Of a stretch of DNA of 64,000 nucleotides, positions 1 to 64,000 are shown piece by piece. The notes beneath the pieces were generated by a model. The model had not been told where the DNA came from. It saw only the letters and a program-made list of their open reading frames with translations, and did no database searches. The position numbers and the translations under genes are program-made. The stretch's first letter is position 1; each line of letters begins with the position of its first letter. This DNA is from an uncultured Faecalibacterium sp. GTDB taxonomy: Bacteria > Bacillota > Clostridia > Oscillospirales > Ruminococcaceae. The stretch spans positions 1-64,000 of the forward strand of contig CAKSYT010000007.1 of NCBI GenBank assembly GCA_934524985.1, in the 5' to 3' direction.

Positions 1-65
1 TCTTCCCATTTGTCCTTGTCCTTCGTCAGTATACCAAGCTTTTTATAAAGTTCCGATTCCTCCAA
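1..65 (-). CDS. 5' end of an unidentified gene, cut by the left edge
   Basis: Only the first 21 codons lie in the window. The start is a TTG at 65, directly after an in-frame TGA, with a strong ribosome binding site (GAGGAGG, 73-79) seven bases upstream. An extended -10 box (TG-G-TATAAT) is at 106-114. The visible peptide is hydrophilic and starts MEESELYKKLGILTKDKDKW. I do not recognise the family. It lies beyond the cobalamin operon terminator, so it is probably a separate unit. Confidence 0.5.
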   Translation of the reverse strand, partial: MEESELYKKLGILTKDKDKWE

Positions 66-156
66 TCAATCACCTCCTCAAATTCCGATTTGCTGAACTA
101 ATCCGATTATACCATACCAGCCAATAAAAGAATACCCCTCTAGGGGAGAATTGGCT

Positions 157-199
157 GAAAAAAGCGTTTAAAGTGCGCCGCAGAGCACTTCAAACGCGA
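157..199 (-). terminator. Terminator of the cobalamin operon
   Basis: On the minus strand a 13-bp stem (arms 185-197 and 164-176, with G-U and mismatch tolerance) is followed by a run of six T. It lies 13 bases beyond the cbiC stop codon. A second weaker hairpin around 121-154 (core CCCCTCTAGGGG) follows it and may be a backup. Confidence 0.8.
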
Positions 200-211
200 A
201 CCATAAAAATA

Positions 212-886
212 TTATTTCCATCCCCGGTCGGTGGGGTCCAGCATCCCGGCGGCAGAATACACCAGCGCGTTGCAGATGGCAGCAGCAACATTGCTGCCGC
301 CCTTGCGCCCCATGGCGACGATAGCGGGCACGCTGTGGGCGGTGCACACCTCAAACAGCCGCTCCTTGCTCTCCACCACGTTCACAAAGCCCACCGGCAC
401 CCCGATGACCAGCGCAGGGCGCAGCCCGGCGGTTTCGATCAAATCGGCAATGGTCAATAGCGCCGTGGGCGCGTTGCCCACCGCAAGGATGGCACCGGGA
501 TGCTCTGCAGCGGCTCTTTGCATGGACGCCACCGCCCGGGTGGTGCCGTTGGCCTTTGCCAGCGCAGCCACCTCCGGGTCGGCCATGTAGCACAGCGCCG
601 TGCCGCCCAGCCGCGCAAGCCCGGGCTTTGTAATACCGGAAAGCGCCATGTTGGTGTCGGTAACGATGGGCGCAGCGGCTTGCAGCGCCGCCACACCCGC
701 CGCCACCGCGCCGGGGGTAAAGCGCAGATTGCGGGCGTAATCGAAATCTGCGGTGGTATGGATCACCCGCTTGACCACGGCGGCAGTTTCCGGCGGCGGG
801 GTCAGACCCATTGCGTCCAGCTCTGCGGTGATAATAGAAAGGCTCGTCCGCTCGATGTCGGCGGGCAGATGGTGCTGCGGGGTCAT
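212..886 (-). CDS. cbiC: Cobalt-precorrin-8 methylmutase (CbiC)
   Basis: It moves the methyl group from C-11 to C-12 of cobalt-precorrin-8 to give cobyrinate, in the cytoplasm. The protein is 224 residues, normal for CbiC/CobH. The conserved RVIHTTADFDY segment (40-50) carries the family's catalytic histidine at 43, and the C-terminal half keeps the glycine-rich GNAPTALL and GRKGGSN blocks. It is the last gene of the cobalamin operon and its start overlaps the cbiP stop by four bases (ATGA), which suggests translational coupling. The operon terminator follows. Confidence 0.95.
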   Translation of the reverse strand: MTPQHHLPADIERTSLSIITAELDAMGLTPPPETAAVVKRVIHTTADFDYARNLRFTPGAVAAGVAALQAAAPIVTDTNMALSGITKPGLARLGGTALCYMADPEVAALAKANGTTRAVASMQRAAAEHPGAILAVGNAPTALLTIADLIETAGLRPALVIGVPVGFVNVVESKERLFEVCTAHSVPAIVAMGRKGGSNVAAAICNALVYSAAGMLDPTDRGWK

Positions 887-2379
887 ACGGTGTTCCTCCC
901 TTCCAGTCCCATGGCGGCGTACAGGACGTTCATGTCCAGCGCCCGGCGCACGCCGTCGGCCAGCAGGTCAAACTGCTGCTGACGGTATTCGGCCATGGAG
1001 AGCAGCGGCGCACTGGCAGGGGAGATACCCTTGCGGCTGCACAGCAGCTGCACCAGCTTTTCGGTCAGTTCCCCGGTGTCGAACAGCCCGTGCAGATAAG
1101 TGCCCGCCACATTGCCCTGCACGCAGCCCTCGGCGCTGCCGTCCGCAAGACGGCAGAAGGGTACACCCTGTACGGCGGTGCGCCCGGTATGGATCTGGTA
1201 GCCGGTCAGCACTGCCCCCGCCAGCTGCGTCGCGGTGACGGTGGCGGTGTCCTGTGTGCGGTGCTTTGCGTCCGTAAATACGGTTTGGGTGGGCAGCAGC
1301 CCCAGCCCGCGCACAGTCTGCGCGCGTCCGTTCTCGGTGCCCTCGGGGTCGGCGAGGGTCTCGCCCAGCATCTGGTAGCCGCCGCACACGCCCAGCACCG
1401 GCGTGCCGGAAGCCGCTAGCTTTTGCACCGCACTTTCCAGCCCGCACTGCCGCAGCCAGAGCAGATCGTCTATGGTATTTTTTGTGCCCGGCAGAATGAC
1501 TACGTCCGGTGCACCCAGCTGCCGGGGGCTTTGCACATACCGCACACTCAGCAGCGGGTGCTGCTCCAGCGGCATAAAATCCGTAAAATTGGAGATATGC
1601 GGCAGGCGCAGAATGGCAGCATCCAGCGGCTTGACGGCGCAGCTGCTCTCCAGCCGGGAGGAGAGGGAGTCCTCGTCCTCAATGTCCACCCGCAGGTAGG
1701 GTACAACGCCCAGCACCGGCAGATGGGTCTTTTCCTCCAGCATGGTAAGGCCGGGCTTCAGGATGGCGGCATCGCCCCGGAATTTGTTGATGACCAGCCC
1801 CTTGATGCGTGCCCGCTCGGCGGGTTCCAGCAGTTCCACCGTGCCGTACAGCTGCGCAAACACGCCGCCCCGATCGATATCTCCCGCCAGCAGCACCGGT
1901 GCATCCACCAGCTTTGCCAGCCCCATGTTGACGATATCGTCCGCTTTCAGGTTGATCTCTGCCGGGCTGCCCGCACCCTCAATAACGATGATGTCCACCT
2001 CTTCGGCCAGACTATTGTACGCGGCCAAAATGTCCGGAATGAGGCTCTTTTTCAGCTTGAAGTAGGCGGCTGCAGGCATCTGTCCGCGCACCTCGCCGTT
2101 CACAATGACCTGACTGCCCACATCGCTGCTGGGCTTGAGCAGAATGGGGTTCATGCGCACATCCGGCTCCATGCCGGCAGCCTGTGCCTGCACCACCTGT
2201 GCGCGGCCCATTTCCAGCCCGTCCCGGGTGACAAAGCTGTTCAGCGCCATGTTCTGGCTTTTAAAAGGGGCTACCCGGTAGCCGTCCTGTGCAAAAATAC
2301 GGCACAGCGCGGTGCACAGCAGGCTTTTGCCCGCACCGCTCATCGTACCCTGTATCATGATACATTTTGCCCGGCTCAT
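883..2379 (-). CDS. cbiP: Cobyric acid synthase, glutamine-hydrolysing (CbiP)
   Basis: It amidates carboxylates b, d, e and g of adenosylcobyrinate a,c-diamide using glutamine and ATP. The 498-residue protein has an N-terminal dethiobiotin-synthetase-like P-loop (GTMSGAGKS near residue 10) and a C-terminal class I glutaminase domain with the nucleophile cysteine in GVCGGYQMLG and a histidine in TYLHGLFD. The open frame runs further upstream, but the ATG at 2379 overlaps the cobD stop by four bases and is where homology to CbiP begins, so the upstream part is rejected. It lies between cobD and cbiC. Confidence 0.95.
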   Translation of the reverse strand: MSRAKCIMIQGTMSGAGKSLLCTALCRIFAQDGYRVAPFKSQNMALNSFVTRDGLEMGRAQVVQAQAAGMEPDVRMNPILLKPSSDVGSQVIVNGEVRGQMPAAAYFKLKKSLIPDILAAYNSLAEEVDIIVIEGAGSPAEINLKADDIVNMGLAKLVDAPVLLAGDIDRGGVFAQLYGTVELLEPAERARIKGLVINKFRGDAAILKPGLTMLEEKTHLPVLGVVPYLRVDIEDEDSLSSRLESSCAVKPLDAAILRLPHISNFTDFMPLEQHPLLSVRYVQSPRQLGAPDVVILPGTKNTIDDLLWLRQCGLESAVQKLAASGTPVLGVCGGYQMLGETLADPEGTENGRAQTVRGLGLLPTQTVFTDAKHRTQDTATVTATQLAGAVLTGYQIHTGRTAVQGVPFCRLADGSAEGCVQGNVAGTYLHGLFDTGELTEKLVQLLCSRKGISPASAPLLSMAEYRQQQFDLLADGVRRALDMNVLYAAMGLEGRNTV

Positions 2380-3428
2380 GTAAGCACCTCCTGTAAGGTC
2401 TTTAAAAGCTGCTGGTTTTCCGGCGCGGTGCGCACGGCGGTGCGGTACCAGCTGCCGTCCAGCCCGGGGTAGTTGCCGCAGCTGCGCAGCACGATGCCGC
2501 GCTGCCGCAGGCTGTCGCCCAGCGTTTCCGGTGCTTGGAACAGCAGATAATTCGCGCTGCCATCCAGCACCCGCAGCCCCAGTGCACGCAAACCGTCCCG
2601 CAAAACAGGACGCTGCTGCGCGATAAGCGACTGCACCCGGGCTACATAGGCGGTCTCGTCCAACGCCGCCAGCCCCGCCGCTTGTGCAAGGCCGGAGACT
2701 GCCCACGGCTGCCCGGCAGTCTGCATTTTGTCCAGCAGAGCGGTGTTGCTGCACAGGCAGTAGCCCAGCCGCACCCCGGCCATGCCGTACAGCTTTGTAA
2801 AGGCTTTCAGAATGATGAGATTCGGGCTTGCCAGCAGCTTTTTGGCGGTCAGCGCTTCACTTTCCGGCAAAAAGTCCAAAAAGCACTCGTCCACCACCAG
2901 CAGCGCACCGCAAGCCTCGCACCGGCGCAGCAGCGCCTCCACCAGCGGCAGCGGGGTCAGCTGCCCGGTAGGGTTATTGGGCTGGCAGAGGAAAACCATG
3001 TCGGTGTCCTCGTCCACAGCGGAAATAAAGGTTTCCGTCACTGCAAAATCTTCGCTTTCCTGCAGAAACTGCCGCCGGACGTTGCAGCCCGCTGTTTCCA
3101 GCGCGGCGGCATACTCCGCAAAGGTAGGGGCAGGCAGCAGCGCCGTGCGGGGCTTTGCCGCCCACACCAGCCGGAAGATCAGGTCTGCCGCGCCGTTGCC
3201 GCAGAGGATGTGCTCTGCGGGCACCTTCTCGTGCACCGCCAGCTTTGCCCGCAAAGCGCGGCAGAGGGGGTCCGGGTAGCGGTCTGCGGTGGCAAGCGCG
3301 GCAGTAATGGCCTTTGCCACCCCCTCCGGCAGTCCCAGCGGGCTGACATTTGCCGAAAGGTCCAGCGCGTCCTGTCCGTACTGCGCCCGGTAACCGGCCC
3401 AGTCACCGCCATGTACCAGCTGCATCAT
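2376..3428 (-). CDS. cobD: L-threonine-O-3-phosphate decarboxylase (CobD)
   Basis: This PLP enzyme of the histidinol-phosphate aminotransferase fold makes (R)-1-amino-2-propanol phosphate, the linker of the lower ligand, which CbiB attaches to cobyric acid. The protein is 350 residues, as usual. Visible marks are the CQPNNPTG segment (148-155), VVDECFLDF (178-186) and the likely Schiff-base lysine 212 in AFTKLYGMAG. HisC-like aminotransferases are similar, but the position between cbiB and cbiP decides for CobD. The ribosome binding site GAGGT precedes the ATG at 3428. No PduX-like threonine kinase is in the window. Confidence 0.9.
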   Translation of the reverse strand: MMQLVHGGDWAGYRAQYGQDALDLSANVSPLGLPEGVAKAITAALATADRYPDPLCRALRAKLAVHEKVPAEHILCGNGAADLIFRLVWAAKPRTALLPAPTFAEYAAALETAGCNVRRQFLQESEDFAVTETFISAVDEDTDMVFLCQPNNPTGQLTPLPLVEALLRRCEACGALLVVDECFLDFLPESEALTAKKLLASPNLIILKAFTKLYGMAGVRLGYCLCSNTALLDKMQTAGQPWAVSGLAQAAGLAALDETAYVARVQSLIAQQRPVLRDGLRALGLRVLDGSANYLLFQAPETLGDSLRQRGIVLRSCGNYPGLDGSWYRTAVRTAPENQQLLKTLQEVLT

Positions 3429-4375
3429 AAAGTACCTCGTATCAATAGCCCAAGCGCCAGTGCCAACAGGCTTTCGGCGTACATCGTGCGGTTGGCGCGG
3501 CAGATATCCTCCGGCTCAATGGGACGCACGGCATCGCCGATGGTGGGCTTTTTGTAGTATTCACCAAAATAATAGGCGGGCCCGGCCAGCTGCACGTTCA
3601 GTGCACCGGCGCAGGCGCTTTCGGTCTGGGCGCTGTTGGGGCTGGCGTGGTTGCGCCTGTCTCGCCGCCAGATGCGCCACGCGCTGCGGGCATCGTTGCC
3701 GGTCAGAGCGGCAGCGGCCACCCACAGCAAAGCGGCAATGCGGCTGGGCAGGTAGTTTGCAACATCGTCCAGTTTTGCCGCTGTACGGCCAAAGTACAGA
3801 TACTGCGTATTTTTATAGCCCACCATGCTGTCCATGGTGTTGATGGCCTTGTAGGTCAGCGCCAGCGGTGCGCCGCCCAGCAGCATATAGAATAGCGGCG
3901 CGATCACCCCGTCGCTGGCGTTTTCGGCAACCGTTTCCACAGCAGCCTTGGTTACGCCCTCGGCGGTCAGCGCTGCAGTATCTCGTCCCACGATGCGGCT
4001 CACCGCAGTGCGGGCGGCGGGCAGGTCAGGCTTTGTCAGCTCCCGGTAAACGTTCATGCTCTCCTGCACAAGCCCCTTTGCCGCTAACGCCTGTCCGCAC
4101 CAGAACATCTGCACCGCTAGCCCCAGCAGCGGGTGCAGGGCAGCGGCTCCCATGCAGACAAGGCTTGTGAGCGCAAGGGTGCCCATCGGCAGGCAAAAGG
4201 CTAAAATGCGCCCGCCCCAAAGCTCACCCTCCGGCGTTTTGGGCAGGCGGGCACGCAGCTGCTTTTCCAGTGCGGAGATAGCCTTGCCCATGTACACTAC
4301 CGGGTGCGGCAGCCACGCCGGGTCGCCGAAAATGGCATCCAGCACAAAGCCGCCCAGTACCGCGTAGCCGATCAT
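3425..4375 (-). CDS. cbiB: Adenosylcobinamide-phosphate synthase (CbiB), membrane protein
   Basis: CbiB is an integral membrane enzyme that joins aminopropanol phosphate to adenosylcobyric acid. The 316-residue protein starts with the family block GYAVLGGFVLDAIFGDP followed by PHPVVYMGK, and has several hydrophobic segments, with EGVTKAAVETVAENASD in the middle. The ATG at 4375 overlaps the cobC stop by four bases and fits the conserved N-terminus; a longer frame with no homology lies upstream. It ends overlapping cobD, its substrate supplier. Confidence 0.95.
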   Translation of the reverse strand: MIGYAVLGGFVLDAIFGDPAWLPHPVVYMGKAISALEKQLRARLPKTPEGELWGGRILAFCLPMGTLALTSLVCMGAAALHPLLGLAVQMFWCGQALAAKGLVQESMNVYRELTKPDLPAARTAVSRIVGRDTAALTAEGVTKAAVETVAENASDGVIAPLFYMLLGGAPLALTYKAINTMDSMVGYKNTQYLYFGRTAAKLDDVANYLPSRIAALLWVAAAALTGNDARSAWRIWRRDRRNHASPNSAQTESACAGALNVQLAGPAYYFGEYYKKPTIGDAVRPIEPEDICRANRTMYAESLLALALGLLIRGTL

Positions 4376-4971
4376 GCCTGCGCCTCCTTTGTGTACTGCA
4401 CGGTCTTTACCAAATGCAGCACCCGCTTTGCCGTCCAGTCCTTGGCGTCCAGCACAAAGCCGCCGGCATTGGGGGCACACCATTCGTAGTAATCCTTGTG
4501 GGGCAGGGCATAGCGCTCCATCGCGGCCATCTGGGTGCCGCCGTGGGCTAAAATGACCAGCATCTCCTCGCCGCTTGCAAGGGCTTTATCCACCAGCGCG
4601 GAAAAGGCCGCGCAGATACGCTCACAAAACGCAGCCTTGGTTTCGCCGTCCGGGCAGGGACTTTCGCAGTTGGCGGCTACCCATGCAAGGTAGTCCGGGT
4701 CGTGTTCCATCTCAATATAGTTTCTCCCCTCAAAGCTGCCAAAGCACATCTCCTTCAGCCCGTCTATTTCTACAAGTTTTGCGTCCGGGAACAGCACCTC
4801 GGCAGTCTGCCGGGTGCGGCAAAGGGGAGTGATATACACGGTCTTGGGGGAAATATCTGCCCGGCACAGCATAGCACGCCCGGCGGCAGAAAGCGGGATG
4901 TCCCGCTGCCCCTGATAGCGCTTTTCAGCGTTGTATTCGGTCAGGCCGTGACGCAATAAATAGATCAGCAT
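4372..4971 (-). CDS. cobC: Alpha-ribazole phosphatase, histidine phosphatase family (CobC)
   Basis: The protein is 199 residues and belongs to the histidine phosphatase (phosphoglycerate mutase-like) superfamily. The RHG motif with the phosphorylated histidine is at 7-9 (LLRHGLTEYN), and the second active-site histidine is in ILAHGGTQMAAME. The family includes many phosphatases, so CobC activity (removing phosphate from alpha-ribazole phosphate or adenosylcobalamin phosphate) rests on its place in the cobalamin operon between cobS/cobU and cbiB. The ATG at 4971 overlaps the upstream gene by seven bases. Confidence 0.85.
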   Translation of the reverse strand: MLIYLLRHGLTEYNAEKRYQGQRDIPLSAAGRAMLCRADISPKTVYITPLCRTRQTAEVLFPDAKLVEIDGLKEMCFGSFEGRNYIEMEHDPDYLAWVAANCESPCPDGETKAAFCERICAAFSALVDKALASGEEMLVILAHGGTQMAAMERYALPHKDYYEWCAPNAGGFVLDAKDWTAKRVLHLVKTVQYTKEAQA

Positions 4972-5291
4972 TCCGGCAATTCTCCTTTCAAAACGGTGGG
5001 GATGCCGCAGAACATCTGCACCACGCACGCAGCACGCGCCGCCAGCATACAGGCCAGCCGTCCGGCGTTTTCCCGCGCAGCACGCTCTGCGGAGTCTATG
5101 GGCACCACACCGCCGCCCACCTCGGTGGACAGCACGATATCATAAGCGGATAATTTGTCCGCGAGTTTCTCAAGTTCAGCGTTGTCTTTGCACCCGGCGG
5201 CAAGCTGCTGCACATCCGCAATGCAGCGGCCGGACAGGGTGCGGGCAAAGGTGCGCTTGCCGCTGTAAAGCGGCCCGGTGATCAAGATCAT
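4965..5291 (-). CDS. Short degenerate CobU-like protein
   Basis: This 108-residue protein resembles the two ends of adenosylcobinamide kinase/guanylyltransferase (CobU) with the middle missing. The N-terminus has a P-loop-like GPLYSGKR (6-13), but the usual S/T after the lysine is arginine. The part around the guanylylated histidine is absent. The C-terminal half keeps the CobU block STEVGGGVVP and a final CGIPTVLKG. CobU is normally about 175-180 residues. A full-length copy lies one gene upstream (6037-6558), and cobS separates the two. The start overlaps the cobS stop by four bases and the ribosomal frame is intact, so it is probably expressed. It may be a partner subunit of CobU or a decaying duplicate. 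Confidence 0.75.
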   Translation of the reverse strand: MILITGPLYSGKRTFARTLSGRCIADVQQLAAGCKDNAELEKLADKLSAYDIVLSTEVGGGVVPIDSAERAARENAGRLACMLAARAACVVQMFCGIPTVLKGELPEC

Positions 5292-6040
5292 AACAGCCCT
5301 CCCCATTGGCAGGCGCACAGCGCCGCCAGCATCCACAGCTCGGTCTTTTGCAAAAACCATCCGGCAAGATCGCCGGTAATGCCGCCCAGCTGCTGTACGG
5401 CTACATGGTGATACCACAAAAACAGCAAAATTGCAACGGCTGCCAGCGCCCCGCCGCCTAAAGCCAGCAGCGCCCCGCAAAGCAGCGCTGCCAGCACTGC
5501 CAGTACATTGCGCACAGCGGTGCGGTCAACGGCAGTGGCAAAGGTGTGGGCAAGGCCGGTGTTTTTGGCCATGGGAAAGGCCGCCACCGCAAGGCCGGAA
5601 AGCGCCCGCTCCAAAACCAGCGCCAGCGTCCACAGCGCACCCACCCGGGGGGTGAACTGCACGCAGGCGGCAAGGCAGAGGTAAGCTGCAAAATAGCTGC
5701 ACAGCCGGATGATGGCAAAGGCACCGCAGTGCGGGTCTTTTAAAATTTCCAGCTTCTTTTCCCGGTCGCCGTAGCTGGCAAGGGCGTCACAGGTGTCGGC
5801 GTAACCGTCCAGATGGATGCCGCCGGTCACCCACACCGGCACAAGGCAGAACCCTGCCGCCCGCGCCGGGGCGGGCAGGGGCAGCACCCCGCACACGCAC
5901 CACAGCGCCCCGCATAAAAGCCCCACCAGTGGGAAGGCGCACAGCGCATACCGCATATTCTTTTCGTTCCACGCAAACTGCGGCACCGGCACCGCCGAAA
6001 ACATGGCAAAAGCCACCGCAATGGTCTGCAAAACGATCAT
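5288..6040 (-). CDS. cobS: Adenosylcobinamide-GDP ribazoletransferase (CobS)
   Basis: CobS is the membrane-bound cobalamin synthase that joins adenosylcobinamide-GDP with alpha-ribazole (or its phosphate). The 250-residue protein is mostly hydrophobic with several membrane segments. It contains the acidic family signature HLDGYADTCDAL near residue 76, followed by KLEILKDPHCGAFA, which matches the metal-binding region of the family. It lies between the two cobU-like genes, overlapping each by four bases. Confidence 0.95.
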   Translation of the reverse strand: MIVLQTIAVAFAMFSAVPVPQFAWNEKNMRYALCAFPLVGLLCGALWCVCGVLPLPAPARAAGFCLVPVWVTGGIHLDGYADTCDALASYGDREKKLEILKDPHCGAFAIIRLCSYFAAYLCLAACVQFTPRVGALWTLALVLERALSGLAVAAFPMAKNTGLAHTFATAVDRTAVRNVLAVLAALLCGALLALGGGALAAVAILLFLWYHHVAVQQLGGITGDLAGWFLQKTELWMLAALCACQWGGLL

Positions 6041-6558
6041 TTTTCCACCCCTTTATAATACATAGGGATGCCGCACACCACCCGCACCACGGCGTCTGCC
6101 CGGGCGGCAAGGGCGTTGTTCACCCGCGCCAGCGCCAGCAGATAGCGGTCGGTGTCCCCGGCATAGTCTGCGCCGCCGCTGAACACCTCGTTAGAAACAA
6201 CGATCAAATTTTCGCACTGCGCGGCAAGGTGATCCAGACCCTGTAAAATGTGCTCGGCGGCAGCATCGCCCGCCCCGGCGGGGTCGTACAGCTCGTTGGC
6301 GGTCAGGTTGCCCAAATCCTCCAGCAGCGCCGTACCCCTGCGGGGCAGACGCACTGCTTCTAAATGCAGCGGGCATTCAATAGTCTCAAACTGCTTTGCA
6401 GCGCGCATTTTGCGGTGCTTTTCCACCCGGGCAGCGCACTCGGCATCCCACACCTGCATGGTGGCCAGATAATACCGCGGCAAAGCGCTGCGCAGCACAA
6501 GGGCCTCGGCGTATTCGCTTTTGCCGCTGGCTGCGCCGCCCAGCACCAGCGTCAGCAT
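6037..6558 (-). CDS. cobU: Adenosylcobinamide kinase / guanylyltransferase (CobU)
   Basis: CobU phosphorylates adenosylcobinamide and then transfers GMP to it, giving adenosylcobinamide-GDP for CobS. The 173-residue protein has an intact P-loop GGAASGKS (7-14) and KHRKMR, which aligns with the region of the guanylylated histidine known in Salmonella CobU. The usual VSNEVGxGIVP segment is altered: it reads VSNEVFSGGADYAGDT, while the C-terminal CGIPMYYKG remains. The short paralogue at 4965-5291 keeps the segment this copy has lost. The ATG at 6558 overlaps the cobT stop by seven bases; a longer upstream frame lies inside cobT and is rejected. Confidence 0.9.
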   Translation of the reverse strand: MLTLVLGGAASGKSEYAEALVLRSALPRYYLATMQVWDAECAARVEKHRKMRAAKQFETIECPLHLEAVRLPRRGTALLEDLGNLTANELYDPAGAGDAAAEHILQGLDHLAAQCENLIVVSNEVFSGGADYAGDTDRYLLALARVNNALAARADAVVRVVCGIPMYYKGVEK

Positions 6559-7625
6559 TGGGGCGTATACGACGCAATGCCGCCCTCCGCAAAGGAATAG
6601 CACCCCTCGTACACCGCCAGCGCCATGTCCCACAGCGGAATGCTGGCCACTGCGCCGGTACCCTCGCCCAGATGCAGCCCGGCGGTAAGCAGGGGCGCTT
6701 TGCCCAGCGCTTCCAGCACCAGCCAGGCGGCAGGCTCGGTGGAGCAGTGGCTGGCGAACACGGCCTTTGCCGCTGCCGGGCACAGCCGCACGGCGCACAA
6801 AGCCGCCACCCCGCTGATGAAGCCATCCATCAGCACCGGCACGCCCGCCAGCGCCCCGCCCAAAAACATCCCGCACAGCCCGGCGATATCAAAACCGCCC
6901 AGCTTGCTCAGTACGTCCAAGACGTCATCTGGGGCGGGGCTGTTGCAAGCGATGCCCCGCCGGATGGCGTCCACCTTGCGGGCAAGCCCTGCATCGGAAA
7001 GCCCCGCACCGCGCCCGGTCATGGTATGCACCGGCTGTGCCAGCAGCACGGCGGCCACGGCGCTGGAGGAGGTGGTGTTGCCGATGCCCATTTCGCCGGT
7101 CGCCACCAGCCCGTAACCCTCGGCGGCAAGCTGCCGGGTCAGGGCAATACCCCGGCCAATGGACTCCACTGCTTCGGCGCGGGTCATGGCAGGGCCTTTG
7201 GTAAAGTCCGCAGTTCCGGCGGCAATGCGGCAGTCCCGCACGCCGGGTACCGGTGCACCGGATATGCCCATATCCACCGGCAGCACATCGCAGTGCGCCG
7301 CCTGCGCCATCCGGCAGACGCTGGTGCGCCGCGCGGCAAGGTTTTCGGCTACGGCGCGGGTCACGCTCTGGTCGGTCTGGCTTACACCCTGTGCCACCAC
7401 GCCGTTGTCCGCGCAGAGCACCGCCACCGCCCGGCGGGAAAAATCAAACTGTGCCGTGCCGGTCAGCGCGGCGGCATCCTCCAGCAGGGTCTCCAGTGCG
7501 CCCAGCCCGCCCAAGGGCTTGGCAAGGCTGGCCCAGTGGGCGTGGGCGGCGGCGCGGGCGGCTTCGTCCGGCGGGGTGATGGCAGCAAGCAGCTGCATCA
7601 GTTCAGCTTCGGTCATTTTCGTCAT
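6552..7625 (-). CDS. cobT: Nicotinate-nucleotide--DMB phosphoribosyltransferase (CobT)
   Basis: CobT makes alpha-ribazole phosphate from nicotinate mononucleotide and the lower-ligand base. The 357-residue protein has the expected KPLGGLGALE near the N-terminus, CADNGVVAQGVSQ, ATGEMGIGNTTSSSAV and the C-terminal GEGTGAV carrying the catalytic glutamate of the family. Start ATG at 7625 overlaps the cbiA stop by four bases; a second in-frame ATG at 7616 is possible. No bluB or bza genes for lower-ligand synthesis are in the window, so dimethylbenzimidazole or another base would come from elsewhere. Confidence 0.95.
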   Translation of the reverse strand: MTKMTEAELMQLLAAITPPDEAARAAAHAHWASLAKPLGGLGALETLLEDAAALTGTAQFDFSRRAVAVLCADNGVVAQGVSQTDQSVTRAVAENLAARRTSVCRMAQAAHCDVLPVDMGISGAPVPGVRDCRIAAGTADFTKGPAMTRAEAVESIGRGIALTRQLAAEGYGLVATGEMGIGNTTSSSAVAAVLLAQPVHTMTGRGAGLSDAGLARKVDAIRRGIACNSPAPDDVLDVLSKLGGFDIAGLCGMFLGGALAGVPVLMDGFISGVAALCAVRLCPAAAKAVFASHCSTEPAAWLVLEALGKAPLLTAGLHLGEGTGAVASIPLWDMALAVYEGCYSFAEGGIASYTPQC

Positions 7626-8962
7626 CCTTTGTGTTTCAAAAAGTGCTGCGCCGCCTGTACAAAGCGGCGGGGCAGGGCAGTGCCCGCCCAGTAAAGATGT
7701 GGGAAACCTGCGTATAAATGCGCGTTTGCAAAGCCGCATTCCCACTGCCTTTTTTCGGTTTTGCGCACAGAAAAGTCTGTGCCATTTTCGGAGGAATCCC
7801 AGTGGTGGAATTCGTGGATGGGCAGCGCTTCTCCGGTGCGGAAAAGCATACTGTCGGCCTTTGCCGTCATGGCGGCATAGCCAAAGCGCACCAGCCGCCC
7901 GGCGTTGTGCCCGATGCCCGGCAGCACACCCGCCGTGGGGTAAACCTTGCCGTCCGTGCCCTCCAGCGCCTGCCCTAGGTACAGAAAGCCGCCGCACTCG
8001 GCGGCAGTGGGCAGACCCTCTTGCACAGCGTCCCGGATGGCAGCACGCAGGGCGCAGTTCTCGCTCAGCTGCCGGGCGTACAGTTCCGGGTAGCCCCCGG
8101 GCAGGTACAGCCCGCCGATATTTTCCGGTAAAGCCGCGTCCCGCAGCGGGCTGAAAAACGCAAGTTCCGCACCCGCGTCCCGCAAAGCGTCCAGCGTTTC
8201 GGCGTAGGCAAAGCAGAAGGCTTCGTCCCGCGCCACGGCAATGCGGACGGCGGGCGTGCACGGTGCGTCAAGCTGCGGCGCAGCCGGAGCAGGGCGGTCA
8301 GTCAACGCTGCCAGCTGTGCCCAGTCCAGTACAAGGGCATCGGCTAATTGCCCCAGCTTCTGCTGCAAGTCAACGATCTCCCCGGCGGTTTTCAGCCCGA
8401 GGTGACGGCTCTCGATGGCACACCCCGGCAGGTGGGGCAGATACCCCACCACCGGCAGCCCGGTCTCAGCTTCCAGCATCGGGCGCAGCGTTTTGTACAA
8501 AGCTTCGGAGCAATCGTTGAGCAGAATACCCACGATGTGGCTGGGCGTGCGGAACTGCAAAAGCCCCCGCAGCTCGGCGGCAAGGGTGATGCTTGCCCCT
8601 TTGGGCTGCACCACCAGCAGCACCGGCAGGGACAGTGTATCGGCCAATTCCCAAGCACTCGCACGGGTGGTCAGCCCCTGCCCGTCATAAAAGCCCATGG
8701 CACCCTCGCATACGGCGGCACCGTGCCCGGCGGCATAGCGGGCGTAAAGCGTGCGCACCGTATCCGGGGAGGAAAGGTAGAGGTCTAAGTTGTGGCTTTC
8801 CACCCCCAGCGCGCTGCGGTGGAACATGGGGTCAATGTAGTCCGGCCCGCATTTGAAGGCGCAGGGGTTAGCCCCGCGCCGCTGCAACGCGGTAAGCACA
8901 GCACAGGTAACGGTGGTCTTGCCGCTGCCGGAGCGCGGCGCGGCGATGAGAAACTGCATCAT
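7622..8962 (-). CDS. cbiA: Cobyrinate a,c-diamide synthase (CbiA)
   Basis: CbiA amidates the a and c carboxylates of cobyrinate using glutamine and ATP. The 446-residue protein starts with the P-loop APRSGSGKTT (8-17), continues with CGPDYIDPMFH, and ends in a class I glutaminase-like domain with nucleophile cysteine in AAECGGFLYLG and a late histidine in NAHLYAGFPH. Length is normal. It overlaps cbiET and cobT by four bases on each side. The related HgbA/CobB enzymes share the fold, but this is the anaerobic pathway form by context. Confidence 0.95.
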   Translation of the reverse strand: MMQFLIAAPRSGSGKTTVTCAVLTALQRRGANPCAFKCGPDYIDPMFHRSALGVESHNLDLYLSSPDTVRTLYARYAAGHGAAVCEGAMGFYDGQGLTTRASAWELADTLSLPVLLVVQPKGASITLAAELRGLLQFRTPSHIVGILLNDCSEALYKTLRPMLEAETGLPVVGYLPHLPGCAIESRHLGLKTAGEIVDLQQKLGQLADALVLDWAQLAALTDRPAPAAPQLDAPCTPAVRIAVARDEAFCFAYAETLDALRDAGAELAFFSPLRDAALPENIGGLYLPGGYPELYARQLSENCALRAAIRDAVQEGLPTAAECGGFLYLGQALEGTDGKVYPTAGVLPGIGHNAGRLVRFGYAAMTAKADSMLFRTGEALPIHEFHHWDSSENGTDFSVRKTEKRQWECGFANAHLYAGFPHLYWAGTALPRRFVQAAQHFLKHKG

Positions 8963-10155
8963 GTCCGTGCCCCCGTAATGAGGAATACCGGGTTATTGGC
9001 CATCAGCAGGTGCAGACTGCCCGCCGTTTTTGTGCGGCTGACCGCAATTTGTGTCACCTCGGCAGCAAGACCGTGTGCAGTCAAAGCAGCCACGGCGGCG
9101 CTGAGCGTTTCCAGCGCAATGGCGGCAATGCACAGCCGCGCGGCTGGATTTTTGTGCAGCACGGCGTCTATAACAGCGTCCATGCTGCCCTTTGTGCCGC
9201 CGATGAATACGGCATCCGGGGCGGGCAGCGTGTCCAAAACTTCAGGCGCTTTGCCCTCGAGCAGGGCCAGATTATAAGCGGAAAATTTCTCCCGGTTTTT
9301 CTGGATGAGCGCACAGGCTTCCGGGTCACACTCTACGGCATACACCTGCCCGGCAGATGCGGCGAGCGCCAGCTCCACGCTCACGCTGCCGGTGCCTGCG
9401 CCCACGTCCCATAGGGTATCCGTGGGGGTGACCGCCAGCTTTGCCAGCGCGGCGGCGCGCACCTCTTGTTTCGTCATAGGCACAGCGCCCCGGATAAAAG
9501 CATCGTCCGGCAGGCCGGGGGTACGGCGGGGCGGCAAGGCTTCCCGCTCAATGAGCAGCACGCTCAGCGGTGCAAAGCTCTGCGCTGCCAGCTCCCGGGC
9601 AAGGCCAAAGCGGATGGTTTCTGCCGGGGTGCCAAGGTTTTCACCTACAAGGGCGTGGGCAGCGCCCAGCCCGGCAGTGGTCAGCTTCGCGCAAAGGGTG
9701 GCAGGGGTATCCTCGCCGCCGGTGAGGAAAAACACCTGTGGATGCGCTAAAACCTCGGCTACCGAGTCGCAGGTGCGGCCATGGGCAGACACCAGTTTCC
9801 AGTCCTGCCAAGGGCGTCCCACAGCGGCGGCTAAAAGCTGCACGCTGGAAAGCCCGGGCAGTACCCGGACAGAGTATCCCATAACCCGCAGCAGGGGCAG
9901 CAGCTTTGCCGCACCGGAGTAAAACCCGGTGTCGCCGCTGTACAAAACAGCGGTGTCCGTATCCGGCTGTGCGGCAAGACAGGCAAGGATATCCTCCGGC
10001 TTATACACGGCCTTGCGGTCAGCAGTGCACCCCGCCGGTAAATGCTCCAACAGGCGCTTTGCTCCAAGGATAAGCCCTGCGCCTTGCAGCGCAGCCAGCC
10101 CTTGCGCGGTCAGGCTTTCCGGGCTGCCGGAGCCCATTCCGATCAGAGAGATCAT
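8959..10155 (-). CDS. cbiET: Cobalt-precorrin-7 C5/C15-methyltransferase fusion (CbiET)
   Basis: The 398-residue protein fuses two SAM-dependent activities. Residues 1 to about 200 are the CbiE (C5-methyltransferase) domain, beginning ISLIGMGSGSPE. From about 205 the CbiT domain (C15 methylation and decarboxylation of the acetate side chain) follows, with the class I SAM motif WDVGAGTGSVSVE. The same order occurs in CobL of the aerobic pathway, but the neighbours cbiD, cbiG and cbiK mark this as the anaerobic route. It overlaps cbiJ and cbiA by four bases. Confidence 0.95.
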   Translation of the reverse strand: MISLIGMGSGSPESLTAQGLAALQGAGLILGAKRLLEHLPAGCTADRKAVYKPEDILACLAAQPDTDTAVLYSGDTGFYSGAAKLLPLLRVMGYSVRVLPGLSSVQLLAAAVGRPWQDWKLVSAHGRTCDSVAEVLAHPQVFFLTGGEDTPATLCAKLTTAGLGAAHALVGENLGTPAETIRFGLARELAAQSFAPLSVLLIEREALPPRRTPGLPDDAFIRGAVPMTKQEVRAAALAKLAVTPTDTLWDVGAGTGSVSVELALAASAGQVYAVECDPEACALIQKNREKFSAYNLALLEGKAPEVLDTLPAPDAVFIGGTKGSMDAVIDAVLHKNPAARLCIAAIALETLSAAVAALTAHGLAAEVTQIAVSRTKTAGSLHLLMANNPVFLITGART

Positions 10156-10889
10156 ACCAGAACCTCCTTGCAGCGTGCCAGAATTTGTGCGGCAGTTTGT
10201 CCGTTTTCAGTCGGGCGGCGCACCACGATCAGCTGTGCACCGGTGTCCTGCGCGGCCTGTGCCTTTTCGGCAAAACCGCCCACAGCGCCGCCGTCCTTCG
10301 TGACCAGATACCGGATGGAGAATTGCTTCATCAGGGCGCAGTTCAGCGCATAGCTGAAAGGCCCCTGCATGGCAATGATGTTTCTGTGTGGGATACCGGC
10401 AGCCTCGCAGGCGGCAATGCCATCCCGCGTGGGCAGCACCCGGGGGAACAGCCGCTCCGGGCTGAGCGCCGCAAAGGCGGCAAGCTCTTTTGCACCCGTG
10501 GCCAGCAGCACATTGCCGCTGCACCCGGCCAGAAACGCAGCGGCGTGGGCGGCGCTGGCAAACACCATGCTCCCGGCAGGCAGCGGGCTTTCTTCCCGCA
10601 GCAGACGGTGATATTCCACCCCGGCTGCGGCGCACGCTGCCCGGATGTTTTTGGTGGCGTCCACCGCATAGGGGTGGGTGGCGTCCACGCACAGGGCAGT
10701 GCCCTGCAAAAGAGCGGTCATTTCTTCGGGGGTCAGCCGCCCACAGTGCACGGTGATGCCGTCCGCTTCGCCCTGCTCCTCCGCGCCCAGCGGGGTGGCT
10801 ACGCTGACCAGTACCTGTGCGCCCAGTGCCGCCAGCTGCCGGGAAAATACCCGCCCTTCGGTAGTGCCGCTGAAAACCACTGCCTTCAT
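10152..10889 (-). CDS. cbiJ: Cobalt-precorrin-6A reductase (CbiJ)
   Basis: CbiJ reduces the macrocycle of cobalt-precorrin-6A with NAD(P)H. The 245-residue protein opens with FSGTTEGR, the nucleotide-binding start typical of CbiJ/CobK, and has DATHPYAVDATKNIR (near residue 69) and a late YLVTKDGG segment, both family landmarks. The ATG at 10889 overlaps the cbiH stop by four bases; an upstream extension of the frame is rejected. It sits between cbiH and cbiET. Confidence 0.9.
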   Translation of the reverse strand: MKAVVFSGTTEGRVFSRQLAALGAQVLVSVATPLGAEEQGEADGITVHCGRLTPEEMTALLQGTALCVDATHPYAVDATKNIRAACAAAGVEYHRLLREESPLPAGSMVFASAAHAAAFLAGCSGNVLLATGAKELAAFAALSPERLFPRVLPTRDGIAACEAAGIPHRNIIAMQGPFSYALNCALMKQFSIRYLVTKDGGAVGGFAEKAQAAQDTGAQLIVVRRPTENGQTAAQILARCKEVLV

Positions 10890-11653
10890 CTGCGGTACCC
10901 CCGTGGGGTGACCATTCTGCCGCCCAGCTGCTTTGTGGCGGCATTGCCGATGTACACGGTGGTGAACATATCTACCGCAGTGCTTTCCAGCTGCGCAAGG
11001 GTCAGGACGCGGGCGGTCTGACCCTCCCGACCGATGTTGCGCACAAGACCGCAGACGGTATCGGCGCTTTTGCCGTTTGCCAGCAGAATGCGCACCGCCT
11101 TTGCCAGATAGTCCGGCCTGCCCTTGGAGGAGGGATTGTACAGCGCAACGCAGAAATCCCCCATGGCGGCACAAGCCAGCCGCTTCTCAATGACCTCCCA
11201 CGGGGTCAGCCGGTCGGAAAGGGAAATGACGCAGAAATCGTGCGCCAGCGGCGCGCCCAGCACCGCCCCGCCGCTGAGGGCAGCGGTCAGCCCGGGCACG
11301 ACTTCCACGGCAACGTCCGGGTAGTCCGGGGCCAGTTCCAGCAGGGGACTTGCCATGCCGTACACCCCGGCATCGCCAGAGCAGACCAGCGCCACCCGCT
11401 TGCCGGTGTGTGCTTTTTCCAGCGCCCAGCGGCAGCGGTCGATCTCCTGCGTCATGCCGGTAGAATAGTATTCCTCGCAGGGGAATTCATCGCGGATGAG
11501 GTCAAGGTAGACCTTATACCCGCAGATAGCGTCAACGCTTTCCAGCGTGTTTGCAGCCTGCTGGGTCATATAAAAAGGCTCGCCGGGGCCAAGCCCCACG
11601 ACATAAACTACCTTCTCAGGACGGTCAATGTCAATTTCCATCACGTCAATCAT
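10886..11653 (-). CDS. cbiH: Cobalt-precorrin-3 C17-methyltransferase (CbiH)
   Basis: CbiH methylates C-17 and drives ring contraction in the anaerobic pathway. The 255-residue protein has the tetrapyrrole methylase N-terminus VVYVVGLGPGE, then YSTGMTQEIDRC, and VCSGDAGVYGMASPLLE, the typical SGDxGVYGMA block. No iron-sulfur extension is seen. The ATG at 11653 is chosen because GGAGGT lies six bases upstream; a later ATG at 11641 is less likely. It overlaps the cbiG stop by eight bases. Confidence 0.93.
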   Translation of the reverse strand: MIDVMEIDIDRPEKVVYVVGLGPGEPFYMTQQAANTLESVDAICGYKVYLDLIRDEFPCEEYYSTGMTQEIDRCRWALEKAHTGKRVALVCSGDAGVYGMASPLLELAPDYPDVAVEVVPGLTAALSGGAVLGAPLAHDFCVISLSDRLTPWEVIEKRLACAAMGDFCVALYNPSSKGRPDYLAKAVRILLANGKSADTVCGLVRNIGREGQTARVLTLAQLESTAVDMFTTVYIGNAATKQLGGRMVTPRGYRR

Positions 11654-12644
11654 TTTGCCACCTCCAGTCCGGGGCAAAGGGCCTGCACGCCAGCGCAAAG
11701 GTCACGCCGTTGCAGGCAAATTTCGGGTGAAATAAGCTGCCGCCTGCGTCCAGGACTGCCGCCCGTTCGCAGACATTGTCCACCCCGGTCACGCTTTGTA
11801 CAAAGGGGGAGGGGGTGAACTGTCCGGGCGCGCTGCGCAGCTGCACGGCAGAGTAAAAACGCACCGGCCAGCCGTGCGCCTGACAAAAGGCCAGTAAGCC
11901 CGGTTCGTTCTGCTTCAGGTCGATGCTTGCGGCGGCGGTAACTGCCTGCACAGAAAGGCCATGCCGGGCGCCGAAAGCGGCAAAAGTAGCTTCCAGCGTG
12001 TCGGCGCTTGTGCCCCGCTTGCAGCCGATGCCCAGCACCCCGATGTGCGGCACAAGATGCAGCGCCTGTCCGGTGGGGCAGAGGGTGAGTGCAAGGTCGG
12101 CTTTTTCCGGGGCATCGGCGGGGAATAACCCGGCGGGCGCAGTGCCCGTTACCGGGAAATCAGTCCAGTAATAGACCGGCTGTCCGGCCAGTAATTTGCT
12201 GCTGACCAGCTTGATGCGCTCCGGCTCCAGCACCATGCAGTTTTGGTGCTTTGCCCACTCGTCCACTGCAAAAATGCCGTGGGCATCGGTGGCGGTGGTG
12301 ATCACCGGCACAGCACCGCATACAGCAGCAATGGCCCGCGCCAGATCGTTCGCGCCGCCCAGATGCCCGGACAAAATGGGCACGGCAAACCGCCCGCATT
12401 CATCCACCACCACCACAGCCGGGTCGGTGGTCTTGCTCTTGCAGTGGGGCGCGATAGCCCGCACTGCAATGCCTGCTGCGCCTACAAATATCAGCGCATC
12501 CGACTGCACAAACTGCGTGCTTGTCCATGCTGCAAGAGAAGCGCCGTTCTGCCCGCACCGGGCAACGCTGCCGGGCAGGGCAGCGGCAAGGCGTTTTGCC
12601 AGCGCAAGACCGGTATCCGTAAAGGCAAGGTAGGCGCGGGTCAT
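11646..12644 (-). CDS. cbiG: Cobalt-precorrin-5A hydrolase (CbiG)
   Basis: CbiG opens the lactone ring of cobalt-precorrin-5A and releases the C2 unit as acetaldehyde. The 332-residue protein has the N-terminal block ALIFVGAAGIAVRAIAPH, PILSGHLGGANDLA and the C-terminal GIGCKRGTSAD, all conserved in CbiG. It is an independent protein here, whereas some Clostridia fuse it to other cbi domains. It overlaps cbiF by four bases and cbiH by eight. Confidence 0.93.
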   Translation of the reverse strand: MTRAYLAFTDTGLALAKRLAAALPGSVARCGQNGASLAAWTSTQFVQSDALIFVGAAGIAVRAIAPHCKSKTTDPAVVVVDECGRFAVPILSGHLGGANDLARAIAAVCGAVPVITTATDAHGIFAVDEWAKHQNCMVLEPERIKLVSSKLLAGQPVYYWTDFPVTGTAPAGLFPADAPEKADLALTLCPTGQALHLVPHIGVLGIGCKRGTSADTLEATFAAFGARHGLSVQAVTAAASIDLKQNEPGLLAFCQAHGWPVRFYSAVQLRSAPGQFTPSPFVQSVTGVDNVCERAAVLDAGGSLFHPKFACNGVTFALACRPFAPDWRWQND

Positions 12645-13399
12645 ACCGGCTCTCCTTTGCGGAACTCGGTGGTAAAGGCGGGATCGTACAGCTTACTGCG
12701 CTCGTACTGCGTGCCAAGAAAATCTCCCACCACGATAAGTGCTGTCTTGGTAATGCTCGCTGCACGGGTGCTCTCGGCCAGAGAACCAACCGTGCACCGC
12801 ACGATTTTTTCTTCCGGCCAGCTGGCCTTGTACACCACGGCGGCGGGGGTGTCCGATGTGTACGCGCCCTGCAAAAGCGCCGCCTGTACCTTATCGATCA
12901 GTCCGATGGACAGAAAGATCACCATGGTCGCGCCGTGTGCGGCAAGGCTTGCCAGCCTTTCCCGCTCCGGCATAGGGGTGCGCCCTTCCATGCGGGTGAT
13001 GATGACCGTCTGACTGACTGTGGGCAGGGTATACTCGGCGTTCAGCGCAGCAGCAGCGCCGCAAAAGCTGGAAACACCGGGGGTATCATCGTAACAAATG
13101 CCGTCTGCGTCCAGTGCATCCATCTGCTCCCGGATGGCACCGTACAGGCAGGGGTCGCCGGTGTGCAGACGCACGGTGGTCTTGCCGGCAGCTTCCATTT
13201 GGCGCATCACGTCCAGCACCTGTTCCAGCGTCATCTCGGCGCTGTTATAGATAGCACAGCCCGGCTTTGCCAGCCCCAGCAGCGCCGGGTTGACCAGACT
13301 GCCCGCGTAAATAATGCAGTCCGCAGTCTGTAAAAATGCTGCGCCGCGCCGGGTGATCAGATCCGGTGCGCCGGGCCCGGCGCCCACAAAATGTACCAT
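12641..13399 (-). CDS. cbiF: Cobalt-precorrin-4 C11-methyltransferase (CbiF)
   Basis: CbiF methylates C-11 of cobalt-precorrin-4. The 252-residue protein starts MVHFVGAGPGAPDLIT and has LHTGDPCLYGAIREQMD and the DDTPGVSSF segment, typical of CbiF/CobM. The ATG at 13399 has AAGGAG eight bases upstream. An in-frame ATG at 13405 forms a TAATG overlap with the preceding stop but leaves only two bases after the ribosome binding site, so it is less likely. It is the first stand-alone methyltransferase of the operon. Confidence 0.93.
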   Translation of the reverse strand: MVHFVGAGPGAPDLITRRGAAFLQTADCIIYAGSLVNPALLGLAKPGCAIYNSAEMTLEQVLDVMRQMEAAGKTTVRLHTGDPCLYGAIREQMDALDADGICYDDTPGVSSFCGAAAALNAEYTLPTVSQTVIITRMEGRTPMPERERLASLAAHGATMVIFLSIGLIDKVQAALLQGAYTSDTPAAVVYKASWPEEKIVRCTVGSLAESTRAASITKTALIVVGDFLGTQYERSKLYDPAFTTEFRKGEPV

Positions 13400-13404
13400 T
13401 TGCA

Positions 13405-15318
13405 TTACTCCTTCCATTCGTTCAGCAGGCGGGCGGCAGTCTCGGTCTGTCCCAGCGGGCCGTGCTGGTTTGAAAACAGCACCGCGCCCACCCGGAACGC
13501 CCCGCCCGCACGGCGATCAAGATGCAGCTGGATGGCGGCAAGCAGGCTTTGCAGCACCGGCTCCCGCAGACCGGCAGCATCCAGAATTTCCAGACAGGCA
13601 TCCGTGGTGGCGGCTTTGTACAGCGCAGTGCATACCTCCCGGTCGGCACCGCACAGGGCGGCGTGGGTGCAGAACAGCTCCGTGCGGCAGTCTGCCGTGT
13701 GGGAGTGGGTGTTCATAATGCCGCCCGCCAGCTTGCACAGCTTGCCGACATGCCCCACCAGCAGCACCTGTTCAAAGTGTGCCGCCGCTGCCATATCTAT
13801 CGTGTCTCCGATAAAGTTGGACGTCTTGACCACCGGAATGGCGGCAAACTGCGGATACGTTTCGTGCAGATAGTCCAGCCCGTAGTTGCCCGGGGCAAGA
13901 ATGAGCCGCCGGTGGTCTTTTGCCCGCAGCGCCGCCTGATTCATCTCCAGTTGGATGGTGTCCAGAATGGCCTGCTGGCTCATGGGCTCTACGATGCCGC
14001 TGGTGCCCAGCACCGACAGCCCGCCCTCCACCCCGATATGGGGGTTGAAGGTGCGCCGGGCTACCTCCTCGCCGCCGAGGATAGAGATGGTCACGGCAAA
14101 GCCACCGGGGTAACAGGCGGCTTCCGCCTCCCGGTGCAGCGCCTCGGTGATCATCTGCCGGGGCACATGGTTGATGGCGGCTTGCCCGACCGGCTGGTCC
14201 AGCCCGGGCTTTGTCACCCGGCCAACCCCCGCACCGCCGGTAATGCGTACCTCCGGCGTGCCGGGCAGCAGCGTCACCGTGGCAGTCACCGGCAGACCGG
14301 TGGTCACGTCCACGTCATCACCGCCGTCCTTTTCAATGGCGCATTCCGCGCCATCGGCAGCAGCGCGGCAGAACAGGGGAGCCACCTCCACCACGATTCC
14401 CTTCGGCGTGCGCAGGGCGACCGTTTCCGGCGCTGTGCCGGTCAACAGCAGCCGGGCAGCCCCGGCAGCGGCCAGCGCCGCACAGGTGCCGGTGGTGTAC
14501 CCGCAGCGCAGCAGCTTTTGCCCGCTGCGTACATAGTGTTCGAATTGAGGTTTTTGAGGCTTCGGCGGGTCAAAAACAGCACTGTACTGTTCTTCCGTCA
14601 GGCCGTAGAGCGCTTTAATGTTATCCCGGGCAAAGGCCTGCGCCGGGGGCATGGGCGCAGAGACGCCGTGCGGTGAAACACAGACCACCGCATCCGCGAT
14701 CTTCTGCGCCATGTCCAGCTCATGCAGGGTGACAATGACCGCAAGCTGCTGCTCATGCGCCAATTTTTGCAAAATGGTCAGCAGCTCGATCTTACCCTTT
14801 ACATCTAAAAATGACGTGGGCTCGTCCAGCAAAAGCACCTGCGGCTGCTGACAGACTGCCCGCGCCAGCAGAATGCGCTGCCGCTGCCCATCGCTAACAC
14901 AGTTGAAGTCCCGGTCAGCCAGATGCGCCGCGCCCACCAGTTCCAGCGCATTCTGTACTTGTTTTTTGTCCTCGGCAGAAAGGATGCCCAGCCGCCCGGT
15001 GTAGGGGATACGTCCCGCCGCCGCAAACTCAAAACAGGTGGTCAGCTCTGTACGGCGGGTGTGGGGCAGCATCAGTGCCAGCTTTTGTGCCCGGGCACTG
15101 CCGGAGATGCGGGCAAGCTCCTGCCCGTCCAGCAGCACCGCGCCGCCCAAAGGGGCAAGCTGCCCGGCCAAGGTTTTGAGCAGAGTGGATTTGCCTGCGC
15201 CGTTCGGGCCGATGAGCGCCAGTACCTGCCCCTTGGCAGCGCCCAGCGCGATATCCCGGGCAAGGGCAGCTTTGCCGTAGCCGATGGCGAGCGCTTTTGT
15301 TTCAACGAGGTTTTTCAT
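13405..15318 (-). CDS. cbiD: Fusion: FecE-type ABC ATPase + cobalt-precorrin-5B C1-methyltransferase (CbiD)
   Basis: The 637-residue reading frame joins two complete proteins. Residues 1 to about 255 are an ABC ATPase of the iron/cobalamin uptake type, with Walker A GPNGAGKST (38-46), a signature region VSDGQRQR (SDGQ in place of SGGQ), Walker B VLLLDEPTS and the H-loop VTLHELD. From about 266, LRCGYTTGTCAALAAAG opens a full-length CbiD (about 370 residues), with GGAGVGRVTKPGL, FNPHIGVEGGLSVLGTSGIVEP and LLVGHVGKLCKLAGGIMNTHS. No stop, restart or ribosome binding site separates them. The ATPase would partner the permease encoded just upstream (15315-16331), so a transporter subunit and a biosynthetic enzyme are made in a fixed ratio. 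Confidence 0.92.
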   Translation of the reverse strand: MKNLVETKALAIGYGKAALARDIALGAAKGQVLALIGPNGAGKSTLLKTLAGQLAPLGGAVLLDGQELARISGSARAQKLALMLPHTRRTELTTCFEFAAAGRIPYTGRLGILSAEDKKQVQNALELVGAAHLADRDFNCVSDGQRQRILLARAVCQQPQVLLLDEPTSFLDVKGKIELLTILQKLAHEQQLAVIVTLHELDMAQKIADAVVCVSPHGVSAPMPPAQAFARDNIKALYGLTEEQYSAVFDPPKPQKPQFEHYVRSGQKLLRCGYTTGTCAALAAAGAARLLLTGTAPETVALRTPKGIVVEVAPLFCRAAADGAECAIEKDGGDDVDVTTGLPVTATVTLLPGTPEVRITGGAGVGRVTKPGLDQPVGQAAINHVPRQMITEALHREAEAACYPGGFAVTISILGGEEVARRTFNPHIGVEGGLSVLGTSGIVEPMSQQAILDTIQLEMNQAALRAKDHRRLILAPGNYGLDYLHETYPQFAAIPVVKTSNFIGDTIDMAAAAHFEQVLLVGHVGKLCKLAGGIMNTHSHTADCRTELFCTHAALCGADREVCTALYKAATTDACLEILDAAGLREPVLQSLLAAIQLHLDRRAGGAFRVGAVLFSNQHGPLGQTETAARLLNEWKE

Positions 15319-16331
15319 CGCACATCCTCCCGGTTGCGGCGCAGCAGCAGCCCGATGACCACCGGTGCGCCGAATACAGCGGTGACTGCGCTGATGGAAA
15401 GCTCCATGGGCGCAAACAGGCTGTGGGCAATTAAATCACACAGCAGGCAGAACGCTGCCCCGCCCAGGCAGCACCCCGGCAGCACATACAGCGGGCGGGC
15501 GCTGCCCAGCAGCTGTTTGACAAGGTGCGGCACGGCGATGCCTACAAAGGAGATCGGCCCCGCAAAGGCGGTAACACAGGCGGCAAGCAGGCTGGAAAGC
15601 AGCACCAAAAGCCGGGAGAAGTGCCGCACATCTATGCCCACGCTGCGGGCGTAGGCTTCGCCCATCTGGTAAGCAGCCATGGGCTTTGCAAGGCAGAAAG
15701 CCGCCGCCAGCGCGGGCAGCACCACCAGCGCCGCCGTGCGCACGTTGCCCCACGTCATGCCGGAAAAGCTGCCCTGCGACCAGTTGTGCAGGTTGACGAT
15801 GCTGCTGTCCTGCGCAAAGGCCACCACAAACTCGGTGACGGCAGAGCAGATGTAACCGATCATTACGCCGCAGATTACAAGAATGCTCATGCGCTGCACC
15901 CGGCGGGCAGCGGCCAGCACAAATGCCATAGCCGCCATAGCGCCCGCAAAGGCCGCAAGAATGAGCACGGCAGAACTGGTCAGCAGGCCGTAGTTCAAAA
16001 ACAGCACCATTACCAGCGCCACCGCCAGCTTTGCTCCGCTGGAAATGCCCATCACGAAAGGGCCGGCAATGGGGTTAGCGAAAAAGGTCTGCAGCAGATA
16101 GCCCGCCGCCGAGAGCGCAGCGCCCAGTAACGCGGCCATCACCGCGCGGGGCAGACGCAGCTGGGTAATGATGCCTACGCTCAGCGCGTCCTGTCCGCGG
16201 CCGGTCAGGGCGGCAAGCACGGACTGCGGGGTAAGCGCAACGCTGCCCCAGAACAGGCTCACGGCAAACAGCACTGCCAGCAGCAGGGCAAGGCAGCAGT
16301 AAGATAAAACAAGGCGTTTGCGGCTGGTCAT
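15315..16331 (-). CDS. FecCD/BtuC-family ABC permease
   Basis: The 338-residue protein is an integral membrane permease of the iron-chelate/cobalamin importer family, with about ten hydrophobic segments. It has the family blocks LRLPRAVMAALLGAALSAAG, NPIAGPFVMGISSGA and the cytoplasmic coupling region AGPISFVGIAVPHLVKQLLG near residue 250. It overlaps the ATPase-CbiD gene by four bases and follows the binding-protein gene after ten. Context in a B12-regulated operon suggests a corrinoid, tetrapyrrole or cobalt-chelate substrate; sequence alone does not settle this. Confidence 0.9.
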   Translation of the reverse strand: MTSRKRLVLSYCCLALLLAVLFAVSLFWGSVALTPQSVLAALTGRGQDALSVGIITQLRLPRAVMAALLGAALSAAGYLLQTFFANPIAGPFVMGISSGAKLAVALVMVLFLNYGLLTSSAVLILAAFAGAMAAMAFVLAAARRVQRMSILVICGVMIGYICSAVTEFVVAFAQDSSIVNLHNWSQGSFSGMTWGNVRTAALVVLPALAAAFCLAKPMAAYQMGEAYARSVGIDVRHFSRLLVLLSSLLAACVTAFAGPISFVGIAVPHLVKQLLGSARPLYVLPGCCLGGAAFCLLCDLIAHSLFAPMELSISAVTAVFGAPVVIGLLLRRNREDVR

Positions 16332-16341
16332 AAGCGGCTCC

Positions 16342-17484
16342 TCAGGTGATTTTGGTCAAAAAATGCAGGGTGTCGGGGTCGGCAGTCTCTCCGGTAAAAA
16401 CGGCATGGAGATCCAGCATAAAATCTGCCAGCGCCATGCTCTGCTGGAAAAAGCTGGGTGTCGTGCACCAGATGTCCCCGCTTTGCACCGCCTTGCATTC
16501 TGCCAGCAACGCGCAGCGGGCGAGCAGCTCTTCCTTGGTGGAAATGGTGCCCTCGATGGTGCCGTTGTAAATGAGTACATCGGCGTCCTTGACCCTGGCA
16601 TAAAGGTCCTCCAGTGGGATATTCATGGTGGAAAGGCTGTTACCGCTGTCGGCAAGGTCTGCAAAAACGTATTCACCCCCGGCCATGCCGATCATCTGCG
16701 CCACATAGTCTCCGCTTTTGCGCACAGTGGCAAGGCCGCTGGAAGTAATGGAGAAAAACGCGCAGCGCTTGCCGGTGGAGGGCTGTTCCAGCAGCGGCGC
16801 AATGCGCTGCGCCTGCCGGGCGAATATCTCCTCGGCAAGGGCTTCCTTCCCCAGCAAAATGCCGTACAGCTTGATCCATTCCATCCGCGCCAGCGGGCTG
16901 CTCTCGTAGCTGGAGCGCTCCACCAGCACCGGAATGCCAAACCGCTCCAGCTGCTCCTTCACCTCCGGGGTGTGGTAGATCATGGTGTTTTCCACTGCAA
17001 GGCCGCATTCTGCGGTCAGGATGCGCTCGTAGTCCGGGGCGCTGTATTTGCCCGCGTAGGCAATGCGCCCGGACTGCATGGTCTGTTTTGCCTCGTCCAG
17101 ATACCAGCCCTCGGCACGGGTGCCGGAAAGGGCAATGCTGTCCAGCGCGTCCAGATGGAGAAATAAGTCCATGGCAGAGGTGGACACCAGATAAATATTC
17201 TGCACTGGCTGCTGCAAAACAGTTACCCCGTCAGGCACGGTGCGCAGGGTGGCAGCGGCCTCCGGCCGGACAAGGAACTTTGCCTGTACGTCCGGGATGG
17301 TCAGCAGGGTAGAGCCGTCTGCATAGCAGTCGGCGGTAAACTGGGTGGCATAGTCCAGCGGGTAGGCATGGTCAAATACCAGCTCGTCCGTATCAGCCGG
17401 TGCGGTGGGCGCGGCAGCGCAGCCTGCAAGCACCAGCGTGGCGGCGGGCAGTGCCTTTAAAAATTGAGCGCGGGTCAGCTTCAT
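16342..17484 (-). CDS. ABC substrate-binding lipoprotein, FecB/BtuF type
   Basis: The 380-residue protein has a short signal peptide with lipobox LAGC (cysteine 22) and is expected to be anchored outside the membrane. The mature part resembles the FecB/BtuF group: an N-terminal region ending in SGTRAEGW, a mid-protein helix, then KRCAFFSITSSGLATVRKSGDYVAQMIGMAGGEYVF and a C-terminal DIWCTTPSFFQQSMALADFM. It would deliver substrate to the permease 10 bases downstream. The ligand is unknown; the riboswitch points to corrinoid or a precursor. Confidence 0.87.
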   Translation of the reverse strand: MKLTRAQFLKALPAATLVLAGCAAAPTAPADTDELVFDHAYPLDYATQFTADCYADGSTLLTIPDVQAKFLVRPEAAATLRTVPDGVTVLQQPVQNIYLVSTSAMDLFLHLDALDSIALSGTRAEGWYLDEAKQTMQSGRIAYAGKYSAPDYERILTAECGLAVENTMIYHTPEVKEQLERFGIPVLVERSSYESSPLARMEWIKLYGILLGKEALAEEIFARQAQRIAPLLEQPSTGKRCAFFSITSSGLATVRKSGDYVAQMIGMAGGEYVFADLADSGNSLSTMNIPLEDLYARVKDADVLIYNGTIEGTISTKEELLARCALLAECKAVQSGDIWCTTPSFFQQSMALADFMLDLHAVFTGETADPDTLHFLTKIT

Positions 17485-17490
17485 GGAAGG

Positions 17491-18336
17491 TTACTCCAAG
17501 GTAAAGGTCAGGGTGTATTCGATTTCGTGGGGCTTGCTCATGGCAACAGTGTCGGCGGTAACAGCCAGCGGGGTGCCCAGAGCGGCTACGGGAATTTCAA
17601 AGGTAGAGTTGCCCTCGGTGTTAGTGGGCAGATACTTCTCGCCTTCCACGATCATGTAATCGTAGTTGGGGCTGCTCCACACGATGGTAGCGGTCATCTT
17701 GCCCTCTGTCACGGTCAGGGCGGCAGGGCTTTCCACGGTGGCGCGGCCAGAGCCGCCCTCCAGCACCACGGCAGCGGTGTATGCGCCGTCTGCGGGGGTC
17801 CCGGTGGTCTGCTCGGTCTTAGGCTCGGCGTTGCGCACGCTGACGATGTGGTCGTACCACTTGCCCTTGGTGCCCAGCAATGCCAGCTGGAAGTCAGTGT
17901 CCAGTGCTTCCACCGGGATGTCGTAGCCGTACACCTCCTCGGTGGTGCCGTCTGCGTAGGTAACAGTGTCCACGGTGGGGATGAGCCATGCAGTCTTGTT
18001 GGCCTCGGCATCGGCGGCAAGGCCGGGGTAGAGGTTCACGATCTTTTTGGAAGCCAGACTGACGTGGAAGGTCATCACGCCGTTTTCCACGGTCAAAGTG
18101 CCCTTGCCGTTGCAGGCCTCGCTGGTGTGGAACATACTGCTGTCGGTTTCAAAGTCAGCGGTGTATACGCCATCCGGCAGGGCAGCCTCTGCCACAGCAG
18201 AGAAAGCCACCACGGAAGAAGCAGCCACAGAGCTTGCCGCAGCAGAGGAGGCGGGGGCAGCCCCGCCGCAGCCTGCCAGAGAAGCAGCCAGCACCACACC
18301 GGCCAGAGAAATAGAAACAAACTGTTTGCAGCGCAT
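17491..18336 (-). CDS. Lipoprotein with two repeated beta-rich domains, cobalamin operon
   Basis: The 281-residue protein has a signal peptide with lipobox LAGC (cysteine 23) and a serine/alanine-rich linker. Two domains follow, about residues 53-170 and 180-281. Each opens with a DGxYTA motif, continues with a TVENG/TVTEG turn and a WSS- or LASK-containing strand, and ends with an IPVxAL segment. The second contains the acidic aromatic stretch SSPNYDYMIVEGEKY and a late PHEIEY. The DGxYT opening recalls NEAT (haem-binding) domains, but I cannot confirm that by alignment. Position between cbiK and the importer suggests it holds or passes a tetrapyrrole or cobalt at the cell surface. The ATG at 18336 has GAGGT eight bases upstream. 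Confidence 0.7.
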   Translation of the reverse strand: MRCKQFVSISLAGVVLAASLAGCGGAAPASSAAASSVAASSVVAFSAVAEAALPDGVYTADFETDSSMFHTSEACNGKGTLTVENGVMTFHVSLASKKIVNLYPGLAADAEANKTAWLIPTVDTVTYADGTTEEVYGYDIPVEALDTDFQLALLGTKGKWYDHIVSVRNAEPKTEQTTGTPADGAYTAAVVLEGGSGRATVESPAALTVTEGKMTATIVWSSPNYDYMIVEGEKYLPTNTEGNSTFEIPVAALGTPLAVTADTVAMSKPHEIEYTLTFTLE

Positions 18337-18423
18337 AAATAAATACCTCAGTATCCTAAATTTTTGCCCGGCGTCTAAACTGCCGGGGTAGGGGCGGTTT
18401 CTCCTCGTGCGGGGAATGCGCCC

Positions 18424-18472
18424 ATAAAAGAAGCCCTCTCCGTGTGCTTGGGCAGCGCCGGAGAGGGCTTCT
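18424..18472 (-). terminator. Intercistronic hairpin after cbiK, possible partial terminator
   Basis: A perfect 13-bp stem (18429-18441 with 18460-18472) starts eight bases after the cbiK stop codon on the minus strand and is followed by TTTTAT. The 143-base gap it occupies is the only sizeable gap in the operon. It may lower expression of the downstream genes relative to cbiK or protect the cbiK transcript end. Confidence 0.65.
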
Positions 18473-18479
18473 GAATCCA

Positions 18480-19715
18480 TTAGCCGTTCAGAAGATCCAT
18501 AGCGGCCTTGGTGTGTGCAATGTACAGCTGCTGGATATCCGCAATGCGGCCCAGACCCGAGATCTGGCAGTCCACATTCTCAAAGCAGCCTGCGGCGGTA
18601 AACTGGCTCAGCCAGCTGTCGGCGTCCTCACCGGCCATATCGTTGTTGGCGTGGTCGCCTGCCACCACCATCAGCGGGCGCAGGATGACCTTGGTGTAAC
18701 CGGCAGCCTTCACGGCCTCGATGACAGCCTCGCAGGAGGTCTCCTCAGGCTCGCCCTCCACAGTGCCGACGAACACATTGTCGTAGCCAAGGGTCTGCAT
18801 GGTAGTCTGCATCTGGCTGTAACTCACCTTGGCGGTGTGGCTAGTGCCGTGGCCCATAAAGACAAAAGCAGTCTTATCGGCAGCGGCAGCAGCGGCGCTA
18901 TCGTAACCGGCTTCCTTCACAGCGGCAGCGGTAACAGCCTTGGCAACGGCTTCCTTATCTGCATTGATGACGGAAGCATCCGCGCCGACCTCGCCCAGCA
19001 GTGGCTCAGCCACAGCGACGCTCTCAAACTTGTCGCGGTACTGGTCCAGCATCTCGTTCATCTCGTCGTACTCGGCACCGTGCATCAGATGGGTGGGCTG
19101 CACGATCAGGTTCTTCACGCCGTTTGCCACAGCGCGGTCCAGTGCCTGCTGCATATTGTCGATCTTCTCGCCATCGCGGGCCTGCACATGGTTGATGATG
19201 ATCTGTGCGGTAAAGGCGCGGCGCACGCTCCAGTCGGGGTATGCGGCCTGCAAAGCGTCCTCAATGCCCTTGATGTCAGCAGCGCGGCTGTCGTTGAAGG
19301 AGGTGCCGAAGGACACCACCAGCAGCTCGTTCTCACCGATCTCATCAGCGTTGCGGGCATCGTCCTTGGAGGCATCGCCGGTGTCGCGGCCAAAGTAGTC
19401 AGGGTCGGCGTTCTCGCCCTCCACCAGCTCCTTCTGGGCATCGGTCAAAGCGTCCCAAGCGGCCTTTGCGGCTTCGCACTGGGCATCGGTGTCATCGGTG
19501 CGCTGCTGCACATAGATGGCATCGATCAGGTCTGCCACGTTCTGTACGGCCAGCGCGTCAGCGTCTGCACCGGAAGCTTCGCTGCTGGCGGCAGAGCTGG
19601 CAGCAACAGTGCTGGCAGTGCCGGAAGCAGCCCCGCCGCAGCCGGTCAGTACACCGGCGCACAGAGCCAGAGCGGTCAGAGCGGCCGCTGTTTTGCGGAT
19701 GTTGCGTTTTTTCAT
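18480..19715 (-). CDS. cbiK: Exported lipoprotein sirohydrochlorin cobaltochelatase (CbiK)
   Basis: CbiK inserts Co2+ into sirohydrochlorin, the first committed anaerobic step. This 411-residue version has a signal peptide with lipobox LTGC (cysteine 26), an Ala/Ser linker and an extra N-terminal segment to about residue 130. A full chelatase core of about 280 residues follows. Residues matching the metal and active-site positions of Salmonella CbiK are present: Glu 215 in HGAEYDEM, His 289 in FMGHGTSH and His 355 in VAGDHANNDM. Salmonella CbiK is cytoplasmic and about 264 residues; a periplasmic CbiK is known in Desulfovibrio. The export signal puts this enzyme outside the membrane. It is the first gene after the riboswitch. 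Confidence 0.93.
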   Translation of the reverse strand: MKKRNIRKTAAALTALALCAGVLTGCGGAASGTASTVAASSAASSEASGADADALAVQNVADLIDAIYVQQRTDDTDAQCEAAKAAWDALTDAQKELVEGENADPDYFGRDTGDASKDDARNADEIGENELLVVSFGTSFNDSRAADIKGIEDALQAAYPDWSVRRAFTAQIIINHVQARDGEKIDNMQQALDRAVANGVKNLIVQPTHLMHGAEYDEMNEMLDQYRDKFESVAVAEPLLGEVGADASVINADKEAVAKAVTAAAVKEAGYDSAAAAAADKTAFVFMGHGTSHTAKVSYSQMQTTMQTLGYDNVFVGTVEGEPEETSCEAVIEAVKAAGYTKVILRPLMVVAGDHANNDMAGEDADSWLSQFTAAGCFENVDCQISGLGRIADIQQLYIAHTKAAMDLLNG

Positions 19716-19782
19716 CTTGTTTTCCTTTCCTGATGTGGGTAAAATACGGCGCCGAACAGAAGGGTACAGGAAAGAGAAGTTG

Positions 19783-19832
19783 CAAAAAACGGGGTCTTCT
19801 GCTTGCGAAATGGCAAAGCAAAAAGACCCCGT
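19783..19832 (-). terminator. Riboswitch-controlled terminator ahead of cbiK
   Basis: On the minus strand a 10-bp GC-rich stem (ACGGGGTCTT, 19823-19832, with its complement at 19789-19798) encloses a second short stem and is followed by six T (19783-19788). It lies between the cobalamin riboswitch and the cbiK start, where a transcription-attenuation terminator is expected. Confidence 0.85.
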
Positions 19833-19892
19833 ATCTTACAGGCTTTTTGGTACAACCAATTCCTCGTGATCTGGGGCGGCAAAGCCCCGGTA

Positions 19893-20110
19893 CCAACAGC
19901 GGGCAGGTTTCCTGACTGAAAGCTCAACGCCCGCTGCCGCCTTCCCAAGCCGGATGGCTCAGTGACCGGTGCAAAAGCACCCTGACAGTGGACTCCCTTA
20001 TCACAGTGACGAGATCGTGCGGGATTTGCACCCGCTTCCCTTTTAACGTTCCTGTCACTGCCCGGTGGGGCAAAGTGACGGAACGCACCTGCTGTTTTCT
20101 GTTCAGTTCG
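19893..20110 (-). promoter_or_regulatory. Adenosylcobalamin riboswitch controlling the cobalamin operon
   Basis: Read on the minus strand, the leader contains the parts of a cobalamin riboswitch in order: a GGGAAGC...GGTGCAAATCCC core ending in GCACGA (near 20014-20043), the GCC.CTGTGATAAGGGAGTCC element (near 19985-20008) and the B12 box AGTCAGGAAACCTGCC (19902-19917). A terminator follows at 19783-19832. Binding of cofactor should stop transcription of the whole operon. Confidence 0.93.
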
Positions 20111-20116
20111 TCAAAA

Positions 20117-20145
20117 AGTATAGCACAGCCCCATACAAAACGCAA
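20117..20145 (-). promoter_or_regulatory. Promoter of the cobalamin operon
   Basis: On the minus strand TTGCGT (20140-20145) and TATACT (20117-20122) are separated by 17 bases. Transcription would start near 20110, just before the riboswitch. The opposite-facing MerR-type promoter starts 18 bases away. Confidence 0.8.
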
Positions 20146-20163
20146 GAAAAAACGGAGAAATGC

Positions 20164-20194
20164 TTGACCTTCCCCCTGCCGGAAGGTGTATACT
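20164..20194 (+). promoter_or_regulatory. MerR-type promoter with 19-bp spacer
   Basis: TTGACC (20164-20169) and TATACT (20189-20194) are separated by 19 bases, longer than the normal 17, and the spacer region holds a dyad ACCTTCC (20167-20173) / GGAAGGT (20181-20187). Over-long spacers with such a dyad are the hallmark of promoters that MerR-family activators untwist. No MerR gene is in the window. Confidence 0.8.
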
Positions 20195-20225
20195 TGGCCT
20201 GAACCTGAAAGCAAGGAGGCAGCCC

Positions 20226-20945
20226 ATGTTAAAAATAGAGCATCTGACCAAAACCTACGGCGGCAAGCCCGCCGTGCAGGACCTTTGCCTGCACATCCGC
20301 CCGGGGGAGCTGTGTGCCTTTATCGGGCACAACGGCGCGGGCAAGACCACTACCTTGAAATGCTGCTGCGGCATCCAGCAATTTGATGCCGGCGAAATTT
20401 ATGTGGATGGCATTTCCATGCGGGACGACCCGCTGGAATGCAAGCGCCGCTTGGCCTATCTGCCGGACGACCCGCAGCTTTACGAGTACATGACAGGCAT
20501 CCAGTACCTTGATTTTATCGCAGACATCTTTGGCGTAAGCGCCGCACAGCGGGCGCAGCGCATCCGGCAGTATGGCGATGCCTTTGGCCTGACGCAGGAT
20601 TTGGCGCAGTCCATCGGGGCATACTCCCACGGCATGAAGCAGAAGCTGGCCATCATTGCGGCGCTGCTGCATGAGCCGAAGCTGATTTTAATGGATGAGC
20701 CCTTTGTCGGGCTGGACCCGCTGGCTTCCCATCAGCTCAAGACCCAGATGAAAGCCTTCTGTGCGCAGGGCGGGGCCATCTTCTTCTCTACCCATGTGCT
20801 GGAGGTGGCCGAAAAGCTCTGCGACCGGGTGGCCATTCTGCGCAAGGGTCAGCTGGTGCGCGAGGGTGCCATGGAGCAGGTGCGCGGCGATGACACGCTG
20901 GAAGAGGTCTTTCTGGAGCTGGAGGATACGGGGGAAGCGCTATGA
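20226..20945 (+). CDS. ABC transporter ATP-binding protein
   Basis: The 239-residue ATPase has Walker A GHNGAGKTT (about 35-43), signature YSHGMKQKLAI (a divergent LSGGQ), Walker B LILMDEPFVGLDP and H-loop STHVLE. It resembles the ATPases of two-component exporters that carry a large separate permease. The ATG at 20226 follows AAGGAGG. It overlaps the permease gene by four bases, and expression is predicted from the MerR-type promoter just upstream. The substrate is unknown; a toxic compound or drug is plausible from the promoter type. Confidence 0.93.
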   Translation: MLKIEHLTKTYGGKPAVQDLCLHIRPGELCAFIGHNGAGKTTTLKCCCGIQQFDAGEIYVDGISMRDDPLECKRRLAYLPDDPQLYEYMTGIQYLDFIADIFGVSAAQRAQRIRQYGDAFGLTQDLAQSIGAYSHGMKQKLAIIAALLHEPKLILMDEPFVGLDPLASHQLKTQMKAFCAQGGAIFFSTHVLEVAEKLCDRVAILRKGQLVREGAMEQVRGDDTLEEVFLELEDTGEAL

Positions 20946-22534
20946 TCCGTGCATTGCTCAAAAAACAGCTTCTGGAACTGGGCGCGGCCTTTGTGCGCAG
21001 CAGCAAAACCGGCAAGCGGCGCTCCCGGGTAGAAGCCCTTGGCTACGCACTGCTGTTTGTGCTGCTGATGCTGCTGGTCATGCTCAGTTTTGGCTCTATG
21101 GCGCTGCCGCTGGCGGTAACACTGGTACCGCAGGGGCTGGACTGGCTCTATTTTGTGCTGATGGAGCTTTCGGCGCTGACGGTCAGCGTGCTGGCCAGCG
21201 CCTTTACCAGCTACGGCCACCTGTTCCGCTGCCGGGATAACCAGCAGCTGCTGGCACTGCCCATCCCGCCGGGCGCTATTTTTGCGGTGCGCTGCGGCGG
21301 GGTGTATCTGACCGGGCTGATTTATCTGCTGCTGGCGTGGGTGCCCTCGGTGGTCTGCTATGCACTGGCAGCACCCCGTCCCGGCGGTGCACTGTTGGCG
21401 GCGCTGCCGGTGGCACTGGCGCTGGCGGGGGTCTCCATGGTGCTGGCCGTTCTGCTGGGCTGGGCGGTGGCGCTGCTCAACCGCCGCGCCCGGCACAAAA
21501 GCCTTGTCACGGTGGTTGATACGCTGCTGTTTCTGGCGGTTTACTATGCAGTGTTCCAATGGGTGGGCAACGCGGTGGATGCCCTTGCGCTGGATGCCGT
21601 ACAGGCGGGTGCAGCAGCCGGGCGTGCCGCTGCACCGCTGCGCCTGCTGGGCTTCGCCGCAGCGGGCAGCGCTCCGGCACTGCTGCTGTTGCTGGCGCTG
21701 GCTGCGGCCTGTATGGCGCTTTGCGGCAAGGCGCTGGCAAAGCCCTATCTGCGGCTGTTGACCCTTGAGCCGGGCAGAGCTAAAGCGGTATACCGCGCAA
21801 ATACGCGAAAAAAGCAGCCCCCGCGCCGGGCACTGCTGCGGCGGGAACTGCTGCATCTGGGTGCTTGCCCCATGTGGCTGCTCAACTGCGCCTTGAGCAG
21901 CCTGCTGCTGCCGGTGCTGGGGGTGGCAGCGCTGTGGAAGGCCGCTGACCTGCGCGCCTTTACCGCCGCTTACCCGCCCGAGAGCCTGCCTATGCTGGTG
22001 TGCGGGATGGTGTGCACCGCAGCCGCCACGAACTTTATCACAGCGCCGTCGGTGTCGCTGGAGGGCAGTACCCTCTGGCTGCTGCAAAGCCTGCCGGTGA
22101 CCCCGCAGCAGGTGCTGCGGGCAAAGGTGGAGCTGCAATTGCTGCTCACGCTGCCTGCGGCGTGGCTATGCGCTGGGTGCGCTATGGCGGCGCTGCGCAT
22201 TCCGGCAGGGCAGGGGCTGCCCGCGCTGGCGGTGCTGGCAGCCTTTGTATGGCTGACGGCGCAGCTTGGGCTTGCTTTGGGGCTGTGCCTGCCCAACCTC
22301 CACTGGGTCAGCGAAGCCGCCGTGGTCAAGCGGAGCGCCGCCAGTATGCTGGCGATGTTCGGCGGCTGGCTGCTGGCGGGCGGGGTGCTGTTTTTGCCCC
22401 TGACCTTACTGGACTACGCTGTGCCGCCGCTGGCCGCGCAGGCTGTTTGTCTGGCGGTGCTGCTGGGGCTGGATTTGCTGCTGCACCGCTGGCTGTGCAC
22501 CCGCGGCGCAGTCCGGTTTGCCGCCCTGCACTGA
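20942..22534 (+). CDS. ABC transporter permease, large integral membrane protein
   Basis: The 530-residue protein is very rich in Leu/Ala and has around twelve hydrophobic segments. A basic loop RANTRKKQPPRRALLRREL in the middle (about 285-303) separates two halves, which suggests a duplicated six-segment permease. It starts inside the end of the ATPase gene (ATGA overlap), so the two form one exporter. I do not recognise a characterised family. A terminator follows. Confidence 0.85.
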   Translation: MIRALLKKQLLELGAAFVRSSKTGKRRSRVEALGYALLFVLLMLLVMLSFGSMALPLAVTLVPQGLDWLYFVLMELSALTVSVLASAFTSYGHLFRCRDNQQLLALPIPPGAIFAVRCGGVYLTGLIYLLLAWVPSVVCYALAAPRPGGALLAALPVALALAGVSMVLAVLLGWAVALLNRRARHKSLVTVVDTLLFLAVYYAVFQWVGNAVDALALDAVQAGAAAGRAAAPLRLLGFAAAGSAPALLLLLALAAACMALCGKALAKPYLRLLTLEPGRAKAVYRANTRKKQPPRRALLRRELLHLGACPMWLLNCALSSLLLPVLGVAALWKAADLRAFTAAYPPESLPMLVCGMVCTAAATNFITAPSVSLEGSTLWLLQSLPVTPQQVLRAKVELQLLLTLPAAWLCAGCAMAALRIPAGQGLPALAVLAAFVWLTAQLGLALGLCLPNLHWVSEAAVVKRSAASMLAMFGGWLLAGGVLFLPLTLLDYAVPPLAAQAVCLAVLLGLDLLLHRWLCTRGAVRFAALH

Positions 22535-22555
22535 GGGGGAGGACTTTATTAGAGA

Positions 22556-22587
22556 AAAATCGGGCAGTCTACGGGCTGCCCGATTTT
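22556..22587 (+). terminator. Terminator after the ABC exporter pair, may serve both strands
   Basis: The stem AAAATCGGGCAG / CTGCCCGATTTT (22556-22567 and 22576-22587) has T-rich flanks on both strands. It ends the exporter transcript and could also stop the convergent cutC transcript. Confidence 0.75.
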
Positions 22588-22683
22588 GCATTTCACGGGA
22601 GAGGTCATAATAGAAAATAGCAGATGCAGTGCCTGTTTCCTGCGGAAACAGCGGTACTGTGGGAAGAACGATGTTTTTTGCGG

Positions 22684-23451
22684 TTACAGTGTATCCAATG
22701 CGGTGCGGGCGGCGCGGATGTTTGCCTCGCTGGTCTGCCAAATTTCAAACTCCGAAAAGCCCGGCAGACCCATGGGCACGCCCTCCCGCCGGAAAGTCAT
22801 GCGGCTGTCCAGCACTTGTTTGCCGGAAAGGTGGAACGCCCGGGCACCTGTCTGGGCAGCAAGGGCTGGGATGTTGGCGGCGGATACGCCTGCGCCCACC
22901 AATATTTCTACCTCCTGCCCGGCAGCGTCCACCAACTGTCGCAGCAGGGCAGCACCCTGCGGGGCGCTTGCGGCCTGTCCGCTGGTCAGGATGGTAGCAA
23001 GCCCCAGTTGCTTTGCGGCTTCCAGCGCGGCAAAGGGGTCGCAGCAGACATCAAAGGCACGGTGCAGGGTGCAGTCCACGGTGCGGTGTGCTTTTTCTGC
23101 CGCCTGCCGGGCTGCAGCGTAGATGGGGCGCAGAGCATCGGTGTCCAGCGCACCCGCCGGGGTCAGCACGCCGGTCACAATGCCGTCTGCACCGGCAGCG
23201 ACCAGCTCAGCGGCACATTCGGCCATCTGTGCCAGCTCGTAGTGGTCGTAGCAAAAATCACCAAAACGGGGACGCAGCAGCGCCCGCACCGGCAGACTGG
23301 TCTCGGCCTTGACCTGACGCAGCAGGGCAGGGGAAGGGGTGGTGCCGCCGATAATCAGGTCGGCGCACAGCTCCAGCCGGTCAGCGCCGCCGCGTTTTGC
23401 CGCCAGCGCACTGGCGGTGCTGTCCACGCATACTTCCAAAGTGTATTGCAT
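22684..23451 (-). CDS. cutC: CutC family protein (copper homeostasis / TIM-barrel)
   Basis: The 255-residue protein matches the CutC family: LEVCVDSTASALAAKRGGADRLELCADL at the start, VRALLRPRFGDFCYDHYE, ADGIVTGVLTPAG, VDCTLHRAFDVC and ILTSGQAASAPQG. CutC is a cytoplasmic TIM-barrel protein historically tied to copper tolerance, but its chemistry is unsettled. A ribosome binding site GGAGG precedes the ATG. It faces the ABC exporter convergently and seems monocistronic. Confidence 0.92.
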   Translation of the reverse strand: MQYTLEVCVDSTASALAAKRGGADRLELCADLIIGGTTPSPALLRQVKAETSLPVRALLRPRFGDFCYDHYELAQMAECAAELVAAGADGIVTGVLTPAGALDTDALRPIYAAARQAAEKAHRTVDCTLHRAFDVCCDPFAALEAAKQLGLATILTSGQAASAPQGAALLRQLVDAAGQEVEILVGAGVSAANIPALAAQTGARAFHLSGKQVLDSRMTFRREGVPMGLPGFSEFEIWQTSEANIRAARTALDTL

Positions 23452-23500
23452 AAGCGGATACCTCCGTCAAAATAACGATGCGAAATGAGAATTTTAATTT

Positions 23501-23536
23501 GTCAGCCGGGAAAATCCGTAGATCTTCCCGGCTGAC
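23501..23536 (-). repeat. 36-bp palindromic hairpin repeat, copy 1
   Basis: An almost perfect inverted repeat with arms GTCAGCCGGGAA and TTCCCGGCTGAC. On the minus strand the tip folds as a stem closed by a C(UACG)G tetraloop. A homologous 36-bp copy lies at 32668-32703 and related tips occur in the array at 39927-40260. It sits between galT and cutC. Confidence 0.75.
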
Positions 23537-23587
23537 TTTTTCACAGGGGGAGAGTAAAGGAAGAGTGCTTTTGCGCGATGCTGTGCT

Positions 23588-23628
23588 CTAAAAAAGGCTG
23601 TTGCGCTATGATAGGTGCAACAGCCTTT
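23588..23628 (-). terminator. Terminator of galK-galT
   Basis: The stem AAAGGCTGTTGC / GCAACAGCCTTT (23593-23604 and 23617-23628) is followed on the minus strand by TTTTTT. It lies 12 bases after the galT stop codon. Confidence 0.85.
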
Positions 23629-23640
23629 GTGAGTTATGGT

Positions 23641-25140
23641 TTATTTTACGCTTTCAAGGAAGCGGACGAAACCGGCGCGGCCTGCTTCATCCAGCTTGTA
23701 CACACCGGCATCGGCCAGCACCTGTGCGAACACATGACCAACCTCGTCCTGCAGGATGGTGTGGACGTTATCGGCGTTCAGCTCCGGGTGCTTTGCAAGA
23801 ATCTCCTCCGCCCACTCGGCGTGCTTTTGCAGGGCTTCGGGGTACTCTGCGGTGGGCAGGTGCGCCACCAGCACATCGGCAAGATCAAGCAGCTCCTGCT
23901 TCAGACGGCTGGGCAGTACGGCCAGACCCATCACCTCGATAAGGCCGATGTTTTCTTTCTTGATGTGGTGCAGCTTGGCATGGGGGTGGTACACGCCCAG
24001 CGGATGCTCCGGGGTGGTAATGTTATTGCGCAGCACCAAGTCCAGCTGATACTTGCCGTTCCGCATCCGGGCGATGGGCGTAATAGTGTTGTGGGGCTCG
24101 CCGTCGGTCTCGGCAAAGATAAAGCAGCTCTCGTCGGTGTAGCCGCGCCATGCAGCCAGCAGCTTATCGGCCAGTTCTACAAGGCGTGCATCGTCCGCAC
24201 AGGTCAGACGGATGCAGCTCATGGGCCAGTGCACGATGCCGGCCTCTACGTCCTCAAAGCCGGGGAACACCCAAGGCTTTTCAATGGGAGCCTTGGCCAT
24301 GGCAAACTCGTAATGACCGCCCTGAAAGTGGTCATGGCTCAGGATGCTGCCGCCCACGATGGGCAGATCGGCGTTGCTGCCCACAAAATAGTGGGGGAAC
24401 AGACCCACAAAATCCAGCAGCTTGCGGAAGGTCGCCCGCTCGATCTTCATAGGGGTGTGCTGGTTATTGAACACGATGCAGTGCTCGTTGTAGTAGACGT
24501 AGGGGCTGTACTGCAAATTCCACGCGCTGTCGTTGATGGTCAGCGGGATGATACGGTGATTCTCGCGGGCGGGGTGGTTCATGCGGCCTGCGTAACCCTC
24601 GTTCTCCACACACAGCTGGCACTTGGGGTAAGCGCTCTGGGGTGCAAGCTTTGCGGCGGCAATGGCCTTGGGATCCTTTTCCGGCTTGGACAGGTTGATG
24701 GTGATATCCAAGTCGCCGTATTCGGTCTTGGTGACCCACTTCAAATCGCGCTTGATGCGGTAGCGGCGGATGTAGTCGGTGTCCTGACTGAACTTGTAGA
24801 ACCAGTCGGTGGCAGCCTGCGGGCCTTCGTTCTCGTACCGCTCCTCAAAGTTTGCACGCACGATGCTGGGGCGCGGGGTCAGCACACCCATCAGCTTGGT
24901 GTCGAACAGATCGCGTGCGGTGGAGTTATCCGCGCATACGCCGCGGGCAACGGCATCGTCCACAAGGGTCTTGAGGATGCTTTCCAAATCGGTGTAGCAT
25001 ACTTCGCTGTCCGGGGCGGTAAAATCGTCCAGCTGCATGGTCATCAGCAGCTGGTTGCGGATATAGATCTCGTCATCGGGCAAAATCAGCCCGGTGTCCA
25101 GCCCGTAGTTCACGAGCTGCTGGATAGCAGTGGAGATCAC
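23641..25140 (-). CDS. galT: UDP-glucose--hexose-1-phosphate uridylyltransferase, type 2 (GalT)
   Basis: It exchanges galactose 1-phosphate with UDP-glucose in the Leloir pathway. The 499-residue length and sequence match the Firmicutes type 2 GalT rather than the shorter E. coli form. Visible blocks are NEGYAGRMNHPARENHRIIPL, YYNEHCIVFNNQHTPMKI, GGSILSHDHFQGGHYEFAM and IVHWPMSCIRL. It overlaps the galK stop by four bases. No galE or galactose transporter is nearby, so the epimerase must be encoded elsewhere. Confidence 0.95.
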   Translation of the reverse strand: MISTAIQQLVNYGLDTGLILPDDEIYIRNQLLMTMQLDDFTAPDSEVCYTDLESILKTLVDDAVARGVCADNSTARDLFDTKLMGVLTPRPSIVRANFEERYENEGPQAATDWFYKFSQDTDYIRRYRIKRDLKWVTKTEYGDLDITINLSKPEKDPKAIAAAKLAPQSAYPKCQLCVENEGYAGRMNHPARENHRIIPLTINDSAWNLQYSPYVYYNEHCIVFNNQHTPMKIERATFRKLLDFVGLFPHYFVGSNADLPIVGGSILSHDHFQGGHYEFAMAKAPIEKPWVFPGFEDVEAGIVHWPMSCIRLTCADDARLVELADKLLAAWRGYTDESCFIFAETDGEPHNTITPIARMRNGKYQLDLVLRNNITTPEHPLGVYHPHAKLHHIKKENIGLIEVMGLAVLPSRLKQELLDLADVLVAHLPTAEYPEALQKHAEWAEEILAKHPELNADNVHTILQDEVGHVFAQVLADAGVYKLDEAGRAGFVRFLESVK

Positions 25141-26423
25141 AGCACAGCACCTCCCTCAGGACGGATGTTCAGCACATGGCAGCGGCCAGCGCCGAGGATC
25201 TTTTCCATATTTGCCTTAAAGTTTGCCAGCATCTCCACCGGCACAAAGGCCTGCACCGTACCGGCAAAACCGCCGCCGTGCACGCGCACAGCACCCTTGC
25301 CGCCCAGATAGTGCTTAGCAGCGGCGATGGTCACAGCCACCTCCTGATGCTCCTTGTAACCGGCGGGGATGACGTTCTGCAAATACTCCCAGCTGCTGTC
25401 GCCGGAGGCGGTCACCATCTGCAAAAAGGCGTCAAAGTCGTCCTCGCGCAGGGCAGATACCTGCTGGGGTACGCGGTCGTTATCGGCGTAGAAGTGGAAG
25501 GCGCGCAGCACAGCGCGGTCGCCGCACTGCTTGCGGCAGGCCGGGATGTTTGCAAGGAAGGTCTCGAAAGGCACATCCCGCAGCACCTCGCCGCCGCACA
25601 CAGCGGCCACAGCGCGGCACTCGTTGGGGATGGCGGCGTACTCGTCGGTCAGGTCGGCGTGGTCTGCACCGGAGTCCAGAATGCACAGCGCCAGACCGGC
25701 CTTGGAAAAGTCCACCTGCACCGGCTCCACGTCGGGGTTTGCCTTGTCGGCAAAGTCGATGGTGATAATGTTGCCCACGCTGGATGCCATCTGATCCATC
25801 AGGCCGCAGGGCTTGCCGAAGTACACATTTTCAGCCCACTGGCCGATCTGCGCAATGGCGATGGGGGAGACCTTTTCTGCCATGAAGCAGTCGTTCAAAA
25901 TCACGCCGACCAGCACCTCAAAGGCGGCAGAGGAAGAAACGCCGCTGCCCTTGGGCACGTTGGAGGAAATGTACACGTCCAGACCGGACAGCTTTGCGCC
26001 GCGCTGACGGAAAGCCTCGCACTCGCCGCGCAGCAGGGAAGCAGTGGTATTCTCCTCCTCCTTGCGGGCGGTCAGGTCGTCAAGATCGATGACGCACAGG
26101 TCGTATCCCTCGCTCTGCACGCGCAGCTGGTTCAGGCTGTTGGGGGCGGCAGCAGCGATCATATCAATATTCACGCTGCCTGCCAGCACACGGCCGTGCT
26201 GGTGGTCGGTGTGGTTGCCGCCGATCTCGGTGCGGCCGGGGGCACTATACAGACCGGCCTCGGTATGTGCGCCAAAGGTGGTCTCTAACCCGTCCAGAAC
26301 AGCCGCATAGCGGGCTGCCTGTGCAGGGGTCTCGTCGGGGGTGCAGCAGTACAGCGCAGCCAGACGCGCAGCGTGTGCGCCCTCGGTCAGTTCCTGCTTC
26401 CAGGTGGAAATGGACTTCATCAT
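25137..26423 (-). CDS. galK: Galactokinase (GalK)
   Basis: GalK phosphorylates galactose at C-1. The 428-residue GHMP kinase carries the galactokinase signature PGRTEIGGNHTDHQHGRVL (about 63-81), the ATP loop VPKGSGVSSSAAFEVL and a C-terminal GAVRVHGGGFAGTVQAF. It is somewhat longer than E. coli GalK, as in other Clostridia. AGGAGG lies upstream of a double ATG; the first (26423) has the better spacing. It is the first gene of a galK-galT operon. Confidence 0.95.
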   Translation of the reverse strand: MMKSISTWKQELTEGAHAARLAALYCCTPDETPAQAARYAAVLDGLETTFGAHTEAGLYSAPGRTEIGGNHTDHQHGRVLAGSVNIDMIAAAAPNSLNQLRVQSEGYDLCVIDLDDLTARKEEENTTASLLRGECEAFRQRGAKLSGLDVYISSNVPKGSGVSSSAAFEVLVGVILNDCFMAEKVSPIAIAQIGQWAENVYFGKPCGLMDQMASSVGNIITIDFADKANPDVEPVQVDFSKAGLALCILDSGADHADLTDEYAAIPNECRAVAAVCGGEVLRDVPFETFLANIPACRKQCGDRAVLRAFHFYADNDRVPQQVSALREDDFDAFLQMVTASGDSSWEYLQNVIPAGYKEHQEVAVTIAAAKHYLGGKGAVRVHGGGFAGTVQAFVPVEMLANFKANMEKILGAGRCHVLNIRPEGGAVL

Positions 26424-26752
26424 GGAAATTTCCTCCTACTATTATGATCGGAAAAGTCGATGCAGCCGTTCGCAGCTGCCGTAGCTGCTTCTATAATAGT
26501 CAAACGCAACGCAAAAAACCATGTGTTATTGTTGCATCTCGATGAAAAGTTGCAAAAAACATCCGCGCAGCCCGATTAGCTGCTGCCGAACAAATAAAAT
26601 AAAAAATTTTTCGGCAAATCAAAATGCTTGGCATAAATGCACACAAATCTCGGAATTTTGAGCGCAGCGCCCAAAAAAGACGGGATGGAAAATTGCACTT
26701 TGCACAAAAAACACCCCCGCGCCGATGCAGCCATCGGGTGCGGGGGTGGGGC
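26424..26752 (-). promoter_or_regulatory. galK upstream region and terminator of the XpaC-like gene
   Basis: This 329-base gap has no gene. Bases 26706-26748 form a GC-rich hairpin (CACCCCC...GGGGGTG) followed by TTTTTTG on the minus strand, ending the gene at 26753. Towards galK a TATTAT box lies near 26494-26499 without a good -35. On the minus strand two direct copies of TGCAAC with 12 bases between them (near 26532-26555) could bind a sugar regulator; no regulator gene is adjacent. Confidence 0.6.
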
Positions 26753-27859
26753 TTAGCGGGTAAATTCGCTGCCGGTCAGTCCGTCAAGGTTCAGCATTCC
26801 TTCCAGTGCGGCAATGTCGGCGTTCACGTCCAGTGCATCGGCTTGGAACAGCTTGTCCAGCTGGTTTTCAAAGGCGGTCACCAGCAGGTCCATGCTGCGC
26901 TCAATGCTGTGCTTGGCTTCGGTGATGTTCGTGCCCTCCACCGCCTGCCCGGAAAGGCTGGCGTAGGTGTTCAGCAGCTTGAGCGCAGTGGGCAGATAGT
27001 AGTTCATAAACTTTTGCAGCTGCGCCTTTTTCTCCGGGTCCTTCTGCGCCAGCGCAAAGATGCGTCCGCTGACCTCTTCCAGCCGGGAGATCTTCTGGCT
27101 CATCACCGGGTCGGGGATGGCATCGTTCACCTCCCGCAGCTGGCGCAGCAGGGCAGCGTACTCGTCCTCTGCGGCGGGCTGAGTTTTAGGTGCCGGAGCA
27201 GGTGCGGGCTTTTTCGGCTGCGGTGCTGCGCCCCGCACCACAAGCGTGTCGGTGCGGTTGTCAATGTAGGCATCCGCGCCGAAGTATCCGTGCTCGATGG
27301 CGCTTTTCACCGCAGTGCGTCCCCGGGCAGCGTCCACCCCGGCGGCGGCAAATAATTCCGGCAGGGGGATGTTATCCCGTTCGCCCACCACCTTATCCAG
27401 CAGCCGCTCCAGCTTGTGGGTGCGGTTCATCCGCAGGCCGGTCAGCAGCGCACCGCCGCCGCCAATGGCCATAACGATATCGGAAAACAACTCCCCGGGG
27501 TCGGGCAGCACCTGCCATGCACCAATAATATCCACCGCATCCGTCACCCCGGCAAACAGGAAAACAGCACCCATGATGGTGCAGAGGGTGGCAATATTCT
27601 TGTGCCACTGTTTGGCGCTTTTTTGCTCTGCCGTGGGGACGTCCTGCCCATCGGATGCGTCTGTGTTTTGCATTGGTGCAGGCTCTGGGTCGGGGCGGTA
27701 GTCGCCCCGGGCACGGGCAGCCTCCTGCTCCTCCTTCTGCATCTTCTGGTCGATGCCTTTCAGGATGAATAGCAGCACCCCCAACGGCCCGGACATCGCC
27801 ATCACGATAAAGATAGCAATGGTGGGAATCTTTGCAAAATAATGTTTTCTCGGCTCCAT
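26753..27859 (-). CDS. Membrane protein with C-terminal XpaC-like domain
   Basis: The 368-residue protein has a hydrophobic segment near the start (about 10-33), a charged linker, a second membrane region around 88-110 and a glycine-rich stretch at about 130-140. A Pro/Ala/Lys linker (about 215-235) follows, and then a helical C-terminal domain that resembles the 5-bromo-4-chloroindolyl phosphate hydrolysis (XpaC) family: QKISRLEEVSGRIFALAQ, YYLPTALKLLNTYASL and AFENQLDKLFQADALD. XpaC-like proteins often accompany TelA, but none is here. Function is not known. AAAGGA precedes the ATG. Confidence 0.7.
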   Translation of the reverse strand: MEPRKHYFAKIPTIAIFIVMAMSGPLGVLLFILKGIDQKMQKEEQEAARARGDYRPDPEPAPMQNTDASDGQDVPTAEQKSAKQWHKNIATLCTIMGAVFLFAGVTDAVDIIGAWQVLPDPGELFSDIVMAIGGGGALLTGLRMNRTHKLERLLDKVVGERDNIPLPELFAAAGVDAARGRTAVKSAIEHGYFGADAYIDNRTDTLVVRGAAPQPKKPAPAPAPKTQPAAEDEYAALLRQLREVNDAIPDPVMSQKISRLEEVSGRIFALAQKDPEKKAQLQKFMNYYLPTALKLLNTYASLSGQAVEGTNITEAKHSIERSMDLLVTAFENQLDKLFQADALDVNADIAALEGMLNLDGLTGSEFTR

Positions 27860-27893
27860 GAAACAGGATTCCTTTCACAGAAAGATAAAAATA

Positions 27894-27939
27894 AGACCGC
27901 GTTCCACTCTATTATAGCGGAGCGCGGCCTTTTTGTTAA
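27894..27939 (-). promoter_or_regulatory. htpG terminator with the promoter of the XpaC-like gene in its loop
   Basis: On the minus strand TTAACA (27934-27939) and TATAAT (27911-27916) are 17 bases apart and form a good promoter for the gene starting at 27859. The same bases contain an 11-bp stem (GGCCGCGCTCC with GGAACGCGGTC) whose loop holds the TATAAT box and which is followed by TTATTTTTAT, a likely terminator for htpG. Confidence 0.7.
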
Positions 27940-27964
27940 GGGGGTATTTCTGTGCGCGAAAATT

Positions 27965-29893
27965 TTACTTCATCAGGCTGCAAACGGCCTCGGCGTAAGC
28001 GGCGGGGTCATCCACGGGCAGACCCTCGATCAGCTGTGCCTGTGCGTACAGCAGAGCGCTGTACTTGTTCAGCTTCTCGGTATCGCCGGCCTCCTGTGCG
28101 GCCTTCAGGGCGGCAAATACAGGGTGGTTCACGTTCAGTTCCAGCACCTTGTCGCTCTTCACGCCCTCGCTGCCGGGCTGCTTAGACAGCACCTTCTCCA
28201 TCTCAATGGACAGCGGGCCGTCAGCGCTCAGGCAGACGGGATGATCCTTCAGGCGGGTGGAGACCTTGACCTCCTTTACCTTGCCGTTCAAAGCGTCCTT
28301 CATGGCGTCGAACAGCGCCTTGTTCTCGGCGGTGGCATCCTCGGCGGCTTTCTTCTCCTCTTCGGATTCCAGACCCAGATCGCCGCTGTTCACGTTCTTG
28401 AACTCCACGGTGCCGTCCTTGCCCTCGGCATCCTTGCGGGGGTAGCTGTGCAGAATCTGCAGGCAGAACTCATCCACATCCTCGGTCAGCAGCAGTACGT
28501 CAAAGCCCTTGTCCAGCACAAGCTCTGCGGAAGGCAGCTTTGCCAGACGGTCGGTGGAATCGCCTGCGGCAAAGTAGATGTACTTCTGCTCAGCGGGCAT
28601 CTTGTCGATGTACTCCTGCAGGGTGACCATCTTCTGCTCCTTGGCAGACCAGAACAGCAGCAGGTCGCGCAGCAGCTCGGCGTGCATTCCGTAGTCAGAG
28701 TAAGCACCAAACTTGATCTGACGGCCGAACTCCTTCCAGAACTCCTCGTACTTCGCACGGTCGTTGTTCAGCATGGCGTGCAGTTCGTTCTTGATCTTCT
28801 TTTCCAGTGCGTTGTGGATCAGCTTCAGCTGGCTGTCCTTCTGCAGCATCTCGCGGCTGATATTCAGGCTCAGGTCCTGACTATCCACGATGCCCTTTAC
28901 AAAGCTGAAGTAATCCGGCAGCAGGTCTGCGCACTTTTCCATAATGAGCACGCCGGAAGCGTACAGTGCCAGACCCTTCTCGTAGTCCTTGGTGTAGAAA
29001 TCGTAGGGGCGGTGGCTGGGCACAAACAGCAGGGCATTGTAGTTGGCAGTACCTTCGGTGCGGCTCACGATGACCCGGGCGGGGTCGGCATAATCGCCGA
29101 ACTTATCCTTGTAGAAGCTGTTGTACTCCTCATCGGTCACTTCGCTCTTCTGCTTCTTCCAGATGGGGATCATGCTGTTCAAGGTTTCCAGCTCAGTGTA
29201 GGTCTCCCACTCCGGCTTATAGTCCTCGGGCTTGGGATCCGGTTCGGGCTTCTGACGGCTCTTTTCGCGCTCCATCTGGATGGGGTAGCGCACATAGTCG
29301 CTGTACTTCTTTACAATGGCCACAATGCCGTATTCATCCAGGAAGTTGTCGTACTGCTCGGTGTCGGTGTCCGGCTTGATGTGCAGAATGATCTGGGTAC
29401 CTACGGTATCCTTCTGGGCGGGGGTCATCTCGTAGCCGTCCACACCGGAGGACTCCCACTGCCAAGCCTCGTCCGAGCCATAAGCCTTGGAGATGACGGT
29501 CAGCTTATCGGCCACCATAAAGGCGGAGTAGAAGCCCACGCCGAACTGGCCGATGATATCAATATTCTCGTCCTTGTTGTCCTTCTTGAAATCCAGAGAA
29601 CCGGAGTGGGCAATGGTGCCCAGATTCTGCTCCAGCTCTTCCTTGGTCATACCAATGCCGTTATCCTCTACGGTCAGGATGCGGTTTTCCTTATCGCGGG
29701 TGATGAGGATGCGGAAATCGCCCTTGTTCATGCCCACGGAGGTGTCGGTCAGGCTCTTATAATACAGCTTGTCGATGGCGTCCGAAGCGTTGGAGATCAG
29801 CTCGCGTAGGAAAATCTCTTTATTAGTATAGATGGAGTTGATCATCATGTCCATCAGTTTTTTGCTCTCTGCCTGAAATTCTTTCTTGGCCAT
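27965..29893 (-). CDS. htpG: Chaperone HtpG (bacterial Hsp90)
   Basis: The 642-residue cytoplasmic ATP-dependent chaperone has the Hsp90 N-terminal ATPase block IYTNKEIFLRELISNASDA, LTVEDNGIGMTKEEL and GQFGVGFYSAFMVADK. The middle domain includes GTANYNALLFVPSHRPYDF and LNISREMLQ, and the C-terminal dimerisation domain LSADGPLSIEMEKVL. Length is normal. A CIRCE operator and its own promoter lie upstream, so it is probably repressed by HrcA. It is transcribed alone. Confidence 0.97.
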   Translation of the reverse strand: MAKKEFQAESKKLMDMMINSIYTNKEIFLRELISNASDAIDKLYYKSLTDTSVGMNKGDFRILITRDKENRILTVEDNGIGMTKEELEQNLGTIAHSGSLDFKKDNKDENIDIIGQFGVGFYSAFMVADKLTVISKAYGSDEAWQWESSGVDGYEMTPAQKDTVGTQIILHIKPDTDTEQYDNFLDEYGIVAIVKKYSDYVRYPIQMEREKSRQKPEPDPKPEDYKPEWETYTELETLNSMIPIWKKQKSEVTDEEYNSFYKDKFGDYADPARVIVSRTEGTANYNALLFVPSHRPYDFYTKDYEKGLALYASGVLIMEKCADLLPDYFSFVKGIVDSQDLSLNISREMLQKDSQLKLIHNALEKKIKNELHAMLNNDRAKYEEFWKEFGRQIKFGAYSDYGMHAELLRDLLLFWSAKEQKMVTLQEYIDKMPAEQKYIYFAAGDSTDRLAKLPSAELVLDKGFDVLLLTEDVDEFCLQILHSYPRKDAEGKDGTVEFKNVNSGDLGLESEEEKKAAEDATAENKALFDAMKDALNGKVKEVKVSTRLKDHPVCLSADGPLSIEMEKVLSKQPGSEGVKSDKVLELNVNHPVFAALKAAQEAGDTEKLNKYSALLYAQAQLIEGLPVDDPAAYAEAVCSLMK

Positions 29894-29953
29894 AATACAA
29901 AACCTCTTTTATCACATATTTGGTGCGCCGTACCCGGCAAACTGCCAGAATGC

Positions 29954-29980
29954 TTAGCACTCATAACTTCCGAGTGCTAA
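29954..29980 (-). promoter_or_regulatory. CIRCE operator (HrcA site) upstream of htpG
   Basis: A perfect CIRCE inverted repeat, TTAGCACTC-N9-GAGTGCTAA, is centred about 75 bases before the htpG start and overlaps the end of the -10 box, so HrcA binding would block initiation. Confidence 0.95.
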
Positions 29981-30007
29981 TATACAACGACTTGCAGGGA
30001 AAATCAA
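29979..30007 (-). promoter_or_regulatory. htpG promoter
   Basis: On the minus strand TTGATT (30002-30007) and TATATT (29979-29984) are 17 bases apart, and the -10 box runs directly into the CIRCE element. Confidence 0.8.
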
Positions 30008-30175
30008 GGCTTTTCATAAAAAGTTAAAAAAGTAGAAAGATTTGCTGCCCCGGTGCACGAAACGGCGTACCGAAATCGTTCCTTATATGAAGGACGAAAT
30101 TTTTCCTGAAAAGCTTTCCCACTTTTGCGCAGACTGTGCTATAATGGAGCGAGTATGCCGGAAGGATGTGAGAAA

Positions 30176-30667
30176 ATGTCAAAACAGGGCGATGCCGCCT
30201 ACGCATGGTTCTTAAAGGGCTATAATTGCAGCCAGAGCGTGGTGGCGGCGTTTGCACCCCAGCTTGGCCTGACCGAGGAGATGGCGCTGCGCCTTTCCGC
30301 AGGGTTTGGCGCGGGTATTGGCCGGATGCGGGAGGTGTGCGGGGCGTTCTGCGGCGTGGTGACCGTGCTGAGCATGGTCTATGCCGACCCCGCAGACCCC
30401 AAGGATAAATCCCGGATGTACGCACTGGTGCAGCAGGCGGCAGAGCAGTACCGCAGCCGCAACGGCGGCGGCAGCATCATCTGCCGGGAGCTGCTGGCAA
30501 AGGCGGGCGCTGCCCCTGCCGGGGGCACAGCGGCAGAGGAACGCACTGTGGAATACTATAAAAAGCGCCCCTGCCCGGAGCTGTGCCGTCTATGCGCCGA
30601 CCTGTGCGCAGAATTTATAGCAGCCCACCCGGAGGGGCGGCACGGCTTTTATAAGGAGGATGCGTAA
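30176..30667 (+). CDS. C_GCAxxG_C_C family cysteine-rich protein
   Basis: The 163-residue protein belongs to a small family named after its spaced cysteines: YNCSQSVVAAF near the N-terminus, GFGAGIGRMREVCGAFCG in the middle and CPELCRLCADLC near the end. The cysteine set could bind a metal or an iron-sulfur cluster; its function is not established. The ATG at 30176 has GGAAGGA nine bases upstream and a TATAAT box lies at 30140-30145. Its stop directly abuts the next gene, so the two are one operon. Confidence 0.85.
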   Translation: MSKQGDAAYAWFLKGYNCSQSVVAAFAPQLGLTEEMALRLSAGFGAGIGRMREVCGAFCGVVTVLSMVYADPADPKDKSRMYALVQQAAEQYRSRNGGGSIICRELLAKAGAAPAGGTAAEERTVEYYKKRPCPELCRLCADLCAEFIAAHPEGRHGFYKEDA

Positions 30668-31444
30668 ATGCAGCTTGAGCAACTGGAACTGACCGGCGGC
30701 GGTACGCTGACGCTCTACCTGCGGGAGAGCGTGGAAGCCATGCCGCACTTCCGGCGGCGCCCGCTGGTGCTGGTGGTGCCCGGCGGCGGCTATAACCACG
30801 TCAGCCCCCGGGAGGGCGACCCCGTGGCGCTGCAATTTGCGGCGGCGGGGTATCACACGGCGGTGCTGCACTACGCAGTAGGGGAGAGCGCCCGGGATGC
30901 GCTGCCCATGCGCCAGCTGGCGCAGGCCATCAGCCTTGTGCGGCAGCGCGCAGCGCAGTGGAATATCCTGCCGGATCAGATCGCCCTGTGCGGCTTTTCG
31001 GCGGGCGGGCATCTGGCGCTTTCCGGTGCGGTGTGGGATATCCCCGGCATGGCAGACCAGCCGCGCCCCAACGCCCTGCTGCTGGCCTACCCGGTGGTCA
31101 CCGCCGGGGAATACGCCCACCGCGGCAGCTTTGTGCAGCTGACCGGCACGCAGGATATTGCCGCCCACCAGCGCTTTACGCTGGAGGATAAGATCACCCC
31201 GGCCGCACCGCCGGTATTCGTCTGGCATACCATGGAGGACGAGACCGTCCCGGTGGAAAACACCCTGCTGTTACTGAATGCTCTGCACAAGGCGGGCGTG
31301 CCGTGCGAAGCGCACCTGTTTGAAAAGGGACGCCACGGCACCAGCATCTCCACCCCGGAGGTGGACGCCGACAGCACCCACCGCAACCGCTGGGTCAAGC
31401 TTGCGGTGGAGTGGCTGAACGATACCTTTTCCTTCCATGCCTGA
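30668..31444 (+). CDS. Alpha/beta hydrolase, esterase-like
   Basis: The 258-residue cytoplasmic protein is an acetyl-xylan-esterase/BD-FAE-like hydrolase. It has the oxyanion block VLVVPGGGYNHVSPREGD, the nucleophile elbow GFSAGGH, a likely acid in WHTMEDETVP and a histidine in EKGRHGTS. No signal peptide is seen. Intracellular esterases of this type deacetylate imported sugars, but no sugar utilisation genes are adjacent, so the substrate is open. AAGGAGG lies just upstream of the ATG. Confidence 0.88.
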   Translation: MQLEQLELTGGGTLTLYLRESVEAMPHFRRRPLVLVVPGGGYNHVSPREGDPVALQFAAAGYHTAVLHYAVGESARDALPMRQLAQAISLVRQRAAQWNILPDQIALCGFSAGGHLALSGAVWDIPGMADQPRPNALLLAYPVVTAGEYAHRGSFVQLTGTQDIAAHQRFTLEDKITPAAPPVFVWHTMEDETVPVENTLLLLNALHKAGVPCEAHLFEKGRHGTSISTPEVDADSTHRNRWVKLAVEWLNDTFSFHA

Positions 31445-31515
31445 GATAACCGACTGAAACAGGAAAAGTGTGTGTAAATTTTAGTCATACCTACAAAAAA
31501 TTCACAAATAAACCG

Positions 31516-31544
31516 TTGACTTGCACAGGCGTATGCCGTATACT
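31516..31544 (+). promoter_or_regulatory. Promoter for the 31583 gene
   Basis: TTGACT (31516-31521) and TATACT (31539-31544) with a 17-base spacer, 39 bases before the start codon at 31583. Confidence 0.75.
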
Positions 31545-31582
31545 GTCCAACGGGGATAAAACCACGAAAGAAGGAAACAAAA

Positions 31583-32023
31583 ATGGTTATGGATCCCACA
31601 CTGCCGCGCATCAAGGTGCGCGATCTGCTCATGCAGGCATTTCTCACCGGCTGGGAGCGCTCCGATAAGAGCACCTCGCAGGACGAGTACCTGCAAAGCT
31701 CCATTCAGGTCATTGAGATGCTGCAGGTAGAGCCGGAAAACCTCTATGCAGAGGAAGGACTTGGCCTGCCGGACGGCGAAGAGGTGGATCATCTGGACGA
31801 TCTGCTGCGCGCGGACGGCTTCTGGCTGTACTACGGGGTGGAAGCGGAAAACTTCTTCCTCATCCAGTGGTACCCGGACGAAGCCGCTGCCAATGCAAAG
31901 CTTGCCCAGCTGGAAGAACTGGGCGACGGCAAGCAGTATCTGGTGGATCTGACCCTCAAGCGGGCAAACCCTTCCAAGGCCGAAAACTTCGGCAATTCCA
32001 ATCCGGTGCAGCTCCGCTCCTGA
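31583..32023 (+). CDS. Acidic hypothetical protein, 146 residues
   Basis: I do not recognise this protein. It is acidic, without signal peptide or membrane segments, and reads as a small folded cytoplasmic protein: a helical N-terminal half (VRDLLMQAFLTGWERSDKS, YLQSSIQVIEMLQVEPENLY) and an aromatic beta-like centre (GFWLYYGVEAENFFLIQWYPDE). A good promoter and the sequence GAAAGAAGGAAA upstream support it being real. It precedes an HD-domain hydrolase gene by about 40 bases, probably in one transcript. Confidence 0.75.
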   Translation: MVMDPTLPRIKVRDLLMQAFLTGWERSDKSTSQDEYLQSSIQVIEMLQVEPENLYAEEGLGLPDGEEVDHLDDLLRADGFWLYYGVEAENFFLIQWYPDEAAANAKLAQLEELGDGKQYLVDLTLKRANPSKAENFGNSNPVQLRS

Positions 32024-32062
32024 ACAAACGTTAATGTGTTGAGTTGAAAGGAAATTTTGCTC

Positions 32063-32587
32063 ATGCAGCTTTCTGTTACGGAACGCGAACAGCTTTATGC
32101 CATTCTGGAAAAATACGATCAGAACCCCAAAGTGCAGCAGATGCGGGAGTTCATCCAGCACGGGGACGTTACCACTTATCAGCATTGCAAGAACGTGGTG
32201 CTGGTCAGCTGCTGGCTGAACCATCGGCTGCATCTGGGTGCAGACGAGACCTCGCTGGCTGTCGGTGCTTTTCTGCACGATTTTTACCTGTATGACTGGC
32301 ACAAAAAGGGCACCTTCCACGGCATCCGCCGCCTGTTCGAGATGCACGGCTTCTCCCACCCGGGCTGCGCCTGCGTCAATGCAGAAAAGGTGTTCCATAT
32401 CACCAAAAAGGAACAGAGCATCATTTCCAGCCACATGTGGCCGCTGACCTTCCGTCATGTGCCCAGCTGCCGCGAGGCCATCATCGTCTGCCTTGCCGAT
32501 AAGTACTGCGCTGTGGTGGAAAGCATGTTCAAGCGCAGCCGCGTGGCTGCCACCAAAAACGCCGATGGCGAATACGACGAGTGGTAA
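32063..32587 (+). CDS. HD-domain phosphohydrolase
   Basis: The 174-residue protein has an HD metal-binding pattern: histidine in TTYQHCKNVV, the HD pair in VGAFLHDFYLYDWHK, a further histidine in IISSHMWPL and aspartate in VCLADKYCAVVE. This fits small HDIG-type phosphohydrolases acting on nucleotides or other phosphates; the substrate is unknown. The ATG at 32063 is chosen over an in-frame TTG at 32057 because GAAAGGAA lies nine bases upstream. A strong terminator follows. Confidence 0.87.
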   Translation: MQLSVTEREQLYAILEKYDQNPKVQQMREFIQHGDVTTYQHCKNVVLVSCWLNHRLHLGADETSLAVGAFLHDFYLYDWHKKGTFHGIRRLFEMHGFSHPGCACVNAEKVFHITKKEQSIISSHMWPLTFRHVPSCREAIIVCLADKYCAVVESMFKRSRVAATKNADGEYDEW

Positions 32588-32607
32588 AACTGAATTATTG
32601 CAAATAA

Positions 32608-32646
32608 AAGGAGCCGCTGCACCCAAAAAAGTGCAGCGGCTCCTTC
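32608..32646 (+). terminator. Bidirectional terminator
   Basis: A 13-bp stem (GGAGCCGCTGCAC with its complement, 32610-32622 and 32631-32643) has TTCT on the plus side and TTTTATTT on the minus side. It ends the HD-hydrolase transcript and probably also the convergent GNAT transcript. Confidence 0.85.
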
Positions 32647-32667
32647 TACTTTATACGCCGTGAAAAG

Positions 32668-32703
32668 GCAGACGGGGAAAATCCGCAGATTTTCCCGGTC
32701 TGC
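32668..32703 (-). repeat. 36-bp palindromic hairpin repeat, copy 2
   Basis: An inverted repeat GCAGACGGGGAAAATC...GATTTTCCCGGTCTGC, the same length as and homologous to 23501-23536. On the minus strand its tip is a C(UGCG)G tetraloop. It lies in the 3' region of the GNAT gene, before the shared terminator. Confidence 0.75.
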
Positions 32704-32736
32704 AAATAAGAATAATTCTGCGCCCGGTGGGGTTGG

Positions 32737-33255
32737 TCACAGCTTTTTGAACCCCTCCGGTTCGTCTGCGGCGGCGCGGCGCTCCATCAGATAGGTGTCC
32801 AGCCAGCGGCCGTGGCAGTCCCGTGCAATGCGTTCCCGGCGGCCCACCAGCCGGAAGCCGCACTTGGCGTGCAGGGCGCGGCTGGCGGCATTGTCCTGTA
32901 AAACGGTGGATTGCAGCGTCCAGTAGCCGGCCTTTTCGGCAGTAGCGCACAGGGCGCTCAACAGCCGAAAGCCCAGCCCGTGCCCCCGGAACTGCTCGCC
33001 TACATAGATGCTTACCTCGGCTACGCCCCGGTAGCACCAGCGAGGGTCTACCCGGTGCAAGGCGCACCACCCCGCCAGTACCCCGCCGGAAAGAATGACC
33101 AGACGGCACTCTTTTGTGTGGGAAGCGTCCCACGCGGTATAGGGCGGGCATTCGGTCTGGAAGGTGGCGTATTCCGTAGCGATGCCCTCAACATAGATTC
33201 TGGAGACCGCGCTCCAGTCCTCCGGCGTCATAGGCCGGATGATGATCTTATCCAT
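32737..33255 (-). CDS. GNAT N-acetyltransferase, phosphinothricin acetyltransferase-like
   Basis: The 172-residue protein has the GNAT start IIIRPMTPEDWSAVSRIYVEGI, which resembles the phosphinothricin/methionine sulfoximine acetyltransferase group. It also has the acetyl-CoA motif EQFRGHGLGFRLLSAL and the late VLQDNAASRALHAKCGFRLVG. It probably N-acetylates a small amino-acid-like substrate. The ATG at 33255 follows GAGGA. It stands alone, convergent to the HD-hydrolase gene. Confidence 0.85.
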   Translation of the reverse strand: MDKIIIRPMTPEDWSAVSRIYVEGIATEYATFQTECPPYTAWDASHTKECRLVILSGGVLAGWCALHRVDPRWCYRGVAEVSIYVGEQFRGHGLGFRLLSALCATAEKAGYWTLQSTVLQDNAASRALHAKCGFRLVGRRERIARDCHGRWLDTYLMERRAAADEPEGFKKL

Positions 33256-33369
33256 ACTTTCATCCTCGGCGGGCCGAAAAATGCCCGCATTCTCTTTCCA
33301 CTCCCGGATAAATTCCAGTATAGCAGAATTTGCCGGGCGGTACAAGAAGCGGACTGCACAGAAATTGCT

Positions 33370-33397
33370 TTGACATCCCACCTGTTTGTGATACAAT
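33370..33397 (+). promoter_or_regulatory. Promoter for the tandem secreted hydrolases
   Basis: TTGACA (33370-33375) and TACAAT (33392-33397) with a 16-base spacer, about 60 bases before the start codon at 33458. Confidence 0.75.
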
Positions 33398-33457
33398 AAG
33401 GGAACAAGAATACGGAGCGGGGCAGTGCAGGGGCGTGCTGTCTCCCATGGAGGATGT

Positions 33458-34525
33458 ATGAAGAAAACTGTCCGGGTGCTGCTGTGTATGGTATGGCTTG
33501 TGTTTTGCACGGCGCTGCCTGCCTTTGGCGCAGAAATCGCACCCCATGTTACTGCGGAAACTACGATGGCACAGCTGCGCGCGAACCCGGCAATTCAAGG
33601 AACGGGCTATTATACATACTGCCGCGAGATGACGCCGCTGATGGTGGCACGCTGGAAAAACAAGACCCTGCACGATTATTTTGGCAACACCGACCGGGAA
33701 TCCGGCATTGCAGCGCTGAACCTTATCATTGATAACTATAATAAAGGCGTCAAGGTCACCTATCAGGTCTACACCCCGGAGGAAATCGAACAGAATTCCA
33801 GTCTGGGCTGTGTGCAGCTGTTTTATTACCCGGCAGAGACGCCCAACGCCAAAACCGCTATCGTAGTGCCCGGCAACGCCCTGACCATAACCTCAGAGAT
33901 GGGCGAGGGCGGTTCCACCGCCTACGAGCTGCATAAACGGGGCTACGCCGTGTTCGTGCTGCGCTACCGCACCTTTCTGGATCTGGGCGATAACGCCCCG
34001 CTGGAGGATCTGGCAAGGGCAGTGCAGCTTGTGACGAGCCTTGGCGAGGAGCTTTCCATCCAGACGCAGGATTATGCGCTGGTGGGCTACTCCTCCGGTG
34101 GTCAGCTTGTGGGCGTGTTCGCAAATAAGGAACGCGGCTACGTCCATTACGGCGCTGCAAAACCCGGTGCACTGTTGTTGGCTTATCCGGTTGTGAACTT
34201 TTCAGAGGTAAAGATCGCGTATCAGGCGTTTATGGATACCGGCAACTATGGGTGGCACTATTATTGTTCCAGTATAGCGGATCTTGTCACGGATGATTAT
34301 CCGCCGGTTTTTTTCTGGTACGGAAAGGATGACAAGGTGCTGCCCTGGATGATCAATCAGGTACAGGGCCCGGCGCTGCAAGCGGCGCTGGAAACCCACA
34401 AGGTGCCTTATGTTGTAAAGGTGTTCGAGTCTGCGCCGCATAGCATCGGGGTAGGCGATAACACTGATGCCGAGGGCTGGCTGACGGAAGCTGTAGCTTT
34501 CTGGGAACAGCAGACTGCCGCCTGA
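33458..34525 (+). CDS. Secreted alpha/beta hydrolase, copy 1
   Basis: The 355-residue protein has a clear signal peptide (KKTVRVLLCMVWLVFCTALPAFG, likely cut near AFG/AE at 24) and no lipobox, so it should be released. The mature part is an alpha/beta hydrolase with nucleophile serine 212 in GYSSGGQ, an acid in YGKDDKVLP and a histidine in APHSIG. A segment KVTYQVYTPEEI before the fold is shared with the next gene. An esterase acting on dietary or host material is likely. It is the first of a tandem pair; TGGAGG precedes the ATG. Confidence 0.85.
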   Translation: MKKTVRVLLCMVWLVFCTALPAFGAEIAPHVTAETTMAQLRANPAIQGTGYYTYCREMTPLMVARWKNKTLHDYFGNTDRESGIAALNLIIDNYNKGVKVTYQVYTPEEIEQNSSLGCVQLFYYPAETPNAKTAIVVPGNALTITSEMGEGGSTAYELHKRGYAVFVLRYRTFLDLGDNAPLEDLARAVQLVTSLGEELSIQTQDYALVGYSSGGQLVGVFANKERGYVHYGAAKPGALLLAYPVVNFSEVKIAYQAFMDTGNYGWHYYCSSIADLVTDDYPPVFFWYGKDDKVLPWMINQVQGPALQAALETHKVPYVVKVFESAPHSIGVGDNTDAEGWLTEAVAFWEQQTAA

Positions 34526-34579
34526 TCAATGGTGAGAAATTGGCGGTGCATCGGGCACATTGCCGGCTGTGGAGGTATT

Positions 34580-35659
34580 ATGAGAAAAACTGTCCAGGTG
34601 CTGCTGTACACGATTTGTCTAACGGTATGTATGGCACTTCCAACTTTTGCGGTGGAATATGGGGAACCCAATATTACCCCGCAGATGACCATGAAGGAGA
34701 TCCGCGCAAACCCTTCCATTGCGGGCTGCGGAATTTCTACCTATGGCAACGGTGATGCTGATAGCCTGCTGCTGCGCCGGATGTTTGAAAACCGGACGCT
34801 GGAACGCTACGTCAGCGCATCGCAGGCAGAGGATTGTGCCGCCGGGCTGAATCTGGCGATCAAAAACTACAATGCGGGAATACAGGTCACCTATCAGGTC
34901 TACACTCCGGAGGAAATCGCCGCAGACTCTTCGCTGGGGGCAGTGCAGCTGTACTATTTCCCCTCTGATACGCCGGGCTCCCGCTATGCGGTGGTTCTGG
35001 GCGGCAATGTGGCTATGACCAGCGGGGAACTGCGGGAGGGCGTAGCTACGGCAGCACAGCTGCATGAGCTGGGCTATACGGTGTTTGTGCTGCGGCACAG
35101 TATCTGGCTGGATCTGGAAAATAACGGCCCGCTACGGGATCTGGGGCGTGCGGTGCAATTTATCGATCAGCACGCACAGCAGTTTGCAGTACAAAGAGAA
35201 AACTATGCGCTCTTTGGTTATTCCTCCGGAGGTCACCTGATCGGTCTGTTCAGCTCGGAGCAGCCGTATGGGTACAAAGCCTACGATATACCGCAGCCGG
35301 GGGCGCTGATATTAAGCTATGCTGTCAATGATTTCTCAGAGGTAAAGCCGGTGTATCATGCAATCATGGATACTGGCGTATGGGACTGGCGTTATTACTG
35401 GTCCAGTATTTCAAGTGTTGTCACACAGGACTATCCACCGGTGTATTTTTGGTACGGAGAAAATGACTGGGTCCTGCCCCTGATGGTGTCCGGTGCGCAG
35501 GGCCCGACCCTGCAAAAGGCACTGGAAGAGCATGATGTGCCGTATAAAATGCGTGTTTATGCCAACGCATCGCACGCAGTAGGCACCGGACGCGGCACCG
35601 ACGCTGAGGGCTGGATCACGGATGCAGTAGCTTTCTGGGAGCAGCAGACCGCTGCCTGA
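34580..35659 (+). CDS. Secreted alpha/beta hydrolase, copy 2
   Basis: The 359-residue protein is a paralogue of the preceding gene along its whole length, including the signal peptide (RKTVQVLLYTICLTVCMALPTFA), the VTYQVYTPEEIA block and the ending AFWEQQTAA. The catalytic set is kept: GYSSGGH, an acid in YGENDWVLP and histidine in ASHAVG. Even the bases before the start (TGGAGGTATTATG) match copy 1, so it arose by a local duplication. Both copies share a promoter. Different loop sequences suggest a shift in substrate. Confidence 0.85.
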   Translation: MRKTVQVLLYTICLTVCMALPTFAVEYGEPNITPQMTMKEIRANPSIAGCGISTYGNGDADSLLLRRMFENRTLERYVSASQAEDCAAGLNLAIKNYNAGIQVTYQVYTPEEIAADSSLGAVQLYYFPSDTPGSRYAVVLGGNVAMTSGELREGVATAAQLHELGYTVFVLRHSIWLDLENNGPLRDLGRAVQFIDQHAQQFAVQRENYALFGYSSGGHLIGLFSSEQPYGYKAYDIPQPGALILSYAVNDFSEVKPVYHAIMDTGVWDWRYYWSSISSVVTQDYPPVYFWYGENDWVLPLMVSGAQGPTLQKALEEHDVPYKMRVYANASHAVGTGRGTDAEGWITDAVAFWEQQTAA

Positions 35660-35683
35660 CGATAAACAAAAAAGGAGTAGAGC

Positions 35684-37147
35684 ATGATGGATCAGAATAC
35701 TTGTTTTGCATACCTGAACATGGAGCTGCCGGACGATATCCGCCGCCTGAAGGAGGCGGGCTACTACGATGCCGCCATTGCGCGCATCGACGCCTGCTTG
35801 GCCGAGGACTGGACTGCCAGCCAGAACCAGCCCCTGCACCCGCAGGGTGCGCTGCCGGTAAACCCCACCCCCCACGGCGTGGATGCGTGGCGTCAGGGTC
35901 TATTGGCGCACCGGGAGATTTTGCGCCGTCTGCCGCGTGATTACACTCTCACCGCCGAGCAGCTGCTGAACCGGCTGCAGGCTACCCTGCGGGACTTTAC
36001 CGCCGAGGAGTTTGCCGCGCTGGACGCTGCCGGGCAGATGGACTGGCGCTTTGTGGAAGGGCAGAAGTGCTATATCTACCGCGCCGCCGAAACGCTGGTG
36101 GCCACCCATCCCGATCTTGCCGCCCGCCAGCTGGACGCGCCCGTCCCGGAGCGCAGCTGGGATCGTTTTGAGCCCCAGCACGACCAGATGGTGCGCACCG
36201 GCGCAGTCAGCGCAGACATCACCCTGCGCACCAGCATCGGCATGACCGACGAGACCTTTGCCCGTGCCCTTGCCGCCGCAAAGGCCGAGGGCAGAAACAC
36301 CGTGCACGTCAAGGTATGGCTGCCGCTGCCCGCTGCCTGCCCGGCACAGAGCAACATCACGCTGGACAGCTTTACCGCCCAGCCGACCTATATTGCACCG
36401 GAAACTGCACCCCAGCGCACCGCATACTGGGAGGCAGACCTTGCCGAGAACTGCCGCTTTGGGGCACAGTACAGCTACCGCAGCACTGCGCACTATGCCG
36501 CCCCGCTGGAACTGCACGCCGACCCCGTGCAGCCGGATTTTGACACCGCCGAGCAGCTGCCCCACATCGCCTTTACCCCCTATATGAAGGCACTGGCTGC
36601 GCAGCTGACCGAGGGCATCACCGACCCGGTGCAGAAGGCAAAGCGCATTTACGATTTTGTCACCCTGAACGTGCACTACCACTTCCAGCCCATGTATTTT
36701 GTGCACGAGAACATCACTGATAACTGCGCCCGCAGCCGCCGGGGCGATTGCGGCGTGATGGCCGCTACCTTTATCACCCTTTGCCGCATTGCAGGCATCC
36801 CGGCAAAGTGGCAGAGCGGCATGGTGGCACGGCCGGAGACGGCTGGCTGCCACGACTGGGCAATGTTCTATATTGCCCCCAAGGGCTGGATGTACGCCGA
36901 TTGCTCTGCCGGTGCGTCTATGGCGCGTGCGGGCAACGAGAAGATGCGCCTGCATTACTTCGGCAATCTGGACACCGACCGCATGGTGGCCAACAGCGAT
37001 ATCTGCGCACCCTTCGACCCGCCTATGTGCTCCTTCCGCGCCGACCCCTGTGATAATCAGGTGGGCGAGATGGAGGTGGACGGCGTGGGTCTGTACGGCC
37101 AGCAGGTGGAGACCACGCAGGAAATCGTAAAGCATCAGGAAGTATAA
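35684..37147 (+). CDS. Transglutaminase-like domain protein
   Basis: The 487-residue protein has a C-terminal transglutaminase/cysteine-protease-like core with the triad Cys 356 (RRGDCGVMAATF), His 390 (GCHDWAMFYI) and Asp 406 (YADCSAG). The N-terminal 170 residues are helical with no recognised domain, followed by a beta-rich part (HVKVWLPLPAACPAQSNI). No signal peptide is visible, so it acts inside the cell or is exported in another way. A protease or amidase role is likely. The ribosome binding site is AAAAGGAG; a terminator follows. It may be cotranscribed with the secreted hydrolases. Confidence 0.82.
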   Translation: MMDQNTCFAYLNMELPDDIRRLKEAGYYDAAIARIDACLAEDWTASQNQPLHPQGALPVNPTPHGVDAWRQGLLAHREILRRLPRDYTLTAEQLLNRLQATLRDFTAEEFAALDAAGQMDWRFVEGQKCYIYRAAETLVATHPDLAARQLDAPVPERSWDRFEPQHDQMVRTGAVSADITLRTSIGMTDETFARALAAAKAEGRNTVHVKVWLPLPAACPAQSNITLDSFTAQPTYIAPETAPQRTAYWEADLAENCRFGAQYSYRSTAHYAAPLELHADPVQPDFDTAEQLPHIAFTPYMKALAAQLTEGITDPVQKAKRIYDFVTLNVHYHFQPMYFVHENITDNCARSRRGDCGVMAATFITLCRIAGIPAKWQSGMVARPETAGCHDWAMFYIAPKGWMYADCSAGASMARAGNEKMRLHYFGNLDTDRMVANSDICAPFDPPMCSFRADPCDNQVGEMEVDGVGLYGQQVETTQEIVKHQEV

Positions 37148-37151
37148 GCAC

Positions 37152-37187
37152 ATCCGGGTCTGCCGTTACCGCAAGACCCGGATTTTT
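37152..37187 (+). terminator. Terminator after the transglutaminase-like gene
   Basis: The 10-bp stem ATCCGGGTCT / AGACCCGGAT (37152-37161, 37174-37183) is followed by TTTT. The rmuC ribosome binding site follows within 15 bases, so read-through may supply rmuC. Confidence 0.75.
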
Positions 37188-37206
37188 GAGTTAAAGGAGA
37201 ATGTCT

Positions 37207-38544
37207 ATGGAATTTTTGGCAGGACTGTATACGCTTCTGCTGGTAGCCATCTGCTTACTGCAGGCGCTTTTGCTGTACCGCACCGGCAAGCCCGCCGCCC
37301 GGCAGGACGATGAAGCCCTGAAGGAGTGGCTGCGCCAGCAGCTGGAGGCGCAGGCGCGGGTTCTGGAAGAAAAGCAGGCGCAGCAGGCACAGCAGAATCT
37401 GGCTGCGATGGCGCACATCAGCGATACCCTGCAAACCGCAGTGCAGGGCATGAGCAGTACCCTGACGGCAGGACAGAACACCCAGCAGCAGACCATGGAG
37501 CAGCGCTTGCAGGGGTTGGAGGCCTCCAACGCCCGCAAGCTGGAAGAGATGCGCAAGGCGCTGGCAGACGGTCTTGCCGCCATGCAGGCACAGAACGCCC
37601 AGAAGCTGGACGAGATCCGCCACACCGTGGACGAGCAGCTGCAGGACGCGCTGCAAAAGCGGGTGACCGAAAGCTTTAAGGCGGTCAACGACCAGCTGGA
37701 GCAGGTGTACAAGGGCTTGGGCGAGATGCAGAGCCTTGCCGCCGATGTGGGTGGGCTGAAGCAGGTGCTCTCCGGCGTCAAGACCCGCGGCATTTTGGGC
37801 GAGATCCAGCTTGGCGCGATTCTGGAAGAGATTTTGGCGCCGGAGCAGTACGACACCAACGTAGCCACCATCCCCGGCAGCACCCAGCGGGTGGAGTACG
37901 CTATCCGTATGCCCGGCGTGGACGGCAACAGCGTCTGGCTGCCCATCGACTCCAAATTCCCCGGCGATACCTACGCCCATTTGCAGGACGCACAGGCTTC
38001 CGGGGATGCACAGGCGGTGGAAAACGCCCGCCACGCGCTGGAACTGGTACTGCGCAGCGAGGCAAAGGATATCCGGGAAAAATATGTGGAGCCGCCCTAT
38101 ACCACGGCCTTTGGCATCCTGTTTCTGCCCTTTGAAGGTCTGTATGCCGAGGTGGTGAACGCCGGGCTGCTGGAAGTTTTGCAGCGGGATTATCAGGTCA
38201 ATGTGGCCGGTCCCAGTACCATGGCGGCGCTGCTCAACAGCCTGCAAATGGGCTTCAAGACCCTTGCCATCCAAAAGCGCTCCGGCGAGGTGTGGCAGCT
38301 GCTGGGTGCAGTCAAGACCGAGTTCGATAAGTTCGGGCAGGGGCTTTCCAAGATGCAGCAGCGCCTGCGCCAGACCGATGAAGAACTGGATAACCTCATC
38401 GGGGTGCGCAGCCGCGCCATCAGCCGCAAGCTGCGTGCGGTGCAGACGCTGGACGAAAACACCGCAGCAACCCTGCTGGAACTGGACACTGAGCTGGGCA
38501 GACCGGTAGCGGCACGTCTGCCGGGGAGTGGGGAAGAGCTTTGA
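37207..38544 (+). CDS. rmuC: DNA recombination protein RmuC
   Basis: The 445-residue protein has an N-terminal membrane segment (FLAGLYTLLLVAICLLQALLL), a long Gln/Ala-rich coiled coil (about 35-175) and the C-terminal RmuC nuclease-like domain with LKQVLSGVKTRGILGEIQLGAIL, GNSVWLPIDSKFPGDTY, YTTAFGILFLPFEGLYAEV and GPSTMAALLNSLQMGFKTL. RmuC limits recombination between repeats in E. coli. The ATG at 37207 is preferred over 37201 because it leaves seven bases after AAAGGAGA. Confidence 0.93.
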   Translation: MEFLAGLYTLLLVAICLLQALLLYRTGKPAARQDDEALKEWLRQQLEAQARVLEEKQAQQAQQNLAAMAHISDTLQTAVQGMSSTLTAGQNTQQQTMEQRLQGLEASNARKLEEMRKALADGLAAMQAQNAQKLDEIRHTVDEQLQDALQKRVTESFKAVNDQLEQVYKGLGEMQSLAADVGGLKQVLSGVKTRGILGEIQLGAILEEILAPEQYDTNVATIPGSTQRVEYAIRMPGVDGNSVWLPIDSKFPGDTYAHLQDAQASGDAQAVENARHALELVLRSEAKDIREKYVEPPYTTAFGILFLPFEGLYAEVVNAGLLEVLQRDYQVNVAGPSTMAALLNSLQMGFKTLAIQKRSGEVWQLLGAVKTEFDKFGQGLSKMQQRLRQTDEELDNLIGVRSRAISRKLRAVQTLDENTAATLLELDTELGRPVAARLPGSGEEL

Positions 38545-38570
38545 TGTAAAAACTATCCCCGCGTTATCCC

Positions 38571-38599
38571 TTGCGAAATTTATGACAATGTGATATAAT
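38571..38599 (+). promoter_or_regulatory. Promoter of the flavodiiron gene
   Basis: TTGCGA (38571-38576) and TATAAT (38594-38599) with a 17-base spacer, about 70 bases before the start codon. Confidence 0.8.
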
Positions 38600-38666
38600 A
38601 GGAATTGTTCTCAGAAATATTTGCCAATTCACGGCACAAGATAAACCCAAAAGGAGTCTGAACGGT

Positions 38667-39848
38667 ATGAGCATGAAAAAAATCAGCGAAGCCATCCTTG
38701 GTGTCGGCGTGGACGATACCACCATCGACCTGTTCGAGAGCCAGTATCCGGTGCCCACCGGGGTCAGCTATAATTCCTATGTCATTCTGGACGAAAAGAC
38801 CACCATTCTGGATACGGTGGACGCCCGCGCTACCGAGCCTTGGCTGGAAAACCTTGCCGAGGCACTGGGCGGCTGCAAGCCCGCCTATCTGGTGGTCTCC
38901 CACATGGAGCCGGACCACGGTGCCAACGTGGCAAAGCTGGCAGCCCTCTACCCGGAGATGCAGGTGGTAGGCAACGCCAAGACCTTCCAGTATATGGAGC
39001 AGTTCTTTGGAGCAGATGCCATTGCCCCGGAGCGCCGCGTGGTGGTGAAGGACGGCGAGAGCCTGAGCCTTGGTGCTCACACCCTCACCTTTGTGTTTGC
39101 CCCCATGGTGCACTGGCCGGAGGTCATGGTCAGCTACGAGAGCAGCGAGAAGGTGCTGTTCTCCGCCGATGGCTTTGGCCGCTTTGGTGCGGTGGCAAAG
39201 TTTGACGAAAACGCCGATTGGGCCAGCGAAGCCCGCCGCTACTACCTGAACATTGTGGGCAAGTACGGCCCGCAGGTGCAGGCACTGCTCAAAAAGGCTG
39301 CTGCACTGGAGATCAAGACCATCTGTCCGCTGCACGGCCCGGTGCTTACCGGTGATCTGAGCAAGTACCTGAACTACTACGATCTCTGGTCCAGCTACAA
39401 GGCCGAGGAGCCGGAAAAGATCCTGGTAGCCAGCGCCTCCATCCACGGCCACACCCGCGCCGCTGCCCACACCATGGCCGAAAAGCTGCGTGCACAGGGC
39501 GCAAAGGTGGTGGAGATAGACTTGACCCGCACCGATGTGTCTTACGCTGTCACCGAGGCCTTCCGTTGCGGCAAGATCGTGCTGGCTTGCGCCACCTATG
39601 ACGGTTTCCTCTTCCCGCCGATGGAAAATCTGCTGGCTCACCTCAAGACCAAGAGCTTCCAGAACCGCACCGTCGGCCTGATGGAAAACGGCACTTGGGC
39701 ACCCATGGCTGCAAAGCTCATGCGTGCTGAGCTGGAGAACATGAAGAACATCACCCTCTGTGAGAACGTGGTCACCATCCGTTCTGCCGCCAACGCCGCC
39801 GCCGAGGCACAGATGGACGCCCTTGCCGCCGAACTCGTAGCAAAGTAA
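38667..39848 (+). CDS. fprA: Flavodiiron protein (oxygen/NO reductase, FprA type)
   Basis: Flavodiiron proteins reduce O2 to water (or NO to N2O) and protect anaerobes. The 393-residue protein has the metallo-beta-lactamase-like domain with the diiron ligands His 79, Glu 81, Asp 83 and His 84 (SHMEPDHG), His 149 (MVHWPEVM), Asp 168 (SADGFG) and His 223 (CPLHGPVL). From about 250 a flavodoxin domain binds FMN (ILVASASIHGHTRAAA). No rubredoxin or flavin-reductase extension is fused. It has its own promoter and terminator, so it is monocistronic. Confidence 0.94.
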   Translation: MSMKKISEAILGVGVDDTTIDLFESQYPVPTGVSYNSYVILDEKTTILDTVDARATEPWLENLAEALGGCKPAYLVVSHMEPDHGANVAKLAALYPEMQVVGNAKTFQYMEQFFGADAIAPERRVVVKDGESLSLGAHTLTFVFAPMVHWPEVMVSYESSEKVLFSADGFGRFGAVAKFDENADWASEARRYYLNIVGKYGPQVQALLKKAAALEIKTICPLHGPVLTGDLSKYLNYYDLWSSYKAEEPEKILVASASIHGHTRAAAHTMAEKLRAQGAKVVEIDLTRTDVSYAVTEAFRCGKIVLACATYDGFLFPPMENLLAHLKTKSFQNRTVGLMENGTWAPMAAKLMRAELENMKNITLCENVVTIRSAANAAAEAQMDALAAELVAK

Positions 39849-39875
39849 CACGATATAAAATCAGTTGAACGCAAA

Positions 39876-39912
39876 CACTCCCGGGCTTTCAAAAAGCCCG
39901 GGAGTGTTTTTT
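39876..39912 (+). terminator. Terminator of the flavodiiron gene
   Basis: The stem CACTCCCGGGCTTT / AAAGCCCGGGAGTG is followed by TTTTTT on the plus strand. On the minus strand it follows the hairpin array and could act as a backup stop. Confidence 0.88.
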
Positions 39913-39926
39913 GTAGTAAAAATAAA

Positions 39927-40260
39927 GCTTCCGGCGAACCCACATAGAACCCGAAGGTTCAAGGAGTAGACAGCCGGAAGGCTTTACAGAAGCCCTCCGG
40001 TGGTACCCGTGCAGAATCCGTAGATTCCAGAAGTAGATTGCCAGAGGGCTTTATGAAAGTTCTCCGGTGGAACCGTCACCGGAGCAGAGAGCGCCGATGC
40101 CAGCAGATTGCCGGAGAACTTTATAGAAACTCTCCGGTGGTACCCACGCAGAATCCGAAGATTCAAGGAGTAGATTGCCGGAGAACTTCCAAGAGACCTC
40201 CGGCAAAGCCCACATGGAATCCGAGGATTCGGGGAGCAGAGGGTCGAAGGCCTCTGCTCA
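39927..40260 (-). repeat. Array of five ~67-bp structured hairpin repeats, likely one minus-strand ncRNA
   Basis: Five diverged units start at about 39927, 39994, 40061, 40131 and 40198, spaced 67-70 bp. On the minus strand each folds as an outer stem (CTCCGG ... CCGGAG type) around a second stem (TACTC/GGGTA) and a tip hairpin with a UNCG-type tetraloop, for example GAATC-TTCG-GATTC. Outer and tip stems vary with compensating changes (GAACC-TTCG-GGTTC in the 39927 unit). A promoter lies at 40262-40290, and the last unit ends in TTTATTTTT, which would terminate it. There is no protein frame worth calling. Family unknown to me. Confidence 0.72.
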
Positions 40261-40261
40261 A

Positions 40262-40290
40262 AGTATAGCACGGTCTGCCGTTGAAAGCAA
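40262..40290 (-). promoter_or_regulatory. Promoter of the hairpin array
   Basis: On the minus strand TTGCTT (40285-40290) and TATACT (40262-40267) are 17 bases apart. Transcription would begin near 40256 at the first hairpin (GAGCAGAGG ... CCTCTGCTC). Confidence 0.75.
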
Positions 40291-40292
40291 GC

Positions 40293-40358
40293 AAAAAAGC
40301 AGCCTTACCTCGGTATTCAAGACCGAGCAGAGCGGTAACGCCCCTAAGCTGCTTTCTG
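40293..40358 (-). ncRNA. Putative small RNA A, three-way-junction type
   Basis: On the minus strand, AAAGCAGC-TTA pairs with TAA-GGCTGCTTT as an outer stem around two hairpins. The second hairpin is CTCGGT-CTTGAAT-ACCGAG, and the outer stem runs straight into TTTTTT, an intrinsic stop. A promoter (40365-40393) would start transcription near 40358, giving an RNA of about 65-70 bases. Element B nearby has the same architecture and shares the 17-base hairpin CTCGGTCTTGAATACCG. I do not know the family. Confidence 0.65.
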
Positions 40359-40364
40359 CATTTT

Positions 40365-40393
40365 ATCATAACACAAGCTGCCGCCAAAGGCAA
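40365..40393 (-). promoter_or_regulatory. Promoter of small RNA A
   Basis: On the minus strand TTGCCT (40388-40393) and TATGAT (40365-40370), 17-base spacer. Confidence 0.7.
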
Positions 40394-40394
40394 T

Positions 40395-40464
40395 AAAAAA
40401 GCAGAAATGCGCTGGCACGGTATTCAAGACCGAGGAGGGCGTTAAAAGCCCGGGCATTTCTGCT
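40395..40464 (-). ncRNA. Putative small RNA B, paralogue of A
   Basis: On the minus strand a perfect 11-bp outer stem (AGCAGAAATGC / GCATTTCTGCT) encloses the hairpins GGGC-TTTTAAC-GCCC and CGGT-CTTGAAT-ACCG and ends in TTTTTTATT. The sequence of the outer stem is unrelated to that of A while the layout and CTTGAAT loop are kept, so the structure appears to be conserved. A promoter at 40471-40499 would start it near 40464. Confidence 0.68.
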
Positions 40465-40470
40465 GATAGG

Positions 40471-40499
40471 AGTATAGCATGATTTGCGAACGGAAGCAA
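40471..40499 (-). promoter_or_regulatory. Promoter of small RNA B
   Basis: On the minus strand TTGCTT (40494-40499) and TATACT (40471-40476), 17-base spacer. Confidence 0.75.
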
Positions 40500-40505
40500 G
40501 ATGAA

Positions 40506-40549
40506 ATAAAAAAGCGGTGAAACGAACGATTTTTGAACGTTTCACCGCT
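40506..40549 (-). terminator. Terminator of tRNA-Gly
   Basis: The 12-bp stem AGCGGTGAAACG / CGTTTCACCGCT (40513-40524 and 40538-40549) is followed by TTTTTTATTT on the minus strand, just after the tRNA. Confidence 0.88.
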
Positions 40550-40555
40550 ATATTC

Positions 40556-40631
40556 TGGAGCAGGATACGGGACTCGAACCCGCCGCCTACTGCTTGGGAA
40601 GCAGTCGCTCTACCGGATGAGCTAACCCTGC
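40556..40631 (-). tRNA. tRNA-Gly (anticodon CCC)
   Basis: A 76-base cloverleaf on the minus strand with an encoded CCA end. The acceptor stem is GCAGGGT paired with ATCCTGC, the anticodon arm CTGCT-TCCCAAG-CAG carries CCC at its centre, and the T arm contains GGTTCGAGTC. It has its own promoter and terminator. Confidence 0.95.
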
Positions 40632-40643
40632 AAGTGCTCCATT

Positions 40644-40672
40644 ATTGTAACAAAGCAGGGCGGGAATGTCAA
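40644..40672 (-). promoter_or_regulatory. tRNA-Gly promoter
   Basis: On the minus strand a consensus TTGACA (40667-40672) and TACAAT (40644-40649) with a 17-base spacer, 12 bases before the mature tRNA. Confidence 0.85.
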
Positions 40673-40696
40673 GGCTTTTCCGCACGAAATTTGCGG

Positions 40697-42283
40697 TCAG
40701 CTTATTTTGGCCCAAGTCAGATCCAGCACCGGGAAAAACGGGTCGAAAACCAAGTCCCGCACGCCGTTTGCCAGCAGCAGACGCTTCTGCTGTGCCATCA
40801 GGGGCACCACGGTGCAGCTTTCCAGCAGCTGCTGCTCGCACTGCGCCAGCAGGGCACAGCGGGCTTTGCCGGTCTGCTGGGCGCTCAGTGTCAGCCGGTC
40901 GGCATAAACGGCATCGGCGTAGCCGGTCAAACTGCCGCCCTCAGTGGTGAACTGCTGCAGCATCTGGTACACGCTGCCGCCCTCGGCACGGATGGGCGCA
41001 AGGGCGATGGTGTATTTCCCGGCGGTAATGCGGGCGTCAAACTCGTCCTGTTCCACCTCTTCCACCGAGAAGAACAGGGAGCACTCCTTCTGCCATGCGC
41101 TGTTGATTTGGTCGGCCAACTCGCTCAGTCCGGCGTTCTTGGGCAGCAGCAGGGTCACGCCGGAAAAATCCGAGGTAGCCATGCCCTGCCGGGCAGCCAG
41201 ATACAGGGCTTTTGGCTCCGGGATGGCGGGCAGGGGAGAACCGGCAGCTTCGCGGTAGTCCAGTCCGTCCACGGTCAATCCTTCCGGCACAAGCCCCTTT
41301 GCGGCGGCATACAGACCGCTAGAGGGCACATCGGCGCTTTCCCGGGCAATACCGGCCAGCGCCTGCCGCAGCTGCTGGTTCTGGAACACCGACCCCTCTG
41401 CCGCGTTGAACAGCAGCGCCCATGTGGTGTCGGAATAGCTCACCGTCTGTAAGCTGGTGGCTTCACCGCTCTCGTCCAGCGCGGCAGAGCATTTGCCGTC
41501 GGCAATAAGCTGGGCTGCGCTCTTGCCGCTGCCGCTGGTGTCCTGCACCAGACGCAGACTGCCAACCAGCGGGCTCTCCACAGTACGCCGCAAAAACAGG
41601 CCGTTCGTTGTCCAGTTATACAGGTAAAAGCTGCCGCTGGAAAGCGTGGTCTTGGCGGTCAGCCCGTAGGTGCCCCGGGTGCTCTCAAAAAAGGCCTCGT
41701 CACAGGGAGCGGCACCGGGCATGGCCAGCTTTGCTAAAAAGTTATCGTCCCGCTCGCTCAGCCGGAACACCAACGTCAGCGCCCCATTGGCCGAAACGCC
41801 CAGACTGCTTTCGTCTGCCAGTCCCATCAGCACGGCAGTGCTGTTCTGAATGGCGGAAAACTCCACCGCATAGGGCGAGGCGGTATCGGCGCGGAAAATG
41901 CGCCGGAAGGCAAACACAAAATCTTCGGCGGTAATGTCGTACTCTGTGGCGGCACCCTTGGCGGCTGTGTAGTGCAGGCCGTCCTTCAGGGTAAAGGTGT
42001 AGGTCAGCCCGTCCGGGGACACCGTCCACTTCTCGCAGAGTCCTGGCACAAGTTCACCGTCCGGGTCTTTGCGCACCAGCGTGCCGTACAGGTTCTCACA
42101 GGCGATGACGTCCGACGCGTCGGAAGCCACCTGCGGGTCCAGATTTGCAGGGATGCTGTCCACGAACCATGTAAAGCTGGCAGAGTTTGTGGAGCTGCTG
42201 CAGCCGGTCAGGGCAAAAAGAAACACAGCAGCCAGCACCGCTGCGGTAAAACGCAACCATCGTTTCAAAAAGAATAACCTCAT
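40697..42283 (-). CDS. Oligopeptide-type substrate-binding lipoprotein (SBP family 5)
   Basis: The 528-residue protein has a basic N-terminus, a hydrophobic signal and lipobox LTGC (about 22-25), so it is a surface lipoprotein. The body matches the family 5 extracellular binding proteins: SFTWFVDSIPANLDPQ, ENLYGTLVRKDPDGELVPGLCEKW, TYTFTLKDGLHY and ITAEDFVFAFRRIF. No permease or ATPase gene is adjacent, so it is an orphan binding protein that may work with a distant Opp/Dpp importer. The start at 42283 (MRLFFLKRW) is my choice; 42292 is in frame. Neither has a strong ribosome binding site. Confidence 0.85.
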   Translation of the reverse strand: MRLFFLKRWLRFTAAVLAAVFLFALTGCSSSTNSASFTWFVDSIPANLDPQVASDASDVIACENLYGTLVRKDPDGELVPGLCEKWTVSPDGLTYTFTLKDGLHYTAAKGAATEYDITAEDFVFAFRRIFRADTASPYAVEFSAIQNSTAVLMGLADESSLGVSANGALTLVFRLSERDDNFLAKLAMPGAAPCDEAFFESTRGTYGLTAKTTLSSGSFYLYNWTTNGLFLRRTVESPLVGSLRLVQDTSGSGKSAAQLIADGKCSAALDESGEATSLQTVSYSDTTWALLFNAAEGSVFQNQQLRQALAGIARESADVPSSGLYAAAKGLVPEGLTVDGLDYREAAGSPLPAIPEPKALYLAARQGMATSDFSGVTLLLPKNAGLSELADQINSAWQKECSLFFSVEEVEQDEFDARITAGKYTIALAPIRAEGGSVYQMLQQFTTEGGSLTGYADAVYADRLTLSAQQTGKARCALLAQCEQQLLESCTVVPLMAQQKRLLLANGVRDLVFDPFFPVLDLTWAKIS

Positions 42284-42330
42284 TCCGTTCATCTTCGCGC
42301 AGAAACGGCAAAAAACGCTCTGCAACGACA

Positions 42331-42359
42331 AGTGTAGCAGAAAGCAGCGGAAAAAACAA
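42331..42359 (-). promoter_or_regulatory. Promoter of the binding-lipoprotein gene
   Basis: On the minus strand TTGTTT (42354-42359) and TACACT (42331-42336), 17-base spacer, divergent from the murD promoter. Confidence 0.7.
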
Positions 42360-42412
42360 TTGCCTTTTTGTGAATTTACCGGGCTTTTTGAAGCAGACTG
42401 TGCGGTTTTCCG

Positions 42413-42441
42413 TTGCCAATTGCGCGCAAATGGACTATAAT
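42413..42441 (+). promoter_or_regulatory. murD promoter
   Basis: TTGCCA (42413-42418) and TATAAT (42436-42441), 17-base spacer, about 80 bases before the murD start. Confidence 0.8.
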
Positions 42442-42519
42442 GGTACAGCAAAGTGATCCCCGCGCTGCCCGTGCGGCGCGGTGCTATACCATGATCCTAT
42501 TAGAGGAGGAACTGTTTTT

Positions 42520-43923
42520 ATGCAGAAAGATCAGCAGAAGCTTGCCCAGCTTATTCAGGGCAAAAAGGTCGCCTTTATCGGCGCAGGCGTCAGCCACAAG
42601 ACCCTCATCAAGGAGTTTGTGGAGCTGGGCGCTCATGTGACCCTGTGCGACCAGAAAAAGAGCGTGGAGGATTTTGGCGATTACGCTGCCACCATCCGGG
42701 AGCTGGGTATTGACCTGAGCCTTGGCGAAAACTATCTGGACGGCTTCAAGGGACAGGACATCATCATGCGCACCCCGGGCTTTGTGGGCTACTTTGAAAA
42801 GCCCCTGCAGGATGCTATGGCCGCCGGTACCATGGTCACCAGTGAGGTGGAACTGTTCTTCGACTTCTGCCCCTGCGAGATCGTGGCAGTGACCGGCTCG
42901 GACGGCAAGACCACCACCACCACCCTCATCTCCAAGTTCTACGAAGCCGCAGGCCGCAAGGTGCATCTGGGCGGCAACATCGGCGCAGCGCTGCTGCCCA
43001 TGCTGCCGGAGGTATCCCCGGAGGACGTGGCTGTGGTGGAGCTTTCCAGCTTCCAGCTGATCAGTATGCACTCCAGCCCCAACATTGCCGTGGTCACCAA
43101 CGTGACCCCGAACCATCTGGATCACCACAAGGATATGCAGGAATACATTGATGCCAAGCGCAATATCCTGCTGTACCAGAAGCAGCCCTGCCGTGCCGTG
43201 CTGGGCTATGAGAACGAGATCAGCCGCTCCATGCAGGCCGACTGCAAGGGCAAGCAGGTTTGGTTCACCCGCCTGCACGATACCGACAACGGTGCCTTCC
43301 TGCGCAAGGAGGACGGCATGCTCTGCATGGCCGAGGATGGCGTTGTGACCCCCTTCCTTGCCCAGAAGGATGTCAAGCTGCGCGGCCTGCACAACATCGA
43401 AAACCTGCTGGCTGCGGCTGCTGCCGTGTGGGGCGAAGTGCCCGTAGAAGCCATCCGTCAGGTGGGCAGCACCTTTACCGGTGTGGAGCACCGCATCGAG
43501 CCGGTGCGTACCTTGGACGGCGTGTTGTATTATAACGATTCCATCGGCACCAGCCCCACCCGCACCATTGCCGGTCTGCGCAGCTTTGGCCAGAAGGTCA
43601 TCCTCATCGCGGGCGGCTACGATAAGCACATCCCCTACGAGCCGCTGGCACCGGAGGTCATCGCCCATGTCAAGGACTTGGTACTGATGGGTGCTACCGG
43701 CCCCCGCATCGAGCAGGCTGTGCGGGAGTGCCCCGGCTTTGACGAGGCTGCGCTGCCCATTCAGCACGCAGACAATATGCAGCACGCCGTAGAGCTGGCG
43801 CGTGCCGCCGCAAAACCCGGCGATATCATCATCCTGTCCCCGGCAAGTGCTTCCTTTGACCTGTACCCCAACTTTGAGGTGCGCGGCCGCGAGTTCAAAA
43901 AGATCGTCAACGCGCTCAAGTGA
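42520..43923 (+). CDS. murD: UDP-N-acetylmuramoyl-L-alanine--D-glutamate ligase (MurD)
   Basis: MurD adds D-glutamate to the peptidoglycan precursor in the cytoplasm. The 467-residue Mur ligase has an N-terminal UDP-binding domain (KKVAFIGAGVSHK), the ATP loop VTGSDGKTTTT with lysine near 130, the central SFQLISMHSSPNIAVVTNVTPNHLDHH and C-terminal VEHRIEPV, YYNDSIGTSPTRTIAGL and ILSPASASFDLYPNFEVRG. It stands outside the usual division and cell-wall cluster. AGAGGAGGA precedes the ATG. It overlaps the downstream GNAT gene by four bases. Confidence 0.95.
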   Translation: MQKDQQKLAQLIQGKKVAFIGAGVSHKTLIKEFVELGAHVTLCDQKKSVEDFGDYAATIRELGIDLSLGENYLDGFKGQDIIMRTPGFVGYFEKPLQDAMAAGTMVTSEVELFFDFCPCEIVAVTGSDGKTTTTTLISKFYEAAGRKVHLGGNIGAALLPMLPEVSPEDVAVVELSSFQLISMHSSPNIAVVTNVTPNHLDHHKDMQEYIDAKRNILLYQKQPCRAVLGYENEISRSMQADCKGKQVWFTRLHDTDNGAFLRKEDGMLCMAEDGVVTPFLAQKDVKLRGLHNIENLLAAAAAVWGEVPVEAIRQVGSTFTGVEHRIEPVRTLDGVLYYNDSIGTSPTRTIAGLRSFGQKVILIAGGYDKHIPYEPLAPEVIAHVKDLVLMGATGPRIEQAVRECPGFDEAALPIQHADNMQHAVELARAAAKPGDIIILSPASASFDLYPNFEVRGREFKKIVNALK

Positions 43924-44681
43924 TCGCACAGGTAAAGGATGCAAAGCGCCGCACCCGGTTCGCAAATGCCTGCCGGGGTCTGCCGGTGCTGGACGCGCTG
44001 CTGCCGCTGGACTGCGCTCTCTTTCGCAAAAGCCAGCCGTGGCGGTTCTACGCAGGTCCCACGCTGGCGCTGGAGCTTTCCGGCAGCACGGCATGGCTGG
44101 CCGGGCATGCAAACCCCGCTGAGTTGGCAAGCTTTCTGTCCTTCTGCGGGTGCGAGAGTGCCATTCTAGACGAGGCTGTCTGCCCGCCGCCGGACGGCTG
44201 GCACAGGGCAGAAACGCTGACCGTGTTCGGTCTGCCGCAGGGCAGGCCGCTGCCCCTGCCCGCCGTGGACGAAGCTTTGTGGGCGCAGCTGACCCTTTGC
44301 CGGGAAGCGCCCGCCGCCCGGGTGGCACAGGCGCTTTACCCCGCAGACCCCACCCGGCAGGCTGACTTTTACTCGGAGCTGTGCACAAAGCGCAGCCGGG
44401 GCAGGGCGGTGGCATGGACGCTGGAGCAGGGGAGCGCAGTCGTCTGCACCGTGGGCGCTTATGCCCTGTGCAACGGGCAGGCCTACATGGCCTGCGGGCA
44501 GACTGCAGAACCGCTGCGGGGCAGGGGCATCGGCGGGCGGCTCATTGTGGAAATGGCAAACAGTCTTGCCGCCGAGGGGCTGCGCCCGGTGTTCCTCTGT
44601 GCACCGGAGCGGGTGCGGTTTTATAGCCGTCTCGGCTTTGCAAAACTGGCCGAGTACGCCCGCTATGTGCCCGAAAAATGA
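43920..44681 (+). CDS. GNAT acetyltransferase coupled to murD
   Basis: The 253-residue protein starts with a GTG that overlaps the murD stop (GTGA). The N-terminal half resembles no domain I can name. The C-terminal half is a GNAT fold with the acetyl-CoA motif TAEPLRGRGIGGRLIVEMANSL and the final FYSRLGFAKLAEYARYV. Translational coupling to murD hints at a link with cell-wall precursors, but that is inference; the substrate is unknown. Confidence 0.8.
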   Translation: MIAQVKDAKRRTRFANACRGLPVLDALLPLDCALFRKSQPWRFYAGPTLALELSGSTAWLAGHANPAELASFLSFCGCESAILDEAVCPPPDGWHRAETLTVFGLPQGRPLPLPAVDEALWAQLTLCREAPAARVAQALYPADPTRQADFYSELCTKRSRGRAVAWTLEQGSAVVCTVGAYALCNGQAYMACGQTAEPLRGRGIGGRLIVEMANSLAAEGLRPVFLCAPERVRFYSRLGFAKLAEYARYVPEK

Positions 44682-44786
44682 TAAAGCTTTTTGCGCAAAA
44701 TGCCAGTTCTCCCGCAAGGAAGAACTGGCATTGCAACACAAAGGCTCAAAGAGCCAAAAATAACAGGAAGGAACTATCACGTTATA

Positions 44787-46055
44787 ATGTCGATTCTGAA
44801 CCACTTTTTTGATTACAAGCCCGAGGTGCTGGCGCTGGACGAAAAGGCCATGGAGATGTGCCAGCCCTATTTCCGCCAGATGGAGGAGATCCGGGACTTC
44901 AACCAGCTGAAGATGCTCAAGGCCTTTGCCGATACCCAGATGTCCTCCACCGATATGCTGGGCACCACCGGCTACGGCCTGTGGGATACCGGCCGCGCCA
45001 AGCTGGAACAGATCTTTGCGCAGGTCATGGGCGCAGAGGATGCGCTGGTGCGCAGCCAGTTCCAGAGCGGCACCCACACGCTGGCGGTGGCATTGTTCGG
45101 TCTGCTGCGGGCAGGGGACACCCTGCTGGCCGCTACCGGCCGCCCCTACGATACGCTGGAGGGTGTTATCGGTCTGGATGGCAAGGGCAAGGGCACCGGC
45201 ACCCTGATGGACTACGGCGTGAACTATGACGAAGCCCCCCTCAAGGCCGACTTCACCCCGGACTACGACCTGATCGCCAAAAAGGCCCCCGGCGCAAAGG
45301 TTTGCCACATCCAGCGCAGCCGCGGCTATCTGCAGCGCAACGCTTTTGATCTGGATACCATCCGCAAAATTGCCGATACCGCCCGCGCTGCAAACCCGGA
45401 GATCATTATCTTTGTGGACAACTGCTACGGCGAGTTCACCCAGACGCAGGAGCCCTGTCAGGTGGGTGCGGATATCGCCGTGGGCAGCCTGATCAAGAAC
45501 CCCGGCGGCGGTATTGCACCCACCGGCGGTTACATCGTAGGCCGCAGGGATCTGGTGGAGCTGTGCGCTTACCGCCTGAACGCCCCCGGCCTTGGCAAGG
45601 AGCTGGGCTGCACGCTGGAGACCCCCCGGGGTATGTATCTGGGCTTCTACTACGCCCCCGGTGTGGTGTGCGAGGCCATCAAGACGGCCATCTACGCCCA
45701 GTGTATGCTGGAACTGCTGGGCAAAAAGCCCATCCCGCGCTACTGCGAGGATCACAACGATATCGTCACCTGCTTTGATGCCGGTACGGCAGAAGCGCTC
45801 ATCGGCTTCTGTCAGGGCATTCAGGCCGCCAGCCCCGTGGACAGCTATGCCGCCCCGGAACCCAGCCCGGAGCCGGGCTACACCGACGAGGTGGTCATGG
45901 CCAGCGGCAGCTTTACGCAGGGCAGCACCATTGAGCTTTCCTGCGACGGCCCTCTGCGCGCCCCCTACACCTGTTACTTGCAGGGCGGCTTAAACTTTGC
46001 CGCCAGCCGCGCCGGTGTGCTGCTGGCTGTTCAGAAAGCGTACTTTAAGGACTGA
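44787..46055 (+). CDS. PLP enzyme, methionine gamma-lyase-like / 'aluminium resistance' family
   Basis: The 422-residue protein belongs to the Cys/Met-metabolism-related family once called aluminium resistance protein (YnbB of Bacillus). It has FADTQMSSTDMLGTTGYGLWDTGR, LVRSQFQSGTHTLAVALFG, FVDNCYGEFTQTQEP and a likely PLP lysine 237 in GSLIKNPGGG. It probably cleaves a sulfur amino acid or related C-S compound. The ATG at 44787 is 14 bases from the nearest AGGAAGGA, an unusually long gap. An inverted repeat at 44700-44734 precedes it. Confidence 0.85.
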   Translation: MSILNHFFDYKPEVLALDEKAMEMCQPYFRQMEEIRDFNQLKMLKAFADTQMSSTDMLGTTGYGLWDTGRAKLEQIFAQVMGAEDALVRSQFQSGTHTLAVALFGLLRAGDTLLAATGRPYDTLEGVIGLDGKGKGTGTLMDYGVNYDEAPLKADFTPDYDLIAKKAPGAKVCHIQRSRGYLQRNAFDLDTIRKIADTARAANPEIIIFVDNCYGEFTQTQEPCQVGADIAVGSLIKNPGGGIAPTGGYIVGRRDLVELCAYRLNAPGLGKELGCTLETPRGMYLGFYYAPGVVCEAIKTAIYAQCMLELLGKKPIPRYCEDHNDIVTCFDAGTAEALIGFCQGIQAASPVDSYAAPEPSPEPGYTDEVVMASGSFTQGSTIELSCDGPLRAPYTCYLQGGLNFAASRAGVLLAVQKAYFKD

Positions 46056-46086
46056 TGATCGCCCTGCGGGCAAATATCATTCAAAC

Positions 46087-46128
46087 AAAAAGGAGCTATC
46101 GCACAACACGCTGCGATAGCTCCTTTTT
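46087..46128 (+). terminator. Bidirectional terminator between the PLP enzyme and mgsA
   Basis: The stem AAAAAGGAGCTATCGCA / TGCGATAGCTCCTTTTT has T runs on both strands and lies between two convergent genes. Confidence 0.88.
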
Positions 46129-46163
46129 CCCTCTATACACAAAGTAACACACAAAATAAACGC

Positions 46164-46604
46164 TTACACGGCACGGGCCTGCACAACGGGGATCGGCTCG
46201 ATCAAGGCCGGGTGCATCCCCTCGCGGTAGTCCAGGTCTCCCTGATCCAGACCGCGCAGCAGCACCTCTGCGGTAGCAATGTTGGTGGCAATGGGTACGC
46301 TGTGCATATCGCACAGGCGCAGCAGATTCTGCTCGGTCAGGCTGGCGGCATCGGCCTTCAGCGGGTCGCGGAAGAACAGCACCAGATCCACTTCATCGCA
46401 GGCAACGCGGGAAGTGATCTGCTGCACACCGCCCAGCTTACCGGAGAGGTAGCAGTGTACCGGCAGACCGGTGGTCTGCGCAAGCATCCGGCCGGTGGTA
46501 CCGGTGGCGATAACATTATTGCGGGAAAGGATGGCACTGTAAGCGGTACAGAATTGCAGGGCCAGTTCTTTGCGGGAATCGTGGGCAAGAATTGCGATCG
46601 TCAT
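46164..46604 (-). CDS. mgsA: Methylglyoxal synthase (MgsA)
   Basis: MgsA converts dihydroxyacetone phosphate to methylglyoxal and phosphate, a bypass that relieves sugar-phosphate stress. The 146-residue protein has the family blocks ILAHDSRKELALQFC, ATGTTGRML, YLSGKLGGVQQITSRV and DLVLFFRDPL (with catalytic aspartates). GGAGAG precedes the ATG at 46604. It is monocistronic, with about 430 bases of AT-rich sequence upstream. Confidence 0.95.
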   Translation of the reverse strand: MTIAILAHDSRKELALQFCTAYSAILSRNNVIATGTTGRMLAQTTGLPVHCYLSGKLGGVQQITSRVACDEVDLVLFFRDPLKADAASLTEQNLLRLCDMHSVPIATNIATAEVLLRGLDQGDLDYREGMHPALIEPIPVVQARAV

Positions 46605-46909
46605 AAGATGCTCTCTCCTTTACTTATTTTTACATAGTACCAGTTGTGATGTACGAATTTTGAAATCCTGTGAAACGGAAGTGAAATCGATATCAAATCT
46701 TACAATATAGTTTTACCGCATCAAAAACGCTCTGTCAAGAGAAAATTTTGCTTTTTTGACCTATAAAAACATAAAAGTAATACTTTAACATTGTTGGAAA
46801 CGGCAAAAACTTGGATACATACCGCTATCCAAGAATGGCTATTTTATGGAAAAAGTGAAAATTTTTTCAGTTTTCATATTCGATTTAAAATACAGTCCAT
46901 ACCGGTAAA
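46605..46909. other. AT-rich intergenic region upstream of mgsA
   Basis: This stretch holds no convincing gene on either strand. It is clearly richer in A and T than its surroundings, with runs such as TTTTTTGACC and AAAATTTTTTCAG, and probably carries the mgsA promoter. No clear riboswitch or tRNA was recognised. Confidence 0.6.
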
Positions 46910-46946
46910 ACAAAAATACAGGCCGAAGCAGCTTGCATCGGCCTGT
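46910..46946 (-). terminator. Terminator of the proline operon
   Basis: The stem ACAGGCCGA / TCGGCCTGT (46918-46926 and 46938-46946) is followed by TTTTTG on the minus strand, about 100 bases after the proA stop. Confidence 0.8.
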
Positions 46947-47042
46947 ACAGGAAATTTTTTTCAACTGTGAAAAACTTGCTCTGCCGCGCCCGCAGGCCGG
47001 ACAGAATTGTAAAAAAATATGAAGAAGCCGGGGCAGGGGAGA

Positions 47043-48305
47043 TCACCGGATCTGTCCGTCACCGTGGATGACGTACTTATAGCTGCAAAGCTCCTCCAGC
47101 CCCATGGGGCCCCGGGCGTGCAGCTTCTGGGTAGAGATGCCCATCTCGCAGCCCAGACCAAACTCGCCGCCGTCCGTAAAGCGGGTGGAGCAGTTCACAT
47201 ACACGGCGGCGCTGTCCACCGCAGCGGTAAAGCGGTCGGCGTCTGCCTGCGTCCGGGTCAGGATGGCCTCGCTGTGGCCGGTGGAGTGCTGCGCAATGTG
47301 GGCAATGGCTTCGTCTACGCTGTCCACCACCTTGACGGCAAGGATGTAGTCCAGAAACTCGGTATCAAAGTCCGCAGGGCCGGCAGGCGTGCCGGGAATG
47401 ATAGCCGCAGCGCGCGTGTCCAGCCGCAGCTCTACCGGCAGCTTGCCCGCAGCCGCGCGGTCGGGGCCAAGACGCTGCGCGAGCTTGGGCAAAAACTCCT
47501 GCGCAATGGCAGAATGCACCAGACACACCTCTTCGGCGTTGCACACGCTGGGGCGGCTGGCCTTGGCGTTTTCAATAATGTCCAGCGCCTTGGCCTGATC
47601 GGCGGTATCGTCCACAAAAATGTGGCAGATGCCGGTACCGGTCTGGATGCAGGGCACCTTGGCGTTCTCCACACAGGCGCGGATCAGCCCTGCGCCGCCC
47701 CGGGGGATCAGCAGATCCACATAGCCCACGGCAGTCATCAGGGCATTGGCAGAGGCGTGGGTGGTGTCCTCGATCAGGCAGACCGCATTTTCCGGCAGAC
47801 CGTTCTCCCGCAGCCCCTGCCGCAGTGCCTGCACAATGGCGTTGGCGCTGCGCCATGCCTCCTTGCCGCAGCGCAGGATGCAGGCGTTGCCGCTCTTGAT
47901 GGCAAGGGCGGCGGCATCGCTGGTCACGTTGGGGCGGCTCTCGTAGATGATAGCGATCACACCCATGGGAACGGCGGTCTTTTCGATCACCAGCCCGTTG
48001 GGACGCTCCACCCGCTTCAGCACCCGGCCCACCGGGTCGGGCAGGGCGGCAACCTCTTCAATGCCCTTTGCCATGGCGCGGATGCGCTCCTCGGTCAGGG
48101 CAAGACGATCCAGCATCACCTCGCTGATATGCCCCTTTGCGGCGGCCATATCGTCGGCGTTGGCAGCAAGGATGGCCGTCATGCTTGCCGGGCTGCACAA
48201 CTGCGCAGCCATACTGCGCAGTGCCTGTGCGCGGCTTGCACCATCAGCCAGCGCCAGCGCAGCCTTTGCCCCGCGGGCGGCTTCCAGAATTTCCTGTGTC
48301 GTCAT
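47043..48305 (-). CDS. proA: Gamma-glutamyl phosphate reductase (ProA)
   Basis: ProA reduces glutamyl 5-phosphate to the semialdehyde with NADPH. The 420-residue aldehyde-dehydrogenase-like protein has [38 protein letters not shown] and the C-terminal [33 protein letters not shown]. It is the last gene of a proC-proB-proA operon, three bases after proB. Length and motifs are normal. Confidence 0.96.
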
Positions 48306-48308
48306 AGG

Positions 48309-49106
48309 TCAAACCTCCTGTGTGGACAGTGCGGGCTGCTTGTGCCCGGCAAAGCGGGTGCCGATGGGCTTGCCCGCAGCGATATCATACAGCAGCTCCG
48401 GGTGTGCGCCGTTGGCAATGACCATATCTGCGCCGCTGCCGGTCACCATACGGGCAGCCCGCAGCTTGGTGGCCATGCCGCCGGTGCCCAGTGCCGAGCC
48501 TGCACCGTCTGCCAGTGCCATTACCTCGGAGGTGATCTCTTCCACCAGCGGGATGAGTGCCGCATCCGGGTGGGTGTGGGGGTTGGCAGTGTACAGGCCG
48601 TCAATGTCGCTCAGCAGCACCAGCAGATCGGCCTTGCAGCAGCAGGCCACAATAGCGGCCAGCGTGTCGTTATCACCAATGGAGGTGATCTCATCGGTGG
48701 CAACGCTGTCGTTTTCATTGATGATGGGCAGTGCACCCAGTTCCAGCAGGCGGGTCAAAGTGTTCTGGATGTTTACCCGGCGCTCGGTGTGCTCCACGTC
48801 CACGCCGGTAAGCAAGATCTGCGCTACCGTATGATCGTAGGCACTGAACAGCCGGTCGTAGGTGTACATCAGCTCGCACTGCCCCACGGCGGCGCAGGCC
48901 TGCTTGGTGGTGGTATCCTTGGGGCGTGCAGGCAGCGAAAGCTTGCCCACGCCCATGCCGATAGCGCCGGAGGACACCAGAATGACCTCGTGACCCTCGT
49001 TTTTCAGATCGCTCAATACCTTGACCAGTTCCTCTGCATGGCGGATGTTCAGCCGCCCGGTGGGGTATGCCAATGTGGAGGTGCCCACTTTCACAACGAT
49101 GCGCAT
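48309..49106 (-). CDS. proB: Glutamate 5-kinase without PUA domain (ProB)
   Basis: ProB phosphorylates glutamate, the first step of proline synthesis and usually feedback-inhibited by proline. The 265-residue protein is only the amino-acid-kinase domain: VVKVGTSTLA at the start, VSSGAIGMGVGKL, INENDSVATDEI and GTGGMATKLRAARM. The C-terminal PUA domain of E. coli ProB (367 residues) is absent, as in several other bacteria. The ATG at 49106 is chosen as the start of homology; the ribosome binding site is weak. Confidence 0.94.
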   Translation of the reverse strand: MRIVVKVGTSTLAYPTGRLNIRHAEELVKVLSDLKNEGHEVILVSSGAIGMGVGKLSLPARPKDTTTKQACAAVGQCELMYTYDRLFSAYDHTVAQILLTGVDVEHTERRVNIQNTLTRLLELGALPIINENDSVATDEITSIGDNDTLAAIVACCCKADLLVLLSDIDGLYTANPHTHPDAALIPLVEEITSEVMALADGAGSALGTGGMATKLRAARMVTGSGADMVIANGAHPELLYDIAAGKPIGTRFAGHKQPALSTQEV

Positions 49107-49113
49107 GATTCCA

Positions 49114-49920
49114 TTAACCCTTTCCCATTTCCTTTGTTTTGTCGTATGCGGCCAGCACGGCATCCATCACCGCACCGCGCAGCCCGTGTTCTTCCAGTAC
49201 CCGCACGCCCTGAATGGTGCTGCCGCCGGGGCTGCACACAGCATCCTTCAGCGCACCGGGGTGCTTGCCGCTTTCCAGCACCAGCTTTGCGCTGCCCAGC
49301 ACCATCTGTGCGGCGTACTCCTGTGCCTTTGCCCGGGGCAGACCGCAGGCCACGCCGCCATCGGCCAGTGCTTCAATAAACTGGTACACCCATGCCGGGC
49401 CGCAGCCGGAAACGCAGCTGGCGGCATCGATCATGCCCTCGGCTACGGCGTCCAGTCGCCCGGCGGGAGCCATCAGCTGACAGAAAGCAGCCTCTTCCTC
49501 GGCGGTCACGTTGACGGAGCAATACTGGATCATGCCTTCGCCCACCGATGCCGGGGTGTTGGGCATGATGCGGATGACAGGGTAGTCGCCGCCCGCCATC
49601 TCCTGAATGCGTGCCACCGGCAGGCCGGCAGCCATGGTGCACAGCACGAACCGCTTGGTGCGCTCGGCAAGGATGAACCGCAGCGGCTCCAGCATGGCTT
49701 CCATCATCTGGGGCTTCACCGCCAGAAAGATCAGGTCGCAGTCCCCGGCGACCTCGGCGTTGGTAGCCGTCTGGCAGCCCAGTTCTGCGGCCAACGCTTC
49801 GGCTTTCGCCGCCGTGCGGTTAGCCAGAAATACATTCTCAGGCTCGGTAGCCTTGCACACGGCGCGGGCAATAGCACCGCCCATGTTTCCACAGCCTAAA
49901 AACCCAATGGTTTTCATCAT
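49114..49920 (-). CDS. proC: Pyrroline-5-carboxylate reductase (ProC)
   Basis: ProC reduces pyrroline-5-carboxylate to proline. The 268-residue protein has the NAD(P) fold IGFLGCGNMGGAIARAV, VIRIMPNTPASVGEGM and the C-terminal DAVCSPGGSTIQGVRVLEEHGLRGAVMDAV signature. GGAGGG lies eight bases before the first of two ATGs. It is the first gene of the proline operon, seven bases before proB, so the complete glutamate-to-proline route is one transcript. Confidence 0.96.
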   Translation of the reverse strand: MMKTIGFLGCGNMGGAIARAVCKATEPENVFLANRTAAKAEALAAELGCQTATNAEVAGDCDLIFLAVKPQMMEAMLEPLRFILAERTKRFVLCTMAAGLPVARIQEMAGGDYPVIRIMPNTPASVGEGMIQYCSVNVTAEEEAAFCQLMAPAGRLDAVAEGMIDAASCVSGCGPAWVYQFIEALADGGVACGLPRAKAQEYAAQMVLGSAKLVLESGKHPGALKDAVCSPGGSTIQGVRVLEEHGLRGAVMDAVLAAYDKTKEMGKG

Positions 49921-49974
49921 AATAATAACCCTCCCTCGGCAGGTATGCACTGCATTAAATTCTGCTTCTTATTC

Positions 49975-50003
49975 ATTCTAAGCAACCGCTGGGAGAAAAT
50001 CAA
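49975..50003 (-). promoter_or_regulatory. Promoter of the proline operon
   Basis: On the minus strand TTGATT (49998-50003) and TAGAAT (49975-49980), 17-base spacer, about 55 bases before proC. Confidence 0.75.
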
Positions 50004-50099
50004 GACTTTTGTCTTATTTTTGGCGGATATGTTGTAAAAACAGCACCGTCATGGCGGGCAGCGCACACACAAACTTCATAAAAAGATAAGAATCTTTAC

Positions 50100-50129
50100 T
50101 TGAAATAAGGTCACATTTTGCGGTAAAAT
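50100..50129 (+). promoter_or_regulatory. Promoter of the TetR-family gene
   Basis: TTGAAA (50100-50105) and TAAAAT (50124-50129), 18-base spacer. Confidence 0.65.
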
Positions 50130-50190
50130 AAATCATGGGCTATCATTCACGGAAACGGCAGCGGCGTCTGCCGGGAAAGGATGGGTTTTT

Positions 50191-50766
50191 GTGTCACAAA
50201 CGACAAAACGGGCACTGGAGGCATCTTTAAAGAAGCTGCTGCTGGAAAAGCCCCTGAACAAGATCACGATCAACGATATTACCGAGGACTGCGGCGTCAA
50301 CCGCATGACCTTTTATTACCATTTCAAGGACATTTACGATCTGGTAGACTGGATCTTAGCGGAGGATGCCGCCAAGGCGATGGAGGGCCGCCGGGGCTTT
50401 GGTACATGGAGCGAAGCCTATCTGGACGTTCTGCACCAGCTGCAGGACAACAAGACCCTTGTGCTGAACGTTTACCGCTCGGTGGGCAGGGAACAGGTGG
50501 AGCAGTACCTTTATAGGCTGCTGGACCCCATCCTGAAGGACTTTGCAGACCGTGAATGCCACGATATCACCGTGCAGGACGCAGACAAGCAGTTTGTTGT
50601 CGATTTTTACAAGTATGCACTGGTGGGCATGACGCTGGAATGGATCCGCCGGGATATGAAAGGCGACCCCAAGAAGATGGTAGAGCGCGTGAGCACCATG
50701 ATCCACGGAGATTTTCGCCGTGCACTGTGCCGCCTGAGCACCGGCAGCCTGAAAATAGAGGAATGA
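50191..50766 (+). CDS. TetR-family transcriptional regulator
   Basis: The 191-residue protein has an N-terminal TetR helix-turn-helix (KALNKITINDITEDCGVNRMTFYYHF-like, residues about 20-46) and a C-terminal part like the DhaS/YbiH-like group often annotated TetR_C. The start is a GTG at 50191 after GGAAAGGATG; an in-frame upstream start is not available. It is followed by a terminator and then by a radical SAM gene on the same strand, a plausible regulatory target. The ligand is unknown. Confidence 0.85.
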   Translation: MSQTTKRALEASLKKLLLEKPLNKITINDITEDCGVNRMTFYYHFKDIYDLVDWILAEDAAKAMEGRRGFGTWSEAYLDVLHQLQDNKTLVLNVYRSVGREQVEQYLYRLLDPILKDFADRECHDITVQDADKQFVVDFYKYALVGMTLEWIRRDMKGDPKKMVERVSTMIHGDFRRALCRLSTGSLKIEE

Positions 50767-50811
50767 AGCGCTTTTTATCCGAGTGGCTTCAATAAAATTT
50801 TATCAAAGAGT

Positions 50812-50843
50812 GCGCCGTGATGGAAAAATCATCACGGCGTATT
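50812..50843 (+). terminator. Terminator after the TetR-family gene
   Basis: The stem CGCCGTGATG / CATCACGGCG flanks a GAAAAAT loop and is followed by TATTTT. Confidence 0.8.
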
Positions 50844-50934
50844 TTCTGTTTATGGCACAAAAACACGCAAAGTAGTAAGATGTGGTCAAGCAAAATAAGA
50901 ATTTCCAAAGGAATCATTTCGGGAGGAAAAAGCT

Positions 50935-52365
50935 ATGAATACATCTCTTGATAATCTGACCCACAAGATGCAGCGTGCTGCGCTTGGTAAAATAGTGGAC
51001 GTGGCGCTTTCCCACGCCGAGCACGACCATGAAAAAACAATGTGCCAGCTGGTAGATGTTGCAAAGCAGTTCTACGGCAACGGCTTCAGCGATGAGACCT
51101 ACGAGAACGCCAAGAAGGTGCTGACCGACCCCAATAGCAAGTGGACGAAACTCATCAACTGCGTGCTGGACCAGACCGACCCTCATGTGGCGCGCACCAC
51201 CGCGCTGAATCTGGGCTACGAAGCCTTCTTCCGCGGCACCAAGACCATCCGCGAGAACCGCGTCAAGTACCAGTGCAACATTCCCTGGCTGATTTTGTTC
51301 GACCCCACCTCTGCCTGCAATATGCACTGCGTTGGCTGCTGGGCAGGCGAGTACGGCCACAAGAACAACCTCAGCTTTGAGGATATGGACAAGATCGTTA
51401 CGCAGGGCAAGGAGCTGGGCGTGTACCTGTATATGCTGACCGGCGGCGAGCCGCTGGTGCGCAAGAAGGACGTGCTCAAGCTGGCGGAAAAGCACAACGA
51501 TGTGCAGTTTGCCATCTACACCAACTCCACCCTCATTGACGAGCCCTTCTGTGAAGAGGTGCGGCGTCTGGGCAATATCGCCTTTATGCTGTCCATCGAG
51601 GGCACCCCGGAGACCAACGACGCCCGCCGCGGCGAGGGCCACTATGCCGCTGTTATGCACGCCATGGATCTGCTCAAGAAGTACGGCATCCTCTTCGGTA
51701 CTTCCATCTGCTACACCAGCCAGAACATTGAAGCAGTCACCAACGACGCGTTCATGCGTTTCCTGTGCGAGAAGGGCGCGCATTTCGGCTTCTATTTCCA
51801 CTATATGCCCGTGGGCAACGAGGCCGCACCGGAGCTGATGCCCACCCCGGAGCAGCGCAAGTACATGATCGAACGCATCCGCTATCTGCGCTCTTCCGAG
51901 TGCGATATCCCGTTCTATCCCATGGACTTCCAGAACGACGGCGAGTTCGTGGGCGGCTGCATCGCCGGCGGCCGCAACTACTTCCATATCAACTCTGCCG
52001 GTGACGCCGAGCCCTGCGTGTTCATCCACTACTCCAACGCCAACATCCACGACCAGTCTATTCTGGAAATTCTGCACAGCCCGCTGTTCATGGCTTACCA
52101 CAACGGTCAGCCCTTCAACAAGAACCATCTGCGTCCCTGCCCGATGCTGGAAAACCCCGAGCTGCTGGAAAAGATGGTGCATGAGACCGGCGCCCACAGC
52201 ACCGACCTGCAGTCCCCGGAAAGTGTCGAGCACCTGTGCGAGAAGTGCAAAGCTTATGCCGCCAACTGGCAGCCCACCGCCGACGAAGTGTGGTCCCACC
52301 ACAAGGTCCGCGAGAGCCGGTACGAGAACTATAAGGACTGGAAGCCCTCTCAGCCGCTGGACTGA
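50935..52365 (+). CDS. Radical SAM protein with C-terminal SPASM-like region
   Basis: The 476-residue protein has the radical SAM [4Fe-4S] motif CNMHCVGC (about 126-133, C-x3-C-x2-C) and the GGEP motif in MLTGGEPLVRKKD. After the barrel the C-terminal part has several cysteines (GGCIAGG, AEPCVFIHYSN, LRPCPML, LCEKCKAYA), which resemble a SPASM or twitch region binding another cluster. The N-terminal 100 residues are a helical extension. Similar proteins follow TetR genes in other gut Firmicutes; the substrate is not known to me. GGGAGGAAAAA precedes the ATG. Confidence 0.87.
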   Translation: MNTSLDNLTHKMQRAALGKIVDVALSHAEHDHEKTMCQLVDVAKQFYGNGFSDETYENAKKVLTDPNSKWTKLINCVLDQTDPHVARTTALNLGYEAFFRGTKTIRENRVKYQCNIPWLILFDPTSACNMHCVGCWAGEYGHKNNLSFEDMDKIVTQGKELGVYLYMLTGGEPLVRKKDVLKLAEKHNDVQFAIYTNSTLIDEPFCEEVRRLGNIAFMLSIEGTPETNDARRGEGHYAAVMHAMDLLKKYGILFGTSICYTSQNIEAVTNDAFMRFLCEKGAHFGFYFHYMPVGNEAAPELMPTPEQRKYMIERIRYLRSSECDIPFYPMDFQNDGEFVGGCIAGGRNYFHINSAGDAEPCVFIHYSNANIHDQSILEILHSPLFMAYHNGQPFNKNHLRPCPMLENPELLEKMVHETGAHSTDLQSPESVEHLCEKCKAYAANWQPTADEVWSHHKVRESRYENYKDWKPSQPLD

Positions 52366-52394
52366 ACTGAAACCTGAAAGAAAGCAATAAAATG

Positions 52395-52439
52395 CCCCCG
52401 CCCTGTGTTCTGACAAATGCAGGGCGGGGGTCTTGCTTT
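52395..52439 (+). terminator. Terminator of the radical SAM gene
   Basis: An 11-bp GC stem CCCCCGCCCTG / CAGGGCGGGGG (52395-52405, 52420-52430) followed by TCTTGCTTT. Confidence 0.8.
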
Positions 52440-52454
52440 GTAAACTGGATGTTA

Positions 52455-52919
52455 TCACTCTGGTAGTTCCATTTCATTGTTCATTTTCACAAATCCATAT
52501 TTTTCATACAATGGGCGTCCCATCTCAGTTGCTTCTAATGAAATAGCTGTAATCCCCTTGCTTTTAGCATCTCTAATCAGCATATCTAATGTTTTAAAAG
52601 CAATTCCCATTCTTCGATATTCAGGATCAGTATACATATTCATGATATAAGCCTTGTTTCCGTTTGGATTGTGGTAAGTCGGCATTACTTGAAAAAAACT
52701 AACACCACCAGCCCCTACAAAACGATTTTTATCAAAAACTAAATATGCAATATGAGAGCCGTCACAAAGAGCTTTTTGATAATAATTATAGGATTGTCTT
52801 TCAACTTCACTCATATCAGTATCAGCAGAAAGTTTATTCGCTGCTCTTAATACCTCTATTCTTGTTTCTGTCAGTATATCGATATCTTCAAGCGTTGCAC
52901 TCTTGTATTTTAAATTCAT
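52455..52919 (-). CDS. GNAT acetyltransferase, AT-rich gene
   Basis: The 154-residue protein is a GNAT enzyme with MNMYTDPEYRRMGIAFKTLDML (acetyl-CoA motif) and YEKYGFVKMNNEMELPE at the end. The gene is strikingly AT-rich, with codons such as ATA, TTA, AAA and AAT, unlike any neighbour, and its flanks are AT-rich too. This fits recent acquisition. Similar small acetyltransferases modify antibiotics or small amines; the target is unknown. No ribosome binding site is strong. Confidence 0.85.
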   Translation of the reverse strand: MNLKYKSATLEDIDILTETRIEVLRAANKLSADTDMSEVERQSYNYYQKALCDGSHIAYLVFDKNRFVGAGGVSFFQVMPTYHNPNGNKAYIMNMYTDPEYRRMGIAFKTLDMLIRDAKSKGITAISLEATEMGRPLYEKYGFVKMNNEMELPE

Positions 52920-52963
52920 ATCGTATTCTCCCCCACAAATTTCGGTTTGTAATTTGTAATATA

Positions 52964-53002
52964 ATTAAAAATACCCCGCATCGGAAAGGCTCTGATGCGG
53001 GG
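52964..53002 (-). terminator. Terminator of the but operon
   Basis: The stem CCCCGCATC / GATGCGGGG (52974-52982, 52994-53002) is followed by TATTTTTAATT on the minus strand, 11 bases after the permease stop codon. Confidence 0.85.
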
Positions 53003-53013
53003 CAGGGAAGGGT

Positions 53014-54276
53014 TTACTGGTTTTCAGCAGGCTGCGGTGCAGCGGGCTGTGCTGCTGCATCGTCTGCGGGGTCGCCGAACTGGTCGTGATAGCTGTTCAG
53101 CAGGGTCAGTTCCTGATTGCGCTGTAAGCCGTGGATGACCAGCTTTTTGATGACATCATAGATGACGGCAAACAGCGGCACACCCACGATCATGCCCACA
53201 AAGCCCCACAGGCCGCCAAACAGCAGGATGGCGAACAGCACCCAGAAGCTGGAAAGGCCGGTGGTGTTGCCAAGGATCTTGGGTCCGATGATGTTGCCGT
53301 CCAGCTGCTGCAAAACCAGCACGAACAGCACGAACCACAGCGCCTTGATGGGGTTCTGGATGAGGATGAGCAGGGTGGCGGGGATGGCACCGATGAAGGG
53401 GCCGAAGAAGGGGATCACGTTGGTCACACCGATGATCACCGACACCAGCAGCGCACTGGGGAACTTGAAGATCAGACAGCCGATATAGCACAGCACGCCG
53501 ATGATGGCAGAGTCCATGATCTTACCGTTGATGAAGCCGCCGAACATTTTGTCTGCGTACTTCACTTCCTCGGTGATCAGCTGCGCCCAGCGGGGACGGA
53601 CGATGCTGTGCAGCACCAGCTTGCCCTGCTGCACGAACCGCTTGCGGCTGGCCAGCATATACACCGCCACGATGATGCCGATGATCAGGTTTTTAGCCAC
53701 CGTCACCACGTTCAGCACACCGATGGCTGCACCGCTTACGATGTTCTGCATGGAGGGCAGCAGGGTGTTCTTAAGCCATGTGTTCCATGTGTCCAGATTG
53801 GTATTCAGGGTGGCGTAGGCCGAATTGAGCAGTTCCATGATCTGTTCGTTCTTCTCAATAAACTCCAGATGGTTTGCCCAGTACATGAACTTTGAAATGT
53901 TAGCCTGCGCCGTGTAGTACAGGGTCGTCACGCTGGTGATCAGCTGCGGCACGATCATCATGACCAGTGCATACACCAGCAAAAGCCCGAACAGGATGGT
54001 GAGCGCCACGGACAGCGCGTTGATTAGACCGTTCATCTTTTCCGGGATGAAGCGGCGCAGAAAGCCTTCGATGCTGTTGCACACCGGCTTGAGCAGATAG
54101 GCAATAACGGCACCGTAGATAAAGGGCATCAGAATGCCGGTCAAGGTAGAGATAGCCGAGCCGAAGCCGTCAAAGCGGTAAATAAGGAAAAAGAAGATGA
54201 TGCTCAGTGCAATGGCACCAAACCCTGCGAGCATCCCATAGAGATACGGTTTGATGTGCGGCTTTTTGTCCATCAT
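53014..54276 (-). CDS. AI-2E family transporter (PerM-like membrane protein)
   Basis: The 420-residue membrane protein has about eight hydrophobic segments and the family region SVIIGVTNVIPFFGPFIGAIPATLLIL, followed by DGNIIGPKILGNTTGLSSFWVLFAILLFGG. Members include TqsA, YdiK and Na+/H+ antiporters, so the solute cannot be assigned. The ATG at 54276 has GGAG seven bases upstream; the ATG at 54288 does not. It lies 48 bases after but and is probably cotranscribed with it, which is an unexplained pairing. Confidence 0.87.
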   Translation of the reverse strand: MMDKKPHIKPYLYGMLAGFGAIALSIIFFFLIYRFDGFGSAISTLTGILMPFIYGAVIAYLLKPVCNSIEGFLRRFIPEKMNGLINALSVALTILFGLLLVYALVMMIVPQLITSVTTLYYTAQANISKFMYWANHLEFIEKNEQIMELLNSAYATLNTNLDTWNTWLKNTLLPSMQNIVSGAAIGVLNVVTVAKNLIIGIIVAVYMLASRKRFVQQGKLVLHSIVRPRWAQLITEEVKYADKMFGGFINGKIMDSAIIGVLCYIGCLIFKFPSALLVSVIIGVTNVIPFFGPFIGAIPATLLILIQNPIKALWFVLFVLVLQQLDGNIIGPKILGNTTGLSSFWVLFAILLFGGLWGFVGMIVGVPLFAVIYDVIKKLVIHGLQRNQELTLLNSYHDQFGDPADDAAAQPAAPQPAENQ

Positions 54277-54324
54277 GACAAACTCCATTCCTGCTGCGGG
54301 CAGCGGGAATACCCACAGCGCTTA

Positions 54325-55671
54325 TTAAATTTTGTTGCTTCTGCGCCAGATATGCAGCTTGTCGGCCTCGCGGATCAGTTCCTCACGGAAATCCGGGTGT
54401 GCCACGCTGATCAGAGCCTCAGCCTTTTCCCAAGAGGTCAGGCCCTTCAGGTTCACGCAGCCATACTCGGTGCACAGGTAGTGCACATTGGCGCGGGTAT
54501 CGGTGATAATGCTGCCGTTCTCCAGCGTGGGGCGGATGCGGCTTTCCAGCTTGCCGGTCTTCTTATTAAAGAAGGTGGAGGACAGGCAGATAAAGCTCTT
54601 GCCGCCCTTGGAAAGGTATGCGCCCAGCACGAAGTCCAGCTGACCGCCTGCACCGGAAATATGCTTCACACCGGCGCTCTCGGCGTTCACCTGACCAAAC
54701 AGGTCGATATCCACGGCATTGTTGATGGAGATAAAGTTGTCCAGTGCGGAAATGCTGCGGATGTCGTTGGTGTAGTCCACCGGGGCAGACATACACTCCG
54801 GATTATCGTTCAGGTAATCGTACATCTTCTGGGTGCCGGCACCAAAGGCGTAGACCTGACGGCCCTTGTCCAGCTGCTTGCGGCTGCCGTTGATCTTGCC
54901 GGCCTTGGCAATATCCACAAAGGCATCCACATACATCTCGGTATGCACGCCCAGATCCTTCAAATCGCTCTGTGCGATCAGCCCGCCGATGGCGTTGGGC
55001 ATACCGCCGATGCCCAGCTGCAGGCAGGCACCGTTGGGGATCTGAGGCACGATGAGGTTGGCCACCTTCAGGTCCACCTCGGTAGCGGCACCGGCAGCAG
55101 CCATCTGGCCGATGGGGGGATTTGCGCCCTCCACAATGCCGCTCACCTGAGAAACGTGTACGCAGTTTTCCATGCCGCCAAGGCAGCGCGGCATATTGGT
55201 GTTGACCTCCACGATGATCTTCTTGGCCTTTTCACACACGGCACCCAGATGCGAAGCGCTGGGGCCGAAGTTGAAGTAGCCGTGCTCGTCCATGGGGGTC
55301 ACCTGAAATACTGCCACATCCACGGGGTCGCTGCTCTCGCGGTAGTAGCGGGGCAGCTCAGAGTAGCGGATGGGGGAGTAGAAGGAGAAGCCCTGCGCAA
55401 TGGCTTTGCGCTCAATGCCGCCCATGTGCCAGCTGTTCCAAGTCATGTGGGCAGCGGGGTCGTCGATCTGGAAGATCTCCGGCACCCACATCAGGATGCC
55501 GCCCCGGAAGTTGACCCCCTCCAGCTCCGGCAGACGCTTTGCCAGCTCTGCATCCACAGCCACAGGGGTGTTTACAGCCCAGCCGTAGTCCACCCAGTCA
55601 CCGCTTTTGACCAGAGCGGCAGCCTGCGCAGCAGTCATAAGCTTCTGTGCGTACAGTTCCTTGCAATCCAT
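54325..55671 (-). CDS. but: Butyryl-CoA:acetate CoA-transferase (But)
   Basis: But transfers CoA from butyryl-CoA to external acetate, releasing butyrate; it is the main terminal step in Faecalibacterium and Roseburia. The 448-residue protein has the family landmarks [69 protein letters not shown] and [22 protein letters not shown]. Related 4-hydroxybutyrate CoA-transferases share the fold; the nearby butyrate operon decides for But. GAGAGGAT precedes the ATG at 55671. A dyad lies 31 bases upstream. Confidence 0.93.
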
Positions 55672-56091
55672 TATAAACCATCCTCTCTTAAAAACCATAA
55701 AAGAATTGTAAACAATTCTGTGCGGACAAATGATACGGCAGTTTTACGCCTGTTTTGCGGAATACACACCGTTTTGCCACATCTATAAGGTAAGCTTATA
55801 AACAGGGCAGCAGTGTGTGCTCCGCTCTGCGCAGAACAGCTCAACTTAGTTATAACATTAACAAAGTGTAGAATCAATAGTTTTGGCTAAAAAACAGCCG
55901 GTATAGCACAATGAACAGTTTTCGCGGCTTTCTGTGGGGATTGTTTGGTACGCAAAAAACAAAAAAGTTGAGAAAAAGACTTGATAAAATTTTGACGATG
56001 TGCTTTACTAATAGCGTGGGAAGCAACTGCGGAGCAGTGCGGGATGGTTCGTTTAAAATTTAACGATAAATCGCACCGCAGCAGTTACAGG
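55672..56091. promoter_or_regulatory. Divergent control region between but and coaD
   Basis: About 500 bases without a gene separate but and coaD. Next to but, 8-bp dyad arms AGAATTGT / ACAATTCT (55702-55709, 55712-55719) overlap a TACAAT-like -10 on the minus strand and could be an operator. Further away the region is AT-rich. A structured stretch around 56020-56090 contains partly complementary CTGCGG and CCGCAG blocks. Confidence 0.55.
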
Positions 56092-56120
56092 TTGCACCCA
56101 AGGCTGGAAAGTGCTATCAT
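56092..56120 (+). promoter_or_regulatory. coaD promoter
   Basis: TTGCAC (56092-56097) and TATCAT (56115-56120), 17-base spacer, 53 bases before coaD. No equally good promoter was seen in the 81 bases between coaD and thl. Confidence 0.7.
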
Positions 56121-56173
56121 GGCAGAACCACATCGCGCTTAGTAATTACAGCGCACAAGGAGGACACTGACCG

Positions 56174-56674
56174 ATGGCAACAGCAGTTTATCCCGGGTCG
56201 TTCGATCCGGTCACCAAAGGACATCTTGATATCATCAAGCGCGCAGCAAAGATCAACGACCACCTCATCGTGGCGGTGCTGATCAACAGCGCCAAGCATC
56301 CGCTGTTCACAGTGGAGGAGCGGGTGGCTATGCTGCAGGAGTGCTGCAAGGGCATTCCCAATGTGACCGTGGAAAGCTTCGACGGCCTGACCGTGGAGTT
56401 CGCAAAAAAGCGTCACGCATCCGTTATGGTGCGCGGGCTGCGGGCGGTAACGGACTTTGAAAACGAGATCCAGCTCGCGCAAACGAACCACGCACTGATG
56501 CCCGGCATTGAGACCATGTTTCTTGCCACCAGCATCAAATGGAGTTATCTTTCCTCCACCATTGTAAAGGAAGCAGCGTACTACGGCAGTGACATCAGCA
56601 AGTTCGTCACACCCAATGTGGAAAAGGCCGTCAACGAAAAATACGCAAAGCTCCGGGAAAGGGAAGAGACCTGA
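56174..56674 (+). CDS. coaD: Phosphopantetheine adenylyltransferase (CoaD)
   Basis: CoaD makes dephospho-CoA from ATP and 4'-phosphopantetheine. The 166-residue protein has [18 protein letters not shown] with the T/HxGH nucleotidyltransferase motif, [22 protein letters not shown] and the [12 protein letters not shown] segment. Length is normal. It has its own promoter and AAGGAGG site and is followed on the same strand by the butyrate operon, whose every step uses CoA thioesters. Confidence 0.96.
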
Positions 56675-56755
56675 TACCGCAAAAATGCCGCAGGGCGTTT
56701 TGATAAATGGGTAACCGATAAGTAACACACATACACAATTCAGGAGGCTATTCAC

Positions 56756-57973
56756 ATGAAAAAGATCGTTATCGCATCTGCATGCCGCACCGCTATCGGC
56801 AAGTTCGGTGGCACTCTGGCCAACGTTCCCGCTGCTGAGCTGGGCTCCATCGTCATCAAGGAAGCTCTGGACCGTGCAAACGTCAAGCCCGAGCAGGTCG
56901 ATCATGTTTACATGGGCTGCGTCATTCAGGCTGGTCTGGGCCAGAACGTCGCTCGTCAGGCTGCCCTGAAGGCTGGCCTGCCCATCGAGACCCCCGCCGT
57001 CACCGTTAACGTGGTCTGCGGCTCCGGTCTGAACTGCGTGAACATGGCTGCTCAGATGATCGAGGCAGGCGATGCTGATATCGTTGTTGCAGGCGGCATG
57101 GAGAACATGGATATGGCTCCCTTCGCACTGCAGAAGGCTCGCTACGGCTACCGCATGGGCGCTCCCATGGGCAAGAGCGAGATCGTGGATACCATGGTCA
57201 ACGATGCACTGTGGGATGCCTGCGGCTTCAACAAGCACATGGGCATGACCGCTGAGAACGTCTGCACCAACGAGACCTACCAGAAGAAGTACGGCTACAG
57301 CCCCATCACCCGCGAGATGCTGGACGAGTTCGCATACAACAGCCAGCTGAAGGCTGACAAGGCCATCAAGGACGGCGCTTTCAAGGACGAGATCGTTCCT
57401 GTTGTCATCAAGGGCAAGAAGGGCGACACCGTGTTCGATACCGATGAGGGTCCCCGTCTGAGCGCTCCCGAGGTTCTGGCAAAGCTGAAGCCCGCCTTCA
57501 CTAAGGACGGCATCGTCACCGCTGCGAACTCTTCTGCTATCAACGACGGCGCTGCTGCTCTGGTCGTTATGAGCGAGGAGAAGGCTAAGGAGCTGGGCGT
57601 GAAGCCTCTGGCAACTTGGGTCGCCGGTGCTCTGGCAGGCGTCGAGCCCGAGGTCATGGGTCTGGGCCCCATCGCTGCTACCAAGAAGGTCATGGCCAAG
57701 ACCGGCATGACCGTTGCCGATATGGATCTGGTCGAGGCCAACGAGGCATTCGCAGCACAGTCCATCGCTGTCGGCGAGGCTCTGGGCTTCGATAAGGACA
57801 AGCTGAACGTCAACGGCGGCGCAATCGCTCTGGGCCACCCGGTCGGCGCTTCCGGCGCTCGTATTCTGGTCACCCTGCTGTACGCTATGAAGCACCGTGG
57901 TGCTCACAAGGGTCTGGCTACCCTGTGCATCGGCGGCGGCATGGGCTGCGCTACCATCGTTGAGATGGACTAA
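56756..57973 (+). CDS. thl: Acetyl-CoA C-acetyltransferase (thiolase)
   Basis: It condenses two acetyl-CoA to acetoacetyl-CoA, the entry to butyrate. The 405-residue type II thiolase has nucleophile Cys 88 (NVVCGSGL), His 361 ([12 protein letters not shown]) and the second cysteine in LCIGGGMGC. Codon use is very biased (CTG, GTT/GTC, ATC, AAG), typical of a highly expressed gene. AGGAGG precedes the ATG. It is the first gene of the butyryl-CoA operon. Confidence 0.96.
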
Positions 57974-58097
57974 GCACATCTTCTCTGAATCCTGACTGAA
58001 CCACAGACCCGGAGCACCGGAGGGAACCGGAGAGCCCTCCCGCGTTCCGGGGGCTGTTTTGAAAAAAACTGAACTGTATGAAATGGAGGTTTTCACA

Positions 58098-58883
58098 ATG
58101 GCATTTGTAAAAACCGAGGTGCAGGGCGCTGTTGAGATCATTACCATCGACCGTCCCAAGGCACTGAACGCCCTGAACCCCGAGGTTCTGGCTGACCTGA
58201 AGGTTGCTTTTGAGGCAGTCGATCAGGAGACAATCCGCTGCATCGTTCTGACCGGCGAAGGTGACAAGAGCTTTGTTGCCGGTGCCGATATCGGCTCCAT
58301 GAGCACTATGACCAAGGCAGAAGGCGAGGCCTTCGGCAAGCTGGGCAATGATGTGTTCCTGATGATCGAGCATTTCCCCATCCCCGTCATCGCAGCCGTC
58401 AACGGCTTTGCACTGGGCGGCGGCAACGAGCTGGCTATGAGCTGCGATTTCCGCATCTGCTCTGACAACGCTGTGTTCGGTCAGCCGGAAGTCGGTCTGG
58501 GCATCACCCCGGGCTTCGGCGGCACCCAGCGTCTGGCTCGTCTGGTCGGCATGGGCATGGCAAAGCAGCTGGTCTACTCTGCTCTGAACATCAAGGCTGA
58601 CGATGCTTACCGCATTGGTCTGGTCAACGCTGTGTATCCGCAGGCTGAGCTGATGGAGAACGTCCTGAAGCTGGCCGGTAAGATCGCAAAGAACGCTCCC
58701 ATTGCTGTGCGCAACTGCAAGAAGGCAATGAACGATGGCATCAGCCTGCCCATCGAGAAGGCTGTTGAGGTCGAGGAGAAGCTGTTCGGCGATTGCTTCG
58801 AGACCCACGACCAGCAGGAGGGCATGGCCTGCTTCCTGTCCCGTGAGAAACCGAAGCCCAAGGCAGTGTTCACCAACAACTAA
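58098..58883 (+). CDS. crt: 3-Hydroxybutyryl-CoA dehydratase (crotonase)
   Basis: It removes water from 3-hydroxybutyryl-CoA to give crotonyl-CoA. The 261-residue crotonase has the two catalytic glutamates at 111 (GGGNELAMSCDFRI) and 131 (QPEVGLGITPGFGGTQRL), 20 apart as in the rat enzyme, and the oxyanion segment FVAGADIGSM. ATGGAGGT precedes the ATG at 58098. The 124-base spacer after thl has GC-rich inverted repeats that could modulate expression. Confidence 0.95.
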   Translation: MAFVKTEVQGAVEIITIDRPKALNALNPEVLADLKVAFEAVDQETIRCIVLTGEGDKSFVAGADIGSMSTMTKAEGEAFGKLGNDVFLMIEHFPIPVIAAVNGFALGGGNELAMSCDFRICSDNAVFGQPEVGLGITPGFGGTQRLARLVGMGMAKQLVYSALNIKADDAYRIGLVNAVYPQAELMENVLKLAGKIAKNAPIAVRNCKKAMNDGISLPIEKAVEVEEKLFGDCFETHDQQEGMACFLSREKPKPKAVFTNN

Positions 58884-58922
58884 TCCATTACATAATTTTT
58901 GATATTAAAGGAGAGATTTCCT

Positions 58923-59795
58923 ATGAAGATCGGTGTTATCGGCGCTGGCACTATGGGTCAGGGCATCGCAAAGGCATTTGCACAGGTTGAGGGCAACACC
59001 GTTGCTCTGTGCGACATCAAGCAGGAGTGGGCCGAGAATGGTCTGGCAAAGATCAAGAAGGGCTACGAGAAGCTGGTTGCCAAGGGAAAGATGACCCAGG
59101 AGAAGGCTGACGCTATCGTTGTAGCCATCACCCCGGGCCTGAAGGAAGATCTGTGCGCAGACTGCGATCTGGTCGTTGAGGCTGCTTTCGAGGATATGAA
59201 GGTCAAGCAGACCACCTTCGGCGAGCTGGATAAGATCTGCAAGCCCGAGTGCATCTTCGCTTCCAACACTTCTTCTCTGTCCATCACCGAGATCGGTAAG
59301 GGTCTGACCCGTCCCCTGATCGGTATGCACTTCTTCAACCCCGCAGACCGCATGAAGCTGATCGAGGTCATCGCCGGCTGCAACACCCCCGCCGAGACTG
59401 TTGAGAAGATCAAGGAGATCTCCGTTGCCATCGGCAAGAGCCCCGTTCAGGTCAACGAGGCTGCCGGCTTTGTGGTCAACCGCATCCTGATCCCCATGAT
59501 CAACGAGGCTGCCTTCATCAAGATGGAGGGCGTTTCCGATATCGCCGGCATCGACACCGCTATGAAGCTGGGTGCTAACCACCCCATGGGACCTCTGGAA
59601 CTGGGCGACTTCATTGGTCTGGACATCTGCCTGGCCATCATGGACGTGCTGTACAACGAGACCGGCGACAGCAAGTACCGTGCCTGCCCGCTGATCCGTA
59701 AGATGGTGCGCGGCGGCAACCTGGGCTGCAAGACCGGTAAGGGCTTCTACGTTTACAACGCAGACCGCACCAAGACCCCTGTTGACCAGCTGTAA
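58923..59795 (+). CDS. hbd: 3-Hydroxybutyryl-CoA dehydrogenase
   Basis: It reduces acetoacetyl-CoA with NAD(P)H. The 290-residue protein has the nucleotide fold KIGVIGAGTMGQGIAKAFA, a likely catalytic His 136 in GMHFFNPADRMKLIEV and the C-terminal HPMGPLELGDFIGLDICLAIMDVLY. The start at 58923 is set by AAGGAGAGA upstream and by the fold. It lies between crt and bcd. Confidence 0.96.
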   Translation: MKIGVIGAGTMGQGIAKAFAQVEGNTVALCDIKQEWAENGLAKIKKGYEKLVAKGKMTQEKADAIVVAITPGLKEDLCADCDLVVEAAFEDMKVKQTTFGELDKICKPECIFASNTSSLSITEIGKGLTRPLIGMHFFNPADRMKLIEVIAGCNTPAETVEKIKEISVAIGKSPVQVNEAAGFVVNRILIPMINEAAFIKMEGVSDIAGIDTAMKLGANHPMGPLELGDFIGLDICLAIMDVLYNETGDSKYRACPLIRKMVRGGNLGCKTGKGFYVYNADRTKTPVDQL

Positions 59796-59901
59796 GTTCT
59801 GATAAACATTTCTCCCGGCTGCGGGGAAAGCGGTCGGGAGGAATTTGTTTGCACCGGGCTATTCCGGTAAATGAAAAAAGACCTGTTAGGAGGATATAGC
59901 G

Positions 59902-61071
<1,170 letters not shown>

Positions 61072-61088
61072 GGGAGGCAAGAGTTACA

Positions 61089-61883
61089 ATGAAAGCAATT
61101 GTTTGTGTAAAGCAGGTTCCTGATACCTCCGGCAAGGTGTCCGTCAAGCCCGATGGCACTCTGGATCGTGCATCCATGGCAACCATCACCAACCCCGATG
61201 ACCTGAACGCTCTGGAGGCTGCCCTGAAGCTGAAGGACGCCACCGGCTGCGAAGTCGTTGTTGTCACCATGGGTCCCCCGCCGGCAGAGGGTATGCTGCG
61301 TGAGCTGCTGGCCCGCGGCGCTGATAAGGCCGTTCTGGTCTCCGGCCGTGAGTTCGGCGGTTCCGATACCTTTGCAACCAGCCAGATCCTGGCTGCTGCC
61401 GTCAACAAGATCGGTGTTGGCCCCGAGGACGTTGTGTTCTGCGGCCGTCAGGCAATCGATGGCGACACCGCACAGGTTGGCCCCCAGATCGCTGAAAAGC
61501 TGCATCTGCCGCAGGTCACTTACGTTGCCGACATCCAGAAGGACGGCAACACCCTGACCGTGAAGCGTATGCTGGAGGACGGCTACATGATGGTCAAGGT
61601 GCAGACTCCCTGCCTGCTGACCTGCATCAAGGAGCTGAACGACCCCCGCTACATGAGCGTGAACGGCATCTTTACCTGCTACGACAAGCCCATGGAAGTG
61701 TTCGACTACAACGCACTGAAGGACGATCCGCTGATCGAGGTGGACACCATTGGCCTGAAGGGTTCTCCGACGAACGTCTTTAAGTCCTTCACTCCTCCGC
61801 AGAAGGGCGCAGGCACCATGCTGCAGGGCGACGATGTTGCCGCCCAGCTGGCTGGCATCCTGGCCAAGAAGCACCTGATCTGA
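61089..61883 (+). CDS. etfB: Electron transfer flavoprotein beta subunit
   Basis: The 264-residue protein starts KAIVCVKQVPDTSGKVSVKPDGTLDR and has ALKLKDATGCEVVVVTMGPP and VFCGRQAIDGDTAQVGPQIAEKL, typical of EtfB of the bifurcating clostridial type. It passes electrons from NADH to Bcd and ferredoxin as a heterodimer with EtfA. It follows bcd by 17 bases and precedes etfA by 21. Confidence 0.96.
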   Translation: MKAIVCVKQVPDTSGKVSVKPDGTLDRASMATITNPDDLNALEAALKLKDATGCEVVVVTMGPPPAEGMLRELLARGADKAVLVSGREFGGSDTFATSQILAAAVNKIGVGPEDVVFCGRQAIDGDTAQVGPQIAEKLHLPQVTYVADIQKDGNTLTVKRMLEDGYMMVKVQTPCLLTCIKELNDPRYMSVNGIFTCYDKPMEVFDYNALKDDPLIEVDTIGLKGSPTNVFKSFTPPQKGAGTMLQGDDVAAQLAGILAKKHLI

Positions 61884-61904
61884 TGAAAGGAGCATAGGAT
61901 TACA

Positions 61905-62999
61905 ATGGCTGATTTTAACGAATACAAGGGCGTATGGGTCTTTTGCGAGCAGCGCCAGGGCGCACTGATGTCCACTGACTTCGAGCTGGTAAGCGAGGCC
62001 CGTAAGCTGGCCGACGAGCTGGGCTGCGAAGTCACCGGCCTGCTGCTGGGCGACAACGTGGAGGGCATTGCCAAGGAGCTGGGCGGCTACGGTGCCGACA
62101 AGGTTCTGGTCTGCGAGAGCCCCCTGCTGAAGGATTACACCACCGACGCATACGCAAAGGTCGTGTGCGATATGGTCAACGAGTACAAGCCTGAGGTGCT
62201 GCTGATCGGCGCTACCAACATTGGCCGCGACCTCGGCCCCCGCTGCGCAGCCCGTCTGCACACCGGCCTGACCGCTGATGCTACTCATCTGGATATCGAC
62301 ACTGCAAAGTACATCGACTTCCTGAAGGAGAGCTCCACCATCGACCTGTCCAAGCAGAAGTTCGATATGGAAGACCGCAACCTGAAGATGACCCGTCCCG
62401 CATTCGGCGGCCATCTGATGGCTACCATCATCTGCCCCCGCTTCCGTCCCCAGATGTCCACTGTGCGTCCCGGCGTTATGAAGAAGGCTCCCTTCGATCA
62501 GGCCAAGGCTGATGCCTGCCAGATCGTCAAGCCCGCCTTCACCCTGACCGCTGAGGACATCAAGACCGAAGTGCTGAGCGTGGAGAAGGCCGCTGAGAAG
62601 CTGGTCGACCTGATCGGCGCAGACGTCATCGTCTCCGTTGGCCGCGGTATCAGCAAGGATGTCAACAAGGGCATCGAGCTGGCCGAGCAGCTGGCAGCCG
62701 CTCTGGGCGGCGGCGTTGTGGGCGCTTCCCGTGCCGTTACCGATGCAGGCTGGATGACTGCTGACCATCAGGTCGGTCAGACCGGCAAGACCGTGCATCC
62801 CAAGATCTATGTGGCTCTGGGCATTTCCGGTGCCATCCAGCACACCGCCGGTATGCAGGATTCTGAGTGCATCATCGCCGTCAACAAGAACGAGGGTGCT
62901 CCCATCTTCGGTGTTGCTGACTACGGCATCGTGGGCGATCTGTTCAAGGTCGTGCCCGAGCTCATCAAGCAGATCGAGGCAGCAAAGGCTGCTCTGTGA
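61905..62999 (+). CDS. etfA: Electron transfer flavoprotein alpha subunit
   Basis: The 364-residue FAD-binding subunit has the C-terminal EtfA signature VVGASRAVTDAGWMTADHQVGQTGKTVHPKIY-like block (about 267-298), then ALGISGAIQHTAGM and IIAVNKNEGAPIFGVADYGIVGDLF. The N-terminal part shares the EtfB fold. No ferredoxin domain is fused. It ends the butyryl-CoA operon; a terminator follows. Confidence 0.96.
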   Translation: MADFNEYKGVWVFCEQRQGALMSTDFELVSEARKLADELGCEVTGLLLGDNVEGIAKELGGYGADKVLVCESPLLKDYTTDAYAKVVCDMVNEYKPEVLLIGATNIGRDLGPRCAARLHTGLTADATHLDIDTAKYIDFLKESSTIDLSKQKFDMEDRNLKMTRPAFGGHLMATIICPRFRPQMSTVRPGVMKKAPFDQAKADACQIVKPAFTLTAEDIKTEVLSVEKAAEKLVDLIGADVIVSVGRGISKDVNKGIELAEQLAAALGGGVVGASRAVTDAGWMTADHQVGQTGKTVHPKIYVALGISGAIQHTAGMQDSECIIAVNKNEGAPIFGVADYGIVGDLFKVVPELIKQIEAAKAAL

Positions 63000-63042
63000 T
63001 CGCCTGTCCCTGAGTATAGTTCAATAGCATAGCCTGAATTGT

Positions 63043-63082
63043 GAGAGGCCGTTGCACAAACTTGTGCAGCGGTCTCTTTTTT
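63043..63082 (+). terminator. Terminator of the butyryl-CoA operon
   Basis: The stem GAGAGGCCGTTGCAC / GTGCAGCGGTCTC is followed by TTTTTT. Confidence 0.88.
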
Positions 63083-63096
63083 GCGTTTTTAATAAA

Positions 63097-63130
63097 GGAG
63101 CTGTTGTGCCGGATACTGCACAGCGGCTCC
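63097..63130. repeat. Second hairpin related to the terminators
   Basis: GGAGCTGTTGTGC and GCACAGCGGCTCC (63097-63109, 63118-63130) form a 13-bp stem with two G-U pairs. Its arms resemble those of the terminators at 32608 and 63043, but no T run follows. Confidence 0.6.
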
Positions 63131-63547
63131 AATTTGCTTTCCGTGGGATAGGAGCAGAGAAGGGAACACAGCGAAGCGCCACAAAAGCGTACACAAAGGC
63201 TCAATATGCAAAGAAATGTATATACATACTAAAAAATGCAAACTGGAACGCACTCAAGTGTCTCTGAAAGTGTGCAGAAACTGTTGCACTCGGCTGATTT
63301 TGGGGAGAAGCGCAACACAACTGTAACGTTTTCGGAGCGTTTGTTACGCTTGAGTTGCGATAAAAGTGCGGGAAAATTTAAAAATATCTGTATTTTTTCT
63401 GCAAAATAGCCTCTGAGCCTCTTGACGTCTGTGCGGTTTTGTGATACTCTTGTGACACAAGAGTTGCAGACGTGATACAGCGGAGTTGCAAATAAGTTGC
63501 AAGATCCAACATCACACTGCATAAGGCAACAGACCGGAGGCAATCTT
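63131..63547 (+). promoter_or_regulatory. Upstream region of the CAP-domain gene
   Basis: No gene is evident. TTGACG (63422-63427) and TACTCT (63445-63450), 17 bases apart, form a possible promoter. The sequence AGTTGC occurs four times between about 63352 and 63500, three of them in the presumed leader, and could be binding sites. CGGAGG at 63535-63540 is the ribosome binding site. Confidence 0.55.
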
Positions 63548-64000
63548 ATGAAGCGTGCAATGAGTACCGTAAAGAATATCGCAGCAGCTGCTATGACGCT
63601 GGCTGTGGTTTTTGGCTTTGCAGGCTTCAAGCCCGTCACCGCAAACGCCGCACAGGCTGCCGTGCCTGCTACCGCTTCTGTGGAAGAAGAGAACTCCTAC
63701 TTTGAGGAGGACGCTTACCAGCGCAGCTTCCTGACTCTGGTCAATAACGAGCGTGCACAGGCCGGTCTGGCTCCCGTTGCTCTGGGCGACAGCAGCCACA
63801 ACGCCGCTGCAATGGAGCGTGCCGAAGAGCTGGCAGTTTCTTACTCCTACGTTCGTCCCAACGGTCAGCGCGATTTCACCGTTCTGGCAGAGAACGGCAT
63901 CAGCGATGTCTCCATCGGTGAGAATTACATGGCCGGCTGCTCCACCCCCGATGCCGCAATGGATCAGTGGATGGCTACCGATTTTACCCGCGAGCGTATC
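63548..64000 (+). CDS. Secreted CAP/SCP-domain protein, cut by the right edge
   Basis: The 151 visible codons encode a signal peptide (KRAMSTVKNIAAAAMTLAVVF, likely cut after ANA/A near 35), a short acidic linker, and the start of a CAP (SCP/PR-1) domain: FLTLVNNERAQAGLAPV, AAMERAEELAVSYSYVRPNG and a GENYMAG segment. The 3' end lies outside the window. Bacterial CAP proteins are secreted or surface proteins of uncertain function. The frame is open to the edge. Confidence 0.85.
   Translation, partial: MKRAMSTVKNIAAAAMTLAVVFGFAGFKPVTANAAQAAVPATASVEEENSYFEEDAYQRSFLTLVNNERAQAGLAPVALGDSSHNAAAMERAEELAVSYSYVRPNGQRDFTVLAENGISDVSIGENYMAGCSTPDAAMDQWMATDFTRERI

What the first reader, a model, noticed from the sequence alone, without database searches (positions are those of the whole stretch)
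15315..19715. Surface cobalt-insertion and uptake module: exported CbiK, two-domain lipoprotein, binding protein, permease, ATPase-CbiD
Seen: the first five operon genes are two lipoproteins and a FecBCD-type importer, and the first lipoprotein is a cobaltochelatase with all expected active-site residues. Known: most CbiK act in the cytoplasm, with a periplasmic form in Desulfovibrio. Inference: sirohydrochlorin (own or from neighbours) may receive cobalt outside the membrane and be carried in as the cobalt complex for the CbiD-linked pathway. CbiL, the next enzyme, is not in the window. This could be an undescribed tetrapyrrole-salvage system.
Basis: partly seen in the sequence, partly recalled or inferred. 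Interest (0 to 1): 0.85.

Follow-up and report, generated by a model that had tools for sequence, protein, structure and literature searches.

The report
Surface cobalt-loading tetrapyrrole salvage system
Many gut bacteria seem to have lost the early half of vitamin B12 synthesis and instead load cobalt onto a scavenged ring-shaped precursor on the cell surface, pass it along carrier domains and import it, which would explain how they get a precursor they cannot make.

Summary
On the minus strand, behind a cobalamin riboswitch, lie an exported CbiK, a lipoprotein with two NEAT-like domains (A, B), a lipoprotein binding protein, a FecCD/BtuC-type permease and an ATPase-CbiD fusion, then the other corrin genes except CbiL. 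In 80 of 80 related loci CbiK sits beside domain A; the order CbiK-A-B-binding protein holds in 75 of 80, and fusions join CbiK to A (29 of 80) and B to the binding protein (25 of 80). Of 50 genomes with the exported CbiK, 49 have CbiD but 24 lack HemC; 23 of these 24 lack CobA and 23 lack a full precorrin-2 dehydrogenase. In 146 sampled Clostridia, an exported CbiK is the only CbiK in 9 of 13 CbiD+ HemC- genomes with CbiK, and in 0 of 20 CbiD+ HemC+ ones. Best reading: salvage of sirohydrochlorin (or factor III) with cobalt inserted outside the membrane. Substrate and chemistry are inferred. The window's own genome was not available; its nearest relative, a complete Faecalibacterium chromosome, lacks HemC, CobA and CbiL.

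The parts
19885..20107 (-). cobalamin riboswitch in front of the operon
   Evidence: RF00174, 102.2 bits, gathering 31.5; same element upstream of the exported CbiK or its block in 21 of 22 related loci scanned (L036 lacks it)
18480..19715 (-). exported (lipoprotein) CbiK-type class II chelatase, with an N-terminal extension before the chelatase domain
   Evidence: PF06180 244.4 bits; E215/H289/H355 equal to 1qgo E89/H145/H207; signal peptide in 80 of 80 relatives (71 by a lipobox pattern; 9 Sec-type by eye)
17491..18336 (-). lipoprotein with two NEAT-like domains (A 17818-18180, B 17494-17796)
16342..17484 (-). lipoprotein substrate-binding protein of the BtuF/FecB type
   Evidence: PF01497 92 bits; fused to domain B in 25 of 80 relatives
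15315..16331 (-). FecCD/BtuC-type permease
   Evidence: PF01032 259.7 bits; best NCBIfam BtuC NF003001 206.9 bits, under its 334 cut-off
13405..15318 (-). importer ATPase fused to CbiD (cobalt-precorrin-5B methyltransferase)
   Evidence: PF00005 108 bits and PF01888 295 bits; TIGR00312 395.7 bits over its cut-off of 200
212..13417 (-). [quoted passage not shown] no CbiL
   Evidence: Pfam/NCBIfam hits; the names CbiH, CbiET, CobC and CobD within their Pfam families are by position and recall; CbiL absence

Best explanation
A salvage route into cobamide synthesis. A metal-free isobacteriochlorin released by other microbes (sirohydrochlorin, or its C20-methylated form factor III in lineages without CbiL) meets the exported CbiK, which inserts cobalt outside the cytoplasmic membrane. 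The cobalt complex is handed from CbiK to NEAT-like domain A, then to domain B, then to the binding protein, and is imported by the BtuC-type permease and its ATPase. It enters the corrin pathway at CbiL, or at CbiH where CbiL is missing. A cobalamin riboswitch, presumably repressing when cobamide is plentiful, controls the operon. Shown here: gene content, export signals (by pattern and eye), active-site residues, riboswitch, NEAT-like fold, gene order and fusions, and the co-occurrence with loss of HemC, CobA and PC2DH. Inferred: substrate, metal, direction of the handover, activity.
For: (1) CbiK and domain A neighbours in 80 of 80 loci; all five functions found in the fetched stretch in 61 of 80. 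(2) Fusions K=A in 29, A=B in 39, B=P in 25, K=A=B in 6, A=B=P in 4 of 80; order K-A-B-P in 75 of 80. (3) CbiD in 49 of 50 block genomes; in the class sample the 11 genomes in which I saw an exported CbiK have CbiD, against 45 of 146 overall. (4) HemC absent in 24 of 50; over-cut-off CobA in 1 of those 24 against 25 of 26 HemC+; PC2DH of 80 bits or more in 1 of 24 against 25 of 26. In 22 of 24 the exported CbiK is the only CbiK, while 18 of 26 HemC+ genomes carry a second one (p 1e-5). At E 0.001 no PF01903 (CbiX) place lies outside the CbiK places. (5) Class sample: exported CbiK alone in 9 of 13 CbiD+ HemC- genomes with CbiK over 100 bits, 0 of 20 CbiD+ HemC+ (p 1.9e-5). (6) In a CbiK tree of 54 rows the exported label needs 3 changes and starred branches force 3; the small exported pair G019/G079, apart from the large clade, is HemC- too. 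(7) Riboswitch in the window and 21 of 22 loci. (8) Window against L004 (G149, without CbiL): dN/dS 0.05-0.21 for 11 genes.
Against: No ligand or activity is shown. Four of 13 CbiD+ HemC- class genomes with CbiK have only a cytoplasmic one (G044, G068, G090, G131), so outside insertion is not obligatory for such auxotrophs; three more (G002, G022, G144) have a weak hit or none. Eight of 26 HemC+ block genomes have only the exported CbiK, so there it coexists with the means to make sirohydrochlorin. Nineteen of 80 loci lack one or more of binding protein, permease, ATPase in the fetched stretch, seven of them with over 21 kb held (L023, L029, L036, L046, L054, L057, L061); G079, G072 and G092 show no such transporter in 17-18 kb either. 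CbiL is missing in 13 of 50, including the window's nearest relative, so sirohydrochlorin alone would not suffice there. The window CbiK scores 192.7 bits against the 400-bit cut-off of NCBIfam's cobaltochelatase equivalog. The P. gingivalis homologue is reported as haem-binding and as putting Mn into protoporphyrin (passages of PMC10913741 and PMC13402209). Genomes related by descent are not independent counts.
Confidence: 0.7

Rival explanations
1. A haem or iron system like Isd or Iht: CbiK acts as a haem-binding or metal-removing lipoprotein, NEAT domains relay haem, the ABC transporter imports haem or iron.
For: The NEAT structures matched are haem proteins, many with haem bound; P. gingivalis Iht has a CbiK-like lipoprotein with binding protein, permease and ATPase and is read as haem/iron uptake (passages of PMC10913741).
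Against: Cobalamin riboswitch in front; location beside or inside the corrin operon in many loci; CbiD in 49 of 50 block genomes and in the 11 class genomes with an exported CbiK, although haem uptake would serve non-producers too; ATPase fused to CbiD in the window.
Confidence: 0.12
2. A cobamide or cobinamide importer (BtuFCD-like); the exported CbiK and NEAT-like domains only capture corrinoids.
For: Best NCBIfam match of the permease is BtuC; riboswitch control fits.
Against: Non-producers need cobamide import most, yet in the class sample exported CbiK was seen only in CbiD+ genomes (11; the N-termini of 4 CbiK hits in CbiD- genomes were not examined); the chelatase active site is kept (A2 columns E156, H230, H296 invariant in 38 sequences). 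The permease is below the BtuC cut-off.
Confidence: 0.1
3. Own sirohydrochlorin is exported, gets cobalt outside and is taken back in; the outside step is part of normal de novo synthesis.
For: Eight of 26 HemC+ block genomes have the exported CbiK as the only CbiK.
Against: 24 of 50 block genomes lack HemC and 23 of these lack CobA, so they should have no sirohydrochlorin of their own; 18 of 26 HemC+ genomes carry a second CbiK. The eight may use another enzyme inside, such as the PC2DH/chelatase (recalled).
Confidence: 0.05

Closest known systems
Porphyromonas gingivalis Iht system (IhtA-E; IhtB, which I take to be FetB, PDB 9b86)
   Different: No NEAT domains and no riboswitch mentioned in what I read; an outer-membrane receptor IhtA; function given as haem/iron uptake or Mn-protoporphyrin formation. 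That IhtB and FetB are one protein is recalled.
Periplasmic CbiK of Desulfovibrio vulgaris (PDB 2xvx-2xvz)
   Different: No NEAT partner or fusion known to me; the proposed role in haem transport is recalled, not read here.
Isd-type NEAT haem relay (IsdA/B/C/H, IsdX, Hbp2)
   Same: NEAT-fold domains in series on surface proteins feeding a FecBCD-type importer (folds; the relay is recalled).
   Different: Domains fused to or beside a chelatase, cobalamin riboswitch, PF05031 below cut-off in the window protein, H-x-x-x-Y in the last strand of domain B instead of the Y-x-x-x-Y that I recall.
Tetrapyrrole precursor salvagers (Shelton et al., PMC6461909)
   Same: Corrin pathway without the early steps, mostly Firmicutes (section 13 and passages); a review gives 0.6% as precorrin-2 salvagers from that work (passages of PMC8123684).
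   Different: No uptake system for the precursors in the passages read; its main text holds no occurrence of 'sirohydrochlorin' or 'Faecalibacterium'.

Membership tests
CbiK / class II chelatase (PF06180) | Pfam family score | tested here: met
   244.4 bits, cut-off 26.2
CbiK / class II chelatase (PF06180) | active-site residues E89, H145, H207 of S. enterica CbiK | tested here: met
   E215, H289, H355; invariant in the 38 rows of A2
NCBIfam NF047852 sirohydrochlorin cobaltochelatase (equivalog) | curated cut-off 400 bits | tested here: not met
   192.7 bits: not filed as that equivalog
CbiK / class II chelatase (PF06180) | inserts cobalt into sirohydrochlorin | not testable with these tools
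   needs an assay
NEAT domain (PF05031) | Pfam gathering score 32.8 bits | tested here: not met
   window protein 22.3-23.6 bits; 27 of 37 members of A1 match at E 0.01 or better, best 1.2e-9
NEAT domain (PF05031) | NEAT beta-sandwich fold | tested here: met
NEAT domain (PF05031) | Y-x-x-x-Y haem ligand motif in the last strand (recalled) | tested here: inconclusive
   invariant H218-x-x-x-Y222 there; register against NEAT structures not verified
FecBCD/BtuFCD importer (type II) | Peripla_BP_2, FecCD and ABC_tran domains | tested here: met
   92, 259.7 and 108.2 bits, all over cut-off
vitamin B12 permease BtuC (NF003001) | equivalog cut-off 334 bits | tested here: not met
   206.9 bits
tetrapyrrole precursor salvager | lacks steps upstream of the salvaged precursor | tested here: met
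   for the nearest complete genome G001: no HemC, no CobA, no PF13241 hit over 32.2 bits; HemA, HemL, HemB, HemD not tested; the window's own genome is not held
tetrapyrrole precursor salvager | complete corrin ring pathway | tested here: not met
   CbiL absent in G001 and in the window; CbiL present in relatives such as G148 (F. longum)
Iht system of P. gingivalis | haem binding by the CbiK-like lipoprotein | not testable with these tools
   needs a binding assay

The most novel reading that the evidence does not exclude
A vitamin pathway whose first retained step lies outside the cell: neighbours leak metal-free factor II/III, the surface chelatase 'claims' it by putting in cobalt, and a NEAT relay rebuilt for corrinoid precursors carries the cobalt complex in. 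In Faecalibacterium and other CbiL-less lineages the entry compound is (cobalt-)factor III, so HemC, CobA, PC2DH and CbiL are all dispensable. The same logic would recast P. gingivalis IhtB/FetB as a precorrin-2-auxotroph's cobalt chelatase.
Probability: 0.3. Interest if true: 0.92.

Novelty: new variant of a known kind. Interest (0 to 1): 0.82.

Why it matters
Bacteria that keep the corrin pathway but lack its early steps were described in 2018 and the ALA-dependent kind was verified (PMC6461909), but no uptake system for the precursors is named in the passages I read. This block is a concrete, testable candidate in common gut genera (titles include Faecalibacterium, Gemmiger, Blautia, Butyrivibrio, Dorea, Eubacterium ramulus). 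It would mean cross-feeding of an intermediate that is neither a vitamin nor a common porphyrin, an extracytoplasmic enzyme step in B12 synthesis, and a NEAT relay for something other than haem. It would also change how B12 producers are counted in gut genomes: genomes scored as producers because they carry cbiK and cbi genes may depend on a neighbour's tetrapyrrole.

Tried and rejected
Haem/iron import and cobamide import as the general role: see rivals. A hidden CbiL in the CbiL-less genomes: a relaxed TIGR01467 search of these 13 gave at most 52.4 bits, far under the 163-bit cut-off; several of the places coincide with CobA places or lie near CbiD, and I read them as the other methylases. 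CbiL in the window: only paralogue matches. An independent CbiX chelatase: the PF01903 places all lie within CbiK places. Over-reading of CobA: five HemC- genomes (G157, G162, G166, G177, G192) have TIGR01469 hits of 157-170 bits, under the cut-off of 185 and near CbiD, read as CbiF. A decaying pathway in the CbiL-less lineage: dN/dS between window and L004 is 0.05-0.21 over 11 genes, which argues against it. PDB sequence searches with the two-domain lipoprotein, its alignment, the domain B profile or the binding protein gave no match of E under 0.01; only the fold searches did. A protein search with the lipoprotein reached its limit (8000 of 8000 scored candidates, best 120 listed, none with a telling name). 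The predicted fusion L023 (pLDDT 81.8, pTM 0.56) has linkers under pLDDT 50, so I draw nothing from how its domains lie to each other. The promoter/terminator scan gave nothing useful.
Full report
What is there. On the minus strand, a cobalamin riboswitch (19885-20107) precedes CbiK (18480-19715), a two-domain lipoprotein (likely start 18336), a binding protein, a FecCD/BtuC-type permease and an ATPase-CbiD fusion, then CbiF, CbiG and the other corrin and nucleotide-loop genes down to CbiC at 212-886. CbiL is not in the window: F. longum CbiL finds only paralogues at 40 bits or less. The window's own genome is not held. Its nearest relative, L001/G001 (Faecalibacterium sp. I4-1-79, title 'complete genome'), has a CbiK 98% identical and the same order of the genes listed from CbiK through CbiA.

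The parts belong together. In 80 of 80 loci CbiK is the neighbour of domain A. Writing K, A, B, P for chelatase, two domains and binding protein, the order K-A-B-P holds for the parts present in 75 of 80 (two of these carry an extra A or B); the exceptions are L070, L077, L036, L042 and L073. Fusions: K with A in 29, A with B in 39, B with P in 25, K=A=B in 6, A=B=P in 4 (fusions judged by one open frame from stop to stop). Sixty-one of 80 loci show all five functions. Of the 19 others several are short or cut, but L023, L029, L036, L046, L054, L057 and L061 are over 21 kb long and still lack one or more of binding protein, permease and ATPase; there the importer must lie elsewhere, have diverged, or be absent. 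A shorter exported CbiK in five class genomes (G062, G084, G085, G104, G138) sits in the same kind of block with A, B, binding protein, permease and ATPase beside corrin genes; G019 shows CbiK, permease and ATPase only, and G079, G072 and G092 show no such transporter in 17-18 kb. The riboswitch lies upstream in 21 of 22 loci scanned.

Who has it. I searched 50 of the 80 genomes (20 that I took for isolates by title, 30 metagenome-assembled or unsure; completeness not told). CbiD: 49 of 50. HemC: 26 of 50. Among the 24 without HemC, over-cut-off CobA is in 1 (G182) against 25 of 26 with HemC; a PC2DH hit of 80 bits or more is in 1 (G182; G192 has a 47-bit partial hit) against 25 of 26. Eleven of the 20 isolates lack HemC. 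The exported CbiK is the only CbiK in 22 of 24 HemC- genomes (exceptions G162, G172), while 18 of 26 HemC+ genomes have a second (this count includes partial second hits, G170 and G176). So in nearly all the HemC- genomes the pathway is missing up to and including sirohydrochlorin formation, as far as tested (HemA, HemL, HemB and HemD were not), and the first enzyme kept is the one outside the membrane.

Sample not chosen by this CbiK. In 146 Clostridia genomes drawn by the tool (completeness 95 asked; G001 is one), CbiD is in 45, HemC in 36, CbiK at E 0.001 in 47. Of the 16 CbiD+ HemC- genomes, 13 have a CbiK over 100 bits: 9 exported only, 4 cytoplasmic only (G044, G068, G090, G131); G002 has a weak hit, G022 and G144 none. 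Of 29 CbiD+ HemC+ genomes, 20 have such a CbiK: 18 cytoplasmic only, 2 both, none exported only (p 1.9e-5). Exported or not was judged by eye; second copies in G057, G085 and G092 were called cytoplasmic from frame length alone. The 11 exported cases are all CbiD+; the N-termini of four hits in CbiD- genomes (G028, G048, G094, G095) and of hits under 100 bits were not examined. The sample is related by descent, so I also built a tree of 54 CbiKs (19 of the 80 block loci, 33 class loci, two PDB sequences): the exported label needs three changes and starred branches force three, though three changes may be gains or losses; the 27-row clade with the window's relatives (HemC- and HemC+ genomes), the pair G019/G079 (both HemC-) and FetB (long branch, place unsure) are separate. 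So the exported state has changed more than once, and the small pair repeats the link with HemC loss.

CbiL. It is absent in 13 of 50, 10 HemC- and 3 HemC+, and none of the 13 has a second CbiK (against 20 of 37, p 5.5e-4). The window's lineage is among them (G001, G147, G149), while F. longum (G148) keeps CbiL beside CbiD. The other genes are under purifying selection. If the pathway works there, the imported compound must already carry the C20 methyl group (factor III or its cobalt form), or another methylase does CbiL's job. That metal-free factors II and III are excreted by cobalt-starved producers is recalled, not read here.

Mechanism and standing. The best-supported account is extracytoplasmic cobalt insertion followed by NEAT-type relay and import. 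Export signals, residues, fold, order, fusion, regulation and the genomic logic are shown; substrate, metal and handover are inferred. The four cytoplasmic-CbiK exceptions suggest that such auxotrophs can also insert cobalt inside; the eight HemC+ genomes with only an exported CbiK remain unexplained.

What is known. Exported CbiK is known from D. vulgaris (titles of 2xvx-2xvz) and P. gingivalis, where IhtB with IhtC-E is read as haem/iron uptake (PMC10913741, passages) and FetB as inserting Mn into protoporphyrin (PMC13402209, passages). P. gingivalis also lacks precorrin-2 synthesis but keeps the later genes (PMC4410737, passages), which is the same genome logic. One paper says in passing that the cobaltochelatase both transports sirohydrochlorin and puts in cobalt, citing work on Desulfovibrio (PMC12654859, passages). 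A table in a review lists F. prausnitzii under another gene set, with CobN (PMC8123684, passages). The control genome Bacteroides ihuae rings for CbiK, CbiD and CbiL and not for HemC, but it also rings for CobA and PF13241, and whether its CbiK is over the cut-off or exported was not told, so it is only a hint. In my searches of the held library no paper joins 'NEAT domain' with 'cobaltochelatase' (0 papers), and searches on sirohydrochlorin uptake or cross-feeding, precorrin-2 salvage with transporters and tetrapyrrole salvage by surface lipoproteins (listings only, apart from the papers named) showed no description of this system. Subscription papers are mostly not held, so this is not proof of absence.

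Noticed in passing
window 18428-18472, - strand: Between CbiK and the NEAT lipoprotein lies an inverted repeat (AGAAGCCCTCTCCG ... CGGAGAGGGCTTCTTTT) with a loop of about 16 bases; it looks like a terminator that could set CbiK above the downstream genes (sequence). The terminator scan allows loops up to 8 only.
   Followed up: no
G001, G147, G149, G161, G173, G175, G178, G183, G185, G187, G190-G192: Genomes with CbiD but no CbiL by TIGR01467; no replacement enzyme is apparent.
   Followed up: partly
window 19341-19538, - strand (CbiK residues about 60-125): The exported CbiK of this group carries a conserved segment, partly helical in the L023 model (VA.LIDAIYVQ...AWDALTDAQK), before the chelatase domain; its role is unknown.
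   Followed up: partly
L071 10001-12676: One open frame of 931 residues holds CbiK, domain A and a second CbiK stretch.
   Followed up: no
G022 and G144: CbiD-like proteins of only about 150 bits in genomes without a CbiK or HemC match; perhaps a different use of the CbiD fold.
   Followed up: no
window 4965-5480, - strand: A second, partial CobU-like stretch (PF02283 C-terminal part, 42 bits) beside the full CobU at 6037-6876.
   Followed up: no
G168-G171: CbiD match split in two within frames of 685-705 residues, so CbiD is fused or carries an insert in this group.
   Followed up: no
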